Assembly: GCF_000784355.1 (NCBI RefSeq)
Contig: NZ_KN360928.1
Span: 16,642 to 67,691, forward strand
DNA length: 51,050 bases
Reading direction: 5' to 3'
Source of the DNA: Methanolacinia paynteri
GTDB taxonomy: Archaea; Halobacteriota; Methanomicrobia; Methanomicrobiales; Methanomicrobiaceae
Position numbers and translations under genes: made by a program. How positions within the stretch are numbered: the stretch's first letter is position 1; each line of letters begins with the position of its first letter. Positions 1 through 51,050 of the stretch are shown here, piece by piece. The notes under the pieces are model-generated. The model was given only the letters and a program-made list of their open reading frames with translations. It did no database searches and had not been told where the DNA came from.

Positions 1-552
1 GGAGTTATCTTCGCCACGCCGGTCTACAGCGTGAACGTGACCGGCCGGATGAAGACCTTCATCGACAGGATAAGCTACAACGGCCACAGGCCACAGTTCT
101 CCGGGAAGAAGGCTTTCTTCCTTGTGACGACCGGCATACTGGGCGCCGGCGAAGTCCTCGGTTACCTGGAAAAACTGGCGCATGCATGGGGGTTCGAACC
201 GGCGGGAAAGGCCGGGCTCATCACCCCGAACGGTCCCGTGCCGCGTGATCGGGCAGAGAAGAATACCCGGCTGCTCGAAAAAGCCGCCGCCAAATACTCC
301 GCCTCCCTGCTCGGGAAAAAACAAAAACGTCCCGGCCTTAGGGATGTGATCTATTTCTACTGCCTGAAGGGGACTTTTTCGGGACTGGAAAAGATATCGC
401 CCGCCGACTACCGGTTCTGGAAGAACAGGGGCTGGCTCTCGCCCGGCACTCACTACTTCACGGATGTCCCGGTCAATCCGTTATACAGGGCCGCAGGGAA
501 GTTCTTTGAGATATACAGCAAACGATCCAGTGATAAATACAATAACCGGTGA
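1..552 (+). CDS. Flavodoxin-like NAD(P)H-dependent FMN reductase, 5' truncated
   Basis: The reading frame is open from base 1, so the true start lies outside the window. The visible part begins with a SPVY-type FMN-binding loop (ATPVYS) followed by VTGRMKTFIDR, the signature of the NADPH-dependent FMN reductase / iron-sulfur flavoprotein superfamily, where this stretch contacts the isoalloxazine ring. The GTG at 31 is internal to this motif and is not a credible start. About 183 residues are present, including a Tyr/Trp-rich C-terminal region. It probably acts as a cytosolic flavin-dependent reductase; the substrate is unknown. The radical SAM gene follows after 13 bases, so the two are probably cotranscribed. 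Confidence 0.8.
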   Translation, partial: GVIFATPVYSVNVTGRMKTFIDRISYNGHRPQFSGKKAFFLVTTGILGAGEVLGYLEKLAHAWGFEPAGKAGLITPNGPVPRDRAEKNTRLLEKAAAKYSASLLGKKQKRPGLRDVIYFYCLKGTFSGLEKISPADYRFWKNRGWLSPGTHYFTDVPVNPLYRAAGKFFEIYSKRSSDKYNNR

Positions 553-565
553 CCCGTGGTGACTG

Positions 566-1678
566 ATGAATACAATTGAAAATAATCCCCCGGCAGAACA
601 CGAGTACAGGGAATTCTTCGACGGCGTAATAGAGACTACACTGAAGAGTGCGCTGAAGATCGCCGCGTCAGACCCGAAGCTCGCAGTCGCCGGGGCGAAG
701 ATCCTCTACCACCAGAAGAAGGCCGCAAAGACCAGGCGGGGATACGAAAAAGAAGGAATAACGGTCCCCGCCGTCATGATGACCGCCCTTACATCGGGAT
801 GCAATCTCTCGTGCAGGGGGTGCTATATGCGTACACTCAGACGTGAGCCTGCGCCCGACATGACGAAAGAGCAGCTCTCGGGCCTTATCGCACAGGCGAA
901 AGACCTGGGGGTCTCGGTCGTCGTTTTCGCAGGTGGAGAGCCCCTGATGAGACTTCCGGAGATCTCCGGTTATGCAAGAAAGTATCCTGAAATTCTCTTT
1001 CCCGTTTTCACGAACGGACTTCTGATCGATGAAAATATCGCAGACGAGATCGCAGCATGCAAAAACATCGTCCCGATGATGAGCTTTGAAGGCCCGGAGG
1101 AAGATACAGATCGCAGGCGGGGGCCGGGCACTTACGAAAAACTTGAGGCTGCATGCACAAGGCTCTCGGAAAGAAAGGTATTCTTCGGGTGCTCGGTCAT
1201 GGTTACGAGCGGAAACATCGGGACGGTCACCGGCGATTCCTTCATCACCGGTATGATCGAAAAAGACATCCGGACCTTCGTGTTCGTCGAGTATGTCCCA
1301 ATCGAAGAGGGGACTGAGGATCTCGTGCTGACCGAAGACCAAAGGTCGGAACTCCGGGAAAAGATCAGGGTCTTCTGCGACAGATACCCGGCACTCTTCA
1401 TCGGGTTCCCCGGCGAGGAGGACGCATATGGTGGATGCCTTGCGGCAGGAAGAGGATTCGTCCACGTGAGCCCATCCGGAAAACTCGAACCCTGCCCCGC
1501 CGCCCCTTTCTCGGACGCGGACCTGACGAAGATTCCGTTAAAGGAGGCCCTCGGATCGGAGCTGCTCGAAAAGATCAGGCGGGAGCACAACCTGCTTGTC
1601 GAGACGAACGGGGGATGTGCACTCTGGGCGAACCGCGAATGGGTCGAGGGCCTGACGGAAAAAGGGGGACCTGACTAA
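566..1678 (+). CDS. Radical SAM protein with SPASM-like C-terminus
   Basis: The 370-residue protein carries the radical SAM motif C79-x3-C83-x2-C86 (CNLSCRGC), which binds the [4Fe-4S] cluster that cleaves S-adenosylmethionine, and a GGEP motif (AGGEPLM) shortly after. The C-terminal part has GGCLAAGRGF and EPCPAAPF, resembling a reduced SPASM region for auxiliary clusters. An N-terminal helical stretch of about 65 residues precedes the core. GGTGA just upstream supports the ATG at 566. It sits between a flavodoxin-like reductase, a possible electron donor, and a GrpB-family gene 10 bases downstream. The substrate cannot be told from sequence. Confidence 0.88.
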   Translation: MNTIENNPPAEHEYREFFDGVIETTLKSALKIAASDPKLAVAGAKILYHQKKAAKTRRGYEKEGITVPAVMMTALTSGCNLSCRGCYMRTLRREPAPDMTKEQLSGLIAQAKDLGVSVVVFAGGEPLMRLPEISGYARKYPEILFPVFTNGLLIDENIADEIAACKNIVPMMSFEGPEEDTDRRRGPGTYEKLEAACTRLSERKVFFGCSVMVTSGNIGTVTGDSFITGMIEKDIRTFVFVEYVPIEEGTEDLVLTEDQRSELREKIRVFCDRYPALFIGFPGEEDAYGGCLAAGRGFVHVSPSGKLEPCPAAPFSDADLTKIPLKEALGSELLEKIRREHNLLVETNGGCALWANREWVEGLTEKGGPD

Positions 1679-1688
1679 AGGTAGGACC

Positions 1689-2258
1689 ATGATAACGGAT
1701 GAAGATGAGATAAAAAGACTCGGGAGGCTCTACCCGGTAATACTCTCGGAATACGACCCAGGATGGCCGGAGATCTACGCCGCGGAAAAAAAGCACATCG
1801 AAGATGCCCTCGGTGCCGAAAATATCGCGAGGATGTCGCACATAGGCAGCACTTCTATTACGGGCATGACAGCAAAGCCGACGATCGACATCCTGCTCGA
1901 AGTCCGGGACGAACTTGAAGACGACCGTATAATCGCCGCCCTGACAGGTCTCGGATACGGCTACGACCCGCAGCCGCAGAATCCCCCGCCCCATATGATG
2001 TTCATGAAGGGCTACGGGAGGGAAGGCTTCGAAGGGCAGGCATACCATGTCCACGTCAGGTACGAAGGCGACTGGGACGAACTGTATTTCAGGGAATACC
2101 TCTCCATGCACCCCGGAGCGGCGGAAGAGTACGCGGATTTGAAGTGCCGGCTCAAAGAGAGCTATGAATTCAACAGAGAGGCCTATACAAAAGGCAAGAC
2201 CGAATTTATCAGGATTACAATGAAAAAGGCACGGGAAGAGATAAAAGAAATTCCGTGA
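1689..2258 (+). CDS. GrpB/UPF0157 family nucleotidyltransferase-like protein
   Basis: This 189-residue protein matches the GrpB (UPF0157) family: an N-terminal YDPGWPE segment, then HIGSTS and KPTIDILLEV, the nucleotidyltransferase-fold core in which GS and a DxD-like acidic pair would bind metal-nucleotide. The length is normal for the family. Members are widespread but biochemically poorly defined; some are fused to dephospho-CoA kinase. Start ATG 1689 is preceded by AAGGTAGG. It is the last gene of the 1-2258 run and is followed by a T-run. Confidence 0.85.
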   Translation: MITDEDEIKRLGRLYPVILSEYDPGWPEIYAAEKKHIEDALGAENIARMSHIGSTSITGMTAKPTIDILLEVRDELEDDRIIAALTGLGYGYDPQPQNPPPHMMFMKGYGREGFEGQAYHVHVRYEGDWDELYFREYLSMHPGAAEEYADLKCRLKESYEFNREAYTKGKTEFIRITMKKAREEIKEIP

Positions 2259-2274
2259 TAATTTCAGCCCCAAC

Positions 2275-2289
2275 TTTTTTTATATATCG
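2275..2289 (+). promoter_or_regulatory. T-run and TATA-like promoter ahead of the PPOX-family gene
   Basis: Seven T residues at 2275-2281, 17 bases after the GrpB stop, are typical of an archaeal oligo-T terminator. The run merges into TTATATAT, a TATA box positioned for a transcript start near 2305-2310 and a very short leader before the ATG at 2316. Confidence 0.55.
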
Positions 2290-2315
2290 TGCATATGTTA
2301 CACCTGTGAGAGATC

Positions 2316-2732
2316 ATGGATATCGATACGTGCATTAAATTCGCAACCGAAAACCCGATCGCCTGGGTCGCGACCGACGACGAAGGCCAGCCCCGTGTAA
2401 GGCCGCTTGGGATGTGGTTCGCGGACAAGACCGGGTTCTACTTCCAGACGTGGACGATTAAGGACATCTACAAACAGATTGTAAAGAACCCGAAGATCGA
2501 GCTAGGGTTCATAGGCGAAGAGAACGGGAGAGTTCTCCGCGTTGCAGGCCGGGCCGAATGGATCGAGGATATCGAGCTCAAGAAGAAGTCGCTCGAAGAC
2601 CGCCCGTTCCTCGCCGACATGGGCCTCACACCCGAGAGCCCCGAACTCGTCCTTTTCAGGATCGCAAAAGGTGAGGCGTACTTCTGGACGATGGAGACGA
2701 ATCTCGACCCGAAGAAGAAGATATTCTTCTGA
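2316..2732 (+). CDS. Pyridoxamine 5'-phosphate oxidase-family flavin-binding protein
   Basis: The 138-residue protein has the split-barrel PPOX-like pattern: N-terminal helix, then WVATDDEGQPRVRPLGM, where the small beta-barrel begins, and EENGRVLRVAGRAEW in the middle. The length is typical of single-domain FMN- or F420-binding members. These usually bind flavin or deazaflavin and carry out small reductions or act as sensors; the substrate is not evident. It has its own TATA box and converges on the APC permease gene, whose stop lies 18 bases away. Confidence 0.8.
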   Translation: MDIDTCIKFATENPIAWVATDDEGQPRVRPLGMWFADKTGFYFQTWTIKDIYKQIVKNPKIELGFIGEENGRVLRVAGRAEWIEDIELKKKSLEDRPFLADMGLTPESPELVLFRIAKGEAYFWTMETNLDPKKKIFF

Positions 2733-2750
2733 AACAGGAAACCTTCAAAA

Positions 2751-4100
2751 TTAATTTTCATTTTTTTCCGTTCTGTACATCACCCGTGGCTCCTCCTCCC
2801 GGTCCTCGATACGGATCTCCCTGCCCCTGATGCGGCAGTACAACAGCTCGATACCAAGAGCGATGCCGAGCATGGCTGCCAGAACCAGAAGGTTCAGCGG
2901 TGCGGTAAGGATCGTATCATAGACCAGGAACCCGACCGCCGCAAGGCACAAAACCGTTCCGACAGCCGGGATTAAACGGTTAGATTTCGTCTCCTTCCAC
3001 AACTTCACGTTCGCGTAATTCACGGCCGCAAAGATTAGCAGAAATCCGGCCGAGCCCATCGTCGAGATGTCCCGGAGGTCGAGGGTGTTCGCGATTACGA
3101 GCGTTATTCCGGCAGTCAGGAAAAGCCCTTCGAGATGGCGGTTCCAGATCTCCTTTTCAAGAAACCGGGGAAGCTCGCCCTGCTTCGCGATGATATAGCT
3201 CAGCCGGGCGGTCCCGTAGAATGTCGCGTTTATGGCCGATGCAGTGGAGAGAAGAGCCGCTATAGCGATCAGGACGAAGCCAAACTGCCCGAGGAAAGGA
3301 GTGGCCGCCTCCGCAAGGGCATAATCGCTCGCGGAAACTATCTGGTCGACGGGGAGATTTCCTATTGCCACTATCGCAATCAGGGTATAGAGGACTGCAA
3401 CGAACCCGACCGAGATGTAAAATGCCTTCGGGAGCGTTCGTTCGGGCTCGCGGACATCCTGGGCGGTGTTCGCGATCAGCTCGAATCCCTCGTAGGCGAC
3501 GAAGATGATGAACCCGCCGGATACGAGGGCGAGTGCCGGGGACCATGTCGAAGGAGAGAGCGACGCCGCATCGACCGAAAGGAGGCCGACTGCGATGAAG
3601 AGAACGAGGATCGCGAGTTTAATCGCCACGATCAGGTCCTCGGCCTTCCCGACTACATTCGCCTTCATTATGTTAAGCAGCATCAGGACCAGTACCACCA
3701 CGGTGATCAGGACATGCTTCATCAGCGGCTGGAGATCGGCGGAAAAAAAAGTCGACCCGTAACTCCCGAACGCATACGCGTAGAGCGAGAGCATTATGAT
3801 ATAGCTGATCCAGATAAGAAGATTCATCGTGCCCGAGAAGAGGCCGTTGCCGTATCCACGGAGGATGAACTTTACCGTCCCCCCCGCACTCGGATAGGTG
3901 ACCGAAAGCCGGGCATAGGAGTACGAGGTAACGATTGCAACCAGTCCCGCGATCAGGAATGCGACCGGTGTCCCGCCGCCTGCAAGCTGGACGGCGAGCC
4001 CCAGGACGGCGAAGATTCCACCGCCGACCATCCCTCCGATACCGATAGATACCGCCTCGGGGAGACCGATATCCTTTCTCTCGCCGGACATTATGCTCAT
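2751..4100 (-). CDS. APC-superfamily amino acid permease
   Basis: The 449-residue protein has about 12 hydrophobic segments and starts with the APC hallmark IGIGGMVGGGIFAVLG, the glycine-rich unwound helix that binds the amino acid backbone. A cytoplasmic QDVREPERTLPKA loop after the sixth helix is also typical. It resembles the archaeal ApcT-like group of proton-coupled amino acid transporters; specificity cannot be assigned. Its ATG overlaps the stop of the upstream lipoprotein gene (ATGA, 4097-4100), so the two are translationally coupled. Confidence 0.88.
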   Translation of the reverse strand: MSIMSGERKDIGLPEAVSIGIGGMVGGGIFAVLGLAVQLAGGGTPVAFLIAGLVAIVTSYSYARLSVTYPSAGGTVKFILRGYGNGLFSGTMNLLIWISYIIMLSLYAYAFGSYGSTFFSADLQPLMKHVLITVVVLVLMLLNIMKANVVGKAEDLIVAIKLAILVLFIAVGLLSVDAASLSPSTWSPALALVSGGFIIFVAYEGFELIANTAQDVREPERTLPKAFYISVGFVAVLYTLIAIVAIGNLPVDQIVSASDYALAEAATPFLGQFGFVLIAIAALLSTASAINATFYGTARLSYIIAKQGELPRFLEKEIWNRHLEGLFLTAGITLVIANTLDLRDISTMGSAGFLLIFAAVNYANVKLWKETKSNRLIPAVGTVLCLAAVGFLVYDTILTAPLNLLVLAAMLGIALGIELLYCRIRGREIRIEDREEEPRVMYRTEKNEN

Positions 4101-5428
4101 AACCCGAAGTTCTCCTTCAATGCGAGGATCATACAGCCCCCTCCGGGAAGGGGCACTACTTTTTCCACCGAGCTTGCACTCACATCCGGAACCTTCGTCT
4201 CCCTGAGCAGGTTTCCGCCTGAATCATACAAAGACAGATCGATTATTCTGTCCCGATACCCGCCGGCCGATCCGCCGCTGCTTCCGGGAGATGTGCCGGC
4301 GATTAAATACTCGCCACCTGCTGTCCGGGCGAAGACGGTGCCGGTGCCGATTATACGGAGAGATGTCACCTCTCCTTTCCCGGCATCGAAATGCGCCTCA
4401 GCGAGCCTGTTGAGATAATGTCCGTCGTGGAGGGTCGTATTTATGTACATGATGTCGTATCCTCCGGGAGCATTGCAGATGACCGGTATTGTATAATACC
4501 CAATCCGGTCGAGGCGGTCCGAGCTTAGAGCCGTCCCGTTCCCGTCGAGAAGCAGTACCGCAGCATAACTTGTGGTGTTCACATTATGATCGCCGGTAGT
4601 CTCGTATCCTGCAACGAAGAAATTCCCTCCGTCTGGAGATTCGGCCACGGTCCATGCACTGGTCAGGTTTTCCGCACCGTAAGCCTTCTTCCAGGAGACA
4701 CTCCCGTTTTCGCCCACCTTCACCACGGCTGCCTGCTTTATCGTATCTACCGGGACCGTGCACTCGGTCACCGTCATCGCATTGTCCCCGGACCCGATGA
4801 CAGTCTCGTGACAGCCTGGGGTTGCGACAACTTCCCCGGGAAGGGGATCACGATACGTGACGTTGCCGTTCTCCCCGTATACAGGGACCGAACCGAACGG
4901 GATCCTGTCCTGCTGCAGCCCTGCCGCCGCAAATCCGCCGTCGGAGGTCGCGACGAGGGATCTTGCATCTTCGATTCCGGTAGCGGTCCTCCATAACAGC
5001 TCGCCGTCAGGCCCTGTCCGGAAGATGGCACCGTCACTGGTCAGTACGGCAAAACCGCCGTCATGGGTCTGAACAACGGAGTACCGGCTGTAGTACTGGC
5101 TTCCGTCTGAGCCGGGGAGTGTTTTGTCCCACAGGATCTCTCCCCCGGGAGAAAAACGAATCAGCCTTGAGATGTAGTCGCCGTAACGGCCGCTGGCGTT
5201 CTTTCCGGCAACGATACAGCCGCCGTCATATGTAATTGCAATATCGCCCGTATAATCGTCGAAACCGTAGTCGAGAGTCTCCGCCCAGTCCGTTTCGCCG
5301 TCCGGAGAGATCCTTACGACCACGATGTCGCGGTTGGCTACATAATTCCCGATGCATCCAGAAGAGAGGAGAAGAAGAATGATGAATGCGGCGGCAGGAA
5401 AAGGCAGAGAAAACCGTTGGGATTTCAT
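4097..5428 (-). CDS. Secreted lipoprotein with repeated DGG-type propeller-like motifs
   Basis: The chosen ATG at 5428 follows a GGGGGGTT ribosome binding site; an ATG at 5446 lacks one. The N-terminus is a signal peptide with lipobox LSSGC (Cys25), so the 443-residue protein should be lipid-anchored outside the membrane. The body contains repeats of the form S/H/Y-DGGF or DGGC at about 50-residue spacing, each followed by a hydrophobic strand and a G-E-x-LW turn, suggestive of a beta-propeller. Function is unknown. It is coupled to the APC permease, so a role at the cell surface linked to uptake is possible but unproven. Confidence 0.75.
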   Translation of the reverse strand: MKSQRFSLPFPAAAFIILLLLSSGCIGNYVANRDIVVVRISPDGETDWAETLDYGFDDYTGDIAITYDGGCIVAGKNASGRYGDYISRLIRFSPGGEILWDKTLPGSDGSQYYSRYSVVQTHDGGFAVLTSDGAIFRTGPDGELLWRTATGIEDARSLVATSDGGFAAAGLQQDRIPFGSVPVYGENGNVTYRDPLPGEVVATPGCHETVIGSGDNAMTVTECTVPVDTIKQAAVVKVGENGSVSWKKAYGAENLTSAWTVAESPDGGNFFVAGYETTGDHNVNTTSYAAVLLLDGNGTALSSDRLDRIGYYTIPVICNAPGGYDIMYINTTLHDGHYLNRLAEAHFDAGKGEVTSLRIIGTGTVFARTAGGEYLIAGTSPGSSGGSAGGYRDRIIDLSLYDSGGNLLRETKVPDVSASSVEKVVPLPGGGCMILALKENFGL

Positions 5429-5512
5429 ATAACCCCCCGGGCCCACGAAGACATTCCGGAAACGGTCTTCGTTTTTTCCTGCATCATTAAGTAAAAGACG
5501 GCAGGATCATAC

Positions 5513-5875
5513 TTATTGATTTGTTCCGCCTTCGGTGTCATCACAGCCGTTCCCGTTGCCCAGGTATATCGTGCCCCATTTGCATAAGGCCTGGAGGACA
5601 GGAATCAGGGTCATCCCGAATTCGGTGATCGAGTACTCGACCCGTGGCGGAACCTCAGGGTATACTGTCCGGAGAACTATCCCGTCTTCCTCCAGCTCTC
5701 GGAGCTGCTTCGTGAGCATCTTGGCGTTCACACCGGGAAGAGTCCTCTGGAGTTCGGAAAAACGCATAACGCCGTCGCCGAGTTTCCATAGTATAAGTGG
5801 TTTCCATTTGCCGCCGATTACGTCCAGTGACGCCTCCACCGAACAGTGGTATGTCTTTCCGTTCTTCCTGTACAT
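5513..5875 (-). CDS. HxlR-family winged-helix transcriptional regulator
   Basis: The 120-residue protein has the HxlR pattern: a Cys-containing N-terminal segment (YHCSVEASLDVIGGKWKPLI), a helix-turn-helix (RFSELQRTLPGVNAKMLTKQ) and a wing with PRVEYSITEFG. Cysteines in such proteins often sense thiol or electrophile stress. I prefer ATG 5875; the frame can extend to a TTG at 5905, which falls inside a palindrome and has no clear ribosome binding site. It is divergent from a flavin reductase/nitroreductase operon, a classical arrangement for HxlR regulators, which it probably controls. Confidence 0.9.
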   Translation of the reverse strand: MYRKNGKTYHCSVEASLDVIGGKWKPLILWKLGDGVMRFSELQRTLPGVNAKMLTKQLRELEEDGIVLRTVYPEVPPRVEYSITEFGMTLIPVLQALCKWGTIYLGNGNGCDDTEGGTNQ

Positions 5876-5899
5876 GATTGTCCCTGTATTTCGGTTAGG

Positions 5900-5913
5900 T
5901 TTCAATATTGAAA
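5900..5913. promoter_or_regulatory. 14-bp perfect palindrome, candidate HxlR operator
   Basis: TTTCAATATTGAAA is a perfect 14-bp palindrome 25 bp ahead of the HxlR ATG. On the minus strand an ATAAATAC box at about 5943-5950 places the transcript start near 5920, so the palindrome lies just downstream of it, where a dimeric repressor could autoregulate. Binding is inferred, not shown. Confidence 0.45.
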
Positions 5914-5995
5914 GCTGCTTTCACAAAACGCTGTATGCAGTATTTATTCGACTGAGGCGTATTTTACCCTAATGGCTGTTGCAGCCGCTGCTTAA

Positions 5996-6029
5996 AAAAT
6001 GCCTTCATACCTCGTGCGAACGGCATTTT
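5996..6029 (+). promoter_or_regulatory. 8-bp inverted repeat in the leader of the flavin reductase gene
   Basis: AAAATGCC at 5996-6003 is repeated inverted as GGCATTTT at 6022-6029, with 18 bases between. A smaller GGCTG/CAGCC hairpin precedes it. It ends just before the first possible ATG (6037) and may be an operator or leader hairpin. Confidence 0.35.
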
Positions 6030-6066
6030 AAGGATAATGCACACTATGGAAAAGAGAGGGATCCAG

Positions 6067-6645
6067 ATGGAAAAAGAAATGAAAAAGGAAAAGATCAACA
6101 GCAATTTCTTCATCCCTATGCCTGTCGTACTCGTCGGGACACAGGTGAACGGGAAAGCGAACTTCATGACAGTCGGGTGGTGCACCCGTGTCAATGCCGC
6201 CCCGCCGATGATCGCCTGCGCAATCGGAAACAATCATTATACTCCCAAAGGGATCGCGGAGACGAAGACTTTCTCGGTCAACATCCCGTCGACGTCCATG
6301 ATCGAAAAGACCGACTACTGCGGAATTGTGTCGGGTGCGAAGACGGACAAGTCGGGCGTCTTCGAAATATTCTACGGTGAACTTGAGACGGCTCCGATGA
6401 TCTCCGAATGCCCGGTTTCGCTCGAATGCCGGCTGGTGCAGACAGTGCCGCTCGCAACAAACAGCATTTACATCGGCGAGATCGCCGGGGTATATGCAGA
6501 CGGCCGTGTGATCAGAGATGGGAAAGCTGATTTCACCGAGATAGACCCGGTAATCCTGACCATGACGGACAACAGTTACTGGTCACTCGGGGATCACGTG
6601 GGCGATGCCTGGAGTGCGGGAAAAAAGTTAAAGAAGACGGACTAA
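6067..6645 (+). CDS. Flavin reductase-like protein (FMN-binding split barrel)
   Basis: The protein matches the flavin reductase-like domain: FFIPMPVVLVGT, then NFMTVGWCTRVNAAPPMIACAI, which forms the FMN site, and a KTFSVNIPS strand. From ATG 6067, preceded by GAGAGGG, it has 192 residues; in-frame ATGs at 6037 and 6046 would add up to 10. Many archaeal members are flavoredoxin-like electron carriers that pass electrons between ferredoxin and flavin partners. It leads an operon with a ferredoxin-nitroreductase (36-base gap) and an Fe-S flavodoxin-like protein, and is divergent from the HxlR regulator. Confidence 0.88.
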   Translation: MEKEMKKEKINSNFFIPMPVVLVGTQVNGKANFMTVGWCTRVNAAPPMIACAIGNNHYTPKGIAETKTFSVNIPSTSMIEKTDYCGIVSGAKTDKSGVFEIFYGELETAPMISECPVSLECRLVQTVPLATNSIYIGEIAGVYADGRVIRDGKADFTEIDPVILTMTDNSYWSLGDHVGDAWSAGKKLKKTD

Positions 6646-6681
6646 ACCGAATGTAAATACGAAAACAGGAGAATGAAAGAT

Positions 6682-7500
6682 ATGAGTACGATAATAGTCG
6701 ATGAAGATCTCTGCACCAAATGCGGGATCTGTTCTGAAGCCTGCCCGATGAGCATTGTCAGTCCTGCGGGAGAGGAGACGCTCCCGGATGTCCCCGGTGA
6801 AATGGCGGACAGGTGCATTCAGTGCGGCCACTGCGAGGCGTTCTGCCCGACCGGAGCACTTGTACTGAACCTCCGCCCGGAGGAGAAGGAAGTCCTGCCG
6901 AAAGGAGCAGGCAATATTTCGGCGGACGAGATCGGGTTCTACCTTAAAAAACGGCGTTCGGCAAGGATGTATAAGGCCGATCCCGTACCCCGCGAAAAGA
7001 TCGAAGAACTCCTGGACGTGGCAAGGTACGCACCGTCCGGCGGGAACGGCCAGCCTGTCGAATGGATTGTCGTCCATGACCCGGCGAGAGTGAAGAGAGT
7101 TGCGGACCTTGTCGTCGAATGGATGAAGAGCCTTGTCGCAGCCGGCCACCCGATGGGCGGATTCTTCTCGGGGCTTATAGGTGCATACGAAGGAGGCTTC
7201 GACGGCATCTGCCGCAACGCCCCGCACATGCTCTTCGCCCACGTCCCGGAGGACAACCCGATCGCACCGGTCGACGGGATAATCGCCCTGACTTACTTCG
7301 ATGTCGCGGCACCGGCGGCAGGGGTGGGTACCTGCTGGGCCGGATTCGTCGCGATGGCCGCCGCCGAATACGAGCCGCTTCAAAAGGAGATCGGAATCCC
7401 GGCCGGAAGGAAATGCGCCTACGCGATGCTGTTCGGCTACCCGAAGTATAAGCCGCAGAACATCCCCCGCAGAAAACCTGCGAACGTCACTTGGATCTGA
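6682..7500 (+). CDS. Nitroreductase-family protein with N-terminal two-[4Fe-4S] ferredoxin domain
   Basis: Residues 1-60 hold two CxxCxxCxxxC motifs (C11/C14/C17/C21 and C45/C48/C51/C55), a bacterial-type 2x[4Fe-4S] ferredoxin. Residues from about 85 form an FMN nitroreductase domain opening with KRRSARMYKADPVP and ARYAPSGGNGQP. The fusion allows electrons to pass from reduced ferredoxin to FMN. I prefer ATG 6682 because AGGAGA at 6667 is too close to the ATG at 6673. The natural substrate is unknown; such fusions are common in anaerobes and methanogens. The next gene begins 10 bases after its stop. Confidence 0.92.
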   Translation: MSTIIVDEDLCTKCGICSEACPMSIVSPAGEETLPDVPGEMADRCIQCGHCEAFCPTGALVLNLRPEEKEVLPKGAGNISADEIGFYLKKRRSARMYKADPVPREKIEELLDVARYAPSGGNGQPVEWIVVHDPARVKRVADLVVEWMKSLVAAGHPMGGFFSGLIGAYEGGFDGICRNAPHMLFAHVPEDNPIAPVDGIIALTYFDVAAPAAGVGTCWAGFVAMAAAEYEPLQKEIGIPAGRKCAYAMLFGYPKYKPQNIPRRKPANVTWI

Positions 7501-7510
7501 GGTCAGTCCG

Positions 7511-8176
7511 ATGAAAGTCATTGCAGTCAACGGGAGCCCGAGGAAGAACTGGAACACGGCGACCCTTCTTAAAAACGCCCTCGAAGGCGCCGCTTCAACT
7601 GGTGCAAAGACCGAACTGGTTCACCTCTACGACCTCGATTACAAGGGTTGCACCAGTTGTTTCGCCTGCAAACTCATAGAAGGGCCGAGCTACGGGAAAT
7701 GTTCCATAAAGGACGGACTCACGCCTCTGCTCGAAAAGATCGAACGGGCCGATGTATTAATCACCGGGTCGCCTATATATTTCGGCTTCGTCACCGGAGA
7801 GACGCGGTCTTTTCTCGAAAGGCTCTTTTTCCAGTATCTTGCATATATGAACCCAACGTCATCGCTCTTCGGCAGGGAGATGAAGACGGCGGCGATCTAC
7901 ACGATGAATGTTTCAGAACAGCAGGCTGAAAAAATGGGCTATAACTCCATCTTCTCGTATACAGAAGGCAACATGAAGATGCTGTTCGGGCATTCGGAGA
8001 GTCTGTGCTCGTACGAGACGTTGCAGTTCGAGGACTACGGCCGGGTGGTCTCGGGCCTCTTCGACCCGGAGGCCCGGAAGGAGAGGCACAGGACGGTCTT
8101 TCCCGAAGACTGCAAAAAGGCATACGAACTCGGGCGAAGGCTTGCAGAACCGGCCGGTACCGGCAACCGAATCTGA
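7511..8176 (+). CDS. Flavodoxin-like Fe-S flavoprotein (Isf-related)
   Basis: The 221-residue protein begins MKVIAVNGSPRKNWNTATLL, the FMN phosphate-binding loop of NADPH-dependent FMN reductases, and has SPIYFGFVTGETRSFLER around the flavin. Between them lies C47-x2-C50-x2-C53-x10-C64, close to the compact cysteine motif of methanogen iron-sulfur flavoproteins (CX2CX2CX4-7C) but with a longer last spacer. It may be an electron-transfer or O2/peroxide-detoxifying flavoprotein. Start ATG 7511 follows GAGGT overlapping the upstream stop; upstream in-frame sequence belongs to the nitroreductase gene. Third gene of the HxlR-linked redox operon, followed by a T6 run. Confidence 0.88.
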   Translation: MKVIAVNGSPRKNWNTATLLKNALEGAASTGAKTELVHLYDLDYKGCTSCFACKLIEGPSYGKCSIKDGLTPLLEKIERADVLITGSPIYFGFVTGETRSFLERLFFQYLAYMNPTSSLFGREMKTAAIYTMNVSEQQAEKMGYNSIFSYTEGNMKMLFGHSESLCSYETLQFEDYGRVVSGLFDPEARKERHRTVFPEDCKKAYELGRRLAEPAGTGNRI

Positions 8177-8183
8177 ATCTCTC

Positions 8184-8189
8184 TTTTTT
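8184..8189 (+). terminator. Oligo-T terminator of the redox operon
   Basis: Six T residues in a pyrimidine-rich stretch 8-13 bases after the stop at 8176; no strong hairpin precedes them. Confidence 0.45.
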
Positions 8190-8230
8190 CCCCTGCCGAT
8201 GCGATTTCAACCCGCGGTCAGGGCAGGAAA

Positions 8231-8240
8231 ATATTTATAT
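8231..8240 (+). promoter_or_regulatory. TATA box of the CruF-like gene
   Basis: ATATTTATAT about 55-64 bases before the ATG at 8295 implies a transcript start near 8260 and a leader of about 35 bases containing the GGGGTGG ribosome binding site. Confidence 0.5.
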
Positions 8241-8294
8241 CAAAGAAACAGTCTGGAACTGTAAAGGCTGTAAAATTAATGGGGTGGCTTGAAT

Positions 8295-9173
8295 ATGGCA
8301 GAAACTGGTGTTGATAACAAATACTTTGTACCGGCAGGAGTAGCATTTCTGGTTCTTACCGTGATCCTCGTCACGATGAAGACCGTCACCGGCTTAACGA
8401 TCTTCGGGCTTTCGAGCACGATCGTAATCGCGATCTTCGCATTCTGGCACGGTACCATCAGGTACGACTGGAAGAAGATGCTCTTCTTCTTCGTCGTGAT
8501 ATTCATCGTGAGCTGGATGTATGAGACGGTGAGCATCCTGACCGGGTTCCCGTTCGGGCATTACAACTATTCCACCGACTGGAGTCCCATGCTGGGACTC
8601 GTCCCGGTCATGATCATGCCCGCATATTTCGCAATGGGATATCTTTCCTGGACGATCGGATCGATACTGCTCGATAAGAGAGATTCGTCCGTTGCCGGCT
8701 GCGAGATTATACTTCTGCCCGTGATATCTTCATTCGTGATGGTTATGTGGGATATCTGCATGGACCCGATCAACTCCACGATCGACAGGTTATGGATATG
8801 GCACAACGGCGGCGTCTATCTCGGGGTTCCGTTCGTAAACTTCCTAGGATGGTTCCTGTGCGTGTTCACTTTTTACATGATATTCGTCTTCTTCCTGAGA
8901 TATACGGACAAAGGAAAGAATCCGGGCGCTCCAATTTCACTGAAGGCGTTCTGGATTCTGCCGGTGCTCCTCTATGCTTCAAGGACGATCGAGTTCTTCG
9001 GGGACTTTGCACTCGGGTCCAATTACGAAGTCACTGCCGGAAACGGGCATGTATACTGGACGGGGGATATCTACGGAACTCTCGCACTAATGGCGATTTT
9101 CACGATGATCTTCGTAGCATTCTACGCGATTGCGAGAGTTTACCTGAATAAAAAGGAATACTCCACTCCCTGA
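8295..9173 (+). CDS. CruF/DUF422-like carotenoid biosynthesis-type membrane protein
   Basis: The 292-residue protein has about seven or eight membrane segments and the DUF422 hallmarks: a YETVSILTGFPFGHYNYS segment, a D-x4-DP motif (DICMDPIN) and GGVYLGVPFVNFLGW. Known members include CruF and the haloarchaeal bisanhydrobacterioruberin hydratase, which add water to C50 or gamma-carotene end groups. No other carotenoid gene lies nearby and methanogens of this group are not known for bacterioruberin, so the true substrate may be another polyprenyl lipid. GGGGTGG seven bases before ATG 8295 fixes the start; a TTG at 8289 is less likely. Confidence 0.82.
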   Translation: MAETGVDNKYFVPAGVAFLVLTVILVTMKTVTGLTIFGLSSTIVIAIFAFWHGTIRYDWKKMLFFFVVIFIVSWMYETVSILTGFPFGHYNYSTDWSPMLGLVPVMIMPAYFAMGYLSWTIGSILLDKRDSSVAGCEIILLPVISSFVMVMWDICMDPINSTIDRLWIWHNGGVYLGVPFVNFLGWFLCVFTFYMIFVFFLRYTDKGKNPGAPISLKAFWILPVLLYASRTIEFFGDFALGSNYEVTAGNGHVYWTGDIYGTLALMAIFTMIFVAFYAIARVYLNKKEYSTP

Positions 9174-9212
9174 TTTTTAAACCTTTAACTGTACATAATT
9201 TACCTGACAGAT

Positions 9213-9779
9213 ATGAAAAAAGAGAGTGAAGAGAGTAAAACGAATGGCAATAATAAGGCCCTGGAGCTGAGAAAAAAAGTCCTCGATCTTGCCGGGCCGA
9301 ATGGCAAAAGCATACTGGATATCGGGGCGGGGCCTCTTGCGATATTCGCCGTAAAGAAGTACGACTGCACGGTCACGTCCGTCGATATCGACAGGGAGAA
9401 GATCGAGACATGGAGAGAAAAGGCGGAGGTGGAGGGTGTATCCGACAGGATCACATTTAAAGAGGAGGATGTCACGGCTCTTTCTTTTTCCGATGACGAG
9501 TTTGACATGTCACTCTGCTTCGGCTCCCTCCATCACATTGCCCCGGGCGACAGAAGGAAGGCGGTCCTGGAGATCTCGCGTGTAGCCAGCAGGCGGATCG
9601 TGATCTCCGATTTCACCACCGAAGGGCTGCCGGAGATTCACCCGGGGGGAGAGTTCGAACCCGTGAACTTCGACCACCTGAAGGAGATCCTTGAAAGCAA
9701 AGGGTCCCTTGAAATAATCCCGCTGGAAAAGATGATGGTTTATATCGTTGAAAAAAGGAAAGGGCCGGAAGGGAAATAG
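9213..9779 (+). CDS. Class I SAM-dependent methyltransferase
   Basis: The 188-residue protein shows motif I at residues 34-40 (ILDIGAGPLA), an acidic motif II ending TSVDID, and CFGSLHHIAPGDR, the motif IV region of UbiE/type-11 methyltransferases. This binds S-adenosylmethionine; the acceptor is unknown. A Lys/Glu-rich N-terminus precedes the fold. The gene stands alone, with an AT-rich promoter region from 9170, and converges on the UPF0210 gene. Confidence 0.85.
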   Translation: MKKESEESKTNGNNKALELRKKVLDLAGPNGKSILDIGAGPLAIFAVKKYDCTVTSVDIDREKIETWREKAEVEGVSDRITFKEEDVTALSFSDDEFDMSLCFGSLHHIAPGDRRKAVLEISRVASRRIVISDFTTEGLPEIHPGGEFEPVNFDHLKEILESKGSLEIIPLEKMMVYIVEKRKGPEGK

Positions 9780-9780
9780 A

Positions 9781-9820
9781 CCGGGGCCAGGCTCCGGCTT
9801 ATCACGATTTTTATTTTTTT
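9781..9820 (+). terminator. Hairpin plus T-run between convergent genes
   Basis: CCGGGG (9781-9786) can pair with CTCCGG (9792-9797, one G-U pair) and is followed by a T-rich run at 9808-9820. It lies directly after the methyltransferase stop and touches the stop codon of the convergent UPF0210 gene. Confidence 0.55.
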
Positions 9821-11183
9821 AATTCCTGAAGCTGTGGATGGGTGCGGGGATGCGTCCGCCGCGGTTGATGAAATCTTCGCAGCCGAACTTGTTCACTTTC
9901 TGGACCGGGGCATGGCCGAGGAGCCCACCGAACTCCACGGTGTCTCCGACGTCCTTTCCGATAACAGGAACGAGGCGGACGGCGGTCGTCTTCTGGTTGA
10001 TCATTCCTATCGCTGCCTCGTCTGCGATTATCCCGGATATAGTCGTGGCGGGTGTGTCCCCCGGTATTGCGATCATGTCGAGACCTACGGAGCATACGCA
10101 GGTCATGGCTTCGAGTTTTTCGATGGTGAGTGCACCGCGGTTTACGGCATCGATCATCCCCTGATCCTCGCTTATGGGGATGAATGCACCGGAAAGACCT
10201 CCGACGAACGAACTTGCCATAACCCCGCCCTTCTTCACCTGGTCGTTTAGGAGAGCAAGGGCGGCGGTGGTTCCCGGTGCACCGACAGACTCAAGGCCCA
10301 TCTCTTCGAGAATCTCGGCGACGCTGTCTCCTACCGCAGGGGTGGGTGCAAGGGAGAGGTCGACGATCCCGAACGGAACGCCGAGCCTGGCGGACGCCTC
10401 CTGTGCGACGAGCTGGCCGACGCGGGTGACCTTGAATGCGGTCTTCTTGACGGTCTCGCAGAGGACCTCGAAGTTTTCTCCCCGGATTCCTTCGAGTGCA
10501 TGCTTGACGACGCCCGGACCGCTTACGCCGACGTTGATTACCGCGTCGGCCTCCGATACCCCGTGGAAGGCCCCGGCCATGAACGGGTTGTCGTCGGGTG
10601 CGTTGCAGAAGACGACGAGTTTCGCACACCCGAGGGAGTTGTCGCCCTTCGTCGCTTCGGCCGTCTCCCTGACGATCTCTCCCATGAGTTTTACGGCGTC
10701 CATGTTGATCCCGGTCTTCGTGGAACCGATGTTTACCGAACTGCATACCCTTTCGGTGGAGGAGAGTGCGGCGGGAATGGAGCGGATGAGTTTTTCGTCG
10801 GTGGGGGTCATTCCCTTCGAGACGATGGCGGAGTATCCGCCGAGGAAGTTGACGCCGGTATCCGCCGCTGCCTTGTCGAGCGTCTTTGCAACAGATACGA
10901 AATCCTCCGTGGATTTGCATGCCTGCCCTGCGACGAGTGCGATGGGGGTTACGGAGATCCTCTTGTTTACGATCGGAATCCCGTATTCGAGCTCGATCTC
11001 CCTTCCGACGGGGACGAGGTTCTTTGCGATCCGGGTGATCTTGTCGTATATCTTCCGGTTCAGGGCATCAAGATCCGAATCGACACAGTCGAGAAGGCTG
11101 ATGCCGAGGGTGATCGTCCTGACGTCAAGCTTCTCCTGCTCGATCATCTTGTTCGTCTCGTTTACCTCGAAGATGTTTATCAT
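9819..11183 (-). CDS. UPF0210/DUF711 (PFL-like) family protein
   Basis: The 454-residue protein matches the UPF0210 family (often annotated PFL family or DUF711): [14 protein letters not shown] near the N-terminus, [35 protein letters not shown], and a long conserved [22 protein letters not shown] region. The length is normal. The biochemical role is unknown despite a solved fold related to pyruvate formate-lyase-like barrels. The family is almost always encoded just after a small ACT-domain protein, as here (8-base gap), implying amino acid sensing or shared function. Confidence 0.9.
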
Positions 11184-11191
11184 GGAAAACC

Positions 11192-11464
11192 TCAGATGCG
11201 GTGCATCTTCGTAAAGATATCCTCGTGCTGGCAGCGGATTTTGACGCCGATCTCGTCGCCGAGATTTTCGAGTTCGGCGACCATCTCCTGGTACGGTTTC
11301 GACGACCCGCCGGTGTCGACGATCATCATCATATTGAAGTAGCCCTGCACTATAGTCTGGGATATGTCCTCGACATTTACGTTGTTTTCGGCGAGGTAGG
11401 TGCAGACTTTCGCGATTATTCCGACCGTGTCCTTCCCGACGACGGTTATGATTGTCTTCTTCAT
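11192..11464 (-). CDS. ACT-domain protein (UPF0237 family)
   Basis: This 90-residue protein is a stand-alone ACT domain: [20 protein letters not shown], then [20 protein letters not shown], the ligand-binding helix-loop-strand, and a C-terminal segment with [14 protein letters not shown]. It belongs to the GcvR-like UPF0237 group, the standard partner of UPF0210. It probably binds an amino acid and modulates the neighbour. AGGAGAAGGGAGAG precedes the ATG. The divergent promoter region carries a 9-bp inverted repeat. Confidence 0.93.
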
Positions 11465-11489
11465 GCTCTCCCTTCTCCTGTATTATTGG

Positions 11490-11520
11490 CCCTCTTCAGG
11501 CATTAATCCGATGAAGAGGG
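11490..11520. promoter_or_regulatory. 9-bp perfect inverted repeat in divergent promoter, candidate operator
   Basis: CCCTCTTCA (11490-11498) and TGAAGAGGG (11512-11520) form a perfect inverted repeat with a 13-base spacer. A minus-strand TATA (reverse of the box at 11524-11537) puts the ACT-UPF0210 transcript start near 11500, inside the repeat, so a regulator bound here could block that operon. Confidence 0.5.
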
Positions 11521-11523
11521 AAA

Positions 11524-11537
11524 CAATATTTATGTAT
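11524..11537. promoter_or_regulatory. Bidirectional TATA-like element
   Basis: CAATATTTATGTAT reads as a TATA box on both strands. On the plus strand it suits the hydrolase at 11575, whose AGGAGG ribosome binding site follows; on the minus strand it suits the ACT gene. Confidence 0.5.
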
Positions 11538-11574
11538 CGTAATATCACTTCTCAGTCAGGAGGATATTACTGGC

Positions 11575-12231
11575 ATGGCTGACTTCGTTTTTGTGCACGG
11601 CGGGAACATGGATACGGCGACGTGGAACGGGTTGACAGTAGGAGAAGAGGTCTTCACGGAGGACGGGAAGATGGGCGGACAGATCTGGGACGGGACTGTT
11701 TCATTTCTCCGGGACCTGGGCCACCGGGCCTTTGCCCCTACTCTCGCCGGGGAATATTCCTGTAATCTTTCGGGTCATATCCAGGAGATCTGTGTGTTGA
11801 TCGCAGAAAACAACCTTCATGATGTTATTCTCGTCGGCCACTCCTACGGCGGGATGGTAATTACGGGAGTGGCGGCACGGATACCGGAGAAGATCGGGCG
11901 GCTGGTATATGTCGATGCGGCTCTTCCCGGTCCGGGCCAGTCGTTATATGATCTGATCGAATCGGCGGGGATCGATACGGGGTCGTTCACGGGTCTCGAA
12001 CCCGCTCCTCCTTACGTTGAAAAATTGTTCTTCGATCCGTCTAAGATCCGGGCGATCCCGAAGACGTACATCCTCTGCACGAAGAGCGATTTTGTCTCGG
12101 TTACAGGTGTCGCCCGGAAAAAGATCGAGGCGGACCCGGAGGGGTGGGAATATTATGAGCTCCCTGCTTCCCACGTTCCTATGGCAGATTTGCCGGGGAA
12201 GTTTTACGGGCTGATCGCGGATCTTATTTAG
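11575..12231 (+). CDS. Alpha/beta hydrolase (salicylate-esterase-like fold)
   Basis: The 218-residue protein has the oxyanion-hole HGG motif at residues 8-10, a nucleophile elbow GHSYG with Ser90, and a late His in ASHVPM, with the acid probably in the CTKSDFVS region. Its size and HGGNMDTATW start resemble the MES/EstC-like group of esterases and hydroxynitrile lyases. The substrate is unknown; no signal peptide is present. AGGAGG upstream gives a strong start. Its 3' end overlaps the convergent lipoprotein gene by 8 bases. Confidence 0.88.
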   Translation: MADFVFVHGGNMDTATWNGLTVGEEVFTEDGKMGGQIWDGTVSFLRDLGHRAFAPTLAGEYSCNLSGHIQEICVLIAENNLHDVILVGHSYGGMVITGVAARIPEKIGRLVYVDAALPGPGQSLYDLIESAGIDTGSFTGLEPAPPYVEKLFFDPSKIRAIPKTYILCTKSDFVSVTGVARKKIEADPEGWEYYELPASHVPMADLPGKFYGLIADLI

Positions 12232-13792
12232 TCACCCGGAGAGTGAACGGGGCAAAATCGAATCCACCCATCGGCGTTCTCAGTTGTGCACTGAAACAGT
12301 AATCACCGGGTTCGACCGAAGGGTCGACCGAAAACGACATGTCGACATAATAATTCGCAAAACCTCTCGCGAGGAACCGGTTGGGATTCACGGATGCCCG
12401 GATTCCTTCCGGCCACGGCGGCCATTCGTCGTCCCCGCGTGGCATGTGATCCATTTCACATGACATTGTCGTCAGGTTCACGGTGACAATTCCGGTGTCG
12501 AGTTCCCTTGTGCCTATATAGAATTGTGCATGCCCCGATCCGCCCCGCGGGACTACAAGCAGTCTCTCGCAGTAACCGCCGGTGCTCTGGTAGAAATGAT
12601 ACAGTCCCGCTCCACTCATGGGCGTTCCGTCGTTAACCGCGACTCTCACCCAGTCGTCCGTGATCGCACTCGGGGCCCCTTCGACATCGGCATGAATGTA
12701 CAGCCACAGGTTGTCAGGGATCTCCGATTCAGGGAGGAGGCGGGCGGTTACCACGGACGTATATTCCTCCCCGGGTTCGGCCGTGAATTCACGGGGCTCT
12801 ATTGTTACGGATAAGTTCTCCGGCATGGGAAGGGGTTTTGTATCGTAGAGGAAGGCTACGCGGTATATATTGTAACTGACGTTTCCGTGGCTCATATTCC
12901 GGGAGTAGAAGGTGTAGTTGACCGAGGCAGACGGGGCTGGATCGGGGACGAATTTGTAGTCTGCACCTTCATAACTGTAAGTTGATACCAGGAATCTCCT
13001 GCCGTTGAACCCGCCGACCGGGGAGTTCATCAGGGCCTCCGTGCAGTTCCTGCATCCGGGCATGAGGGCGGGGTCGACCGTCTCAAGGTCTATTCCCTCA
13101 GGCAGGGTATTCCAGCCCGTACTGTCGCACTGCGGATTCGATCCGGGCGGGGGATCGAATGAGAACCAGCTCTCCGGGATGCCGGTGTTTGTTTCGATGT
13201 GTTCGTAACGTATGGTGTGGATCACGGTATCCGACGGGTAGAAGGTGGTGATATTCCATGCAAGGCCGGATTTTGGATCGATCCAGGCCTGTATCTTCGA
13301 ACTTGCGTATGTGGTGTACTTTTTCGACCACGGTTCGGTTATTACTTCGATCCCGTAGAGCGTCCGGCCGTCTTCCTTCATTGTTCCGGTGACGGAAAAA
13401 TCGCCGTCCCTGACGATCTCCCGGACCATCGCCTGATAATCGTTTTGCGGGAGATCCCTGATCTCCGGCTGGACTATGTATACATTTTCCCCTGCATCGT
13501 AGCTTACAGCGGTTGTCAGGTTCATGCAGAGGAAGGAGCCGGGAGCGACATAGGTTTTGTTTAGATATTCAAGGCGGTATTCGGCGGGAGATTTCCAGTC
13601 GAAGATGACCTGCCCGTCGGAGTCCGAAGAATATTTTGAGGTGTAGTCGCGGATGTTGTCCGCTTTTTCCAGGAACCTTGATCCGAGTTCCGAGGCTGTA
13701 AGGTTCTCCGCGGGAGTGTCGGTGCAGCCTGAAGCGGAAGAAAAGGAAATAAAAAGAACGGCAATGGTCAGGATAAACAGGATGTTTTTCAT
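12224..13792 (-). CDS. Secreted lipoprotein with LolA-like N-terminal domain
   Basis: The 522-residue protein has a signal peptide ending in lipobox SASGC (Cys23). Residues about 35-215 resemble archaeal LolA/LppX-like lipoprotein carriers: helix with SRFLEKADNIRDYTSKYSS, then alternating beta strands (YRLEYLNKTYVAPGSF, AWIDPKSGLAWNITTFYPSD). The C-terminal half looks like beta-sandwich domains with conserved Trp and Cys and several N-x-S/T sites suited to S-layer-type glycosylation. It probably works at the cell surface, perhaps binding lipid or a hydrophobic ligand; this is inferred. Its ATG overlaps the stop of the upstream acetyltransferase gene. Confidence 0.7.
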   Translation of the reverse strand: MKNILFILTIAVLFISFSSASGCTDTPAENLTASELGSRFLEKADNIRDYTSKYSSDSDGQVIFDWKSPAEYRLEYLNKTYVAPGSFLCMNLTTAVSYDAGENVYIVQPEIRDLPQNDYQAMVREIVRDGDFSVTGTMKEDGRTLYGIEVITEPWSKKYTTYASSKIQAWIDPKSGLAWNITTFYPSDTVIHTIRYEHIETNTGIPESWFSFDPPPGSNPQCDSTGWNTLPEGIDLETVDPALMPGCRNCTEALMNSPVGGFNGRRFLVSTYSYEGADYKFVPDPAPSASVNYTFYSRNMSHGNVSYNIYRVAFLYDTKPLPMPENLSVTIEPREFTAEPGEEYTSVVTARLLPESEIPDNLWLYIHADVEGAPSAITDDWVRVAVNDGTPMSGAGLYHFYQSTGGYCERLLVVPRGGSGHAQFYIGTRELDTGIVTVNLTTMSCEMDHMPRGDDEWPPWPEGIRASVNPNRFLARGFANYYVDMSFSVDPSVEPGDYCFSAQLRTPMGGFDFAPFTLRVTK

Positions 13793-14568
13793 TTCATCAT
13801 CTTATCCATGATATTTTCAAACCGGCCATTGCTGATCGGGTGATGGCTGATTACCTCCCCGTTGTACATAATGCAGAATGTCCCGAAGGGACACGGTGAG
13901 TTCTGAACTGATTCCGCACTCTCCATCTCGATCAGGCGGGGAGTCAGGCCGTACTTTTTTTCGGCGGACTCCATGATGGCTGCGACGTTCTTCTCTGAAT
14001 ACGGGCATTGTGCCGAGCGGAATATCACTAGACCTTCGGGATACTTCTCACGGTTCTTCTCCATTTCCGGCCTGAACCTAGGGTCGGCAGCGTCCGGGTC
14101 GAATTTGAGTGCGAGCAGTTCGAAATCAGGTTCGGCTGAATCCACCGGGACAAAACCCTTTTTGACGAAGATATCCTTTTTGGCCATGAACGAACCTTTC
14201 CTCGTGACGACGGCAACACCTTTCATCCCGGCCGCTTTCGCCTCCTCGATACAGGCGTCGATGAGTAGGGAGGCATATCCCTTTCCCTTGAACTCCTTTT
14301 TGAACCCGACGAAGATGCAATGGATGAACATGTATCCGTCCGCATCGACGGGGCGGTGGGCATACCGGCCGGGGATGTATTCGAGCATCCCCTGATATCC
14401 TCCTTCTTCCGAAACGAGCGCCTTTATCCTCAGGCCGAGCGGGTAATACCTAGTGAACCAGTCGATCTTTCTCCTCAGTTCGACGTGTTTTTTTATGTCC
14501 TTGTAACCGCACACCCCGTATTCTGCGATATTTTCGGGAGTGAGATCGATGACTGAGATGTCTTGCAT
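13789..14568 (-). CDS. GNAT acetyltransferase with C-terminal YoaP domain
   Basis: From ATG 14568 the protein has 259 residues; GGTGGTGATCCGT precedes it, and a GTG at 14580 is a weaker alternative. Residues about 70-150 form a GNAT core with FKGKGYASLLIDACIEEAKA, the acetyl-CoA pyrophosphate loop (Q/R-x-x-G-x-G/A form). The last 75 residues form a thioredoxin-like YoaP domain with SAQCPYSEKNV and QNSPCPFGTFCIMYNGE. The fusion is typical of this family in archaea and firmicutes; the acceptor is unknown. It overlaps the downstream lipoprotein gene by 4 bases. Confidence 0.88.
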   Translation of the reverse strand: MQDISVIDLTPENIAEYGVCGYKDIKKHVELRRKIDWFTRYYPLGLRIKALVSEEGGYQGMLEYIPGRYAHRPVDADGYMFIHCIFVGFKKEFKGKGYASLLIDACIEEAKAAGMKGVAVVTRKGSFMAKKDIFVKKGFVPVDSAEPDFELLALKFDPDAADPRFRPEMEKNREKYPEGLVIFRSAQCPYSEKNVAAIMESAEKKYGLTPRLIEMESAESVQNSPCPFGTFCIMYNGEVISHHPISNGRFENIMDKMMK

Positions 14569-14638
14569 ACGGATCACCACCTTGAAATTTTTAATGCTGC
14601 TGTTAGTCCGATCATTTTATCCTCCGGCTTTCTCCGTT

Positions 14639-14953
14639 TTATTCATCAAACAGCTCGATCCGAAAAACGACGGGCCTGATACCGTCCGAGCAGCAGGCGA
14701 TTATAGTGCGGTCGTCTTTCATCCAGCCTTCGAATAATCCATGCGAAAAGTTACCTCCTGCAAAAAGGACTGCGACAAACGGATGAATGTCCCGCCACGC
14801 CCAGTCGCAGAATCCGGGAGGTTTTTCAAGACCGCAAACGAACTCATCCCCCTCCTGAAAACATGGGCAGGGACCGACCTCGTCCTGACAATATTCGGCG
14901 GCCAGATCGGGGTTGAACATTTTTTTGACTACGGTGATCCTGCACTGCTGCAT
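14639..14953 (-). CDS. TIGR04076 family cysteine-rich protein
   Basis: From ATG 14953, preceded by GAGG, the protein has 104 residues with the TIGR04076 pattern: CRITVVKKMFNPDLAAEYC, then PCPCFQEGDEF, EKPPGFCDWAWRDI and CCSDGIRPVVFRIE. Eight cysteines in about 90 residues suggest metal or Fe-S binding, but no function is established. The family is common in anaerobes. A longer frame reaches 14992 but would start before the promoter-proximal palindrome. The promoter is probably the ATTATAAATTTGC box at 15009-15021 (minus strand). Confidence 0.85.
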   Translation of the reverse strand: MQQCRITVVKKMFNPDLAAEYCQDEVGPCPCFQEGDEFVCGLEKPPGFCDWAWRDIHPFVAVLFAGGNFSHGLFEGWMKDDRTIIACCSDGIRPVVFRIELFDE

Positions 14954-14964
14954 CGGTCTTCCTC

Positions 14965-14979
14965 TTCGAAATTTTCGAA
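14965..14979. promoter_or_regulatory. 15-nt palindrome ahead of the TIGR04076 gene
   Basis: TTCGAAA-T-TTTCGAA is a perfect palindrome around one central base. It lies between the inferred transcript start (about 14985) and the ribosome binding site of the gene at 14953. Confidence 0.4.
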
Positions 14980-15167
14980 TCTGCTCATACAATTACGGTA
15001 TAATCAAAGCAAATTTATAATATTATCTGGGTCAGTAAGTCTCGATTTTACTTTAAGCTGAAGTAGAACAGAACCTGAATTGGAAACTGATCCATCTGAT
15101 AAAACTAAAATTAGTGATAGACATCTAAAAATCATAGAAAGGAACAGATCACTGGTTCATATAGAAC

Positions 15168-15173
15168 AAAAAA
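15168..15173 (-). terminator. T-run after the AT-rich two-gene island
   Basis: On the minus strand six T residues occur about 35 bases past the stop of the HEPN-like gene, next to short GTTC/GAAC inverted repeats. The 14993-15206 stretch otherwise holds no gene. Confidence 0.4.
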
Positions 15174-15206
15174 GATTGAACTAGATATTAGAAGAAGGGT
15201 TTGATT

Positions 15207-16163
15207 TTAAATTTTATGTATTCCTCCTTCATTTACATAAAAATGAATGCTTCTCATACACGTAATCATTAACAATATAATTTCGGCAGCGGAATCCTTT
15301 TCAATAATCCAATGATCTAATGACAATTTATGAACCTTATGAATAGCTGGGTTTCTGAAAGTTCCTATAAAACTGCACATTTTTTGATGTTCGGTGAGAA
15401 TTACTTTAATCTTCTTTGATCCAAGTCTCTGTCCAATTTCATCTATACCATTAGCATCTGTTAAATCAATCCCTTTTTGATTACCGACTCTTCTAAGATA
15501 TGATTCAAAGGCACCAGCGGCATCATCAATCGCATTTGAGGGATTATTAGATATTTTTATTAAAGAATCACAAAGTAATTTTCTTTCAGGATCAATGATG
15601 TTAGCATAACAATTTTGTCCTAATTTATCGGAAAGGAAAATTTCAGCTGATATTTGATCATTGATAGTGTTGATTACTTTATTTATATTAGAATATTGGG
15701 TTTTTGAGGACGGAACTATTTTTAAAATCTCTTCTTTATTTAGACCACTAATACCAATATATTTACAAAAATTATTCATTGTTTTTATAATTATTCGAGG
15801 ATTTGCATCTATATCAAAGACTACTTTTGTTTTTCTTACAGCTTCTTCAGGATTTTCATCATTTAGAATATAATCACAAATTAGGATAAACGGTTTATAA
15901 TGGAAAAGAGCCTCTTTAAAAATTACAGTATAATCTCCATTTAGATGTTTTATCAATGAAGAACAATTAGGGGATAATTTAATTAATCCATTTTCAGTTA
16001 AAAAAAAATTTAGTTGGTTACCCATGACAATTACTCTTCTTATAGATTCTTTACCAACTTTAAGATAGTTACAAAGATATCCTATATCACCCTCTTTTTT
16101 TGAGAGGGCTTCGATACATTGAACAATTGCCTTTGCAGATATTTCCGGAATTGCGTACTTCAT
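15207..16163 (-). CDS. HEPN/Abi-C-like protein, candidate defence effector
   Basis: The 318-residue protein shows no name-giving family by eye in its first 200 residues, which look helical with a winged-helix-like start. Residues 205-318 resemble the abortive infection C-terminal/HEPN class: NAIDDAAGAFESYLRRVG, then R270-N-P-A-I-H275, an R-x4-H motif as in HEPN ribonucleases, and a final helix ending CMRSIHFYVNEG. HEPN proteins of this type are often RNases in toxin-antitoxin or abortive infection systems. The gene is very AT-rich (14 of 60 G+C in the row at 15541), unlike its neighbours, and starts 4 bases after the partner gene. Function is inferred. Confidence 0.6.
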   Translation of the reverse strand: MKYAIPEISAKAIVQCIEALSKKEGDIGYLCNYLKVGKESIRRVIVMGNQLNFFLTENGLIKLSPNCSSLIKHLNGDYTVIFKEALFHYKPFILICDYILNDENPEEAVRKTKVVFDIDANPRIIIKTMNNFCKYIGISGLNKEEILKIVPSSKTQYSNINKVINTINDQISAEIFLSDKLGQNCYANIIDPERKLLCDSLIKISNNPSNAIDDAAGAFESYLRRVGNQKGIDLTDANGIDEIGQRLGSKKIKVILTEHQKMCSFIGTFRNPAIHKVHKLSLDHWIIEKDSAAEIILLMITCMRSIHFYVNEGGIHKI

Positions 16164-16167
16164 TTGA

Positions 16168-17049
16168 TTAGGGATTATTTATTTTCTCTTTTAACTTTAA
16201 AATATTCTCAGAGATCTTATCTATATCGCTATTTTCATCGATTGTGACATTTAGATTTATATTAATTTCACCTGAAATAAAAGATTGACCTTTATTAATT
16301 GTAGAAGGTAAAAAATCATTTTTATGAATTGGGTTACTACTCTCATTTCTAGGAGAATCTATTTTTTTTTCTAAACTTTCCTTTTGGGCATTCTCTTCTA
16401 ATGATCTTTTCTCTTTTTCAGGACTCTTTACATCAAGAGAAGGATTTTCTGAGTTTATAGATTCTTTAGGATTGATTAAAAGATGATAATTATTTGTATT
16501 CTCATTTACTCCAATTATTTTACCATATTCTAAAAATTTTATAAGATTATTTATTTGAGATTGATTGGATTGATCAGCTTGAGCACATTTTCCAATACTT
16601 CGAACTAAGTCATCTTTACTAATTTCTGGGGTCATTTGAAAAATTTGAATTGCATGTTTTCCAAACCAAGTATTGAGCAATATTTTACCAAATGCAATTT
16701 CCGCTTCCGGTTGATCCCACTCTAATATATTAAAATAATCCACAACCTCAGATATTGGTTTATATTTACCTCTTTCACTTTCTTCAGTGAGACCAATTTG
16801 GTTAAAAAAGCTCAAAACACCACTAACACTGACTTCATGTAATTGAGCAAAGGGAGCAATGTCCGCATATGATACAAAATTATTCCCTTTATTACTACCA
16901 ATATTTAATGCTTTTAAAACAACTAAATGATTTTCAAACGAGGACTTCCGAAATGGAATTGGATACTTCAATATTTGTTTAGGACTTCTTTTTCGACCTT
17001 TCTTTTCTTCTTTAGGAGATTCAGTTAGGGAAGTATCTTCATCCATCAT
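16168..17049 (-). CDS. Uncharacterised partner protein with winged-helix-like segments
   Basis: Not a family I recognise with certainty; it resembles DUF5343-type proteins. From ATG 17049 it has 293 residues. An extension to 17121 (TTG) is open but would run through the inferred promoter. Residues 1-30 are charged and low in complexity, 35-195 are a folded region with two possible winged helices (NFVSYADIAPFAQLHEVSV and KDDLVRSIGKC...LIKFLEYGKI), 200-255 are a Lys/Glu/Ser-rich linker, and the end (ININLNVTIDENSD) is a strand plus helix seen in defence-linked proteins. The TATA at 17081-17092 fits this start. Upstream partner of the HEPN-like gene. Confidence 0.6.
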   Translation of the reverse strand: MMDEDTSLTESPKEEKKGRKRSPKQILKYPIPFRKSSFENHLVVLKALNIGSNKGNNFVSYADIAPFAQLHEVSVSGVLSFFNQIGLTEESERGKYKPISEVVDYFNILEWDQPEAEIAFGKILLNTWFGKHAIQIFQMTPEISKDDLVRSIGKCAQADQSNQSQINNLIKFLEYGKIIGVNENTNNYHLLINPKESINSENPSLDVKSPEKEKRSLEENAQKESLEKKIDSPRNESSNPIHKNDFLPSTINKGQSFISGEININLNVTIDENSDIDKISENILKLKEKINNP

Positions 17050-17080
17050 GATCACTATGATATTAAAATAATTCTCAAGA

Positions 17081-17092
17081 GATAATAAAAAT
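17081..17092 (-). promoter_or_regulatory. TATA box of the AT-rich two-gene operon
   Basis: On the minus strand TATTTTATTATC lies about 39 bases before ATG 17049, implying a transcript start near 17062 and a leader of about 13 bases with a short GTGATC ahead of the ATG. Confidence 0.45.
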
Positions 17093-17253
17093 ACCGGGGT
17101 ACAATTTTTCATTGATCCCAACCGAAAAATCTAATAATAGTGATTTTTATCCCGTTTAATCTCTAAGATCCATTTGTACTCAAAAATACCGAACTAAGAA
17201 CTGTTTTGTGATAGTCGCCGCTCGTCCCTCTATTCGACCTGAAGGAAAAAAAA

Positions 17254-18135
17254 TCAGATTTCACATTCCCTATGATAGTTGGATAACGGTAGCCGCCCTT
17301 CCACAATAACAGTCCACCCGTCCTCGACACACAAGAAAAACGCATTTCCTCCCGTCCTGTCCTTTTCGATAAAGTGCATGGAATGAAGATCGATCCTCGT
17401 GCACCCTGCATCTTTGAGCGTCTCCTCGATCTCTTCGGGGGTGTAAGTGACCGTCCCGTCCGGGTTGCAGTCGTGGTTGATGACACGCCAGATCCCTTTC
17501 GGGAACTTCCGGCGATCTTCGTTCACCAGACGGCAGGGAAGCATGAAATCGAAGATCACGGTGTTCCTGTGATCAGGGGAGGAAAAGAGGCCGATGACAC
17601 CCGAAAGGAGCGACGGGGGAATATAATACGAGATCCCTTCCGGGATTATCACCGTAGGGAGAGCAGGATCGTACATTCCCGTTTCCCTTACCGCTTCGAT
17701 TACTCCGGGAAGATCGAACAGATCGGCGGTGACGCAGCTAATTTTTCCGGCGAACTCCGGTGAGGCTTTTTCATACAGCCGCTTCTTCTCTTCCATCCCG
17801 GAAATATCGATCTCGATGACCGACCTGATCCTGTCGTTATGATCGTCGAGGAGTTCGAGGGCGAGCGGGGACTTTCCTGCCGCAGGAAGGATCACCTGGC
17901 AGGGACCGTCCGCACCCCTGATAAACTCCCCGGCGAGGCGGTGGATCATCCATTTCCTGTTCAGGGTCACCTGGTTGTACCACGGGCATGCCACATCGCA
18001 TTCCGCCTTCATCTTTTCCCCGGCAGAAAGATCGAGGATGGAGTAGAAACGGCCCGGACTACCCGTGCCGTACATCTCGCGGGCCCAGATCATCACGAGA
18101 GCCGCTGTCGGTTCGATCTTCGTATGGTCTTCCAT
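17254..18135 (-). CDS. Class I SAM methyltransferase (LCM-like)
   Basis: The 293-residue protein resembles leucine-carboxyl-methyltransferase-type enzymes: QVILPAAGKSPLALELLDD in place of motif I, SVIEIDIS as motif II, VTADLFDLPGV, and VIIPEGISYYIPPSLLSGVI, the counterpart of the EGLLMYL segment. It should methylate a small molecule with S-adenosylmethionine; bacterial relatives act in polyketide pathways, so the substrate is open. The C-terminus contains TVTYTPEEIEETLKDAGC. It marks the return to GC-rich sequence next to the AT-rich island. Confidence 0.75.
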   Translation of the reverse strand: MEDHTKIEPTAALVMIWAREMYGTGSPGRFYSILDLSAGEKMKAECDVACPWYNQVTLNRKWMIHRLAGEFIRGADGPCQVILPAAGKSPLALELLDDHNDRIRSVIEIDISGMEEKKRLYEKASPEFAGKISCVTADLFDLPGVIEAVRETGMYDPALPTVIIPEGISYYIPPSLLSGVIGLFSSPDHRNTVIFDFMLPCRLVNEDRRKFPKGIWRVINHDCNPDGTVTYTPEEIEETLKDAGCTRIDLHSMHFIEKDRTGGNAFFLCVEDGWTVIVEGRLPLSNYHRECEI

Positions 18136-18283
18136 TATAAGCTGATAAAGGTAGAATTACGAATTCATTTAATCTTTTCATCCGGAACACGGAAATTCAG
18201 GCCGTCAAACTCCAAAAAGAGTTAAGCACTGCTGAAAACAGTACTTCAACGCCTGAAGATTATTCGCCTGTGCCGGGAAAGAA

Positions 18284-18754
18284 TCAGTCTACCGGCACCA
18301 GGATCTCGGTAATGATATCTTCAGGTTCGACAACACGCGGGTCGTTCGGGTAAATTTCACGGATCGGCCCTGTTATCCGGAGATTTCTCTCTGCAATCCA
18401 GGCAAAGATTTTCAGGTAGGTTGATTCGCACAACTCATACGGCCCGCGGTGGACACCCTTTACCATCTTTCCGCCAGGAAGCTCATATACCTCGATCTCT
18501 CCGTTTCCCTTCACTTCGCCTGATACAGGCCATACAACCTCAACAAACGCCGTCCCTTTCTCGTTTGCCTCCATAACAGCCTCGGGAGAAGTCTCGTGAC
18601 AGATGAAGGCCGGCATTCCGACAGGTACAATCCCGTTTTCGTCCAGGTAGCTGTATACTTTCATCAGGAGTTCGGGAATCAGGGTATATGAACCGGTCTT
18701 CTTTATTCCTGCAACAAGCTGCGGCCCAACTTCAACAATGCCGATCTCTTCCAT
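18284..18754 (-). CDS. GyrI-like small-molecule-binding domain protein
   Basis: The 156-residue protein is a GyrI-like/effector-binding domain: IGIVEVGPQLVAGIKKTGSY at the start, CHETSPEAVMEANEKGTAFVEVVWPV in the centre and MVKGVHRGPYELCESTYLKIFAWI near the end. Stand-alone members bind hydrophobic cations or hydrolyse cyclopropanoids. A TATA-like AAAATTATATTGG at about 18774-18787 (minus strand) puts the transcript start near 18755, so ATG 18754 may be used without a leader; ATG 18793 is the longer alternative. Monocistronic. Confidence 0.8.
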   Translation of the reverse strand: MEEIGIVEVGPQLVAGIKKTGSYTLIPELLMKVYSYLDENGIVPVGMPAFICHETSPEAVMEANEKGTAFVEVVWPVSGEVKGNGEIEVYELPGGKMVKGVHRGPYELCESTYLKIFAWIAERNLRITGPIREIYPNDPRVVEPEDIITEILVPVD

Positions 18755-18882
18755 ATTTTTTAAGAGTTCGGGCCCGCCAATATAATTTTGCATATGCGAC
18801 GGAATGAATAGCCCTTCCGGAAATTTTCATTTGTAAAATAAAATGTTTGAAAGACATTAAGAAAATTATGAACTAATTCGTC

Positions 18883-20364
18883 CTACCTTCCGGCTACAAC
18901 CAGCAGCTCGGGAACGACCTCCTCTTTTTCCGCAGCGGATGAGGATTTTTGTGCCACAATCTCATCCCACAATGCGGCATTCCGTATGCAGCCGGGGTCC
19001 GGTTTAGTTACGTCGTGGAAGTACGCCCATGCCCGTGCCCTGCACCCGCCGCAGATATATTTGCTTGAGCATGTGCCGCAGTTTCCGGTCAGGAGATCGC
19101 GATCTCTCAAAGTCTTAAGAAATTCCGCATTCTGCCAGATCGTCAGGAAATCCTGCTCCCTGATGTTCCCGACAGTGACAGGCATGAATACGCAGGGCTG
19201 GATATCACCCTGCGGCTCGACACTGCAATACAGCCGGCCGGCCCCGCAGCCGCCTATGAAATCGGCGAGCATCCGGGTCTTTCCTTTCATCCCGGCGCCA
19301 AGATGGAAGTGTCCTACGGGAATACCCGAATCTTCATTCTCCTCGACAGCGACACGGGCGAACTGCGGGGCGGTCGAGAGCACCTCGGGCATCACTCCCG
19401 GCATATTCATCGCAAGAATCCGTTTGAGAAAATCCTCTCTCACGCAGGGGTGGATGTCCTTCTCGGCCATTTCGATTCCCCGGCCGGTCGGAATGAAATT
19501 GAAGCAGATCATCCGCATCGCACCGATATCCTGTGCAAACCGGTAGATCTCCGGAACCTGTTCGTAGTTGTCCTGCGTTACGGTAGTCGCAATGCATGTA
19601 TAGATCCCTTCCGCGACGCAGCTCCGGATGCCCGCAACACTTCGATCGAAGGCACCATCGATTCCCCGCACCGCATCATGATGCCTGGCATCCTTCCCGT
19701 CTATCGAAATTTCGACATATTCCACCCCGGACTCCCTGAGCCGGGCAGCAATTTCAGGCGTGATCATCGTCCCGTTGCTGGCAAGTGCGACATACATCCC
19801 TTCCTCGTGGGCGTAGGAGGCGATATCGAAGAAGTCCTTCCTCATCAGCGGTTCACCGCCGGAGAACGCGATAACGACGACACCGGCGGCGGCAAGATCG
19901 CGGATCAGCTTCTTTGCCTCATCCGTATCCAGTTCATCGGGCAGGGCCTTCTGTGCATCCTGGTAGCAGTGTTTGCACTTCAGGTTGCACATGTGAGTGA
20001 AATCCCAGACCACGAGAAAAGGGGCGTTGGTTATCTGCGGCCTGGAAATCCCGTAACGTGCAATACCATTCAGGACGTTCATTAGTCCGCGTTTGAATAT
20101 CGGCTCCTCCAGCCCCTTCCGGATATAATCTTCATTTACATCGAACAGGCCGCTGCTTTTTTTCAGCGTATAGCCTACTATACTGCCGGCGAACCTGCAT
20201 TTCCAGCAGAGTTTCTGCTCTTTTCCGAGATACTGGTCGATTGCATTCGACAATCTGTTTCCGCATTTGTCGTCGGTTACAACAAACCTGAGAAAGGCAC
20301 GCGAGACCGGATTTCCAATCCATCGCTCGACTGCCGTTATGGCCAGAGTAATGTCATCAGGCAT
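18883..20364 (-). CDS. Radical SAM/SPASM-domain protein
   Basis: The 493-residue protein has radical SAM cysteines C126-x3-C130-x2-C133 (CNLKCKHC), FSGGEPLMRKDFF and a full SPASM-type C-terminus with GGCGAGRLYCSVEPQGDIQP and NCGTCSSKYICGGCRARAWAY, expected to bind two auxiliary [4Fe-4S] clusters. An unusual 115-residue N-terminal extension with its own Cys cluster (DKCGN, CWKCRF) may bind another metal. The architecture resembles the heme-pathway AhbC/AhbD and peptide-maturase groups, but no precursor peptide is seen nearby, so the substrate is unassigned. AAAGGGG precedes ATG 20364. Confidence 0.87.
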   Translation of the reverse strand: MPDDITLAITAVERWIGNPVSRAFLRFVVTDDKCGNRLSNAIDQYLGKEQKLCWKCRFAGSIVGYTLKKSSGLFDVNEDYIRKGLEEPIFKRGLMNVLNGIARYGISRPQITNAPFLVVWDFTHMCNLKCKHCYQDAQKALPDELDTDEAKKLIRDLAAAGVVVIAFSGGEPLMRKDFFDIASYAHEEGMYVALASNGTMITPEIAARLRESGVEYVEISIDGKDARHHDAVRGIDGAFDRSVAGIRSCVAEGIYTCIATTVTQDNYEQVPEIYRFAQDIGAMRMICFNFIPTGRGIEMAEKDIHPCVREDFLKRILAMNMPGVMPEVLSTAPQFARVAVEENEDSGIPVGHFHLGAGMKGKTRMLADFIGGCGAGRLYCSVEPQGDIQPCVFMPVTVGNIREQDFLTIWQNAEFLKTLRDRDLLTGNCGTCSSKYICGGCRARAWAYFHDVTKPDPGCIRNAALWDEIVAQKSSSAAEKEEVVPELLVVAGR

Positions 20365-20587
20365 CGGTAAACCCCTTTGAATTCCTCGGGCGTGTAATTT
20401 TGGATATTTACGGTTTTACTCCGCCAATGATTTGCCTGTTACAGGATGTCCGGAGATCGTGCATGATATTATTTGAAAGATTACGCCAATTGTTTGGATG
20501 CTCAATCATCCTAGATTAATATTTCGCTGGTCAGGATACATACTGCCTGAGGTATCGATACAACAACAAAAAAAAAAAGTGATTATT

Positions 20588-21448
20588 TCAGGTGCTCAAA
20601 GGCGATTCATCGGTATCAAGGAAATACAACGCATTCTCCCCGTACTGAACGGGGGCGTAACCTGAACCGGCGTGCGGGAGATCTTTGAAACGCACGAGCC
20701 ATGAGCCGTTGATCTGTCCTGCCATCTGCACCGAGATCGAATCGGGCGTAAGATCGTCTGCCGTTCCGACTACGAGCATGACATCCTTATCTATACCGGA
20801 AAGGCCGTCCCATGATCCGTTCCAGATAAGATTTGCCTCAGCCTCTTTTCGCATTCCTTCAGGCATTGTAGGATCGTCTGCAGCCGCTTCGAGTTCGCCG
20901 AGCAGTTTTTGGGTCCCGGGAATTCTGAGACTGTAGCTGTTGGAGTCCAGGATCACTTTTCTCACCGAGTCCGGGTGATCGATTGTCAGCTGCTGCGATA
21001 TGGAAGATCCCATCGAGAGTCCGTATACATTCATGCTGTCATAGCCTACCGCCTGCATAAAGAGTGCGGCATCATCCGCGTACATCGGAATTGAAGTCGT
21101 AGTATTAGCTTCACTGCTGTATCCCATTCCACGGTGGTCGTAGGTGTAGACGTGATATTCGGTCGCAAGAATTCCGATGAAGGTCTCGTTCCAGTCGTTG
21201 ATAGTTCTCGAGAATCCCTGCACCATAAGCAGCGGATCGCCGGACCCGAATTCACGGTATCCAAGCGTTACATCGTCGACCTGCACATACTCGACCGGTG
21301 TGTCGTTAAACGAGACTGCGGGATATTCCTGTTGTGACGAATTCAGGTCCTCAGTAACAGGTATACCCGTATCAGCCGTGCATCCCGCAGTGGCGAAAAT
21401 ACAGAGAATCAGGGCAGTTAAAATGATATATGCTTTCAGATTGTTCAT
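20588..21448 (-). CDS. Secreted alpha/beta hydrolase lipoprotein, copy 1
   Basis: The 286-residue protein has a lipobox ending at Cys23 (ATAGC) and an alpha/beta hydrolase fold: VQGF oxyanion region, YDHRGMGYS, nucleophile elbow GLSMGS with Ser145, acidic residue Asp231 or Asp232 in VVGTADDLTP, and His259 in DLPHAGSG. It should be tethered outside the membrane and hydrolyse an ester or similar bond; the substrate is unknown. It is nearly identical to the gene at 21774-22634, 325 bases upstream in the reading direction, the product of a tandem duplication that included the promoter (compare about 21510-21528 with 22695-22708). Confidence 0.87.
   Translation of the reverse strand: MNNLKAYIILTALILCIFATAGCTADTGIPVTEDLNSSQQEYPAVSFNDTPVEYVQVDDVTLGYREFGSGDPLLMVQGFSRTINDWNETFIGILATEYHVYTYDHRGMGYSSEANTTTSIPMYADDAALFMQAVGYDSMNVYGLSMGSSISQQLTIDHPDSVRKVILDSNSYSLRIPGTQKLLGELEAAADDPTMPEGMRKEAEANLIWNGSWDGLSGIDKDVMLVVGTADDLTPDSISVQMAGQINGSWLVRFKDLPHAGSGYAPVQYGENALYFLDTDESPLST
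20619..20842 (-). repeat. 224-bp tract almost identical to 21805-22028
   Basis: Within the duplicated hydrolase genes this segment differs from 21805-22028 at two positions of 224 by direct reading, while the flanking coding sequence on both sides differs every few bases. This is a gene-conversion-like tract covering the C-terminal catalytic part. Confidence 0.85.
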
Positions 21449-21773
21449 AACAAATCATCCTTTCGGGTTTACAAATTCCAAACCGAATATTAAACGTTTA
21501 GATAAATCCGTGCTTATAATTTTTGAAATGCGGCCGCCATTTAATAACAGATCAGAACACAGCCAGTAAGACATTCTATCTTGTTTGAATAATATTCACA
21601 TTACATCCGGTATTTAGTACATTTTGAACCGGCTACACTGTTCTCCGTAACGTCAGAACTTGTCTTTTTTCTGCTAAGAATTCGTCACCGGACAGCAGGA
21701 GGAAGCAACAAAAACGGGTGATTTCTCTATAAAACCATTTAAAAAGAAGAGATTTTTAAGCCCGCCAAATCAT
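21449..21773 (-). other. Intergenic region between the duplicated hydrolase genes
   Basis: 325 bases without a credible gene. The part next to copy 1 holds its promoter: on the minus strand a CAAAAATTATAAGC box at about 21515-21528 and AAAGGATGATT as ribosome binding site. The part next to copy 2 has T-rich stretches that may end its transcript. No repeat or RNA was recognised. Confidence 0.5.
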
Positions 21774-22634
21774 TCAGCCGTTCAGCGGGGACTCGTCGGT
21801 GTCGAGGAAATACAACGCATTCTCCCCGTACTGAACGGGGGCGTAACCTGAACCGGCGTGCGGGAGATCTTTGAAACGCACGAGCCACGAGCCGTTGATC
21901 TGTCCTGCCATATGCACCGAGATCGAATCGGGCGTAAGATCGTCTGCCGTTCCGACTACGAGCATGACATCCTTATCTATACCGGAAAGGCCGTCCCATG
22001 ATCCGTTCCAGATAAGATTTGCCTCAGCTTCCTTACGGATTCCATCGGACATGGAAGGATCGTCTGCCGCCGCTTCGAGTTCCCCGAGCAGTTTCTGGGT
22101 TTCCGGGATTTTAGCGCTGTAAGTATTTGAGTCGAGAATCAGCTTTTCCACCGAATCCGGGTGATCAATTGTGAGTTGCTGGGAGATCACCGATCCCATC
22201 GAGACCCCGTATACGTTCATGCTGTCGTAGCCCACCGCCTGCATAAATTGTGCGGCATCGTCCGCGTACATCGGAATGGAAGTAGTGGTATTGGCTTCAC
22301 TGCTGTATCCCATGCCACGGTGGTCGTAGGCGTAAACATGATATTCGGTCGCAAGAATTCCGATGAAAGTCTCGTTCCAGTCGTTGATAGTCCCGGTGAA
22401 TCCCTGAACCAAGAGCAACGGTTCGCCGGACCCGAATTCACGGTATCCAAGCGTTACATCGTCGACCTGCACATATTCGACAGGTGTGTCGTTAAACGAA
22501 ACCGCAGGATACTCCTGTTGCGACGAATTTAAGTCGTCGGTAATAGGTATGCCAGTATCGGCCGTACACCCAGCCGTTATAAAAACGGAGATAATCAAAG
22601 CTGTTAGAATAATGAATGTTTTCAGATTGTTCAT
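21774..22634 (-). CDS. Secreted alpha/beta hydrolase lipoprotein, copy 2
   Basis: From ATG 22634 (after GGGAGAGTGATT) the protein has 286 residues, the same length as copy 1, with lipobox ITAGC (Cys23), elbow GVSMGS (Ser145) and the same catalytic Asp and His region. Differences cluster in the signal peptide, around residues 75-82, and around 165-200 where copy 2 has KLILDSNTYSAKIPETQ and DDPSMSDGIR. The residue changes leave the catalytic set intact, so both copies are probably active. The minus-strand TATA TTTTATATCC lies at about 22697-22706. Confidence 0.87.
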   Translation of the reverse strand: MNNLKTFIILTALIISVFITAGCTADTGIPITDDLNSSQQEYPAVSFNDTPVEYVQVDDVTLGYREFGSGEPLLLVQGFTGTINDWNETFIGILATEYHVYAYDHRGMGYSSEANTTTSIPMYADDAAQFMQAVGYDSMNVYGVSMGSVISQQLTIDHPDSVEKLILDSNTYSAKIPETQKLLGELEAAADDPSMSDGIRKEAEANLIWNGSWDGLSGIDKDVMLVVGTADDLTPDSISVHMAGQINGSWLVRFKDLPHAGSGYAPVQYGENALYFLDTDESPLNG

Positions 22635-22849
22635 AAGAATCACTCTCCCGGGTATTTAGATCCAAACCGGATTCTCACCGTTGGCTAAATCCGGATATAA
22701 AATTTTTGAAAAGTATATGAATTTCCTGTGTGAGGTCCGCAGGGACTCTTGAAATTCCCTTGTCTGCAAATGTTACAATCTTCACTCCGGAATCGTACCC
22801 GGGACGGCATCCCGAAATTCAATATCAAAATGACTCCATAGGATCAGGT

Positions 22850-23281
22850 ATGGATGTAAATTTCTGTGTACACTATAAGGGAGACGGGTTCCCGCCGGCT
22901 AACAGGTACTGCCGTGAATGCCCTGAGGCGGAGAAGGCATGCGACAAGCTGTGGATGCTTGTAGTAGAGCTTTCCAAATCCAATAAAGGCGGCGCGGTAA
23001 AACTTCCGGGAACACGGGCTGAAATGTATCCCAACCCTAAAAACCGGGAGATTATCCACCTTAAGATCAACTGCCGGTGGAATCTTGGAAAGGAGGATTT
23101 TCTTTATTTCATCTCCACAGGTTATGCTAATATGGGACGGAAAGACGAACGGCACAAAAGAGAGGTTTCACCAAGTATGACGAGGCAGGTGCCGTATGTA
23201 CGATCCATAGTTGAGGCAATCGGCGGATATAACATTCCGGAGATCAAAGCCGTAAGAGATATTCAGCAAAAACGTTTATGA
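22850..23281 (+). CDS. Uncharacterised protein with a CRECP cysteine cluster
   Basis: I do not recognise this 143-residue protein. It begins MDVNFCVHYKGDGFPPANRY and has C-R-E-C-P-x5-C early on, a possible metal site, followed by a mixed alpha/beta region and a basic C-terminal helix. ATG 22850 fits the first conserved-looking residues; a longer frame to 22730 lacks such features. Its last codon lies 64 bases before DUF2115, with a hairpin between. Reading-frame length and codon use match its neighbours, so it is probably real. Confidence 0.6.
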   Translation: MDVNFCVHYKGDGFPPANRYCRECPEAEKACDKLWMLVVELSKSNKGGAVKLPGTRAEMYPNPKNREIIHLKINCRWNLGKEDFLYFISTGYANMGRKDERHKREVSPSMTRQVPYVRSIVEAIGGYNIPEIKAVRDIQQKRL

Positions 23282-23314
23282 AACAAAGGCTTCAGGGACT
23301 GTTTCATGTAAATA

Positions 23315-23339
23315 TTGACGGGTGATAATTTCCCGTCAA
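23315..23339 (+). promoter_or_regulatory. 8-bp inverted repeat ahead of the DUF2115 gene
   Basis: TTGACGGG (23315-23322) and CCCGTCAA (23332-23339) form a perfect stem with a 9-base loop, 7 bases before ATG 23346. It may be a leader hairpin, an operator, or the end of the preceding transcript. Confidence 0.45.
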
Positions 23340-23345
23340 AAACAG

Positions 23346-23990
23346 ATGAAAATAATGAACGGACAGAAAATAATTGACCAGTATCTCAGGCTTGAGTCGC
23401 AGAATACCCGTGGAGATCTCGGAAAAGCGATAGCCGAAGCAGTATCCAACTACTCTCCCGCTGATCTAAAAAAGATGCAATGGAATTTTTCAGGTAAAGT
23501 CCGGAATATAAATCCCATCTATCGCAGAATGCTTGAAAAATCTGTCAACAGTCATCTCAGCGAAACCCGGGAAAAGATCAGGCTCATGAAACAGCAGGGA
23601 TCTTTTTCTTTTATGAAAGAGCCGCTGCCGGAAGATGCGAAACAGTTCTGGAGGATGGCAGCGGCAGACTGCTCTTCGGGAGATCCTGAAAAAGACAGGA
23701 TCAGGTTTCTCAAGTATCTTCTTGCGGGTTTTTGTATTTTCGTCATGAATATCCCGCCTCATCCCGTCGGAATGCCCTTTCCCGGCGGCGACAAGGTCCA
23801 GTTGATCGATGAAATATATTACTGTCCGGTCAGGACGAAGGCGGGGGATGTAGATTCCGCTTTATGCCCTTTCTGCCCGGCCCGGCAGACACCGGAGATC
23901 GGTTACCTGAAACCTCCCCGGGACGGAAACACCCGCAGGAAGCAGGAGTTCATAAAAGATACATATGAGCATCATCACTTCAACGGATGA
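23346..23990 (+). CDS. DUF2115/UPF0305-like methanogen protein
   Basis: From ATG 23346 the protein has 214 residues and appears to belong to DUF2115, a family found mostly in methanogens. Features are an N-terminal helical region, then GMPFPGGDKVQLIDEIYYCP followed by VRTKAGD and ALCPFCPARQTPE, where three cysteines could bind metal or Fe-S. The function is not established. A GTG at 23322 inside the hairpin is an unlikely alternative start. A hairpin and T-run follow the stop. Confidence 0.75.
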   Translation: MKIMNGQKIIDQYLRLESQNTRGDLGKAIAEAVSNYSPADLKKMQWNFSGKVRNINPIYRRMLEKSVNSHLSETREKIRLMKQQGSFSFMKEPLPEDAKQFWRMAAADCSSGDPEKDRIRFLKYLLAGFCIFVMNIPPHPVGMPFPGGDKVQLIDEIYYCPVRTKAGDVDSALCPFCPARQTPEIGYLKPPRDGNTRRKQEFIKDTYEHHHFNG

Positions 23991-24016
23991 AAAAAACCAA
24001 TTTAAAAAGCATATAA

Positions 24017-24039
24017 TCCGGATTTTTCCGGAAATTTTT
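24017..24039 (+). terminator. Short hairpin and T-run after DUF2115
   Basis: TCCGG (24017-24021) pairs with CCGGA (24028-24032) across a six-base loop, followed by ATTTTT. Confidence 0.5.
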
Positions 24040-24273
24040 ACGCGCTATTTAACGGACATTTTTTACTAAACTGAGAACACTTAACCCGATCTCCTGGCAA
24101 AGCAACATGTAATAAATTTCTGAAAATACATTTTTCAAAAGAATACAGCTCGCAACGATTACATGCCGGACAATTCCGAAATCATTCATCAGGTGTGCCG
24201 GAATTCAGAATTTTGATGTATTTACTATAGGACAAGATGAGAAAGTGAAACCAATAAATAAACATTTGTACAA
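24040..24273. other. AT-rich upstream region of amt
   Basis: No gene is supported here. It contains a 7-bp inverted repeat AATTCCG (24172-24178) / CGGAATT (24199-24205) and a direct repeat TGCCGGA about 32 bp apart, which may be a distal regulatory site of the nitrogen operon. Confidence 0.35.
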
Positions 24274-24305
24274 ACATTTATAGTACATGGAAGGAATATT
24301 CCTTC
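24274..24305 (+). promoter_or_regulatory. TATA box and NrpR-like operator of the amt-glnK operon
   Basis: ACATTTATAG at 24274-24283 is the likely TATA box. Directly after it lies GGAA-GGAATA-TTCC (24289-24302), which fits GGAA-N6-TTCC, the operator bound by the euryarchaeal nitrogen repressor NrpR in Methanococcus maripaludis. The same bases also form a 16-bp perfect palindrome (24290-24305). Its position over the expected transcript start fits repression under nitrogen sufficiency. Confidence 0.65.
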
Positions 24306-24325
24306 TATGTTAAGAAGGTGATAAA

Positions 24326-26034
<1,709 letters not shown>

Positions 26035-26355
26035 CCTCAAACCTAACCTCTTTTTGAATGGAGAAATGCCGCAGGGAGGTGATAAAAAGTAGGCAAAACG
26101 GTAGCTAAAGGACGATTTATATGATTCAGATATAAATTCCGTAATTACCACTGTCGGAGGCACCGGGAGAAATACTCCATACTCATCCTCCCGGGTCTCC
26201 AGGGCACAAAATTCTTATACCCCCTAGTATATCCGCATTTTGACTAAAAAAATTATTCATCTTTCCTTTTAATTAAAAAATGAAAATTCCTTATAATAAA
26301 TTCACTTCGGCATGTGCTTTACATGAAAATCACGTTGTGGTTTACACGAAACAGT
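26035..26355 (+). ncRNA. Intergenic region with a possible small RNA downstream of glnK
   Basis: 321 bases without a credible ORF. After a T5 run (26051-26055) that could end the amt-glnK transcript, a TATA-like ATTTATAT (26115-26122) would start a transcript near 26145. This would contain CCGGGAG (26163-26169) paired with CTCCCGG (26188-26194), extended by GGAG/CTCC outside. A small TATAC/GTATA repeat follows at 26216-26231. A small RNA or an unusual terminator are both possible. Confidence 0.3.
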
Positions 26356-27318
26356 CTATGAAACCTCCTTTTCATAAACGCTTTTAAGGAAAGCGATTGC
26401 CTGCTCCTGTGCCTCCTTTGATTTGGGATTTATCCAGAAGCAGAGATGGGAGCCTTCCTCAATCCATATTCTTTCAGCATCCCTGATATGCTCGTATGCA
26501 TAAACCCCGTCGTACAGTTTCACGTCGGCGTCATGGGTGCCGTGGACGATAAGCGCCGGACATTCGATCTTTTCTACAGGGAGATGATAAAGAGTCCTTG
26601 TAATGGCCATATCGTTTTCCGTCCCGGCCTTTCGGGTCTTATACGGGTACATAGTATTCATGAAAGTCGTAACGAAATCATGAGCACAGGGGTCGTTCAG
26701 GACGAAATCAAGATGTTTCTTCATCTGTTCCTTTGTGAAATACGCCTCGCTTTTGAAGATCTCCTTTATGAAAGCATCCGGTTTGGATTTCGTCATCTTC
26801 TGCAGGAGTTTCTGGCCGGAATCGGACAGGAATATCATCTGGGCTACCGGCCCTGCTGTTTCCGGCAGATCATAATATCCGCTGACGGAATCGGCAGTTA
26901 CAAGAGCCCATATTCGATCGGGGTGGCGGATTGCAAACGTGTATGCAAAAGGCCCGCCCGCAGAGACCGAAAAAACCGCGACCTTATCTATTCCAAGCTC
27001 ATCGAGAGCGGCAGCAAAGAGATCCACCTGATCTTCAAGGGAGGCCCCACTCTCAAGCGGAGTGCCAAGATAACCCGGCCGGGAAAGCGACAGCAGCCTG
27101 AAATCCTTTGCTGCGAAATCGATGGCCGCACGGCACTGGTCGATACCGCCAAGACCCCCATGAATTCCCATCAATACGGGGCCGTCGCCTTCCGACAGGT
27201 CGATCTCGATCTTCCCGCGTTTTGTCTCAATAATCTTTGGAGTGATTGATACGCCTTTTAATACTTCCAGCCTTCCGTATTCGGATTTTTTGGATTTTTT
27301 ATCCTTCTTTTGCGACAT
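26356..27318 (-). CDS. Alpha/beta hydrolase
   Basis: The 320-residue protein has HGGLGGIDQC as oxyanion region, LSRPGYLGTPL, nucleophile elbow SVSAGGP (G-x-S-x-G variant, with Ser in place of the first Gly), IVHGTHDADV with the probable catalytic Asp, and a late His in EEGSHLCFW. An N-terminal Lys-rich tail (KKDKKSKKSEYG) precedes the fold. No signal peptide. It resembles aminoacrylate/haloalkane-type hydrolases but the substrate is unknown. It stands alone between amt-glnK and the Fe-S protein gene. Confidence 0.82.
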   Translation of the reverse strand: MSQKKDKKSKKSEYGRLEVLKGVSITPKIIETKRGKIEIDLSEGDGPVLMGIHGGLGGIDQCRAAIDFAAKDFRLLSLSRPGYLGTPLESGASLEDQVDLFAAALDELGIDKVAVFSVSAGGPFAYTFAIRHPDRIWALVTADSVSGYYDLPETAGPVAQMIFLSDSGQKLLQKMTKSKPDAFIKEIFKSEAYFTKEQMKKHLDFVLNDPCAHDFVTTFMNTMYPYKTRKAGTENDMAITRTLYHLPVEKIECPALIVHGTHDADVKLYDGVYAYEHIRDAERIWIEEGSHLCFWINPKSKEAQEQAIAFLKSVYEKEVS

Positions 27319-27520
27319 TACAGATCTCCGTCTCCTGATTGAATGTTTGATTAAGATGTAATTTCTATCAATATTGATATTCTATCTTTCGCTGTCGCAG
27401 GTTTTTTTAAGTCCCTCTGGAAAAAATAGAGAAATAACCGGACCTTAACCTTCAGGCAGTCCGGCCCGGCAGTTTGTGGATTGTTTTATTGTTTCTTCAA
27501 ATATATCTTCAAAACATTCC

Positions 27521-28216
27521 TCAAAATTTATCAAGCGGGCACACCTTGATGCACATTCCGCACCTGAGCCCCCCGAGGGCATTGAACATGTAGTCCGCAC
27601 ATTTCTCCCTGTGGATCACCCCTTCGGCAGTAATCGCTTTCGGAGGGCAGATCTCGATGCACTTCATGCAGTCCCTGCATGCCTCGTTTACGAACGGGAG
27701 TTCTCCCTTGTCGTCAGGCTCAAGAGGCGCATCGGTGAGAATTCCCATCATGCGAACCTTCAGCCCGAACTCCTTCGTGATTAGGAGATGGTTCATCCCG
27801 AAGTTCCCGAGTCCGGCATGGTATGCAGCATATTTGAACGAAAAATCGGCCATAAGCGTTTTCCGGTCTGCATACCAGTAGCCGAACTCGCTCCCCTCGC
27901 TCGGTGCGATCGTCGCCATGTAACCGGACTTCTCGATAAACTTCGCAACCTGAAAAGAGATGACACGAAGAGTCGCTGTTCCCGCCATGAGAGTATTGGT
28001 GTACTCGGCCCGCCCCAAAGGAAGGGTTGAAAAGGCGCCTTTCGGGACCGATACGCCGATTATTATCACGGACTTAACACCCGGCATAACGTCCCGCGGG
28101 TTTTTACCCTTGTAATCAGGGCTGTCGAAGCAGGACGAATCGACAATCCCCACAAAATCTGCCCCGAGCCCGAGAGCGGTACTCTTCAGTGATCCTGATA
28201 TGTTTTCTTCTGCCAT
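27521..28216 (-). CDS. QueG-like (COG1600) dicluster ferredoxin-type protein
   Basis: The 231-residue protein matches COG1600: MPGVKSVIIIGVSVPKG, YHAGLGNFGMNHLLITKEFG, then two [4Fe-4S] motifs CRDCMKCIEICPP and CGMCIKVCP. This is the core of epoxyqueuosine reductase and reductive dehalogenases, but it is much shorter than QueG (about 380 residues) and lacks its C-terminal repeats. Archaea normally make archaeosine, so a queuosine role is doubtful; a reductase or electron carrier is more likely. A second short homolog is at 49622-50347. Confidence 0.82.
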   Translation of the reverse strand: MAEENISGSLKSTALGLGADFVGIVDSSCFDSPDYKGKNPRDVMPGVKSVIIIGVSVPKGAFSTLPLGRAEYTNTLMAGTATLRVISFQVAKFIEKSGYMATIAPSEGSEFGYWYADRKTLMADFSFKYAAYHAGLGNFGMNHLLITKEFGLKVRMMGILTDAPLEPDDKGELPFVNEACRDCMKCIEICPPKAITAEGVIHREKCADYMFNALGGLRCGMCIKVCPLDKF

Positions 28217-28294
28217 CTTTCGCTCCTCGTATCTGAAAAAAGGTTCCTGATGAACTTTTGCGGGAATAAAAGATTAAAGTTCCCCGTTTCCGGT

Positions 28295-28849
28295 TTACCT
28301 GTGAAAGATCCCTTCCAGGCAGTATACCGTCAGTTTTTCGACATGCCCCTCTTCATCGCACAGGGGCCTCAGGTTACACCCTGGACACATCCTTGAACCG
28401 AGATCTTTCTTATCGATGTTCAGCGTCCCGCGTTTTTCATGAAGCTCGTAGAGCAGCTTGAGATATTTCCCCTCTGCGATCCTCGGGACCGTGTCTATCC
28501 CGTCTGGCCCAGTCCACTCGTAAAGACGCTTTCCTCCCTTGCCGGAATTGCACGAACGGCAGACACGGATCGCGTTGTCGGGAATGTCCGGCCCGCCGCA
28601 GGAGCGGGGGAGAATATGCTCGGTGGTAAGCGGACCCTTCGCCCCGCAGTATATGCACTCGTCAGGTTTCTCGTGCTCCTTCAGCCACTCCCTTATCGTC
28701 GACGACCACACTATATCGCCGTCGCGGAGCTGGATGAATTTTTTCATCTGGAACCCCCGGTTGCCTCCGAGCCCTGCGGACTTTGATATCAGCTTTGCAT
28801 ACTGCCAGAAGATCTGGTCGCGGATTGTTTTGACTGCTGCAGGCGGCAT
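28295..28849 (-). CDS. HNH endonuclease
   Basis: The 184-residue protein has an HNH motif: C65-IYC68[10 protein letters not shown]78-[15 protein letters not shown]97-RSC100-NSGKG, giving a zinc-ribbon betabeta-alpha-metal nuclease. The N-terminal segment [21 protein letters not shown] is shared with other archaeal and bacterial HNH proteins I recall, which supports ATG 28849. A TATA-like ATAAATTTA lies very close upstream (28852-28860), so a leaderless transcript or a different promoter may be used. A second Cys pair ([10 protein letters not shown]) occurs near the C-terminus. Its target is unknown; no restriction partner is nearby. Confidence 0.87.
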
Positions 28850-28915
28850 TGATAAATTTATGTCGTCGCAGTGACGCGATAAAGGTATCGGGAGGGAAGT
28901 TCAGGACAGAAAATC

Positions 28916-31348
28916 CTACGAATAAGGGTGGATGAACCTGAAGAGCCAGACCTTGATGATATCGTTGATGAGGAAGAACAGGAATGCATAACCCCAGACC
29001 AGAAGCGCCGGCACCCAGCCGACTGACGTCATGAGGACACCATATACCGCGATAAGAGTGGGTATGACCTGGGTCGCCTCCGTCGTGCCGAACAGGGCAA
29101 GAGAGGGAAGCGGGTGCTCCCAGAAATGCTGCTGACCCGTGCGGGCGAGATAGATCGTCATGTGGCCCGCTACTGCGAGCTTTAAGAATATGAGCGTCTG
29201 GATGGTATCGGCATCGAAAAGGAAGTAGAACTTCAGCAGCCAGAGAAGAAGGAAACTGGAGCCTACGCCGAGCACGCCGAGGATACTTGCGATAGTTAAG
29301 ATCCGGTTCATCTGCCAGCGTACAGGTTTTGGCGCGATCGGAGCATTGTCGTATGCAATCATCATGATCGGGAGATCGTTGAGAATCGCAAGAACGACGA
29401 TCATGAGCGCAGTCACCGGGTAGAAATTCAGAACGACAATACAGAGCGTCATGAAGATAAGAACCCTGACCGTCTCGGCCAGCCTGTAGACGGCATAATT
29501 CTCCATCCTCCTGAAGATCGCCCGGCTCTGGCCTATCGCATCGATAATCACCGAAAGACCCGGTTTCGTAAGCACTATATCCGCAGCCGATTTCGCGGCA
29601 TCCGTCGCACCCGCGACTGCGATCCCGGAGTCCGCCTCTCTCAGGGCAGGAGCGTCGTTCACCCCGTCGCCGGTCATCCCGACGATGTGATCCCCTTCCT
29701 GCAGGACTTTGACTATCCTGAACTTGTTCTCCGGGAATACCTCCGCGAACCCGTCGGCATTTTCAAGCTGCGTGAGGACATCCTTCCTCTCCCCGGAGAT
29801 GAACGACGACTGGGGGACGATCTTCATTCCGAGTCCCACCTGACCGGAGATCTCCTGTGCGATTGCCGTATGGTCTCCGGTCACCATCTTGACATCGATG
29901 CCAAGCCCCTTCGCCTCGGCAATCGTTGCGGCTGAGTCCTCACGCGGCGGATCGAAAAGCCCGATGACCCCGAGATACTTCCACTTCCCGTCGCCCCCCT
30001 TCCGTGCAACTCCTAGTGCACGAAAACCCTTCTTCGCAAAATCCAGGACCTGACCGTCAAGTACAGCCGAAAAAGCAGGATTGACCGCCCCCCCGGACCC
30101 GGTAAGAGAAGATATCGCCTGGGGTGCTCCTTTGGCGACTTCATACAATTCACCAGATCCGTCCCTGACCATCGCTCGGGAATATTTGGATACCGGATCG
30201 AACGGGGTGAAGTCCTCCTGCTCGCCGGGAAAAGACTGTCCTCCATTAAGTTCAGAGAAGCGCTTAAGGATCGCACGGTCTATCGGGTCGTTGCTCTCGG
30301 GATTCGAGGCGAGGGCGGCGGCCGTGATCACGTCTTCTTCAGAAGCACCGTCGAATGAATGAACCTCGCCGACACTTATGGCATTCTGCGTTATAGTCCC
30401 TGTCTTGTCCGAGCACAGGATATCCATCCCGGCCAGTTCCTCTATGGCCGTGAGCCTGCTGACGATCGCTTCCTTCCTGGAAAGGGCCATTGCACCGACG
30501 GCAAGAGTAACCGTGAGCACGGCCGGAAGGGCGGCGGGAATCGCGGCGACGATTAAGACCAGTGCGAACTGGAGCGTATTTGCGAAGGACTCCGAACGCA
30601 GCATCGATACCGTAAAGACGATTGCAACAAGGACAACTGCAAGGAGGATAAGGTAGTTCCCGATCTTTATTACAGCCTTCTGGAAGTGGCTCCGGGGCGG
30701 CTTCACCTCGAGCAGGCTGGTGGTTTTTCCGAAGAACGTGTCCGCCCCGGTCTTGGTTACTGAGGCATCCATCTCCCCCTCGCGGATAATCGAACCGGAA
30801 TATGCCTCGTCGCCGGATTTCTTTTCAACGGGAAGAGACTCACCGGTAAGAGCAGACTCGTCGAGGAGGAGATAGTTCCCCTTTAGCAGGTGAAGATCGG
30901 CAGGGACTATGTTTCCGAGCCTGACATGGACGATGTCGCCCGGCACAAGTTCCCGTGCAGGGAGATCCTGCCATTCCCCGTCCCTTAGCACACGTGCCGA
31001 AGGAGCGAGACGCTGTTTTAAAAGCTCTATGGAATTTTCGGCCTTTCTTTCCTGGAGAAAACCTACGACAGCGTTGATCATTAAAAGAAGGACAATGACC
31101 GAGAAGTCCTCCCAGTGGCCTATGAACGCAGACAGCACGGCGGCGATCTCGATCATCCACGGGATCGGGCCCCAGAAATAGCCGAGAAATTTCAGGAGAG
31201 GGTGTCTCTTTTCCTCCAGTATATCGTTGAATCCGAACTTTTCACGGAGTTCTTCGACTTCCTGCCTGGTCAATCCCTTCAGAGACCCGGAATTTCCTCC
31301 GTTGCCGCCTGCACCGGTGAGTCCTGCACTCGCACCCTGCTCAGTCAT
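28916..31348 (-). CDS. Plasma-membrane-type H+-ATPase (P-type, class IIIA)
   Basis: The 810-residue protein is a P-type ATPase with ESALTGESLPVEK (actuator domain), phosphorylated D314 in CSDKTGTIT, MVTGDHTAIAQEI and GMTGDGVNDAPALREADSGI (hinge), and about ten membrane helices. Size, the short Gly-rich N-terminus, and the helix-4 segment IVAAIPAALPAVLTV match the IIIA proton pumps of fungi, plants and Methanocaldococcus. It would export H+ (possibly Na+) at ATP expense; the ion cannot be read from sequence with certainty. Strong GGAG-type site ahead of ATG 31348. Confidence 0.92.
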   Translation of the reverse strand: MTEQGASAGLTGAGGNGGNSGSLKGLTRQEVEELREKFGFNDILEEKRHPLLKFLGYFWGPIPWMIEIAAVLSAFIGHWEDFSVIVLLLMINAVVGFLQERKAENSIELLKQRLAPSARVLRDGEWQDLPARELVPGDIVHVRLGNIVPADLHLLKGNYLLLDESALTGESLPVEKKSGDEAYSGSIIREGEMDASVTKTGADTFFGKTTSLLEVKPPRSHFQKAVIKIGNYLILLAVVLVAIVFTVSMLRSESFANTLQFALVLIVAAIPAALPAVLTVTLAVGAMALSRKEAIVSRLTAIEELAGMDILCSDKTGTITQNAISVGEVHSFDGASEEDVITAAALASNPESNDPIDRAILKRFSELNGGQSFPGEQEDFTPFDPVSKYSRAMVRDGSGELYEVAKGAPQAISSLTGSGGAVNPAFSAVLDGQVLDFAKKGFRALGVARKGGDGKWKYLGVIGLFDPPREDSAATIAEAKGLGIDVKMVTGDHTAIAQEISGQVGLGMKIVPQSSFISGERKDVLTQLENADGFAEVFPENKFRIVKVLQEGDHIVGMTGDGVNDAPALREADSGIAVAGATDAAKSAADIVLTKPGLSVIIDAIGQSRAIFRRMENYAVYRLAETVRVLIFMTLCIVVLNFYPVTALMIVVLAILNDLPIMMIAYDNAPIAPKPVRWQMNRILTIASILGVLGVGSSFLLLWLLKFYFLFDADTIQTLIFLKLAVAGHMTIYLARTGQQHFWEHPLPSLALFGTTEATQVIPTLIAVYGVLMTSVGWVPALLVWGYAFLFFLINDIIKVWLFRFIHPYS

Positions 31349-31648
31349 TATCAGCTCCTGGGGGAGCCTGTAAGTAAAAAATAATACTGCCTGTCATCGG
31401 TTTTCTGTATCGAAATCCTTTCAGGATCTATATGCAGAACATCGTAAAAAAAGATCGGCCGGTATGTTCGTGCGGGTTCACCCTTCCCTTTGTTTAGCCG
31501 GTAAGCCTAAACGGGGATTCCGGTTTTTTCATGAATCACGGACAATAAGGGTTTAGAGATCAGTCTCTTCTTTTCGAATCTAACCACCAACAAGTATATC
31601 ATGATCTACTTTCAAGATCGGGTCACCTTAAATAGGTTGGTGATTATT
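31349..31648. other. Divergent promoter region, H+-ATPase / chitinase
   Basis: 300 bases with no gene. The chitinase TATA (AAGTATATC, 31592-31600) lies on the plus strand, giving a start near 31620. The first 60 bases contain the CTCC-rich leader of the ATPase. No long repeat was seen. Confidence 0.5.
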
Positions 31649-34567
31649 TTGATTTTGAATCGACTTGCATTATTAATTCTGATCGTTCTGTTGGGAAGCC
31701 TATGCCTTCCTGCCGCAGCTTCTACGGACTGGCCGGATCAGGTCTATGCACCGTATATAGACATATCCCTCACGACAGACCCCGAGCAGACAATCGTCAC
31801 AATGGCAGACGATACAGGGGTGATGTATTACACATGCTGCTTCGTTACCGGAGATGACAATAACAATCCTATATGGGGTTGGCGGCCTGTGTGGTCTAAT
31901 AATGGAGTGGTGTATTATAAAGATAAGATCGACGCCCTCCGGGCTAAGGGAGGAGATGTGATAATATCCTTCGGCGGGGCAGATGCTGTTAATACGGAAC
32001 TGGCGATAAAGATAAAAGACGTTTCCAAACTTACGGATACCTACCGCTCCGTCATAGATGCATATGACGTGAATTACATCGATTTTGATATCGAAGGACC
32101 TGCCCAGCTTAATTATACGGCAAACGACAGGCGCAATCAGGCGATTGTAAACCTCCAGAAGGAGAACCCGAATCTCAAGGTGTCCTTTACTCTCGCTGTC
32201 ACACCCAACGGGCTCCATCCCGATGGCATGGGAGTTCTTACCGGAGCTAAGGATGCCGGTGTCAGGATCGACAGGGTCAATATAATGCTCATGGACTACG
32301 GCCCTGAAGTCGCACCTCCGCCCACGACCATGGGAGAGTATGGAATAATGGCTGCTAACGGTCTGCACGGGCAATTAAAACAGTTGTATCCGGATAAAAC
32401 CGATGCCGAGATCTGGAAGATGATCGGCCTGACCCCGATGATAGGTCAGAATGACCAGCCGGCCGAGGTATTCTATCCCGATGACGCCCGGCTGGTTGCA
32501 GGGTTTGCAGGAGAGAAAGGTATAGGCCTGATGTCGATATGGTCTGCAACCAGGGACAACGGGAATTGCGGCAGGAAAACCCAGGCAGATCCTCTCTGCA
32601 GCGGCATCCCAATGGAACAACAATATGAATTCTCAAATATCTTCAAGAATTATGCATCGATGAGACCTTCAGCCACACCCGCTCCGATATCATCAACGGT
32701 CTGGCCTGATCAGTTCTACGCACCGTATATCGATTACGGGCTAACACGGGGCTGTACGATCAACGAAGCCTACGCTTCAACCGGCGTGAAGTATTATACA
32801 TGCTGTTTCATAACCGCGAACACGACTACCGGAGTACTTGGATTTGCAGATAAAAACGTCGGCTACAGATTGAGTGATATCGAGACACTCCGTGCAAACG
32901 GAGGAGATGTAATAATATCATTCGGTGGAGCAGGCGGTCAGACGACCGAACCGGCGATCGTAATAAAGGACCTGAACTCTCTCGTTGATGCATACAGCTC
33001 AGTCATCGAAACATATGGCGTAAACTACATAGATTTCGACATCGAAGGAGTGGCAGTCACGAATCAGGGGGCCAACAGCAGGCGTAGCCAGGCGATAATA
33101 AAGCTCAAGGAAAAATACTCGGACCTGAAGGTATCGGTCACTCTTGCCGCAACTCCCAAAGATGGCCTCCCCACCCCCCAGATTGCCTACCTCAATGACG
33201 CAAAGAGTGCAGAGGACAGGTACAAAAATGAAAATCCGGGAAAAGATATGCTCATCTTCGACAGGGTTAATATCATGCTCATGGACTACGGCACCTATTA
33301 TGTAACAGACCCTGACAATATGGGAGGATATGCCATAGATGCCGCAAATGTAGTCCACGATCAGCTCAAAAGTGGATATTACAGTGGCAAATCAGATGCT
33401 GAGATCTGGAAGAGAATGGGCCTTACACCGATGATCGGACAGAATGACATGCCGGGAGAGGTATTCTATCCGAAAGATGCCACACAGCTTGCAGAGTTTG
33501 CGGGAGAGAAAGGCGTCGGAATGATGTCGATATGGTCATTAACCCGGGACAACGGGAACTGCGGCAGGGAAAGCGTGGCAGATCCTCTCTGCAGCGGCAT
33601 TGTACAGGATCCGTTTGAATTCTCGAATATCATCAAGAATTATCCCACCATGAGGCCTTCGGCGACTGAAACGGAAACTCCGACGCCCGAACCTACTCAC
33701 GCGACAGGTCTGATTACTCCGACACCCACCCGTGCAACGGGCCTGATACCGGAGTGGAGTTCCGATAAGGAATATGATACGGGCGACATTGTCCTTTACA
33801 AGGGCAGCATGTATGCCGCGAGGTGGTGGACGATGGACGAGGAGCCAGGCATTGAATATGTCTGGCTCTCCACTTCAGGAAAGCTCGTCCCTAAACCCGA
33901 TCACGCGAAAGGCCTGATTACGCATTGGAATTCGGATGATATCTATCTCGCCGGCGATACTGTCATCTACGACGACGGCGTATACTCCGCAAAGTGGCTG
34001 ACAATGGGTGAAAAACCTGGTGAGACCTATGTATGGGAACTTACGTCGGAGATTGAACCTGAGGTTCCCGTGACAGAAACCGTTATGGAGACAGAGACTC
34101 CTGCAACCGGCCTGATACCCGTATGGGACTCAAAGACCGAATATGACGCCGGAGATACAGTCCTCTACAAGGGTAAAACCTATACTGCGAGATGGTGGAA
34201 CGTAGCCGAACCCCCCGGCCACACATATTCATGGATCTCGGATGCAGGCGAATACATGCCTACCCCTACTCCCTCATCGGGCCCGGCAAAACAGTGGGAT
34301 TCGAGGAAGGCATATGCAGCCGGCGACATGGTCATCTACAACTACAACAGGTACAGGGCGAGCTGGATGAACAGAGGCGAAGTTCCCGGAGTATCGTACG
34401 TCTGGGAGCTGGCCCCGGAAGAGCCTACACCTTCACCGACGCAGGCAACCGGCCTGATCACTCCGACTCCCACTTATTCAAAAGGACTTATTACTCCGAC
34501 TCCGACCCATGCTACAGGTCTGATTACCCCGAATCCCACCCCTGCAACAGGCCTTTTGGGAGGATAA
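31649..34567 (+). CDS. Secreted two-domain GH18 chitinase with four chitin-binding modules
   Basis: From TTG 31649 (GGTGAT four bases upstream) the protein has 972 residues; ATG 31601 abuts the TATA box and is unlikely. After a signal peptide (cleavage near PAAAS) come two homologous GH18 domains at about 30-340 and 350-670, each with ISFGGA, YIDFDIEG holding the catalytic Glu, LMDYG and LTPMIGQND. Four CBM5/12-like modules follow near 700, 757, 824 and 880, each with the W-x4-Y-x2-GD-x-V-x-Y and W-x(6)-PG pattern, joined by Pro/Thr linkers. The layout recalls Thermococcus ChiA. It should degrade chitin or GlcNAc polymers outside the cell, unusual for a methanogen. Confidence 0.88.
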   Translation: MILNRLALLILIVLLGSLCLPAAASTDWPDQVYAPYIDISLTTDPEQTIVTMADDTGVMYYTCCFVTGDDNNNPIWGWRPVWSNNGVVYYKDKIDALRAKGGDVIISFGGADAVNTELAIKIKDVSKLTDTYRSVIDAYDVNYIDFDIEGPAQLNYTANDRRNQAIVNLQKENPNLKVSFTLAVTPNGLHPDGMGVLTGAKDAGVRIDRVNIMLMDYGPEVAPPPTTMGEYGIMAANGLHGQLKQLYPDKTDAEIWKMIGLTPMIGQNDQPAEVFYPDDARLVAGFAGEKGIGLMSIWSATRDNGNCGRKTQADPLCSGIPMEQQYEFSNIFKNYASMRPSATPAPISSTVWPDQFYAPYIDYGLTRGCTINEAYASTGVKYYTCCFITANTTTGVLGFADKNVGYRLSDIETLRANGGDVIISFGGAGGQTTEPAIVIKDLNSLVDAYSSVIETYGVNYIDFDIEGVAVTNQGANSRRSQAIIKLKEKYSDLKVSVTLAATPKDGLPTPQIAYLNDAKSAEDRYKNENPGKDMLIFDRVNIMLMDYGTYYVTDPDNMGGYAIDAANVVHDQLKSGYYSGKSDAEIWKRMGLTPMIGQNDMPGEVFYPKDATQLAEFAGEKGVGMMSIWSLTRDNGNCGRESVADPLCSGIVQDPFEFSNIIKNYPTMRPSATETETPTPEPTHATGLITPTPTRATGLIPEWSSDKEYDTGDIVLYKGSMYAARWWTMDEEPGIEYVWLSTSGKLVPKPDHAKGLITHWNSDDIYLAGDTVIYDDGVYSAKWLTMGEKPGETYVWELTSEIEPEVPVTETVMETETPATGLIPVWDSKTEYDAGDTVLYKGKTYTARWWNVAEPPGHTYSWISDAGEYMPTPTPSSGPAKQWDSRKAYAAGDMVIYNYNRYRASWMNRGEVPGVSYVWELAPEEPTPSPTQATGLITPTPTYSKGLITPTPTHATGLITPNPTPATGLLGG
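33685..34564 (+). repeat. Repeated Pro/Thr linker with GLI motif in the chitinase
   Basis: Eight copies of a short A/S-T/K-GLI (or GLL) motif occur in the linkers and tail of the chitinase, most within TPTxATGLITPTPT-like units. Three precede CBM modules and four are packed into the last 45 residues, ending ATGLLGG. Confidence 0.75.
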
Positions 34568-34578
34568 ATCTAAACCAA

Positions 34579-34585
34579 TTTTTTT
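34579..34585 (+). terminator. Oligo-T terminator of the chitinase gene
   Basis: Seven T residues 12-18 bases after the stop. Confidence 0.5.
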
Positions 34586-34652
34586 AAATTCATAACTCTC
34601 CTTTTCAGAATGCAGGCGGGAAATACCCCGGAGGATTTTCGGCCTCTAACAC

Positions 34653-34691
34653 AATATTTTTATCATCCTGCAAGAAATATTCAAAATAAAG
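34653..34691 (+). promoter_or_regulatory. TATA-like elements ahead of the methyltransferase cluster
   Basis: AATATTTTTATC (34653-34664) and CAAAATAAAG (34682-34691) are the best TATA candidates for the MtrH-like gene at 34759. Confidence 0.4.
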
Positions 34692-34758
34692 CGTTATCGG
34701 TCTTTTTTCGATAAACAGGCACTTACCGGATCAGGCCGTACTTACGGAAGTGACATCA

Positions 34759-35631
34759 ATGTTCAGTTTTAAAACCGACCAGAAGACATACGAGATCGCC
34801 GGCACCAGGGTAGGTGGCCAGCCGGGCGAAATTCCAACGGTTCTTGTGGGGAGTATGTTCTATACAAAACACAAGATCGTAACAGACGAGAGAGCGGGGA
34901 AATTCGACAGGGATGCCGCCGAAGCCCTGGTAAGAAAGCAGGAAGAGCTCGGAGAAAAGACCCGCAACCCGGCCTTAATCGACATCGTGGCTTCATCGTC
35001 GGAATCGATCCTCAGGTACATCGATTTTGTTGCAGGGATGAATGAAAAACCGTTCTTCATCGACTCTGCAAGTGCGGATGTCAAGATTGCCGCGATTGAA
35101 TACGCAAAAGAGATCGGTCTCGAAAAAAGGATCGTCTACAACTCCGTCTCTATCGAGACAAAAGATAACGAATACGCGGCATTAAAGGCAAACGGGATCG
35201 AATCGGCGATCCTCCTCTCGTTCACCAGGGACATCATGAGCAGCAGGGCACGGGCGGAGACCGTGGATAAACTCGCACCCAAAATGGAAGAATCCGGTAT
35301 CAAAAATATCCTCGTCGATACCTTCGTAATGGACGTCCCGAGCCTCACGCCATCCGGCAGGGCGACGATAGAGATCAAGAAGAAGACCGGATATCCATGC
35401 GGGACCGCGGCACACAACGCGATATCGACATGGAAGGGCCTTAAGAATATGCTTGGTAAAGAGGGAGTGAGATCTGCGGATATCGTTGCAAATATCATGC
35501 CGGCAATCTTCGGCGCAGACTTTCTGCTCTATGGCCCGGTCGAGAACTGCGAATCGGTCTTCCCCGCGGCCTTCACTATCGATACGACCTACAGGTATGC
35601 CGCGAGGATGAAAGAGACCATCGATGTCTGA
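34759..35631 (+). CDS. MtrH-like methyltransferase (MtoA/MtvA-like, methyl-corrinoid to tetrahydropterin)
   Basis: The 290-residue protein resembles MtrH, the subunit that moves a methyl group between tetrahydromethanopterin and a corrinoid: AGTRVGGQPGEIPTVLVGSM, FFIDSASADVKIAA, YNSVSIETKDNEY and AHNAISTWKGLKN. It is separate from any mtrA-G operon, and lies with a corrinoid protein, an activator and a UroD-family protein. In Mto/Mtv systems for methoxylated compounds this homolog (MtoA, MtvA) is methyltransferase II, passing the methyl from the corrinoid protein to the pterin. ATG 34759 is preferred over GTG 34750. It overlaps the next gene by 8 bases. Confidence 0.85.
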   Translation: MFSFKTDQKTYEIAGTRVGGQPGEIPTVLVGSMFYTKHKIVTDERAGKFDRDAAEALVRKQEELGEKTRNPALIDIVASSSESILRYIDFVAGMNEKPFFIDSASADVKIAAIEYAKEIGLEKRIVYNSVSIETKDNEYAALKANGIESAILLSFTRDIMSSRARAETVDKLAPKMEESGIKNILVDTFVMDVPSLTPSGRATIEIKKKTGYPCGTAAHNAISTWKGLKNMLGKEGVRSADIVANIMPAIFGADFLLYGPVENCESVFPAAFTIDTTYRYAARMKETIDV

Positions 35632-37462
35632 GAAAGATCACGACGTCAGGGTCACCTTCGAACCCGACGGAAAGACGATCGAGGACTCTTCAGGGACATT
35701 GCTCGAACTTGCACAGGCTGCAAACACGAGCCTTCGCGGGGACTGCGGCGGGGCTGGAGTCTGCGGCAAATGCAGGGTCCAGATAGTAAAACTATACGGA
35801 AAGGTATCCGAACCGACGGAGAAGGAGAGAGACCACCTGAAGGATGAAGAGATCGCCGCCGGCTACAGGCTCGCCTGCCAGACGAAGATTCTCACGGGGA
35901 AATGCACGGTTCACATTCCACCGGCAAGCAGGACAGCGAAGCGGGAGATCTCCGGGCTTGGGCTGGACGAGGACGTCCCCCTCGGCCCGGCCGCCAGGAA
36001 GATCCACCTAAAGCCGGAAAGGGCGACATTCGGGGACCCGAGACCTGACATTCAAAGGCTCAAGGACTCACTCCAGACAGGAGACGAACTGAATTTTCCG
36101 CTTTCGGTCCTTTCCGAGCTCCCCGCAGTTCTGCGCAGTTCCGGCTGGAACATAACCGCAACGCTGTGGAAGGACAAACTTGTCTCAGTGGAGCCGGAGG
36201 ACACCTCGAAAGAATGCTTCGGGATAGGGGTCGATATCGGTTCGTCCAAGATCATCTGCCATCTCGTAGATCTCTTGACAGGAGAGACCATTGCAAAGGC
36301 GAATGGCGAAAACCCGCAGATCATGTACGGCGAGGATGTAGTATCGAGGATAACATACGCATCGAAGTCGCCGGAGAAACTGAAAAAGCTCCAGTCGCTT
36401 GCAACGGGAACCATAAACTCGCTCATAGACGAGGCGTGCAAAGAGAGTGGAAAGTCACCTGAAAATATCTACGAGATGGTATTTGTAGGAAATTCGGTAA
36501 TGCACCATCTCGTCCTCGGGATAATCCCGAAGTACATCGGTGTCGCACCGTTCGTCCCGGCTGTAACCGGTATGGTGAGCTTTCCCGCAAAGGATATCGG
36601 GATCAATATCAACCCCGACGGGATGGTAACCGCAATTCCCCTCATAGGCGGATTTATAGGAGCGGATGCGGTTGCAAACATCCTCATATCAGGGATCTAC
36701 GAAACTGAAGATCTCTGCCTCCTGATCGATATCGGGACAAACTCGGAGATCCTTCTCGGAAACTCCAAAGAGATCATGGCATGCTCGGCCCCCTCCGGGC
36801 CGTCGTTTGAGGGAGCGCACATAAGTTCCGGGATGAAGGCGGTCAGCGGAGCGATAGAGAGCGTGAAGATCATCGACGGAAAGCTCCTCTACTCCACGAT
36901 CGATGATGAAAAACCCAGAGGAATCTGCGGCAGCGGCATAATCGATCTCGTCGCAGAGCTATATACGGCCGGAATAATCACAAGGACAGGTAAATTCACG
37001 GATCTCAGTCATCCCCGGATCGTAGTCCGGGACGTTCCCAGGTTCATCGTCGCAGGAAAGGAAGAGAGCGGGATCGACAACGACATATCGGTCAGCGAAA
37101 AGGACATCAACGAGTTTCTGCTCGCAAAGGGATCGCTTAAGGCCGGCTGGAAGATACTTGCAGACAAGTGGGGAGTTGCTCCTTCCGAGATAGACAGGAT
37201 CTATCTCGCTGGTTCCTTCGGCACGCATGTAAATATCGACAACGCGATAGTTATCGACATCCTCCCGGACATCGACAGGGAGAAGATAGTTTTCGCCGGG
37301 GAAACCGCGGTCGGGGGGGCGAAGATCGCACTCAAATCACTGGAAAAGAGAAATGAACTGAAAGAAATCCTGAAAAGGGTCAGGTACGTGGAGCTATCGG
37401 TAGAAGATTCGTTCCAGAAGGATTACCTCGCGTCCATCCCGATATCCGGCCTTAAAAGCTGA
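35624..37462 (+). CDS. [2Fe-2S]/ASKHA corrinoid-activating protein (RACo/MtoD-like)
   Basis: This 612-residue protein reactivates Co(II) corrinoid proteins by ATP-dependent reduction to Co(I). The N-terminus is a [2Fe-2S] ferredoxin with C41-x5-C47-x2-C50 and C85 (CGGAGVCGKC ... LAC). A linker and middle domain follow, then the ASKHA/DUF4445 ATPase with GIGVDIGSSKI, LLIDIGTNSEI and CSAPSGPSFEGAHISSGM. The single [2Fe-2S] makes it a bacterial-type RACE/RACo protein; methanogen RamA has two C-terminal [4Fe-4S] clusters instead. It is translationally coupled to the MtrH-like gene and ends at a T6 run. Confidence 0.9.
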   Translation: MSEKDHDVRVTFEPDGKTIEDSSGTLLELAQAANTSLRGDCGGAGVCGKCRVQIVKLYGKVSEPTEKERDHLKDEEIAAGYRLACQTKILTGKCTVHIPPASRTAKREISGLGLDEDVPLGPAARKIHLKPERATFGDPRPDIQRLKDSLQTGDELNFPLSVLSELPAVLRSSGWNITATLWKDKLVSVEPEDTSKECFGIGVDIGSSKIICHLVDLLTGETIAKANGENPQIMYGEDVVSRITYASKSPEKLKKLQSLATGTINSLIDEACKESGKSPENIYEMVFVGNSVMHHLVLGIIPKYIGVAPFVPAVTGMVSFPAKDIGININPDGMVTAIPLIGGFIGADAVANILISGIYETEDLCLLIDIGTNSEILLGNSKEIMACSAPSGPSFEGAHISSGMKAVSGAIESVKIIDGKLLYSTIDDEKPRGICGSGIIDLVAELYTAGIITRTGKFTDLSHPRIVVRDVPRFIVAGKEESGIDNDISVSEKDINEFLLAKGSLKAGWKILADKWGVAPSEIDRIYLAGSFGTHVNIDNAIVIDILPDIDREKIVFAGETAVGGAKIALKSLEKRNELKEILKRVRYVELSVEDSFQKDYLASIPISGLKS

Positions 37463-37474
37463 TTTCAGTTCAAC

Positions 37475-37480
37475 TTTTTT
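37475..37480 (+). terminator. Oligo-T terminator after the activator gene
   Basis: Six T residues 13-18 bases after the stop separate the two halves of the methyltransferase cluster into two transcription units, though readthrough is possible. Confidence 0.4.
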
Positions 37481-37533
37481 AAATTATAACCACGGAATTT
37501 GTTTTTTGAGCCCGCAAAGAGGCTGCAACAGAG

Positions 37534-37600
37534 ATAAATTATATCTGGAGCCCCGCAAGAGTACCAATTATCTCACTCATTTGTGAGAGGGGTATAAGAA
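37534..37600 (+). promoter_or_regulatory. Promoter and leader hairpin of the corrinoid protein gene
   Basis: A TATA-like ATAAATTATATC (37534-37545) would start a transcript near 37568. The leader then immediately folds: TCTCAC (37571-37576) pairs with GTGAGA (37583-37588), and the 3' arm overlaps the GAGGGG ribosome binding site (37587-37592). Confidence 0.5.
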
Positions 37601-38239
37601 ATGACAGACGTGAGAGAAGATTTTATAAATGCACTCGTCGATCTCGACGAAACTAAATGCATCGACCTTGCAAAGCAGAGAGTCGAAGCCGGAGAAGACC
37701 CCTTCACTATCCTGGAAGACCTCAGAGAGGCTACCGACAGAATAGGCAATATGTTCGAAGAGGGCCGGTTCTTTGTCTCGGACCTCATGATGGCGGGAGA
37801 GATCCTCAAACAGATAATGGTGGTGCTCAAGCCCGCATTCGGAGACAGGAAGATCGAAAGCAAAGGAACGATCGTCATCGGAACAGTCGAAGGCGACGTC
37901 CACGATATCGGAAAGAACATCGTCACCGCACTTCTTGAAGCTGAAGGGTTCACGGTAGTCGATCTCGGTGTCGACCAGCCGCCCGAGGCGTTCATCAATG
38001 CGATCAGGGAGAACAAACCGCTCGTCGTAAGCCTTTCAGGGCTCCTGACCGAGGCTATCGATTCGATGAAGAAGACCGTCGATGCAATCAAAGCCGCAGG
38101 CCTCCGCGACAATGTGAAGATAATCGTCGGAGGAGGAAGGACCGACGAAGAGGCGAAGGAATACATCGGCGCAGACGACTGGTCCGACGATGCAACAAGC
38201 GGCGTTAGGAAGATTAAGAAACTGGCCGGGGTGGCGTAG
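37601..38239 (+). CDS. Methyltransferase-associated corrinoid protein (MtoC-like)
   Basis: This 212-residue protein has a four-helix N-terminal B12-binding_2 domain (residues 1-85, with FTILEDLREATDRIGNMFEEGRFFVSDLM-type helices) and a Rossmann B12 domain with EGDVHDIGKNI, in which His101 of D-x-H-x-x-G replaces the lower cobalt ligand, plus GLLTEAIDSMKK and IIVGGGRTDEE. It carries the methyl group between methyltransferases I and II. The UroD-family gene begins in the base directly after its stop codon, so the two are cotranscribed and probably partners. Confidence 0.93.
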   Translation: MTDVREDFINALVDLDETKCIDLAKQRVEAGEDPFTILEDLREATDRIGNMFEEGRFFVSDLMMAGEILKQIMVVLKPAFGDRKIESKGTIVIGTVEGDVHDIGKNIVTALLEAEGFTVVDLGVDQPPEAFINAIRENKPLVVSLSGLLTEAIDSMKKTVDAIKAAGLRDNVKIIVGGGRTDEEAKEYIGADDWSDDATSGVRKIKKLAGVA

Positions 38240-39496
38240 ATGGAGCCCGCAGAACTCTACCGCCAGAGACTTGACAGGTTAGAGGCGGTAATCAAAGGAA
38301 AAGAGCCGGACCGTGTTCCGATAACGGCCATGGTAACAATATTCCAGGGCCATTATGCCGGATACAAGGCAAAGGACGTCATACTCGATGCTGCGAAGAA
38401 CAAGGATGCAACCCTTAAGATGGCGGCCGATTTCGATTTCGATTCGATAACCGCCCTTACCGGACTTGAAGGAACGATCATGAGTATGACATTCCTTAAA
38501 TCGGCTCCCGAACTCATTCCCGCCGCAAGATTCCTGCAGGCCCAGTACCACCCGATTCTAAAGGATGTCTACACAAAATGGCCTGGAATCGAACTGGAAG
38601 ACGACGCCCACCCGCAGTTTATCGGCAAGGAGATCATGAAGGTCGAAGAATACGACCAGTTCATCGAAAACCCCACAGAATACCTGAACCGTGTTGCACT
38701 GCCGAGGATCTGCACCGGGCTTGCTGAACCGGGATCCCCGGAATCTAACGCTGCATTCTCAAAATACGGCGCCCAGCTTGCCGCTTTCGGTGCATCGCAG
38801 GGCGATCTGATAGGATCTCTCGCAGCGATGGGGTACCCGACATTTCCGACGGCATGGAGCTATTCGCCGCTTGATGTACTCGGAGATTTCCTTCGCGACA
38901 TAAAGAACATAGTCATTGATCTCTTCAGGTACCCGGATAAAGTGAAGCAGGCTGTGGAAGCCCTTACACCTATGCTCATAGAGTCGGCAAGGATAACGGG
39001 AACCGTCCCGCCGGAGATGAAGAAGGCGCTCGGCACCGATATCGTCGAATGCTTCTTCCCGCTGCACTTAAACGAGTATCTCAACCCGAAACAGTACGAC
39101 GAGTTCTACTGGCCGGCACTGAAAAAAGTGCTCGAAGAAACTATCGCAATGAGACAGACACCGTACATCCTCTTCGAGGGGCGTCATGACGCACATCTCG
39201 AAACACTCCTCGAACTTCCGAAAGGAAAGGTGATCGCCGTCTTCGACAAAACAGACCCGAGAAAGGTGAGAGATGTCGTCGGCGATCATGTAATTCTCTC
39301 GAGCGGCCCGCCCAATTCGCTCCTTATCGGGGGAACGCCCCAGAAGGTCGACGACTACATGAAGAGTATGCTGACCGACTGCAAGGAAGGCGGAATGATG
39401 ATCTACCCGGGAGTCGACGGCGGAATCTCAGGAGATGCCAGACCTGAAAACGTTCAGGCGATGATCAAAGCCGTGAAGAAATACGGAACATACTGA
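38240..39496 (+). CDS. UroD-family methyltransferase I (MtoB/MtvB-like), substrate unknown
   Basis: The 418-residue protein belongs to the uroporphyrinogen decarboxylase superfamily (COG0407), which includes methanol/methylthiol-specific MtaA/MtsA and O-demethylases. The start RQRLDRLEAVIKGKEPDRVPITAM-type segment and SYSPLDVLGDFLRDIKNI are typical of the group. In place of the H-x-C zinc motif it has F312-E-G-R-H-D-A-H-L-E321, then ELPKGKV; the His and Glu side chains could bind zinc. It lies directly after the corrinoid protein gene, so it probably transfers a methyl group from an unknown donor to that protein. Coenzyme M as acceptor (MtaA-like role) is a less likely alternative because an MtrH-like gene is present. 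Confidence 0.82.
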   Translation: MEPAELYRQRLDRLEAVIKGKEPDRVPITAMVTIFQGHYAGYKAKDVILDAAKNKDATLKMAADFDFDSITALTGLEGTIMSMTFLKSAPELIPAARFLQAQYHPILKDVYTKWPGIELEDDAHPQFIGKEIMKVEEYDQFIENPTEYLNRVALPRICTGLAEPGSPESNAAFSKYGAQLAAFGASQGDLIGSLAAMGYPTFPTAWSYSPLDVLGDFLRDIKNIVIDLFRYPDKVKQAVEALTPMLIESARITGTVPPEMKKALGTDIVECFFPLHLNEYLNPKQYDEFYWPALKKVLEETIAMRQTPYILFEGRHDAHLETLLELPKGKVIAVFDKTDPRKVRDVVGDHVILSSGPPNSLLIGGTPQKVDDYMKSMLTDCKEGGMMIYPGVDGGISGDARPENVQAMIKAVKKYGTY

Positions 39497-39502
39497 TTTT
39501 AA

Positions 39503-39536
39503 CAGGCAGGGAGATCAATCCCGCCTGAATTTTTTT
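39503..39536 (+). terminator. Hairpin plus T-run after the methyltransferase cluster
   Basis: CAGGC-A-GGGA (39503-39512) pairs with TCCC-GCCTG (39519-39527) around a six-base loop, nine pairs with one bulged A, followed by AA and seven T. This looks like a bacterial intrinsic terminator. Confidence 0.7.
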
Positions 39537-39622
39537 CCTGCCGGAGATGCGAAACGATTCTCCCGCGGCATAAAATTCAAATTACTTCCAAGAAAGAACT
39601 GAAATTTTCAGAAAATCCGACA

Positions 39623-39633
39623 TGTATAAATAC
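39623..39633 (+). promoter_or_regulatory. TATA box of the arginine decarboxylase operon
   Basis: TGTATAAATAC, a near-consensus archaeal TATA box, predicts a transcript start near 39655. Confidence 0.6.
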
Positions 39634-39734
39634 TACAATACATAGTCTTCTATCATGAAACAGGGAGAAAAGGGGGTACATTGCATATTCTCCTGCAAAG
39701 TGCCCGGAAAATCGATCCCTCAGGGGGGTACGGC

Positions 39735-42056
39735 ATGAACCCCGAGGAGAAACTCCAGGTAGGAGTTATCGACGCGAACGTTCATACCGACACTCCGGCA
39801 GGAAGGGCTGTAACAAAAATTATCGAGGACCTGGCTGAATACGGAATCGAGGTCACTGTACTTGTATCTACAGAAGATGCAAGGACAGCTCTCTCGAACC
39901 TGCCGTCGGCAGACTGCATAATGGTGAACTGGAACGTCGGGGAATCGGATGATAGTCCTGCCGGAAAGAAGGGTGCCTCAGGGGTTGATGCAAACCTAAT
40001 CATATCCGAGATCAGGAAACGAAACGAGGACATCCCGATCTTCCTCATGGGCGAACCTACGAGCGAACCGCCGAAAAAGCTCCCTATCGAGATGATTAAA
40101 GGGATCAACGAGTTTGTCTGGGTGATGGACGACACCGCCGAATTCCTTGCGGGACGAATAAGAGCAGCGGCGAAGAGGTACAGGGATCGGCTCCTTCCCC
40201 CGTTCTTCGGCGAACTGGTGAACTTCTCCCGCGACTTCGAATATTCATGGCACACGCCCGGCCATGCAGGCGGAACTGCGTTCAGGAAATCGCCGGCAGG
40301 AAGAGCATTCTTCAATTTCTTCGGCGAACAGCTGTTCAGGTCCGACATATCGATTTCAGTAGGCGAACTCGGTTCTCTCCTCGACCATTCCGGCCCGGTA
40401 GGAGAGGCAGAAAGATACGCTGCCAAAGTATTCGGTGCGGATTCTACCTATTTTGTGACCAATGGAACATCGACATCGAACAAGATCGTCTTCTTCGGGA
40501 GGGTCACCGCAGACGATATTGTCCTCGTCGACAGGAACTGCCACAAATCTGCGGAGCATGCACTGACCATGACCCATGCAGTCCCGGTATACCTCATTCC
40601 GACAAGGAACAGGTACGGGATCATCGGTCCGATACATCCCGAGGAGTTCTCGCCTGAAACCATCAAAGCGAAGATCGCGGCCTCGCCGCTCACAAAGAAA
40701 CTGAAAAACAAGACTCCAATCCACTCGATAATTACGAATTCAACCTACGACGGCCTCTGCTATCACGCGGAATGGGTGGAGAACGAGCTCGGAAAGAGTG
40801 TCGACAGCATCCACTTCGACGAGGCGTGGTACGGATATGCACGCTTCAATCCGATGTACCGCAACCGCTTCGCGATGAGAGACGGTGCGGAAAATCCCGA
40901 AGGACCCACGGTCTTTGCAACGCAGTCGACTCATAAACTGCTCGCTGCTCTCTCACAGGCGTCGATGGTTCATGTGAGAAACGGAAGGGTGCCGATCGAA
41001 CACTCGAGGTTCAACGAGGCGTTCATGATGCACTCCTCTACCTCCCCGCTATACACCATAATAGCATCATGCGATGTCTCTTCCAAGATGATGGACGGGG
41101 CGTCCGGAAGGATGCTCACACAGGAGCCGATCGAGGACGCGATCAGATTCAGGCGTATGATGGCGAGGATCAACAGGGAGATAGGCACCGGAAAAACACC
41201 GAACGACTGGTGGTTCGGAATGTGGCAGCCTGATTTCGTAACTGATCCCGCTACGGGAAAGAAGATGGACTTCGCCGACGCCGGCATTAACCTGCTGGGC
41301 AAAGAGCCGTCATGCTGGGTTCTCCACCCCGAGGACAGCTGGCACGGGTTTACTGATCTCCCTGACGACTACTGCATGCTCGACCCGATAAAGGTGACAG
41401 TACTCATGCCGGGAGTAAACGACGACGGAACCCCGGCCAACTGGGGAATACCCGCGGCAATCGTCGTCAAGTTCCTGGACACGAAAGGAATCGTCAACGA
41501 GAAGTCTGGCGACTACAACATACTCTTCCTCTTCTCCATGGGAATAACCAAGGGCAAGTGGGGAACGCTGGTTACAGAGTTGTTCGAGTTCAAGCGCCAC
41601 TGGGAGGAGGAGTCTCCGCTGGAAGAGGTCTTCCCCGATCTCGTGAAAGAATGGCCGGAGAGGTACGGTGGGATGACACTACCCGGACTGGTCAACGAGA
41701 TGCACGATTACATGAAGAAGACAGAGCAGGGCAAACTTCTCCAGGAGGCCTACGAGAAACTTCCCGAACAGGTCATGACATACGCGGAAGCCTACAGGTG
41801 CCTCGTCCGCGACGAAGTGGAGCATGTCGCAGTCTCGGATATGGAGAACAGGATCGTCGCAACCGGAGTGTTCCCGTATCCCCCCGGAATTCCGGTTCTC
41901 GCACCCGGCGAATCCGCGGGAAAGAAGAAAGGAGCGATCATCAAATACCTCCTTGCACTGCAGGAGTTCGACAAGAAGTTCCCGGGATTCGATCACGACA
42001 TCCACGGCGTTGAGAACGTAAACGGGAAGTACATGATATACTGCCTTAAGGAGTGA
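39735..42056 (+). CDS. adiA: Biodegradative arginine decarboxylase, AdiA type
   Basis: From ATG 39735 (GGGGGGTAC upstream) the 773-residue protein aligns from memory with E. coli AdiA along its length: an N-terminal receiver-like wing domain (VGVIDANVHTDTPAGRAV), SWHTPGHAGGTAFRKSPAG, VVDRNCHKS-like VDRNCHKSAEHAL, NSTYDGLCY, HFDEAWYGYARFNP, and the PLP lysine K401 in FATQSTHKLLAALSQAS. It converts arginine to agmatine plus CO2, consuming a proton; lysine or ornithine cannot be fully excluded. A TTG at 39681 with its own GGGGGTAC is an alternative start adding 18 residues. An antiporter gene follows after 2 bases. Confidence 0.9.
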   Translation: MNPEEKLQVGVIDANVHTDTPAGRAVTKIIEDLAEYGIEVTVLVSTEDARTALSNLPSADCIMVNWNVGESDDSPAGKKGASGVDANLIISEIRKRNEDIPIFLMGEPTSEPPKKLPIEMIKGINEFVWVMDDTAEFLAGRIRAAAKRYRDRLLPPFFGELVNFSRDFEYSWHTPGHAGGTAFRKSPAGRAFFNFFGEQLFRSDISISVGELGSLLDHSGPVGEAERYAAKVFGADSTYFVTNGTSTSNKIVFFGRVTADDIVLVDRNCHKSAEHALTMTHAVPVYLIPTRNRYGIIGPIHPEEFSPETIKAKIAASPLTKKLKNKTPIHSIITNSTYDGLCYHAEWVENELGKSVDSIHFDEAWYGYARFNPMYRNRFAMRDGAENPEGPTVFATQSTHKLLAALSQASMVHVRNGRVPIEHSRFNEAFMMHSSTSPLYTIIASCDVSSKMMDGASGRMLTQEPIEDAIRFRRMMARINREIGTGKTPNDWWFGMWQPDFVTDPATGKKMDFADAGINLLGKEPSCWVLHPEDSWHGFTDLPDDYCMLDPIKVTVLMPGVNDDGTPANWGIPAAIVVKFLDTKGIVNEKSGDYNILFLFSMGITKGKWGTLVTELFEFKRHWEEESPLEEVFPDLVKEWPERYGGMTLPGLVNEMHDYMKKTEQGKLLQEAYEKLPEQVMTYAEAYRCLVRDEVEHVAVSDMENRIVATGVFPYPPGIPVLAPGESAGKKKGAIIKYLLALQEFDKKFPGFDHDIHGVENVNGKYMIYCLKE

Positions 42057-42058
42057 CC

Positions 42059-43498
42059 ATGAGCGAAGAAACAAAGACAGGCAAGGGAGTAAAGAAAGTC
42101 TATCTTGGCATATTCGCCCTTGCGATGATAAACGTCGCCGCGGTGCTGAGCATCAGGAACTTTCCGTCGATGGCAATCTACGGGTGGTCGTGTATCGGGT
42201 GGTACATCATCGGAACGATACTCTTCCTTATACCGATCTCCCTTGCGGGTGCAGAACTTGCAACAGGCTGGCCCGAGGGCGGTGGTGTCTACGCGTGGGT
42301 AAAGCAGGCGTTCGGGGAGAGAGACGGATTTATCGCGCTTTTCTGCGAATGGTCGAACAACCTCGTCTGGTTCCCGACCGTCCTGTCGTTCATCGCAGCA
42401 ACGCTCGCATTCGCCCTTACACCGAATCTTACATCGAGCCCACTGTATATGTTCACCGTGATGATGATCGCATTCTGGGGAACTACCGCAGTCGCCTACT
42501 TCGGCGAAAATGCCTCGACAAAACTCAGCAACTTCGGTGTAGTGCTCGGCAGCATCATCCCTGCGATAGTGATCACACTTCTCGGGATCTGGTGGTTTGC
42601 ATCCGGGCAGCAGCTGGTTCTCCCTGAATTTTCACTTGAACAGATCGCACCGGAGATAAATCTCGATACACTGCCTTTCTTCGCAACGGTTGTTCTTCTC
42701 TTTGCAGGTATGGAGATGGCGGGCTTCCACGCTCTCGAGGTCAAAAACCCGCAGACCGATTTCCCAAAGGCGATCGGCATCTCGGCAGTGATAATATTCT
42801 TCTGTACGGTTGCGGCGACACTCGCAATCGCGTTCGTGATCCCTGCAAACCAGCTGAGCCTTGCATCGGGCGTTATGCAGGCGATACAGTACTTCTTTGA
42901 TTCCGCAGGGCTGTCGGCTTTCGTCGGGCCGATGGCGTTGTTGATCACTATCGGCGGTGTGGTAAATCTTGCCGCATGGCTCATAGGACCCGCAAAGGGT
43001 CTCGGGGTCATTGCGGAAGAGGGAAACATGCCGCCAATGTTCGACCGGACGAACAAATACGGAGCTCCGGTTGCGGTTCTGGTCACGCAGGCGCTCATCG
43101 GTTCAGTAATCTCGCTCCTGTATGTGTTCCTGCCGTCCGTCAACCAGGCATACTGGATACTGTCGGCTATGACCGTGGAGCTGCTCTGTATCGTATACTT
43201 CCTGGTATTTGCAGCTCTCATCAAACTCAGGTACAGCCAGCCAGATAAGCCCAGGCCGTTCAAGATACCCGGCGGGATGCCCGGAGTCTGGATCGTCGGG
43301 GGCATGGGAGCTGTAGGAGTCGTATTTTCGTTCATCGTAGGACTTATGCCGCCTTCATACTACGACAATACAATCGGCTATGTCGTAGCGGTTCTCTTCG
43401 GAACGTTCGTCCTCGCAGTTCCGCCTCTTATCTTCCTCAAACTCAAGAAACCAAGCTGGACAAAAGCTGTAAACAAGGAGGTGGCACAGGATGAATGA
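42059..43498 (+). CDS. APC-family amino acid/amine antiporter (GadC/AdiC-like)
   Basis: The 479-residue protein has about 12 membrane helices and a GadC-like start: LAMINVAAVLSIRNFPSMAI, ISLAGAELATGWPEGGGVYAWVKQAFGERDG, EWSNNLVWFPTVLSFIAA. It most resembles glutamate/GABA-type antiporters but its place 2 bases behind AdiA argues for arginine in, agmatine out exchange. Together they would remove protons from the cytoplasm or yield a membrane potential. AAGGAG precedes ATG 42059. The last 8 bases overlap the next gene. Confidence 0.88.
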   Translation: MSEETKTGKGVKKVYLGIFALAMINVAAVLSIRNFPSMAIYGWSCIGWYIIGTILFLIPISLAGAELATGWPEGGGVYAWVKQAFGERDGFIALFCEWSNNLVWFPTVLSFIAATLAFALTPNLTSSPLYMFTVMMIAFWGTTAVAYFGENASTKLSNFGVVLGSIIPAIVITLLGIWWFASGQQLVLPEFSLEQIAPEINLDTLPFFATVVLLFAGMEMAGFHALEVKNPQTDFPKAIGISAVIIFFCTVAATLAIAFVIPANQLSLASGVMQAIQYFFDSAGLSAFVGPMALLITIGGVVNLAAWLIGPAKGLGVIAEEGNMPPMFDRTNKYGAPVAVLVTQALIGSVISLLYVFLPSVNQAYWILSAMTVELLCIVYFLVFAALIKLRYSQPDKPRPFKIPGGMPGVWIVGGMGAVGVVFSFIVGLMPPSYYDNTIGYVVAVLFGTFVLAVPPLIFLKLKKPSWTKAVNKEVAQDE

Positions 43499-43937
43499 AA
43501 AGCAGGAGGTTGTAATTATCGCGGTAATACTCGTACTTGCGATTATACTGCTGCCGGTCTCAGTTGCGGTATTAGCTCACGGTACCGACCCGTACCGTAT
43601 CATCGAGGGGAACCCTATAGAGATCGCAGCAGAGGCTGCGGGCCTGGTCATCTGCAACGAAACGGAGACGTCATGGAATATTGCCGGACTCACCAAAGGA
43701 ATGACTTACACGATCTCCGACAACTGCGCAAACCCGACTGAGACGATAAGGCTCGATGTATTGTCATTCGACAGTTCCGAATCGAGGGATGCGGCGATAC
43801 TCGCGTATCACTCGAATACGATAGGAAAGAACCACCCTCACGGAAGCCTGATCGTATTAGGGCAGTACCTGATCTTTGTCAATTATTCGGGAAGCTCGCT
43901 CCTGGACACGATCTCGAAAGAACTGGGGAAATTATAG
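43491..43937 (+). CDS. Small membrane-anchored protein of the decarboxylase operon
   Basis: I do not recognise this 148-residue protein. Residues 8-29 form one membrane segment (VVIIAVILVLAIILLPVSVAVL); the rest, presumably outside the membrane, is a small alpha/beta domain with SDNCANPTETIRLDVLSF and YHSNTIGKNHPHGSLIVLGQY. AAGGAGGTGG gives a strong start and it overlaps the antiporter gene, so it is surely expressed with it. It could be a regulatory or chaperone subunit of the antiporter. A T8 run follows at 43947-43954. Confidence 0.75.
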   Translation: MNEKQEVVIIAVILVLAIILLPVSVAVLAHGTDPYRIIEGNPIEIAAEAAGLVICNETETSWNIAGLTKGMTYTISDNCANPTETIRLDVLSFDSSESRDAAILAYHSNTIGKNHPHGSLIVLGQYLIFVNYSGSSLLDTISKELGKL

Positions 43938-43946
43938 AACTAAACC

Positions 43947-43954
43947 TTTTTTTT
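43947..43954 (+). terminator. Oligo-T terminator of the decarboxylase operon
   Basis: Eight T residues 10-17 bases after the stop, at the convergent junction with the sensor kinase gene. Confidence 0.55.
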
Positions 43955-46820
43955 AACAGCCGGATATTACGCGGTATTTTCCTTCCGGAACAGTCATTTC
44001 AAATCTTACACCCCTGCCCTGGAGGCCACATTCTCTTATCTCTATACCGGATATCGCGAGGATCTCCCTGGCCAGGAAGAGACCTAAGCCGGTATTTTTG
44101 CCGAACCCGCGCTCGAAGATCAGTTCCTTGTCGTCATCCGGGATCCCTGTTCCGTCGTCCTTCCAGACTATACTGTATCCGCCGTTTTCGGAACGCATGC
44201 ATGAGACCTCCACCCGTGAAACCGACTCACCGCCATGCCTCAAGGTATTGTCGAGAAGCGTGTCGAAGACCTTCCTCAGGATGGGGTCCGCTAAGATCTC
44301 TATATCGCAGCCGGTTATTTCAAAAGGAAGAGAACTCTGGCTTTTCACAACAGCGAGAATTTCAGCAAGGTTCTGCCATACAGGCACATGCGAACCGAGG
44401 TTCTCGTACTCTCTTGTGAATTCGATCTGCTTCTGGATCTTTTCAAGAAGTTCATGGAGGGTATCTATGTACTGGCCGTACTCCGGATCTTCAGGGTTTT
44501 TCAGCAGTTCGATGAAACAGTAAGCAGCCATGACGCTGTTCAGGATGTCATGACGTGTAATGCTGTAGAGGAGTTTCAGCTTGTGGTTTGCATTCTCAAG
44601 TGTTTCCCTGATATTTTTAACATCCCCGACATCATCGAAGAATCCCAGGACAATAAATGAGCCGTCCTTATTACTCTGTGAGATGCAGGCATTGATTTTC
44701 AGGTGCTTCTTTTTCGTCTCACCTTTTTTTATGTATTCAAAATTAAAGTCCTCGAGATAACCCTTCTCCAGGAGAGTATCGGTCATAAGATCGCTTCCGG
44801 CAGGGTAGGAATGCAGAATATCTTTCAGGGATCCTGGACTGCCTGTAACTTCTTCCGGAGAGGAGAAACCGAGAATTTTCGCCCCGGTTCCATTAAGGCT
44901 AAGAAATTCACCTTCCGACGTGCTGGTGAATATACCGATGGGAGCATTTTCGATCAGGTTCCGGTATTTCTCTTCGCTCTCCCTGAGTTCCCTGTGACTA
45001 TTTTCCAGTTCGTCGAAGCCCTGGCGCAGTTCTTCATCCATTGCCGCAAGCTGTTCATACGCAGAAGTCAGTTCTTTATTCCTGTTTATCAGGGCTTCCT
45101 CTGATTCTTTTTTGGCTGTGATATCCCGGATCGATTCGATGGCACCGGTGATTTTACCGCCGGAATCATAGAGTGGTGTTGCGATGAACCAGAGATAGGC
45201 GCCTTTGCCATCGTATAAATACGGAATCTCGAACTCGGATATGAGCCTGTTCCCGTCGGTTATGACTGAAGGATAATGAGATTCACCAAGAAGATCGCTG
45301 TCCAGGACCATATCGATAAGAATGGGCTTTCTTTCCCTGTAGAAGGGCAGGGCATACTCGTAATTTTCCCTGCCGACGATATCTTCGGACCGGATCCCAG
45401 TCATCTCCTCGATAGCCCGGTTCCATGCAATAACCCTGCCGTGATCGTCTATTACGAACGTTGCATCGGGAAGGAAATCGATGATGTCCATCAGCTCCTG
45501 CCTGCTCTCTCTTAATGCATCTTCGGCACGCTTCTGTTCGGTAATATCGGAAACCATGGCAAACGAACCTCTGAAGTTCCCGCTTTTTCCAAAGATAGGA
45601 GTTGATTTCACCTTCATCCACCTGATCTCCCCGTCCTTTCTCATCATTCTCCGGACATATAGACCGGTTGCACCCCCTTTCCTGTGCTCGACCTCCGAAA
45701 GGTGAGCTTTTTGATCCCCTTTATGGATGAACGATGAGATCTTTCTCCCGAACATCTCCCCTGTGGAGTATCCAAGCATCTCAGCCATTTTTTTATTTAC
45801 GAAGGTGGTCATCTCCCTGTGGTCCATCTCCCAGATTCCTTCCTCCGCCGTCTCGACAATGCGCCTGAATTTTTCCTCGCTCTCACGGAGGAGAATTTCT
45901 TTTTGCCCCAGTTCTTCGTAATTCTGCCTGAGCTCCTCTTCGGCCGCCTTGAGCTGTTCATATGCCCCCTGGATTTCGTCGTTTCTGCTCTCTATGGTCT
46001 TCAGGTGCATCCTGAGCTCTTCATTGAGCTCGGCGAGTTTTCTGTTGCTTTCCTGAAGTTCATCTTCGGCTGCCTTTCGTTCAGTGATCTCGTCAAGTAT
46101 GATCAGCAGGGCCGGCTTCTCTTCCCAATGAATAAGAGTGGAGTGAATCTTCACCCAGTGTGTATTCCCGGAAGAATCGAGGATCCTGAATTCATACTCA
46201 TCGGGAGCACTTTTTCCTGCGATTCTGCGTTCATAACGGCCGAGTACCATCTCACGATCATCGGGGTGGATTAAATCGTCAATAGATTTTCCGACCAGCT
46301 CACCCGGGGGAACATTGAGAATGGAGGAAAAACGGGGATTGGAAAACCTGACCAGGCGGTCCTGTGCAATGAAGATCGCTTCGTTCGCTTTTTCAACGAG
46401 CAGGCGGTACTTCTCTTCGCTGTCCCTTAGTGCTGCTTCGGTCTGCCTTAACGCGATCGACTGTCTCACCTTGTGAACAAGCTCTACAAACTGGGAGTTG
46501 GGTTCTCCACCCTTCTGGATGTAGAAATCGGCTCCGTTTTCAAAGGCCTGGATTACAACCTCTTCCCGGCCTTTGCCTGTGAAAATAATGAATGGTATTT
46601 TGTTGCCTGAGGCCCGGATGGCCTTCAGGAGCTCGATACCGTCCATTTTGGCCATCTGGTAATCGGAGATAACCGCATCATATTTTCCGGTTTTCATCAG
46701 TTCAAGTGCAAAAACTGCGGATTCGGCTGTATCGACTGAAAAGTCACCGCTCTTTTCAATAAATATCCTTGCGAGTTCGAGAAGAACGGGTTCGTCGTCG
46801 ACATAAAGAATCTTTATCAT
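43953..46820 (-). CDS. Hybrid sensor: receiver domain, four PAS domains, histidine kinase
   Basis: From ATG 46820 (GGTGATC upstream) the 955-residue protein has an N-terminal receiver domain with phospho-acceptor Asp53 (ISDYQMAKMDG), four PAS domains at about 140-260, 335-450, 460-580 and 640-730, with coiled coils between (the repeated YEQLxAxxEELRQ segments), a dimerisation helix with H at about 755 (SITRHDILNSV) and an ATPase domain with DNTLRHGG and KDDGTGIPDDDKELIFERGF, GLGLFLAREI. No membrane segment is seen, so it is cytosolic. Such receiver-first kinases are expanded in Methanomicrobiales. Signal and target are unknown. Confidence 0.92.
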   Translation of the reverse strand: MIKILYVDDEPVLLELARIFIEKSGDFSVDTAESAVFALELMKTGKYDAVISDYQMAKMDGIELLKAIRASGNKIPFIIFTGKGREEVVIQAFENGADFYIQKGGEPNSQFVELVHKVRQSIALRQTEAALRDSEEKYRLLVEKANEAIFIAQDRLVRFSNPRFSSILNVPPGELVGKSIDDLIHPDDREMVLGRYERRIAGKSAPDEYEFRILDSSGNTHWVKIHSTLIHWEEKPALLIILDEITERKAAEDELQESNRKLAELNEELRMHLKTIESRNDEIQGAYEQLKAAEEELRQNYEELGQKEILLRESEEKFRRIVETAEEGIWEMDHREMTTFVNKKMAEMLGYSTGEMFGRKISSFIHKGDQKAHLSEVEHRKGGATGLYVRRMMRKDGEIRWMKVKSTPIFGKSGNFRGSFAMVSDITEQKRAEDALRESRQELMDIIDFLPDATFVIDDHGRVIAWNRAIEEMTGIRSEDIVGRENYEYALPFYRERKPILIDMVLDSDLLGESHYPSVITDGNRLISEFEIPYLYDGKGAYLWFIATPLYDSGGKITGAIESIRDITAKKESEEALINRNKELTSAYEQLAAMDEELRQGFDELENSHRELRESEEKYRNLIENAPIGIFTSTSEGEFLSLNGTGAKILGFSSPEEVTGSPGSLKDILHSYPAGSDLMTDTLLEKGYLEDFNFEYIKKGETKKKHLKINACISQSNKDGSFIVLGFFDDVGDVKNIRETLENANHKLKLLYSITRHDILNSVMAAYCFIELLKNPEDPEYGQYIDTLHELLEKIQKQIEFTREYENLGSHVPVWQNLAEILAVVKSQSSLPFEITGCDIEILADPILRKVFDTLLDNTLRHGGESVSRVEVSCMRSENGGYSIVWKDDGTGIPDDDKELIFERGFGKNTGLGLFLAREILAISGIEIRECGLQGRGVRFEMTVPEGKYRVISGC

Positions 46821-47026
46821 GAGGGTGATCACCGAATCCCTTTGTTGTAGAATAGGGGAAGGTTCTGTAATAAATTATCCTTGTTCCGGATAGCCGAATA
46901 TAACAAACGACATCAAATTTGACATAGATCGATTCCCGCATGTAAACCGTTAATGATTATATATTGCGGCTTATCAACCATATATTGTAAATCCATCCTT
47001 AAACGATCGGTTTCCGGAAATGAAGA

Positions 47027-47040
47027 TATTAAATTTATTT
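47027..47040 (+). promoter_or_regulatory. TATA-like box of the methyltransferase gene at 47095
   Basis: TTAAATTTATTTTC lies within the longer open frame and predicts a transcript start near 47062, supporting the downstream ATG at 47095. Confidence 0.45.
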
Positions 47041-47094
47041 TCAGTAATTCCCGGACTATTCAAAAAAGAAAGAAAGATTTACAGAGGCAAAGAC

Positions 47095-47961
47095 ATGCAG
47101 AATTCAAAGAATATAAAAAACTGGATCGACTGCTGGGAAGCGTCGAAAAAAGATTCGGAAAAACCAGGGAACATGGGAGATCCCGAAGTATGGGAAAAAA
47201 GAGCGGAGATGTTCGCACACAGGCTCAAGCCCGGAAAACGGCAGGGAAGAACGAACATGGTACTCGAACTCCTGGAGGAGGTCGGTTTTAAACCGGAGGG
47301 GTCCCGTGTCCTCGACATAGGCTGCGGTCCGGGAGCGTTGGCAATTCCCCTTGCCCGTGCCGGTGCCGAAGTTACGGCAATCGACATCTCCTCGAAGACA
47401 CTGGAATACCTGAAAGATAATGCAGAGAAAGAAGGACTCTCGATAAACCCCGTCAAATGCCACTGGTGGACTGCGGATATAGACGAACTCGGGTTCAGGG
47501 ACCAGTTCGATCTCGTGATATCGTCGATGACCCCGGCGATTAAAGACTTCGAGACATTCGAAAAGATGAACGCCTGCTCGAAGAACTACTGCTACCTCAG
47601 CCATTTCATCAGGAAAACCGACAACGAGGTTGACCCGGAGATCTACAGGGATATCCTGAAAACAGAGCCTCCACGCCGCAAGTCTGAAGGGACGATACCC
47701 GGATTCTTCTATATCTTCATGTACGTCTACCTCAACGGGTACAGTCCGCTGGTTACGATCAACCACAGGCAGCCGGAAGGCGATAATGGATGGAAAGACG
47801 CTGCAGAAAGAGCAATCGAATTTTTGGAGGCTGAGTATGACTGCACGGAATCGGTCAAATCGGAGATCATGGACTATTATGAAAAGAAGGCAAAGGCCGG
47901 GGAAGACCTCTTTGGATCGGATGTATTCATAGGCATGATGGCATGGTCGAAGGACAAGTGA
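47095..47961 (+). CDS. Class I SAM-dependent methyltransferase
   Basis: From ATG 47095 (AGAGG seven bases upstream) the protein has 288 residues; ATG 47020 lies before the inferred promoter. Motif I is VLDIGCGPGALAIPLARAGA, motif II EVTAIDISSKTLEYL, and DLVISSMTPAIKDF follows. The protein resembles archaeal methyltransferases annotated as type 11, with a long C-terminal part containing PGFFYIFMYVYLNGYSP and a charged end (YYEKKAKAGEDLFGSDV). The acceptor is unknown. An oligo-T run occurs at 48009-48015. Confidence 0.83.
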   Translation: MQNSKNIKNWIDCWEASKKDSEKPGNMGDPEVWEKRAEMFAHRLKPGKRQGRTNMVLELLEEVGFKPEGSRVLDIGCGPGALAIPLARAGAEVTAIDISSKTLEYLKDNAEKEGLSINPVKCHWWTADIDELGFRDQFDLVISSMTPAIKDFETFEKMNACSKNYCYLSHFIRKTDNEVDPEIYRDILKTEPPRRKSEGTIPGFFYIFMYVYLNGYSPLVTINHRQPEGDNGWKDAAERAIEFLEAEYDCTESVKSEIMDYYEKKAKAGEDLFGSDVFIGMMAWSKDK

Positions 47962-48008
47962 ACCGAAATATTATAACTCATAACCCGGTAATTCACTCCG
48001 AAATTATA

Positions 48009-48015
48009 TTTTTTT
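48009..48015 (+). terminator. Oligo-T terminator after the methyltransferase gene
   Basis: Seven T residues within AT-rich sequence about 50 bases after the stop at 47961. Confidence 0.45.
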
Positions 48016-48176
48016 AATACTCGCAAAATTTTTGCATACCCCCACATAACAGTTCGAATCTTCACTAAAATTCCGGCAGGGATAAAGATAAAGCGTCTTA
48101 AAAGAGATAAGAGATTGCCATTTTAAGGCAGACCGGAAAGATGCCTGCCTGGATCAGAAACGCGAGGGTGAACGAT

Positions 48177-49586
48177 ATGAATACGGAAAATGATCCCCGA
48201 AAAGTTATAGAAGTGATAAATCCGGCGGACGGTTCTACCATCGGGACTGTTTCTGCCGGAACTGCTTCAGATATCGGTGCTGCCGTCGATGATGCCTCCG
48301 GAGCACTTGCAAAGTGGTCGCCGCTACTTCCGAGGGAGAGGGGGAAGAAGCTCTTCAACGCCGCAGCGGCGATCAGGAAGGATAAGGACAGGCTCGCATC
48401 ACTCCTGACGTCCGAGCAGGGAAAGCCGCTTGCCGAATCTAAAAACGAGATCATGGGCTGTGCAAACGTGCTTGAATACTATGCCTCAATCTCGGGATCG
48501 ATCACAGGCGAGGCTCTTCCCAAGTCCGATTACGGCTACTCGTTCACTATAAAGAAGCCGCTCGGGGTCTGCGGTGCGATCATCCCGTGGAATATGCCGG
48601 CCCTGATAATGGCATGGAAGACCGGGCCTGCACTCGTCGCCGGAAACGCTCTGATCGTAAAACCTGCGACATCGACACCGCTTACGTGCATGGAGATGGC
48701 ATCGGTAATACACGGGGCAGGGGTTCCTGAAGAGATACTCCGGGTGATCCCCGGAAGCGGGGATGAGGTCGGAAACGCGATCGCCGCCCACCCTGAGATA
48801 AGAGCGGTATCGTTCACCGGATCGACAGAGACAGGAAAACTCGTCGAAAAGGCAGCCTGCGGAACGGGAAAACACCTTACACTTGAGCTTGGCGGAAGCG
48901 ACCCGATGATCGTATGCGACGACGCCGATATCTCTGCGGCGGCGGCAGGTGCGGTTGCCGGACGTTTCTATAACTGCGGCCAGACATGCACGGCCGTAAA
49001 GCGCCTGTATGTATTCGAAAGCGTTGCAGACGAGTTCATGAGGGTACTTGAACCCGCGGTTGCAGGGATAAAGATCGGAAACGGGCTCTCTCCGGGTGTA
49101 AGGATGGGGCCGATGAGCAGCAGCACGGGAAGGGAGAGGATCGAAGAGATCATAGACTATGTCCGTAACTCGGGCGACGGGGGGATCACAAGAGGCGGCC
49201 GGATCCCGGAAGGTGCAGAATATGAAAAGGGCTTCTTCTATGAACCTACGATCATAGCCGGAGTCTCAGGCGAAAGCAGGCTCATGAAAGAGGAGGTCTT
49301 CGGCCCCGTGCTCCCTGTTTCCATAGTCTCCGGGATGAATGAAGCGATAGAGTCGGCGAACTCGACGAAATACGGCCTCGGCGCCTCGGTCTGGACAAGA
49401 AACATAGGGCGGGCGACAAGGGCCGCAGAAGAGATCGACGCCGGTATCGTGTGGATCAACAGGCACTTAAAGATCCCCCCGGAGGTTCCGTTCGGCGGGG
49501 AGAAGGCAAGCGGAAGCGGAAGGGAAAACGGAATTTATGCACCGGAACGTTATATGACAGAAAAAACAGTCATAGTCTCGCCTTAA
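48177..49586 (+). CDS. NAD(P)-dependent aldehyde dehydrogenase
   Basis: From ATG 48177 (GAGGGTGA upstream) the protein has 469 residues; ATG 48141 would add 12. The family signatures are present: IIPWNMPALIMAWKTGPALV, FTGSTETGKLV (dinucleotide site), LELGGSDP with the general-base Glu, and the catalytic Cys in YNCGQTCTAVKRLYV. The closest groups are succinate-semialdehyde and lactaldehyde dehydrogenases; in methanogens a homolog (MJ1411) oxidises lactaldehyde for F420 synthesis. Either is possible. A QueG-like gene follows after 35 bases. Confidence 0.9.
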   Translation: MNTENDPRKVIEVINPADGSTIGTVSAGTASDIGAAVDDASGALAKWSPLLPRERGKKLFNAAAAIRKDKDRLASLLTSEQGKPLAESKNEIMGCANVLEYYASISGSITGEALPKSDYGYSFTIKKPLGVCGAIIPWNMPALIMAWKTGPALVAGNALIVKPATSTPLTCMEMASVIHGAGVPEEILRVIPGSGDEVGNAIAAHPEIRAVSFTGSTETGKLVEKAACGTGKHLTLELGGSDPMIVCDDADISAAAAGAVAGRFYNCGQTCTAVKRLYVFESVADEFMRVLEPAVAGIKIGNGLSPGVRMGPMSSSTGRERIEEIIDYVRNSGDGGITRGGRIPEGAEYEKGFFYEPTIIAGVSGESRLMKEEVFGPVLPVSIVSGMNEAIESANSTKYGLGASVWTRNIGRATRAAEEIDAGIVWINRHLKIPPEVPFGGEKASGSGRENGIYAPERYMTEKTVIVSP

Positions 49587-49621
49587 TAGCAGGAAGGAAC
49601 TCGGGATACAGGAACCTATCA

Positions 49622-50347
49622 ATGAGTGATTTGAAGAAAGAAACTACGCGAATTACAGAAGAGCTTGACAATTTCATCGGCAGCTGCGATGCCGCAATAT
49701 GGGGCTACTGCGACCTTTCAGGCATTACTAACCGTCCTTTCCCGGAACTCAGGAACGGGATATCGATGGGGATAAAACTGAACCCTAAAATAGTCCTATC
49801 CCTGAAGGAAGGGCCGGGAGAGGAATACACCCGTGAATATGACGAGGTCAATATCCGGCTGGCGGAACTTGCCGGGAAAGTTTCCGAATTTCTCAAAGAT
49901 CTTGGATACAACGCCGGTTTCATACCCCCTACACAAAGTCTCAACGACCCGGAAAAACTCTATGCAAAATTCCCACACAAGACTGCTGCAACCTTGTCCG
50001 GTCTCGGATGGATCGGGAAGAACGCACTTCTGGTTACAAAAAAATACGGGTCTGCACTTAGGATCATCACGATATTCACCGACTCCCCGGTAACCACGGG
50101 AGATCCTGTTGTAAAATCATACTGCGGAGACTGCAACAATTGCAGGGAGCTCTGTCCTGCAGGAGCTGTACGGGGTGTGAAGTGGTCGCAGGGAATGTCG
50201 AGGGAGGAAATTCTCAATACACGCGGGTGCTTTGAATACAGCAGAAAAATGGGATACGAAGCCGGCCCGGGACATGGAGTATGCGGGAGATGCATCGTAG
50301 TCTGCCCGTGGACTGAAAAATACCTGAAACGGGAAGGCGTCCTGTAA
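49622..50347 (+). CDS. QueG-like (COG1600) dicluster Fe-S protein, second copy
   Basis: From ATG 49622 the protein has 241 residues. It shares the COG1600 layout with the protein at 27521: KTAATLSGLGWIGKNALLVT, then CGDCNNCRELCPAGAV and CGRCIVVCPWTEKYL for two [4Fe-4S] clusters. It is shorter than QueG and lacks the HEAT-like C-terminus. The open frame reaches back into the aldehyde dehydrogenase gene, but residues before MSDLKKET do not fit. It sits between an aldehyde dehydrogenase and endonuclease IV with short gaps, so all three may be cotranscribed. Confidence 0.85.
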   Translation: MSDLKKETTRITEELDNFIGSCDAAIWGYCDLSGITNRPFPELRNGISMGIKLNPKIVLSLKEGPGEEYTREYDEVNIRLAELAGKVSEFLKDLGYNAGFIPPTQSLNDPEKLYAKFPHKTAATLSGLGWIGKNALLVTKKYGSALRIITIFTDSPVTTGDPVVKSYCGDCNNCRELCPAGAVRGVKWSQGMSREEILNTRGCFEYSRKMGYEAGPGHGVCGRCIVVCPWTEKYLKREGVL

Positions 50348-50368
50348 TCAAAACGGGGATTCCTGAAG

Positions 50369-51050
50369 ATGAGTGTAAAAGTGGGCTGCCATGTTTCAAT
50401 CGCCGGATCGATCGATCAGGCCGTCGATCGTGCAGAGAAGATCGGGTGCGACACCTTCCAGGTGTTCACCGGAAACCCGAGAGGATGGAATGTCAAGCCT
50501 CTCGAAGAGAATGCTGCCAAATCATTCAGGGATAAAGTGACTGCATCAGGCATCTCTCCGGTTATAGCTCATATGCCGTATCTCCCGAATCCCGCATCGC
50601 CGAAGGATGAGCTGTACGAAAAGTCATGCAGCGTCCTTCTACGTGAACTTCAGAGATGCGATACTCTCGGAATACCATATCTTGTCACTCATCCCGGAAG
50701 CCATTTAGGGAGCGGAAGAGAGGGAGGAATCGAAAGAATCGCAGGAGCAATCGATTCGGCACTCGCGAAGGATACGGGAAGCACCTGCATACTTGTCGAA
50801 AATACAAGCGGATCGAAGAACTCTATCGGAGGAAGTCTTGAGGATATTAGCGACATTCTGGATGCTGTGTCCGGCACCGGGAAGAAAAGAACCGGCGTCT
50901 GCTTCGACACCTGCCATGCATTCGCTGCAGGTTACGATCTCTCTGAAAAGTCCGGCCTCGATGATCTGCTTGACAGATTCGAGTCGTTGATCGGCCTTAA
51001 AAGACTGAAGGTCATCCATCTCAACGACTCGAAAGGAGCAGTCGGAGGAC
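50369..51050 (+). CDS. nfo: Endonuclease IV, 3' truncated by the window end
   Basis: The frame starts MSVKVGCHVSIAGSIDQAVD and runs past the window end (227 residues visible). The trinuclear zinc ligands of Nfo are in view: His in IAHMPYL, His in VTHPGSHLGSG, Glu in LVENTSG, Asp and His in CFDTCHAFAAGYD, and His in VIHLNDSKG. It cleaves DNA 5' to abasic sites in base excision repair. It begins 21 bases after the Fe-S protein gene. Family length is about 280, so some 50 residues are missing. Confidence 0.95.
   Translation, partial: MSVKVGCHVSIAGSIDQAVDRAEKIGCDTFQVFTGNPRGWNVKPLEENAAKSFRDKVTASGISPVIAHMPYLPNPASPKDELYEKSCSVLLRELQRCDTLGIPYLVTHPGSHLGSGREGGIERIAGAIDSALAKDTGSTCILVENTSGSKNSIGGSLEDISDILDAVSGTGKKRTGVCFDTCHAFAAGYDLSEKSGLDDLLDRFESLIGLKRLKVIHLNDSKGAVGG

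Follow-up and report, generated by a model that had tools for sequence, protein, structure and literature searches.

A decarboxylase, an exchanger and a one-helix membrane protein encoded together in Methanolacinia paynteri: a candidate arginine/agmatine proton pump

Gene arrangement and upstream signals

The whole stretch of DNA that was analyzed, here called the window, comprises 51,050 nucleotides from M. paynteri. Three open reading frames were verified in it, those of a decarboxylase (ADC), an exchanger (ANT), and a small membrane protein (TM1), which are listed in Table 1 together with the associated features. In the window, as in the relatives that were fetched, the genes for ADC and the exchanger overlap or adjoin, and TM1 starts within ANT with an overlap of 8 bases. 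The three-gene arrangement with a third gene overlapping the antiporter gene, as given in a preliminary description of this DNA, is therefore real. With respect to the start of ANT, the ATG at position 42059 behind an AAGGAG motif is better placed than the alternative GTG at position 42053. TM1 is preceded by AAGGAGGTG, which represents a strong ribosome-binding site.

Table 1. Features of the ADC-ANT-TM1 locus in the window
Feature	Description	Position	Strand	Basis
ADC	Winged (extended-form) PLP decarboxylase, AdiA type	39735..42056	+	Frame, Pfam, NCBIfam, PDB comparison
ANT	GadC-like APC exchanger without a tail of C-plug length	42059..43498	+	Frame, Pfam, NCBIfam
TM1	One-helix membrane protein of 148 aa, family without Pfam or NCBIfam entry	43491..43937	+	Frame, family searches, homologues
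Promoter-like box	Candidate archaeal promoter-like box CGACATGTATAAATA	39618..39632	+	Alignment of five loci
T run	Eight T just 3' of TM1, possible transcription end	43947..43954	+	Read from sequence
TM1 residues 33-148	Predicted soluble PknH/TiME-like domain	43587..43934	+	AlphaFold2 model, structural alignments
TM1 cysteine 55		43653-43655	+	Sequence
TM1 cysteine 79		43725-43727	+	Sequence

The candidate promoter-like box is located about 100 bases 5' of the ADC start and contains the TATA-like sequence TATAAATA at positions 39625-39632. When five loci of this family were aligned, they had the ATG at position 39735 in common as the start of ADC, and the pattern CGA-AT-TATA-ATA upstream of ADC was near-invariant within upstream DNA that was otherwise diverged. 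The methyltransferase genes located upstream (34750-39496) were considered as members of the operon and rejected, because matches to them were limited to 1 of the 99 fetched loci, that of the sister genome (L061), with at most about 4 kb 5' of ADC covered in each locus, and because ADC possesses a box of its own.

The decarboxylase and the exchanger

ADC, a protein of 773 amino acids, matched the Pfam families OKR_DC_1_N, OKR_DC_1, and OKR_DC_1_C with 82.6, 544.8, and 161.6 bits, respectively, all above the cut-offs. A receiver-like N-terminal wing, the core, and the C-terminal OKR domain together define the extended form of AdiA, and the presence of all three agrees with the AdiA-type decarboxylase with a receiver wing that had been proposed in the preliminary description. 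The PLP lysine K401 of ADC aligns with K386 of the Providencia Adc, which is named as the PLP lysine in PMC8983666. Comparison with PDB sequences yielded 831 bits for the Providencia Adc and 810 bits for E. coli AdiA, with about 560 bits for LdcI and 380 bits for an ornithine decarboxylase. Among the NCBIfam models, arginine decarboxylase scored best (930 bits), followed by those for lysine (679 and 627 bits) and ornithine (495 bits). The best score is below the equivalog cut-off of 1167 bits for arginine decarboxylase, and neither ADC nor ANT exceeded any curated NCBIfam cut-off. Judged from these scores, the substrate of ADC is presumably arginine.

The archaeal pyruvoyl arginine decarboxylase (PF01862), which should catalyze the same presumed reaction and is unrelated to ADC, is encoded in 213 of the 232 genomes of the class, that of M. 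paynteri included. This indicates that the AdiA-type enzyme is a second arginine decarboxylase and that agmatine for tRNA does not need it. A replacement of the pyruvoyl enzyme by ADC was discarded for the same reason, and the contrast implied earlier, a PLP enzyme instead of a pyruvoyl one, fails for this genome, in which both kinds co-occur. AdiA-like genes were found in 105 of the 232 genomes (E 1e-20) and are common without ANT. In PMC8503589, the extended forms originate from Proteobacteria and some Firmicutes, and the verified archaeal PLP enzyme is one ancestral-form arginine decarboxylase. This enzyme from Methanomicrococcus blatticola is likewise a PLP-dependent arginine decarboxylase of a methanogen, but it comprises 483 amino acids without a wing, and it was picked from genomes without a pyruvoyl enzyme according to the same paper, whereas the longer, winged ADC occurs beside a pyruvoyl one.

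A second decarboxylase may serve the supply of agmatine and polyamines or the scavenging of arginine instead of proton export. A gene of the arginase/agmatinase family is present in the M. paynteri genome, the Providencia Adc is discussed as possibly biosynthetic in PMC8983666, and the many AdiA-like genes without ANT would agree with such a function. It is improbable, however, since the pyruvoyl enzyme is already there, an exchanger returning the product would be useless for net supply, and the genome contained no match to the agmatine deiminase family.

ANT belongs to the Pfam family AA_permease_2. Its best NCBIfam models were two GadC models with 409 and 408 bits (cut-offs of 650 and 640 bits); a GadC equivalog with a cut-off of 673.5 bits gave 213 bits, also below the threshold. 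The AdiC model reached 57.5 of 574 bits, far less than the GadC models, so that ANT was not assigned to AdiC, and a GadC-like antiporter beside the decarboxylase, as described before, was found again. The nearest solved relative was the glutamate/GABA antiporter GadC with 192 bits, AdiC being the next one with 59 bits, and there were additional weak sequence matches to animal light chains (37-49 bits). In GadC, the C-plug starts after residue 470 of 511, residues 1-470 constitute the plug-less form, and removal of the plug shifts the pH dependence by half a unit, as given in PMC3663535. In ANT, in contrast, the position corresponding to the start of the GadC plug is followed by no more than about 14 residues and there is no C-terminal plug, and ANT and its 43 orthologues (44 sequences, the window included) all end shortly past the last helix with similar short tails.

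ANT was also considered as a partner of GAD. This enzyme is uncommon in the class, with 6 of the 232 genomes encoding it, and in the M. paynteri genome its gene is located elsewhere (667.8 bits, cut-off of 380.4 bits). Two GadC-type genes follow the GAD gene there, and the scanned one reached the curated GadC level with 686.6 of 640 bits. With exchanger genes of its own beside GAD, the case for ANT as its partner is weakened. ANT need not serve glutamate, and it is unlikely to be the glutamate/GABA exchanger of this cell. AdiA and AdiC, which make up the arginine-dependent acid resistance of E. coli (AR3), likewise unite a winged PLP arginine-type decarboxylase with an APC exchanger, but the exchanger at the locus in M. 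paynteri is GadC-like and not AdiC-like (409 versus 57.5 bits), a third gene is added, the host is an archaeon, and no acid induction is known.

An exchanger that is not AdiC-like, together with an ADC score under the curated arginine decarboxylase cut-off (930 of 1167 bits), might also mean that ADC prefers lysine, ornithine, or another amino acid and that ANT exchanges the corresponding pair. Arginine decarboxylases, however, far outscored the lysine and ornithine enzymes in the PDB sequences as well as in NCBIfam, and a different substrate pair is decidedly improbable.

The third protein and its linkage to the exchanger

TM1 is composed of one helix and a domain of about 115 residues. TM1 matched no family of Pfam or NCBIfam at E 0.1, a Pfam scan of 57 TM1 family members gave no family that was hit by more than 5 of them (the lowest E, 0.0092, came from one member), and a TM1 profile matched four PDB sequences with an E of 0.19 or worse, which was taken as chance. 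The third protein is hence a one-helix and unrecognized one, as had been described. Homologues of TM1 were found in 50 of the 232 genomes of the class (E 0.01), and the residues M1, P22, G66, G70, Y73, F93, R99, and G124 were invariant in all 40 of the 40 operon copies. The median dN/dS of close pairs was 0.23 for TM1 (56 pairs, including one decayed copy; 0.15 for the sister pair), 0.08 for ADC (57 pairs), and 0.07 for ANT (72 pairs). An orphan or spurious frame can be dismissed on the basis of the homologues, the conserved loci, and the dN/dS value.

Of the 40 operon copies, 8 carry the two cysteines of TM1 listed in Table 1 as a pair and the other 32 have neither, with no copy having one of them alone; the TM1 of a distant class carries both equivalents. 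Being kept or lost together suits a disulfide in an outer domain, and the two residues probably form one. The longer paralogues of TM1 have N termini rich in lysine. Taken with the cysteine pair and the fold, this points to a domain that is probably located outside the cell.

The fold was deduced from AlphaFold2 models of TM1 from the window (mean pLDDT of 83.9, 57 rows) and of a homologue with 23% identity to TM1 (G479; mean pLDDT of 83.5, 21 rows). The window model aligned with TM1622 of Thermotoga (Z 7.7, 104 residues, 3.7 A), the PknH ectodomain (Z 7.2, 114 residues, 3.8 A), and TiME (Z 7.0, 114 residues, 3.6 A), with unrelated rows beginning at a Z of 5.6. The corresponding values of the G479 model were Z 8.0, 109 residues, and 3.7 A for TM1622, Z 7.6, 118 residues, and 3.5 A for PknH, and Z 6.5, 115 residues, and 3.4 A for TiME, the latter being level with TT1751 (Z 6.5) and a DUF302 protein (Z 6.3). 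Foldseek gave weak matches for the window model (best E 0.022). It placed aspartate kinase regulatory domains first for the G479 model (E 0.011, rmsd of 14 A), with neither TiME nor PknH among the best 50 rows, and the evaluation of this model was made via the structural alignments, which were weighted above Foldseek. TM1 is likely to have a fold like the PknH and TiME ectodomains, as predicted by these models, with kinship being unproven. A search of a viral fold library resulted in one match below 0.001, to a Corynebacterium phage "lipoprotein" (E 8.6e-4).

An ANT orthologue of more than 600 bits was present at 43 fetched loci. Room for a further gene 3' of it existed at 42 of these, and TM1 directly followed ANT at 38 of the 42; partial ANT sequences of less than 600 bits (L141 and L142, both with TM1) were left out of this count. 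An ANT orthologue with room but without TM1 was present in L076, L092, L099, and L137 (genomes G139, G135, G170, and G169, respectively). When the ADC loci were scored instead, using frames of more than 640 amino acids (74 rows in the ADC tree, minus five at contig ends, with the broken or partial ADCs of L108, L109, L110, L116, L117, and L137-L140 outside the tree), 36 of the 69 loci contained ANT and TM1, 8 contained ANT only, 25 contained neither, and none contained TM1 only. Five of the 8 ANT-only rows possessed a diverged ANT (at most 48% identity), and the other 3 possessed an orthologue. Two pairs of loci inside triad clades of the ADC tree (L097/L100 and L101/L102) contained neither ANT nor TM1, and in genome G150 an open ADC is accompanied by a fragmented ANT and by what is left of TM1.

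The arrangement is not limited to one class. A second class of the phylum yielded TM1 in 4 of 237 genomes, all four with the order ADC, ANT, TM1, the contig of G685 ending within TM1. Searching 179 genomes of this class with ADC revealed 14 with an AdiA-like gene, the four triads and ten others. Nine of these ten were read (G615 was left out), and neither ANT nor TM1 was present in the 9 of 9 fetched stretches. Triads, a survey of which across archaea had been suggested in the preliminary description, were found in the two classes searched. An absence of the third gene from all other such loci, which would have spoken against the idea, was the opposite of what was observed (38 of 42 loci, plus 4 of 4 in the other class).

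At the level of the genes compared, this distribution links TM1 with ANT and not with ADC. The suggestion of an antiporter subunit or regulator would agree with this link. TM1 moved with ANT in an average of 4.1 of 6 independent pairs and against it in none, which was not significant in a sign test (P = 0.06 to 0.25), and a rate correlation over 34 loci did not favor ANT over ADC as the partner of TM1 (bootstrap difference of -0.06, interval from -0.37 to 0.30). Diverged TM1 paralogues stand alone, with 17 genes at 15 loci, and not 18 at 16, since L158 seems to be the contig-split partner of L075 from the same genome. As these solitary genes show, TM1 can also occur with no exchanger gene beside it.

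Two explanations of TM1 do without a role in transport. TM1 could be a hitchhiker gene, being short, faster evolving than its neighbors, and absent at the four loci with an ANT orthologue mentioned above. This has a very small chance of being correct, as TM1 occupies the same place and strand at all 4 ANT-bearing loci of the second class and keeps its position while the genes flanking the triad differ from genus to genus. Alternatively, TM1 may act at the cell surface as a sensor or stress protein, expressed along with the exchanger without binding to it, in an otherwise ordinary AdiA/antiporter acid system. The likeness of its fold to the ectodomain of the kinase PknH would fit, and so would the solitary paralogues, six of which are head-to-head with DUF308/HdeD-like genes; but in the ADC loci TM1 occurs only where ANT is, and in G150 it decays together with ANT. 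Such a sensor is unlikely, if by no means far-fetched, and the most likely role of TM1 is that of a partner to the exchanger, in which it may gate, stabilize, or sense.

A possible proton pump and its links to acid

The reading preferred here, with a probability of roughly 0.58, is an arginine/agmatine virtual proton pump in which the exchanger has a dedicated outer partner, TM1. ANT would import arginine, ADC would decarboxylate it and thereby use up a cytoplasmic proton, and ANT would export the resulting agmatine while taking in another arginine. Per turn, one positive charge would leave the cell and contribute to acid defense or to the proton-motive force. As a membrane-anchored partner of ANT, TM1 would have its helix in the membrane together with the exchanger and its PknH-like domain facing outward, where it may gate, stabilize, or pH-tune the exchanger and possibly substitute for the C-plug that ANT lacks. 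One N-terminal helix plus a soluble part is also the architecture of TtfA, an accessory of MmpL3 that is required by this transporter according to PMC6593404. This demonstrates that such a layout can serve a transporter, although MmpL3 belongs to another family than ANT. TiME of the PDB might be TtfA, with which its residue range of 26-214 would be compatible.

Bacterial acid defense by a decarboxylase and an antiporter involves two proteins. The methanogens with the triad keep such an AdiA/antiporter pair atop the usual pyruvoyl enzyme, plus a third, unclassified protein. Neither an archaeal AdiA-exchanger operon nor a TM1 protein was found among the literature matches listed. Should TM1 be a working partner, a prokaryotic APC exchanger would have an accessory subunit, for which the animal members of the APC superfamily are known, its small domain would provide a handle on the outside gating of exchangers, and the methanogens would gain a defined trade of arginine for proton export.

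A more far-reaching version is proposed only tentatively, a two-subunit prokaryotic APC exchanger for arginine and agmatine that consists of a GadC-like protein lacking the plug and of TM1 as its stoichiometric outer subunit, which would gate it or tune it to pH. The pairing of an APC exchanger with a one-helix protein that has an outer domain would then be shared with the animal heteromeric transporters, in which 4F2hc or rBAT joins an APC light chain, and on the gene level a one-helix partner gene is indeed kept with the exchanger gene. The animal heavy chains carry a large glycosidase-like domain, in contrast to the small one of TM1. If this version were true, TM1 would be the counterpart of these heavy chains in its role, derived from an unrelated PknH-like domain, and the wider TM1 family could form, together with DUF308/HdeD-like neighbors, an archaeal surface module for acid response.

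The link of the triad to acid comes indirectly from these neighbors and from the GAD-GadC cluster, and the operon may accordingly be considered a candidate for a role in pH. HdeD has a role in the acid resistance of E. coli. Six of the 36 triad rows have a gene for a DUF308/HdeD-like protein in head-to-head orientation to the ADC operon, and 6 of the 17 solitary TM1 genes have one in the same orientation at distances of 160 to 213 bases; there was no such pair in the M. paynteri window. DUF308 scored above the Pfam cut-off in 8 of 8 neighbors scanned, and the HdeD acid-resistance model gave weak matches below the cut-off in 6 of these 8. One neighbor of this kind alone would mean little, because DUF308 repeats are frequent (between 5 and 19 matches in each of 22 genomes, estimated as two to six proteins each). 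The twelve head-to-head pairs carry more weight than one, but only a few lineages contribute them, and they do not count as twelve independent events. The growth of the sister species M. petrolearia, with a pH optimum of 7.0 and a range of 5.3 to 8.4, speaks rather against the reading preferred here. Among the 12 triad contigs named, 7 carry the name Methanoregula, and some members of this genus favor acid.

Surroundings of the triad

The triad of decarboxylase (ADC), exchanger (ANT) and one-helix membrane protein (TM1) faces a convergently transcribed receiver-PAS-histidine kinase gene, and kinase-like frames of the same cluster also flank the triad in L061, the ADC locus of the sister genome, and in the fetched locus L062. 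Upstream of ADC lies a methyltransfer cluster, which may be a system for glycine betaine-like or other methyl compounds; the host is a supposed hydrogenotroph. Of the 99 ADC or TM1 loci that were fetched, L061 alone has this cluster at the same place. Farther upstream, between positions 15001 and 17000, the G+C content falls to 0.29, compared with about 0.5 for the window, and this stretch is possibly an acquired island.

Features of the window and of the glutamate decarboxylase (GAD) locus in the same genome
Feature	Location	Strand
Two frames in the low-G+C stretch	15207-16163, 16168-17121	Reverse
Methyltransfer cluster: MtrH/MtgA-like, RACo/AcsV-like activator, corrinoid protein, URO-D-type methyltransferase	34750-39496	
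Receiver-PAS-histidine kinase, convergent neighbor of the triad	43953-46832	(-)
GAD and two GadC-type exchangers	L174 (G000:C42:42000-58000), 6222-10718	All same strand

Other decarboxylase loci

The GAD of L174 scored above its curated cut-off and is followed by the genes for the exchangers; GAD is rare, occurring in 6 of the 232 genomes of the class. In three loci of family f22 from another class (L215, L216, and L219), a pair of AdiA-like decarboxylase genes is arranged in tandem on the same strand, separated by about 1.1 to 2.1 kb; the stretches fetched for these loci contained no ANT or TM1.

TM1 outside the operon and DUF308 neighbors

Diverged TM1 paralogues with neither ADC nor ANT adjoining were present at the loci L143 to L157, and some genomes, for instance, G225, G128, G200, and G207, possessed such a solitary paralogue plus an operon copy elsewhere. 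A gene for a DUF308 (HdeD-like) membrane protein was positioned head-to-head with the ADC operon in L073, L078, L083, L086, L087, and L089, and head-to-head with the solitary TM1 gene in L149, L150, L152, L153, L155, and L157. The 5-kb contig QYQJ01000180.1 (L181), assigned to a Bacteroidetes MAG, carries a TM1 gene whose product is 89% identical to a Methanoregula TM1, and this contig was probably mis-binned.
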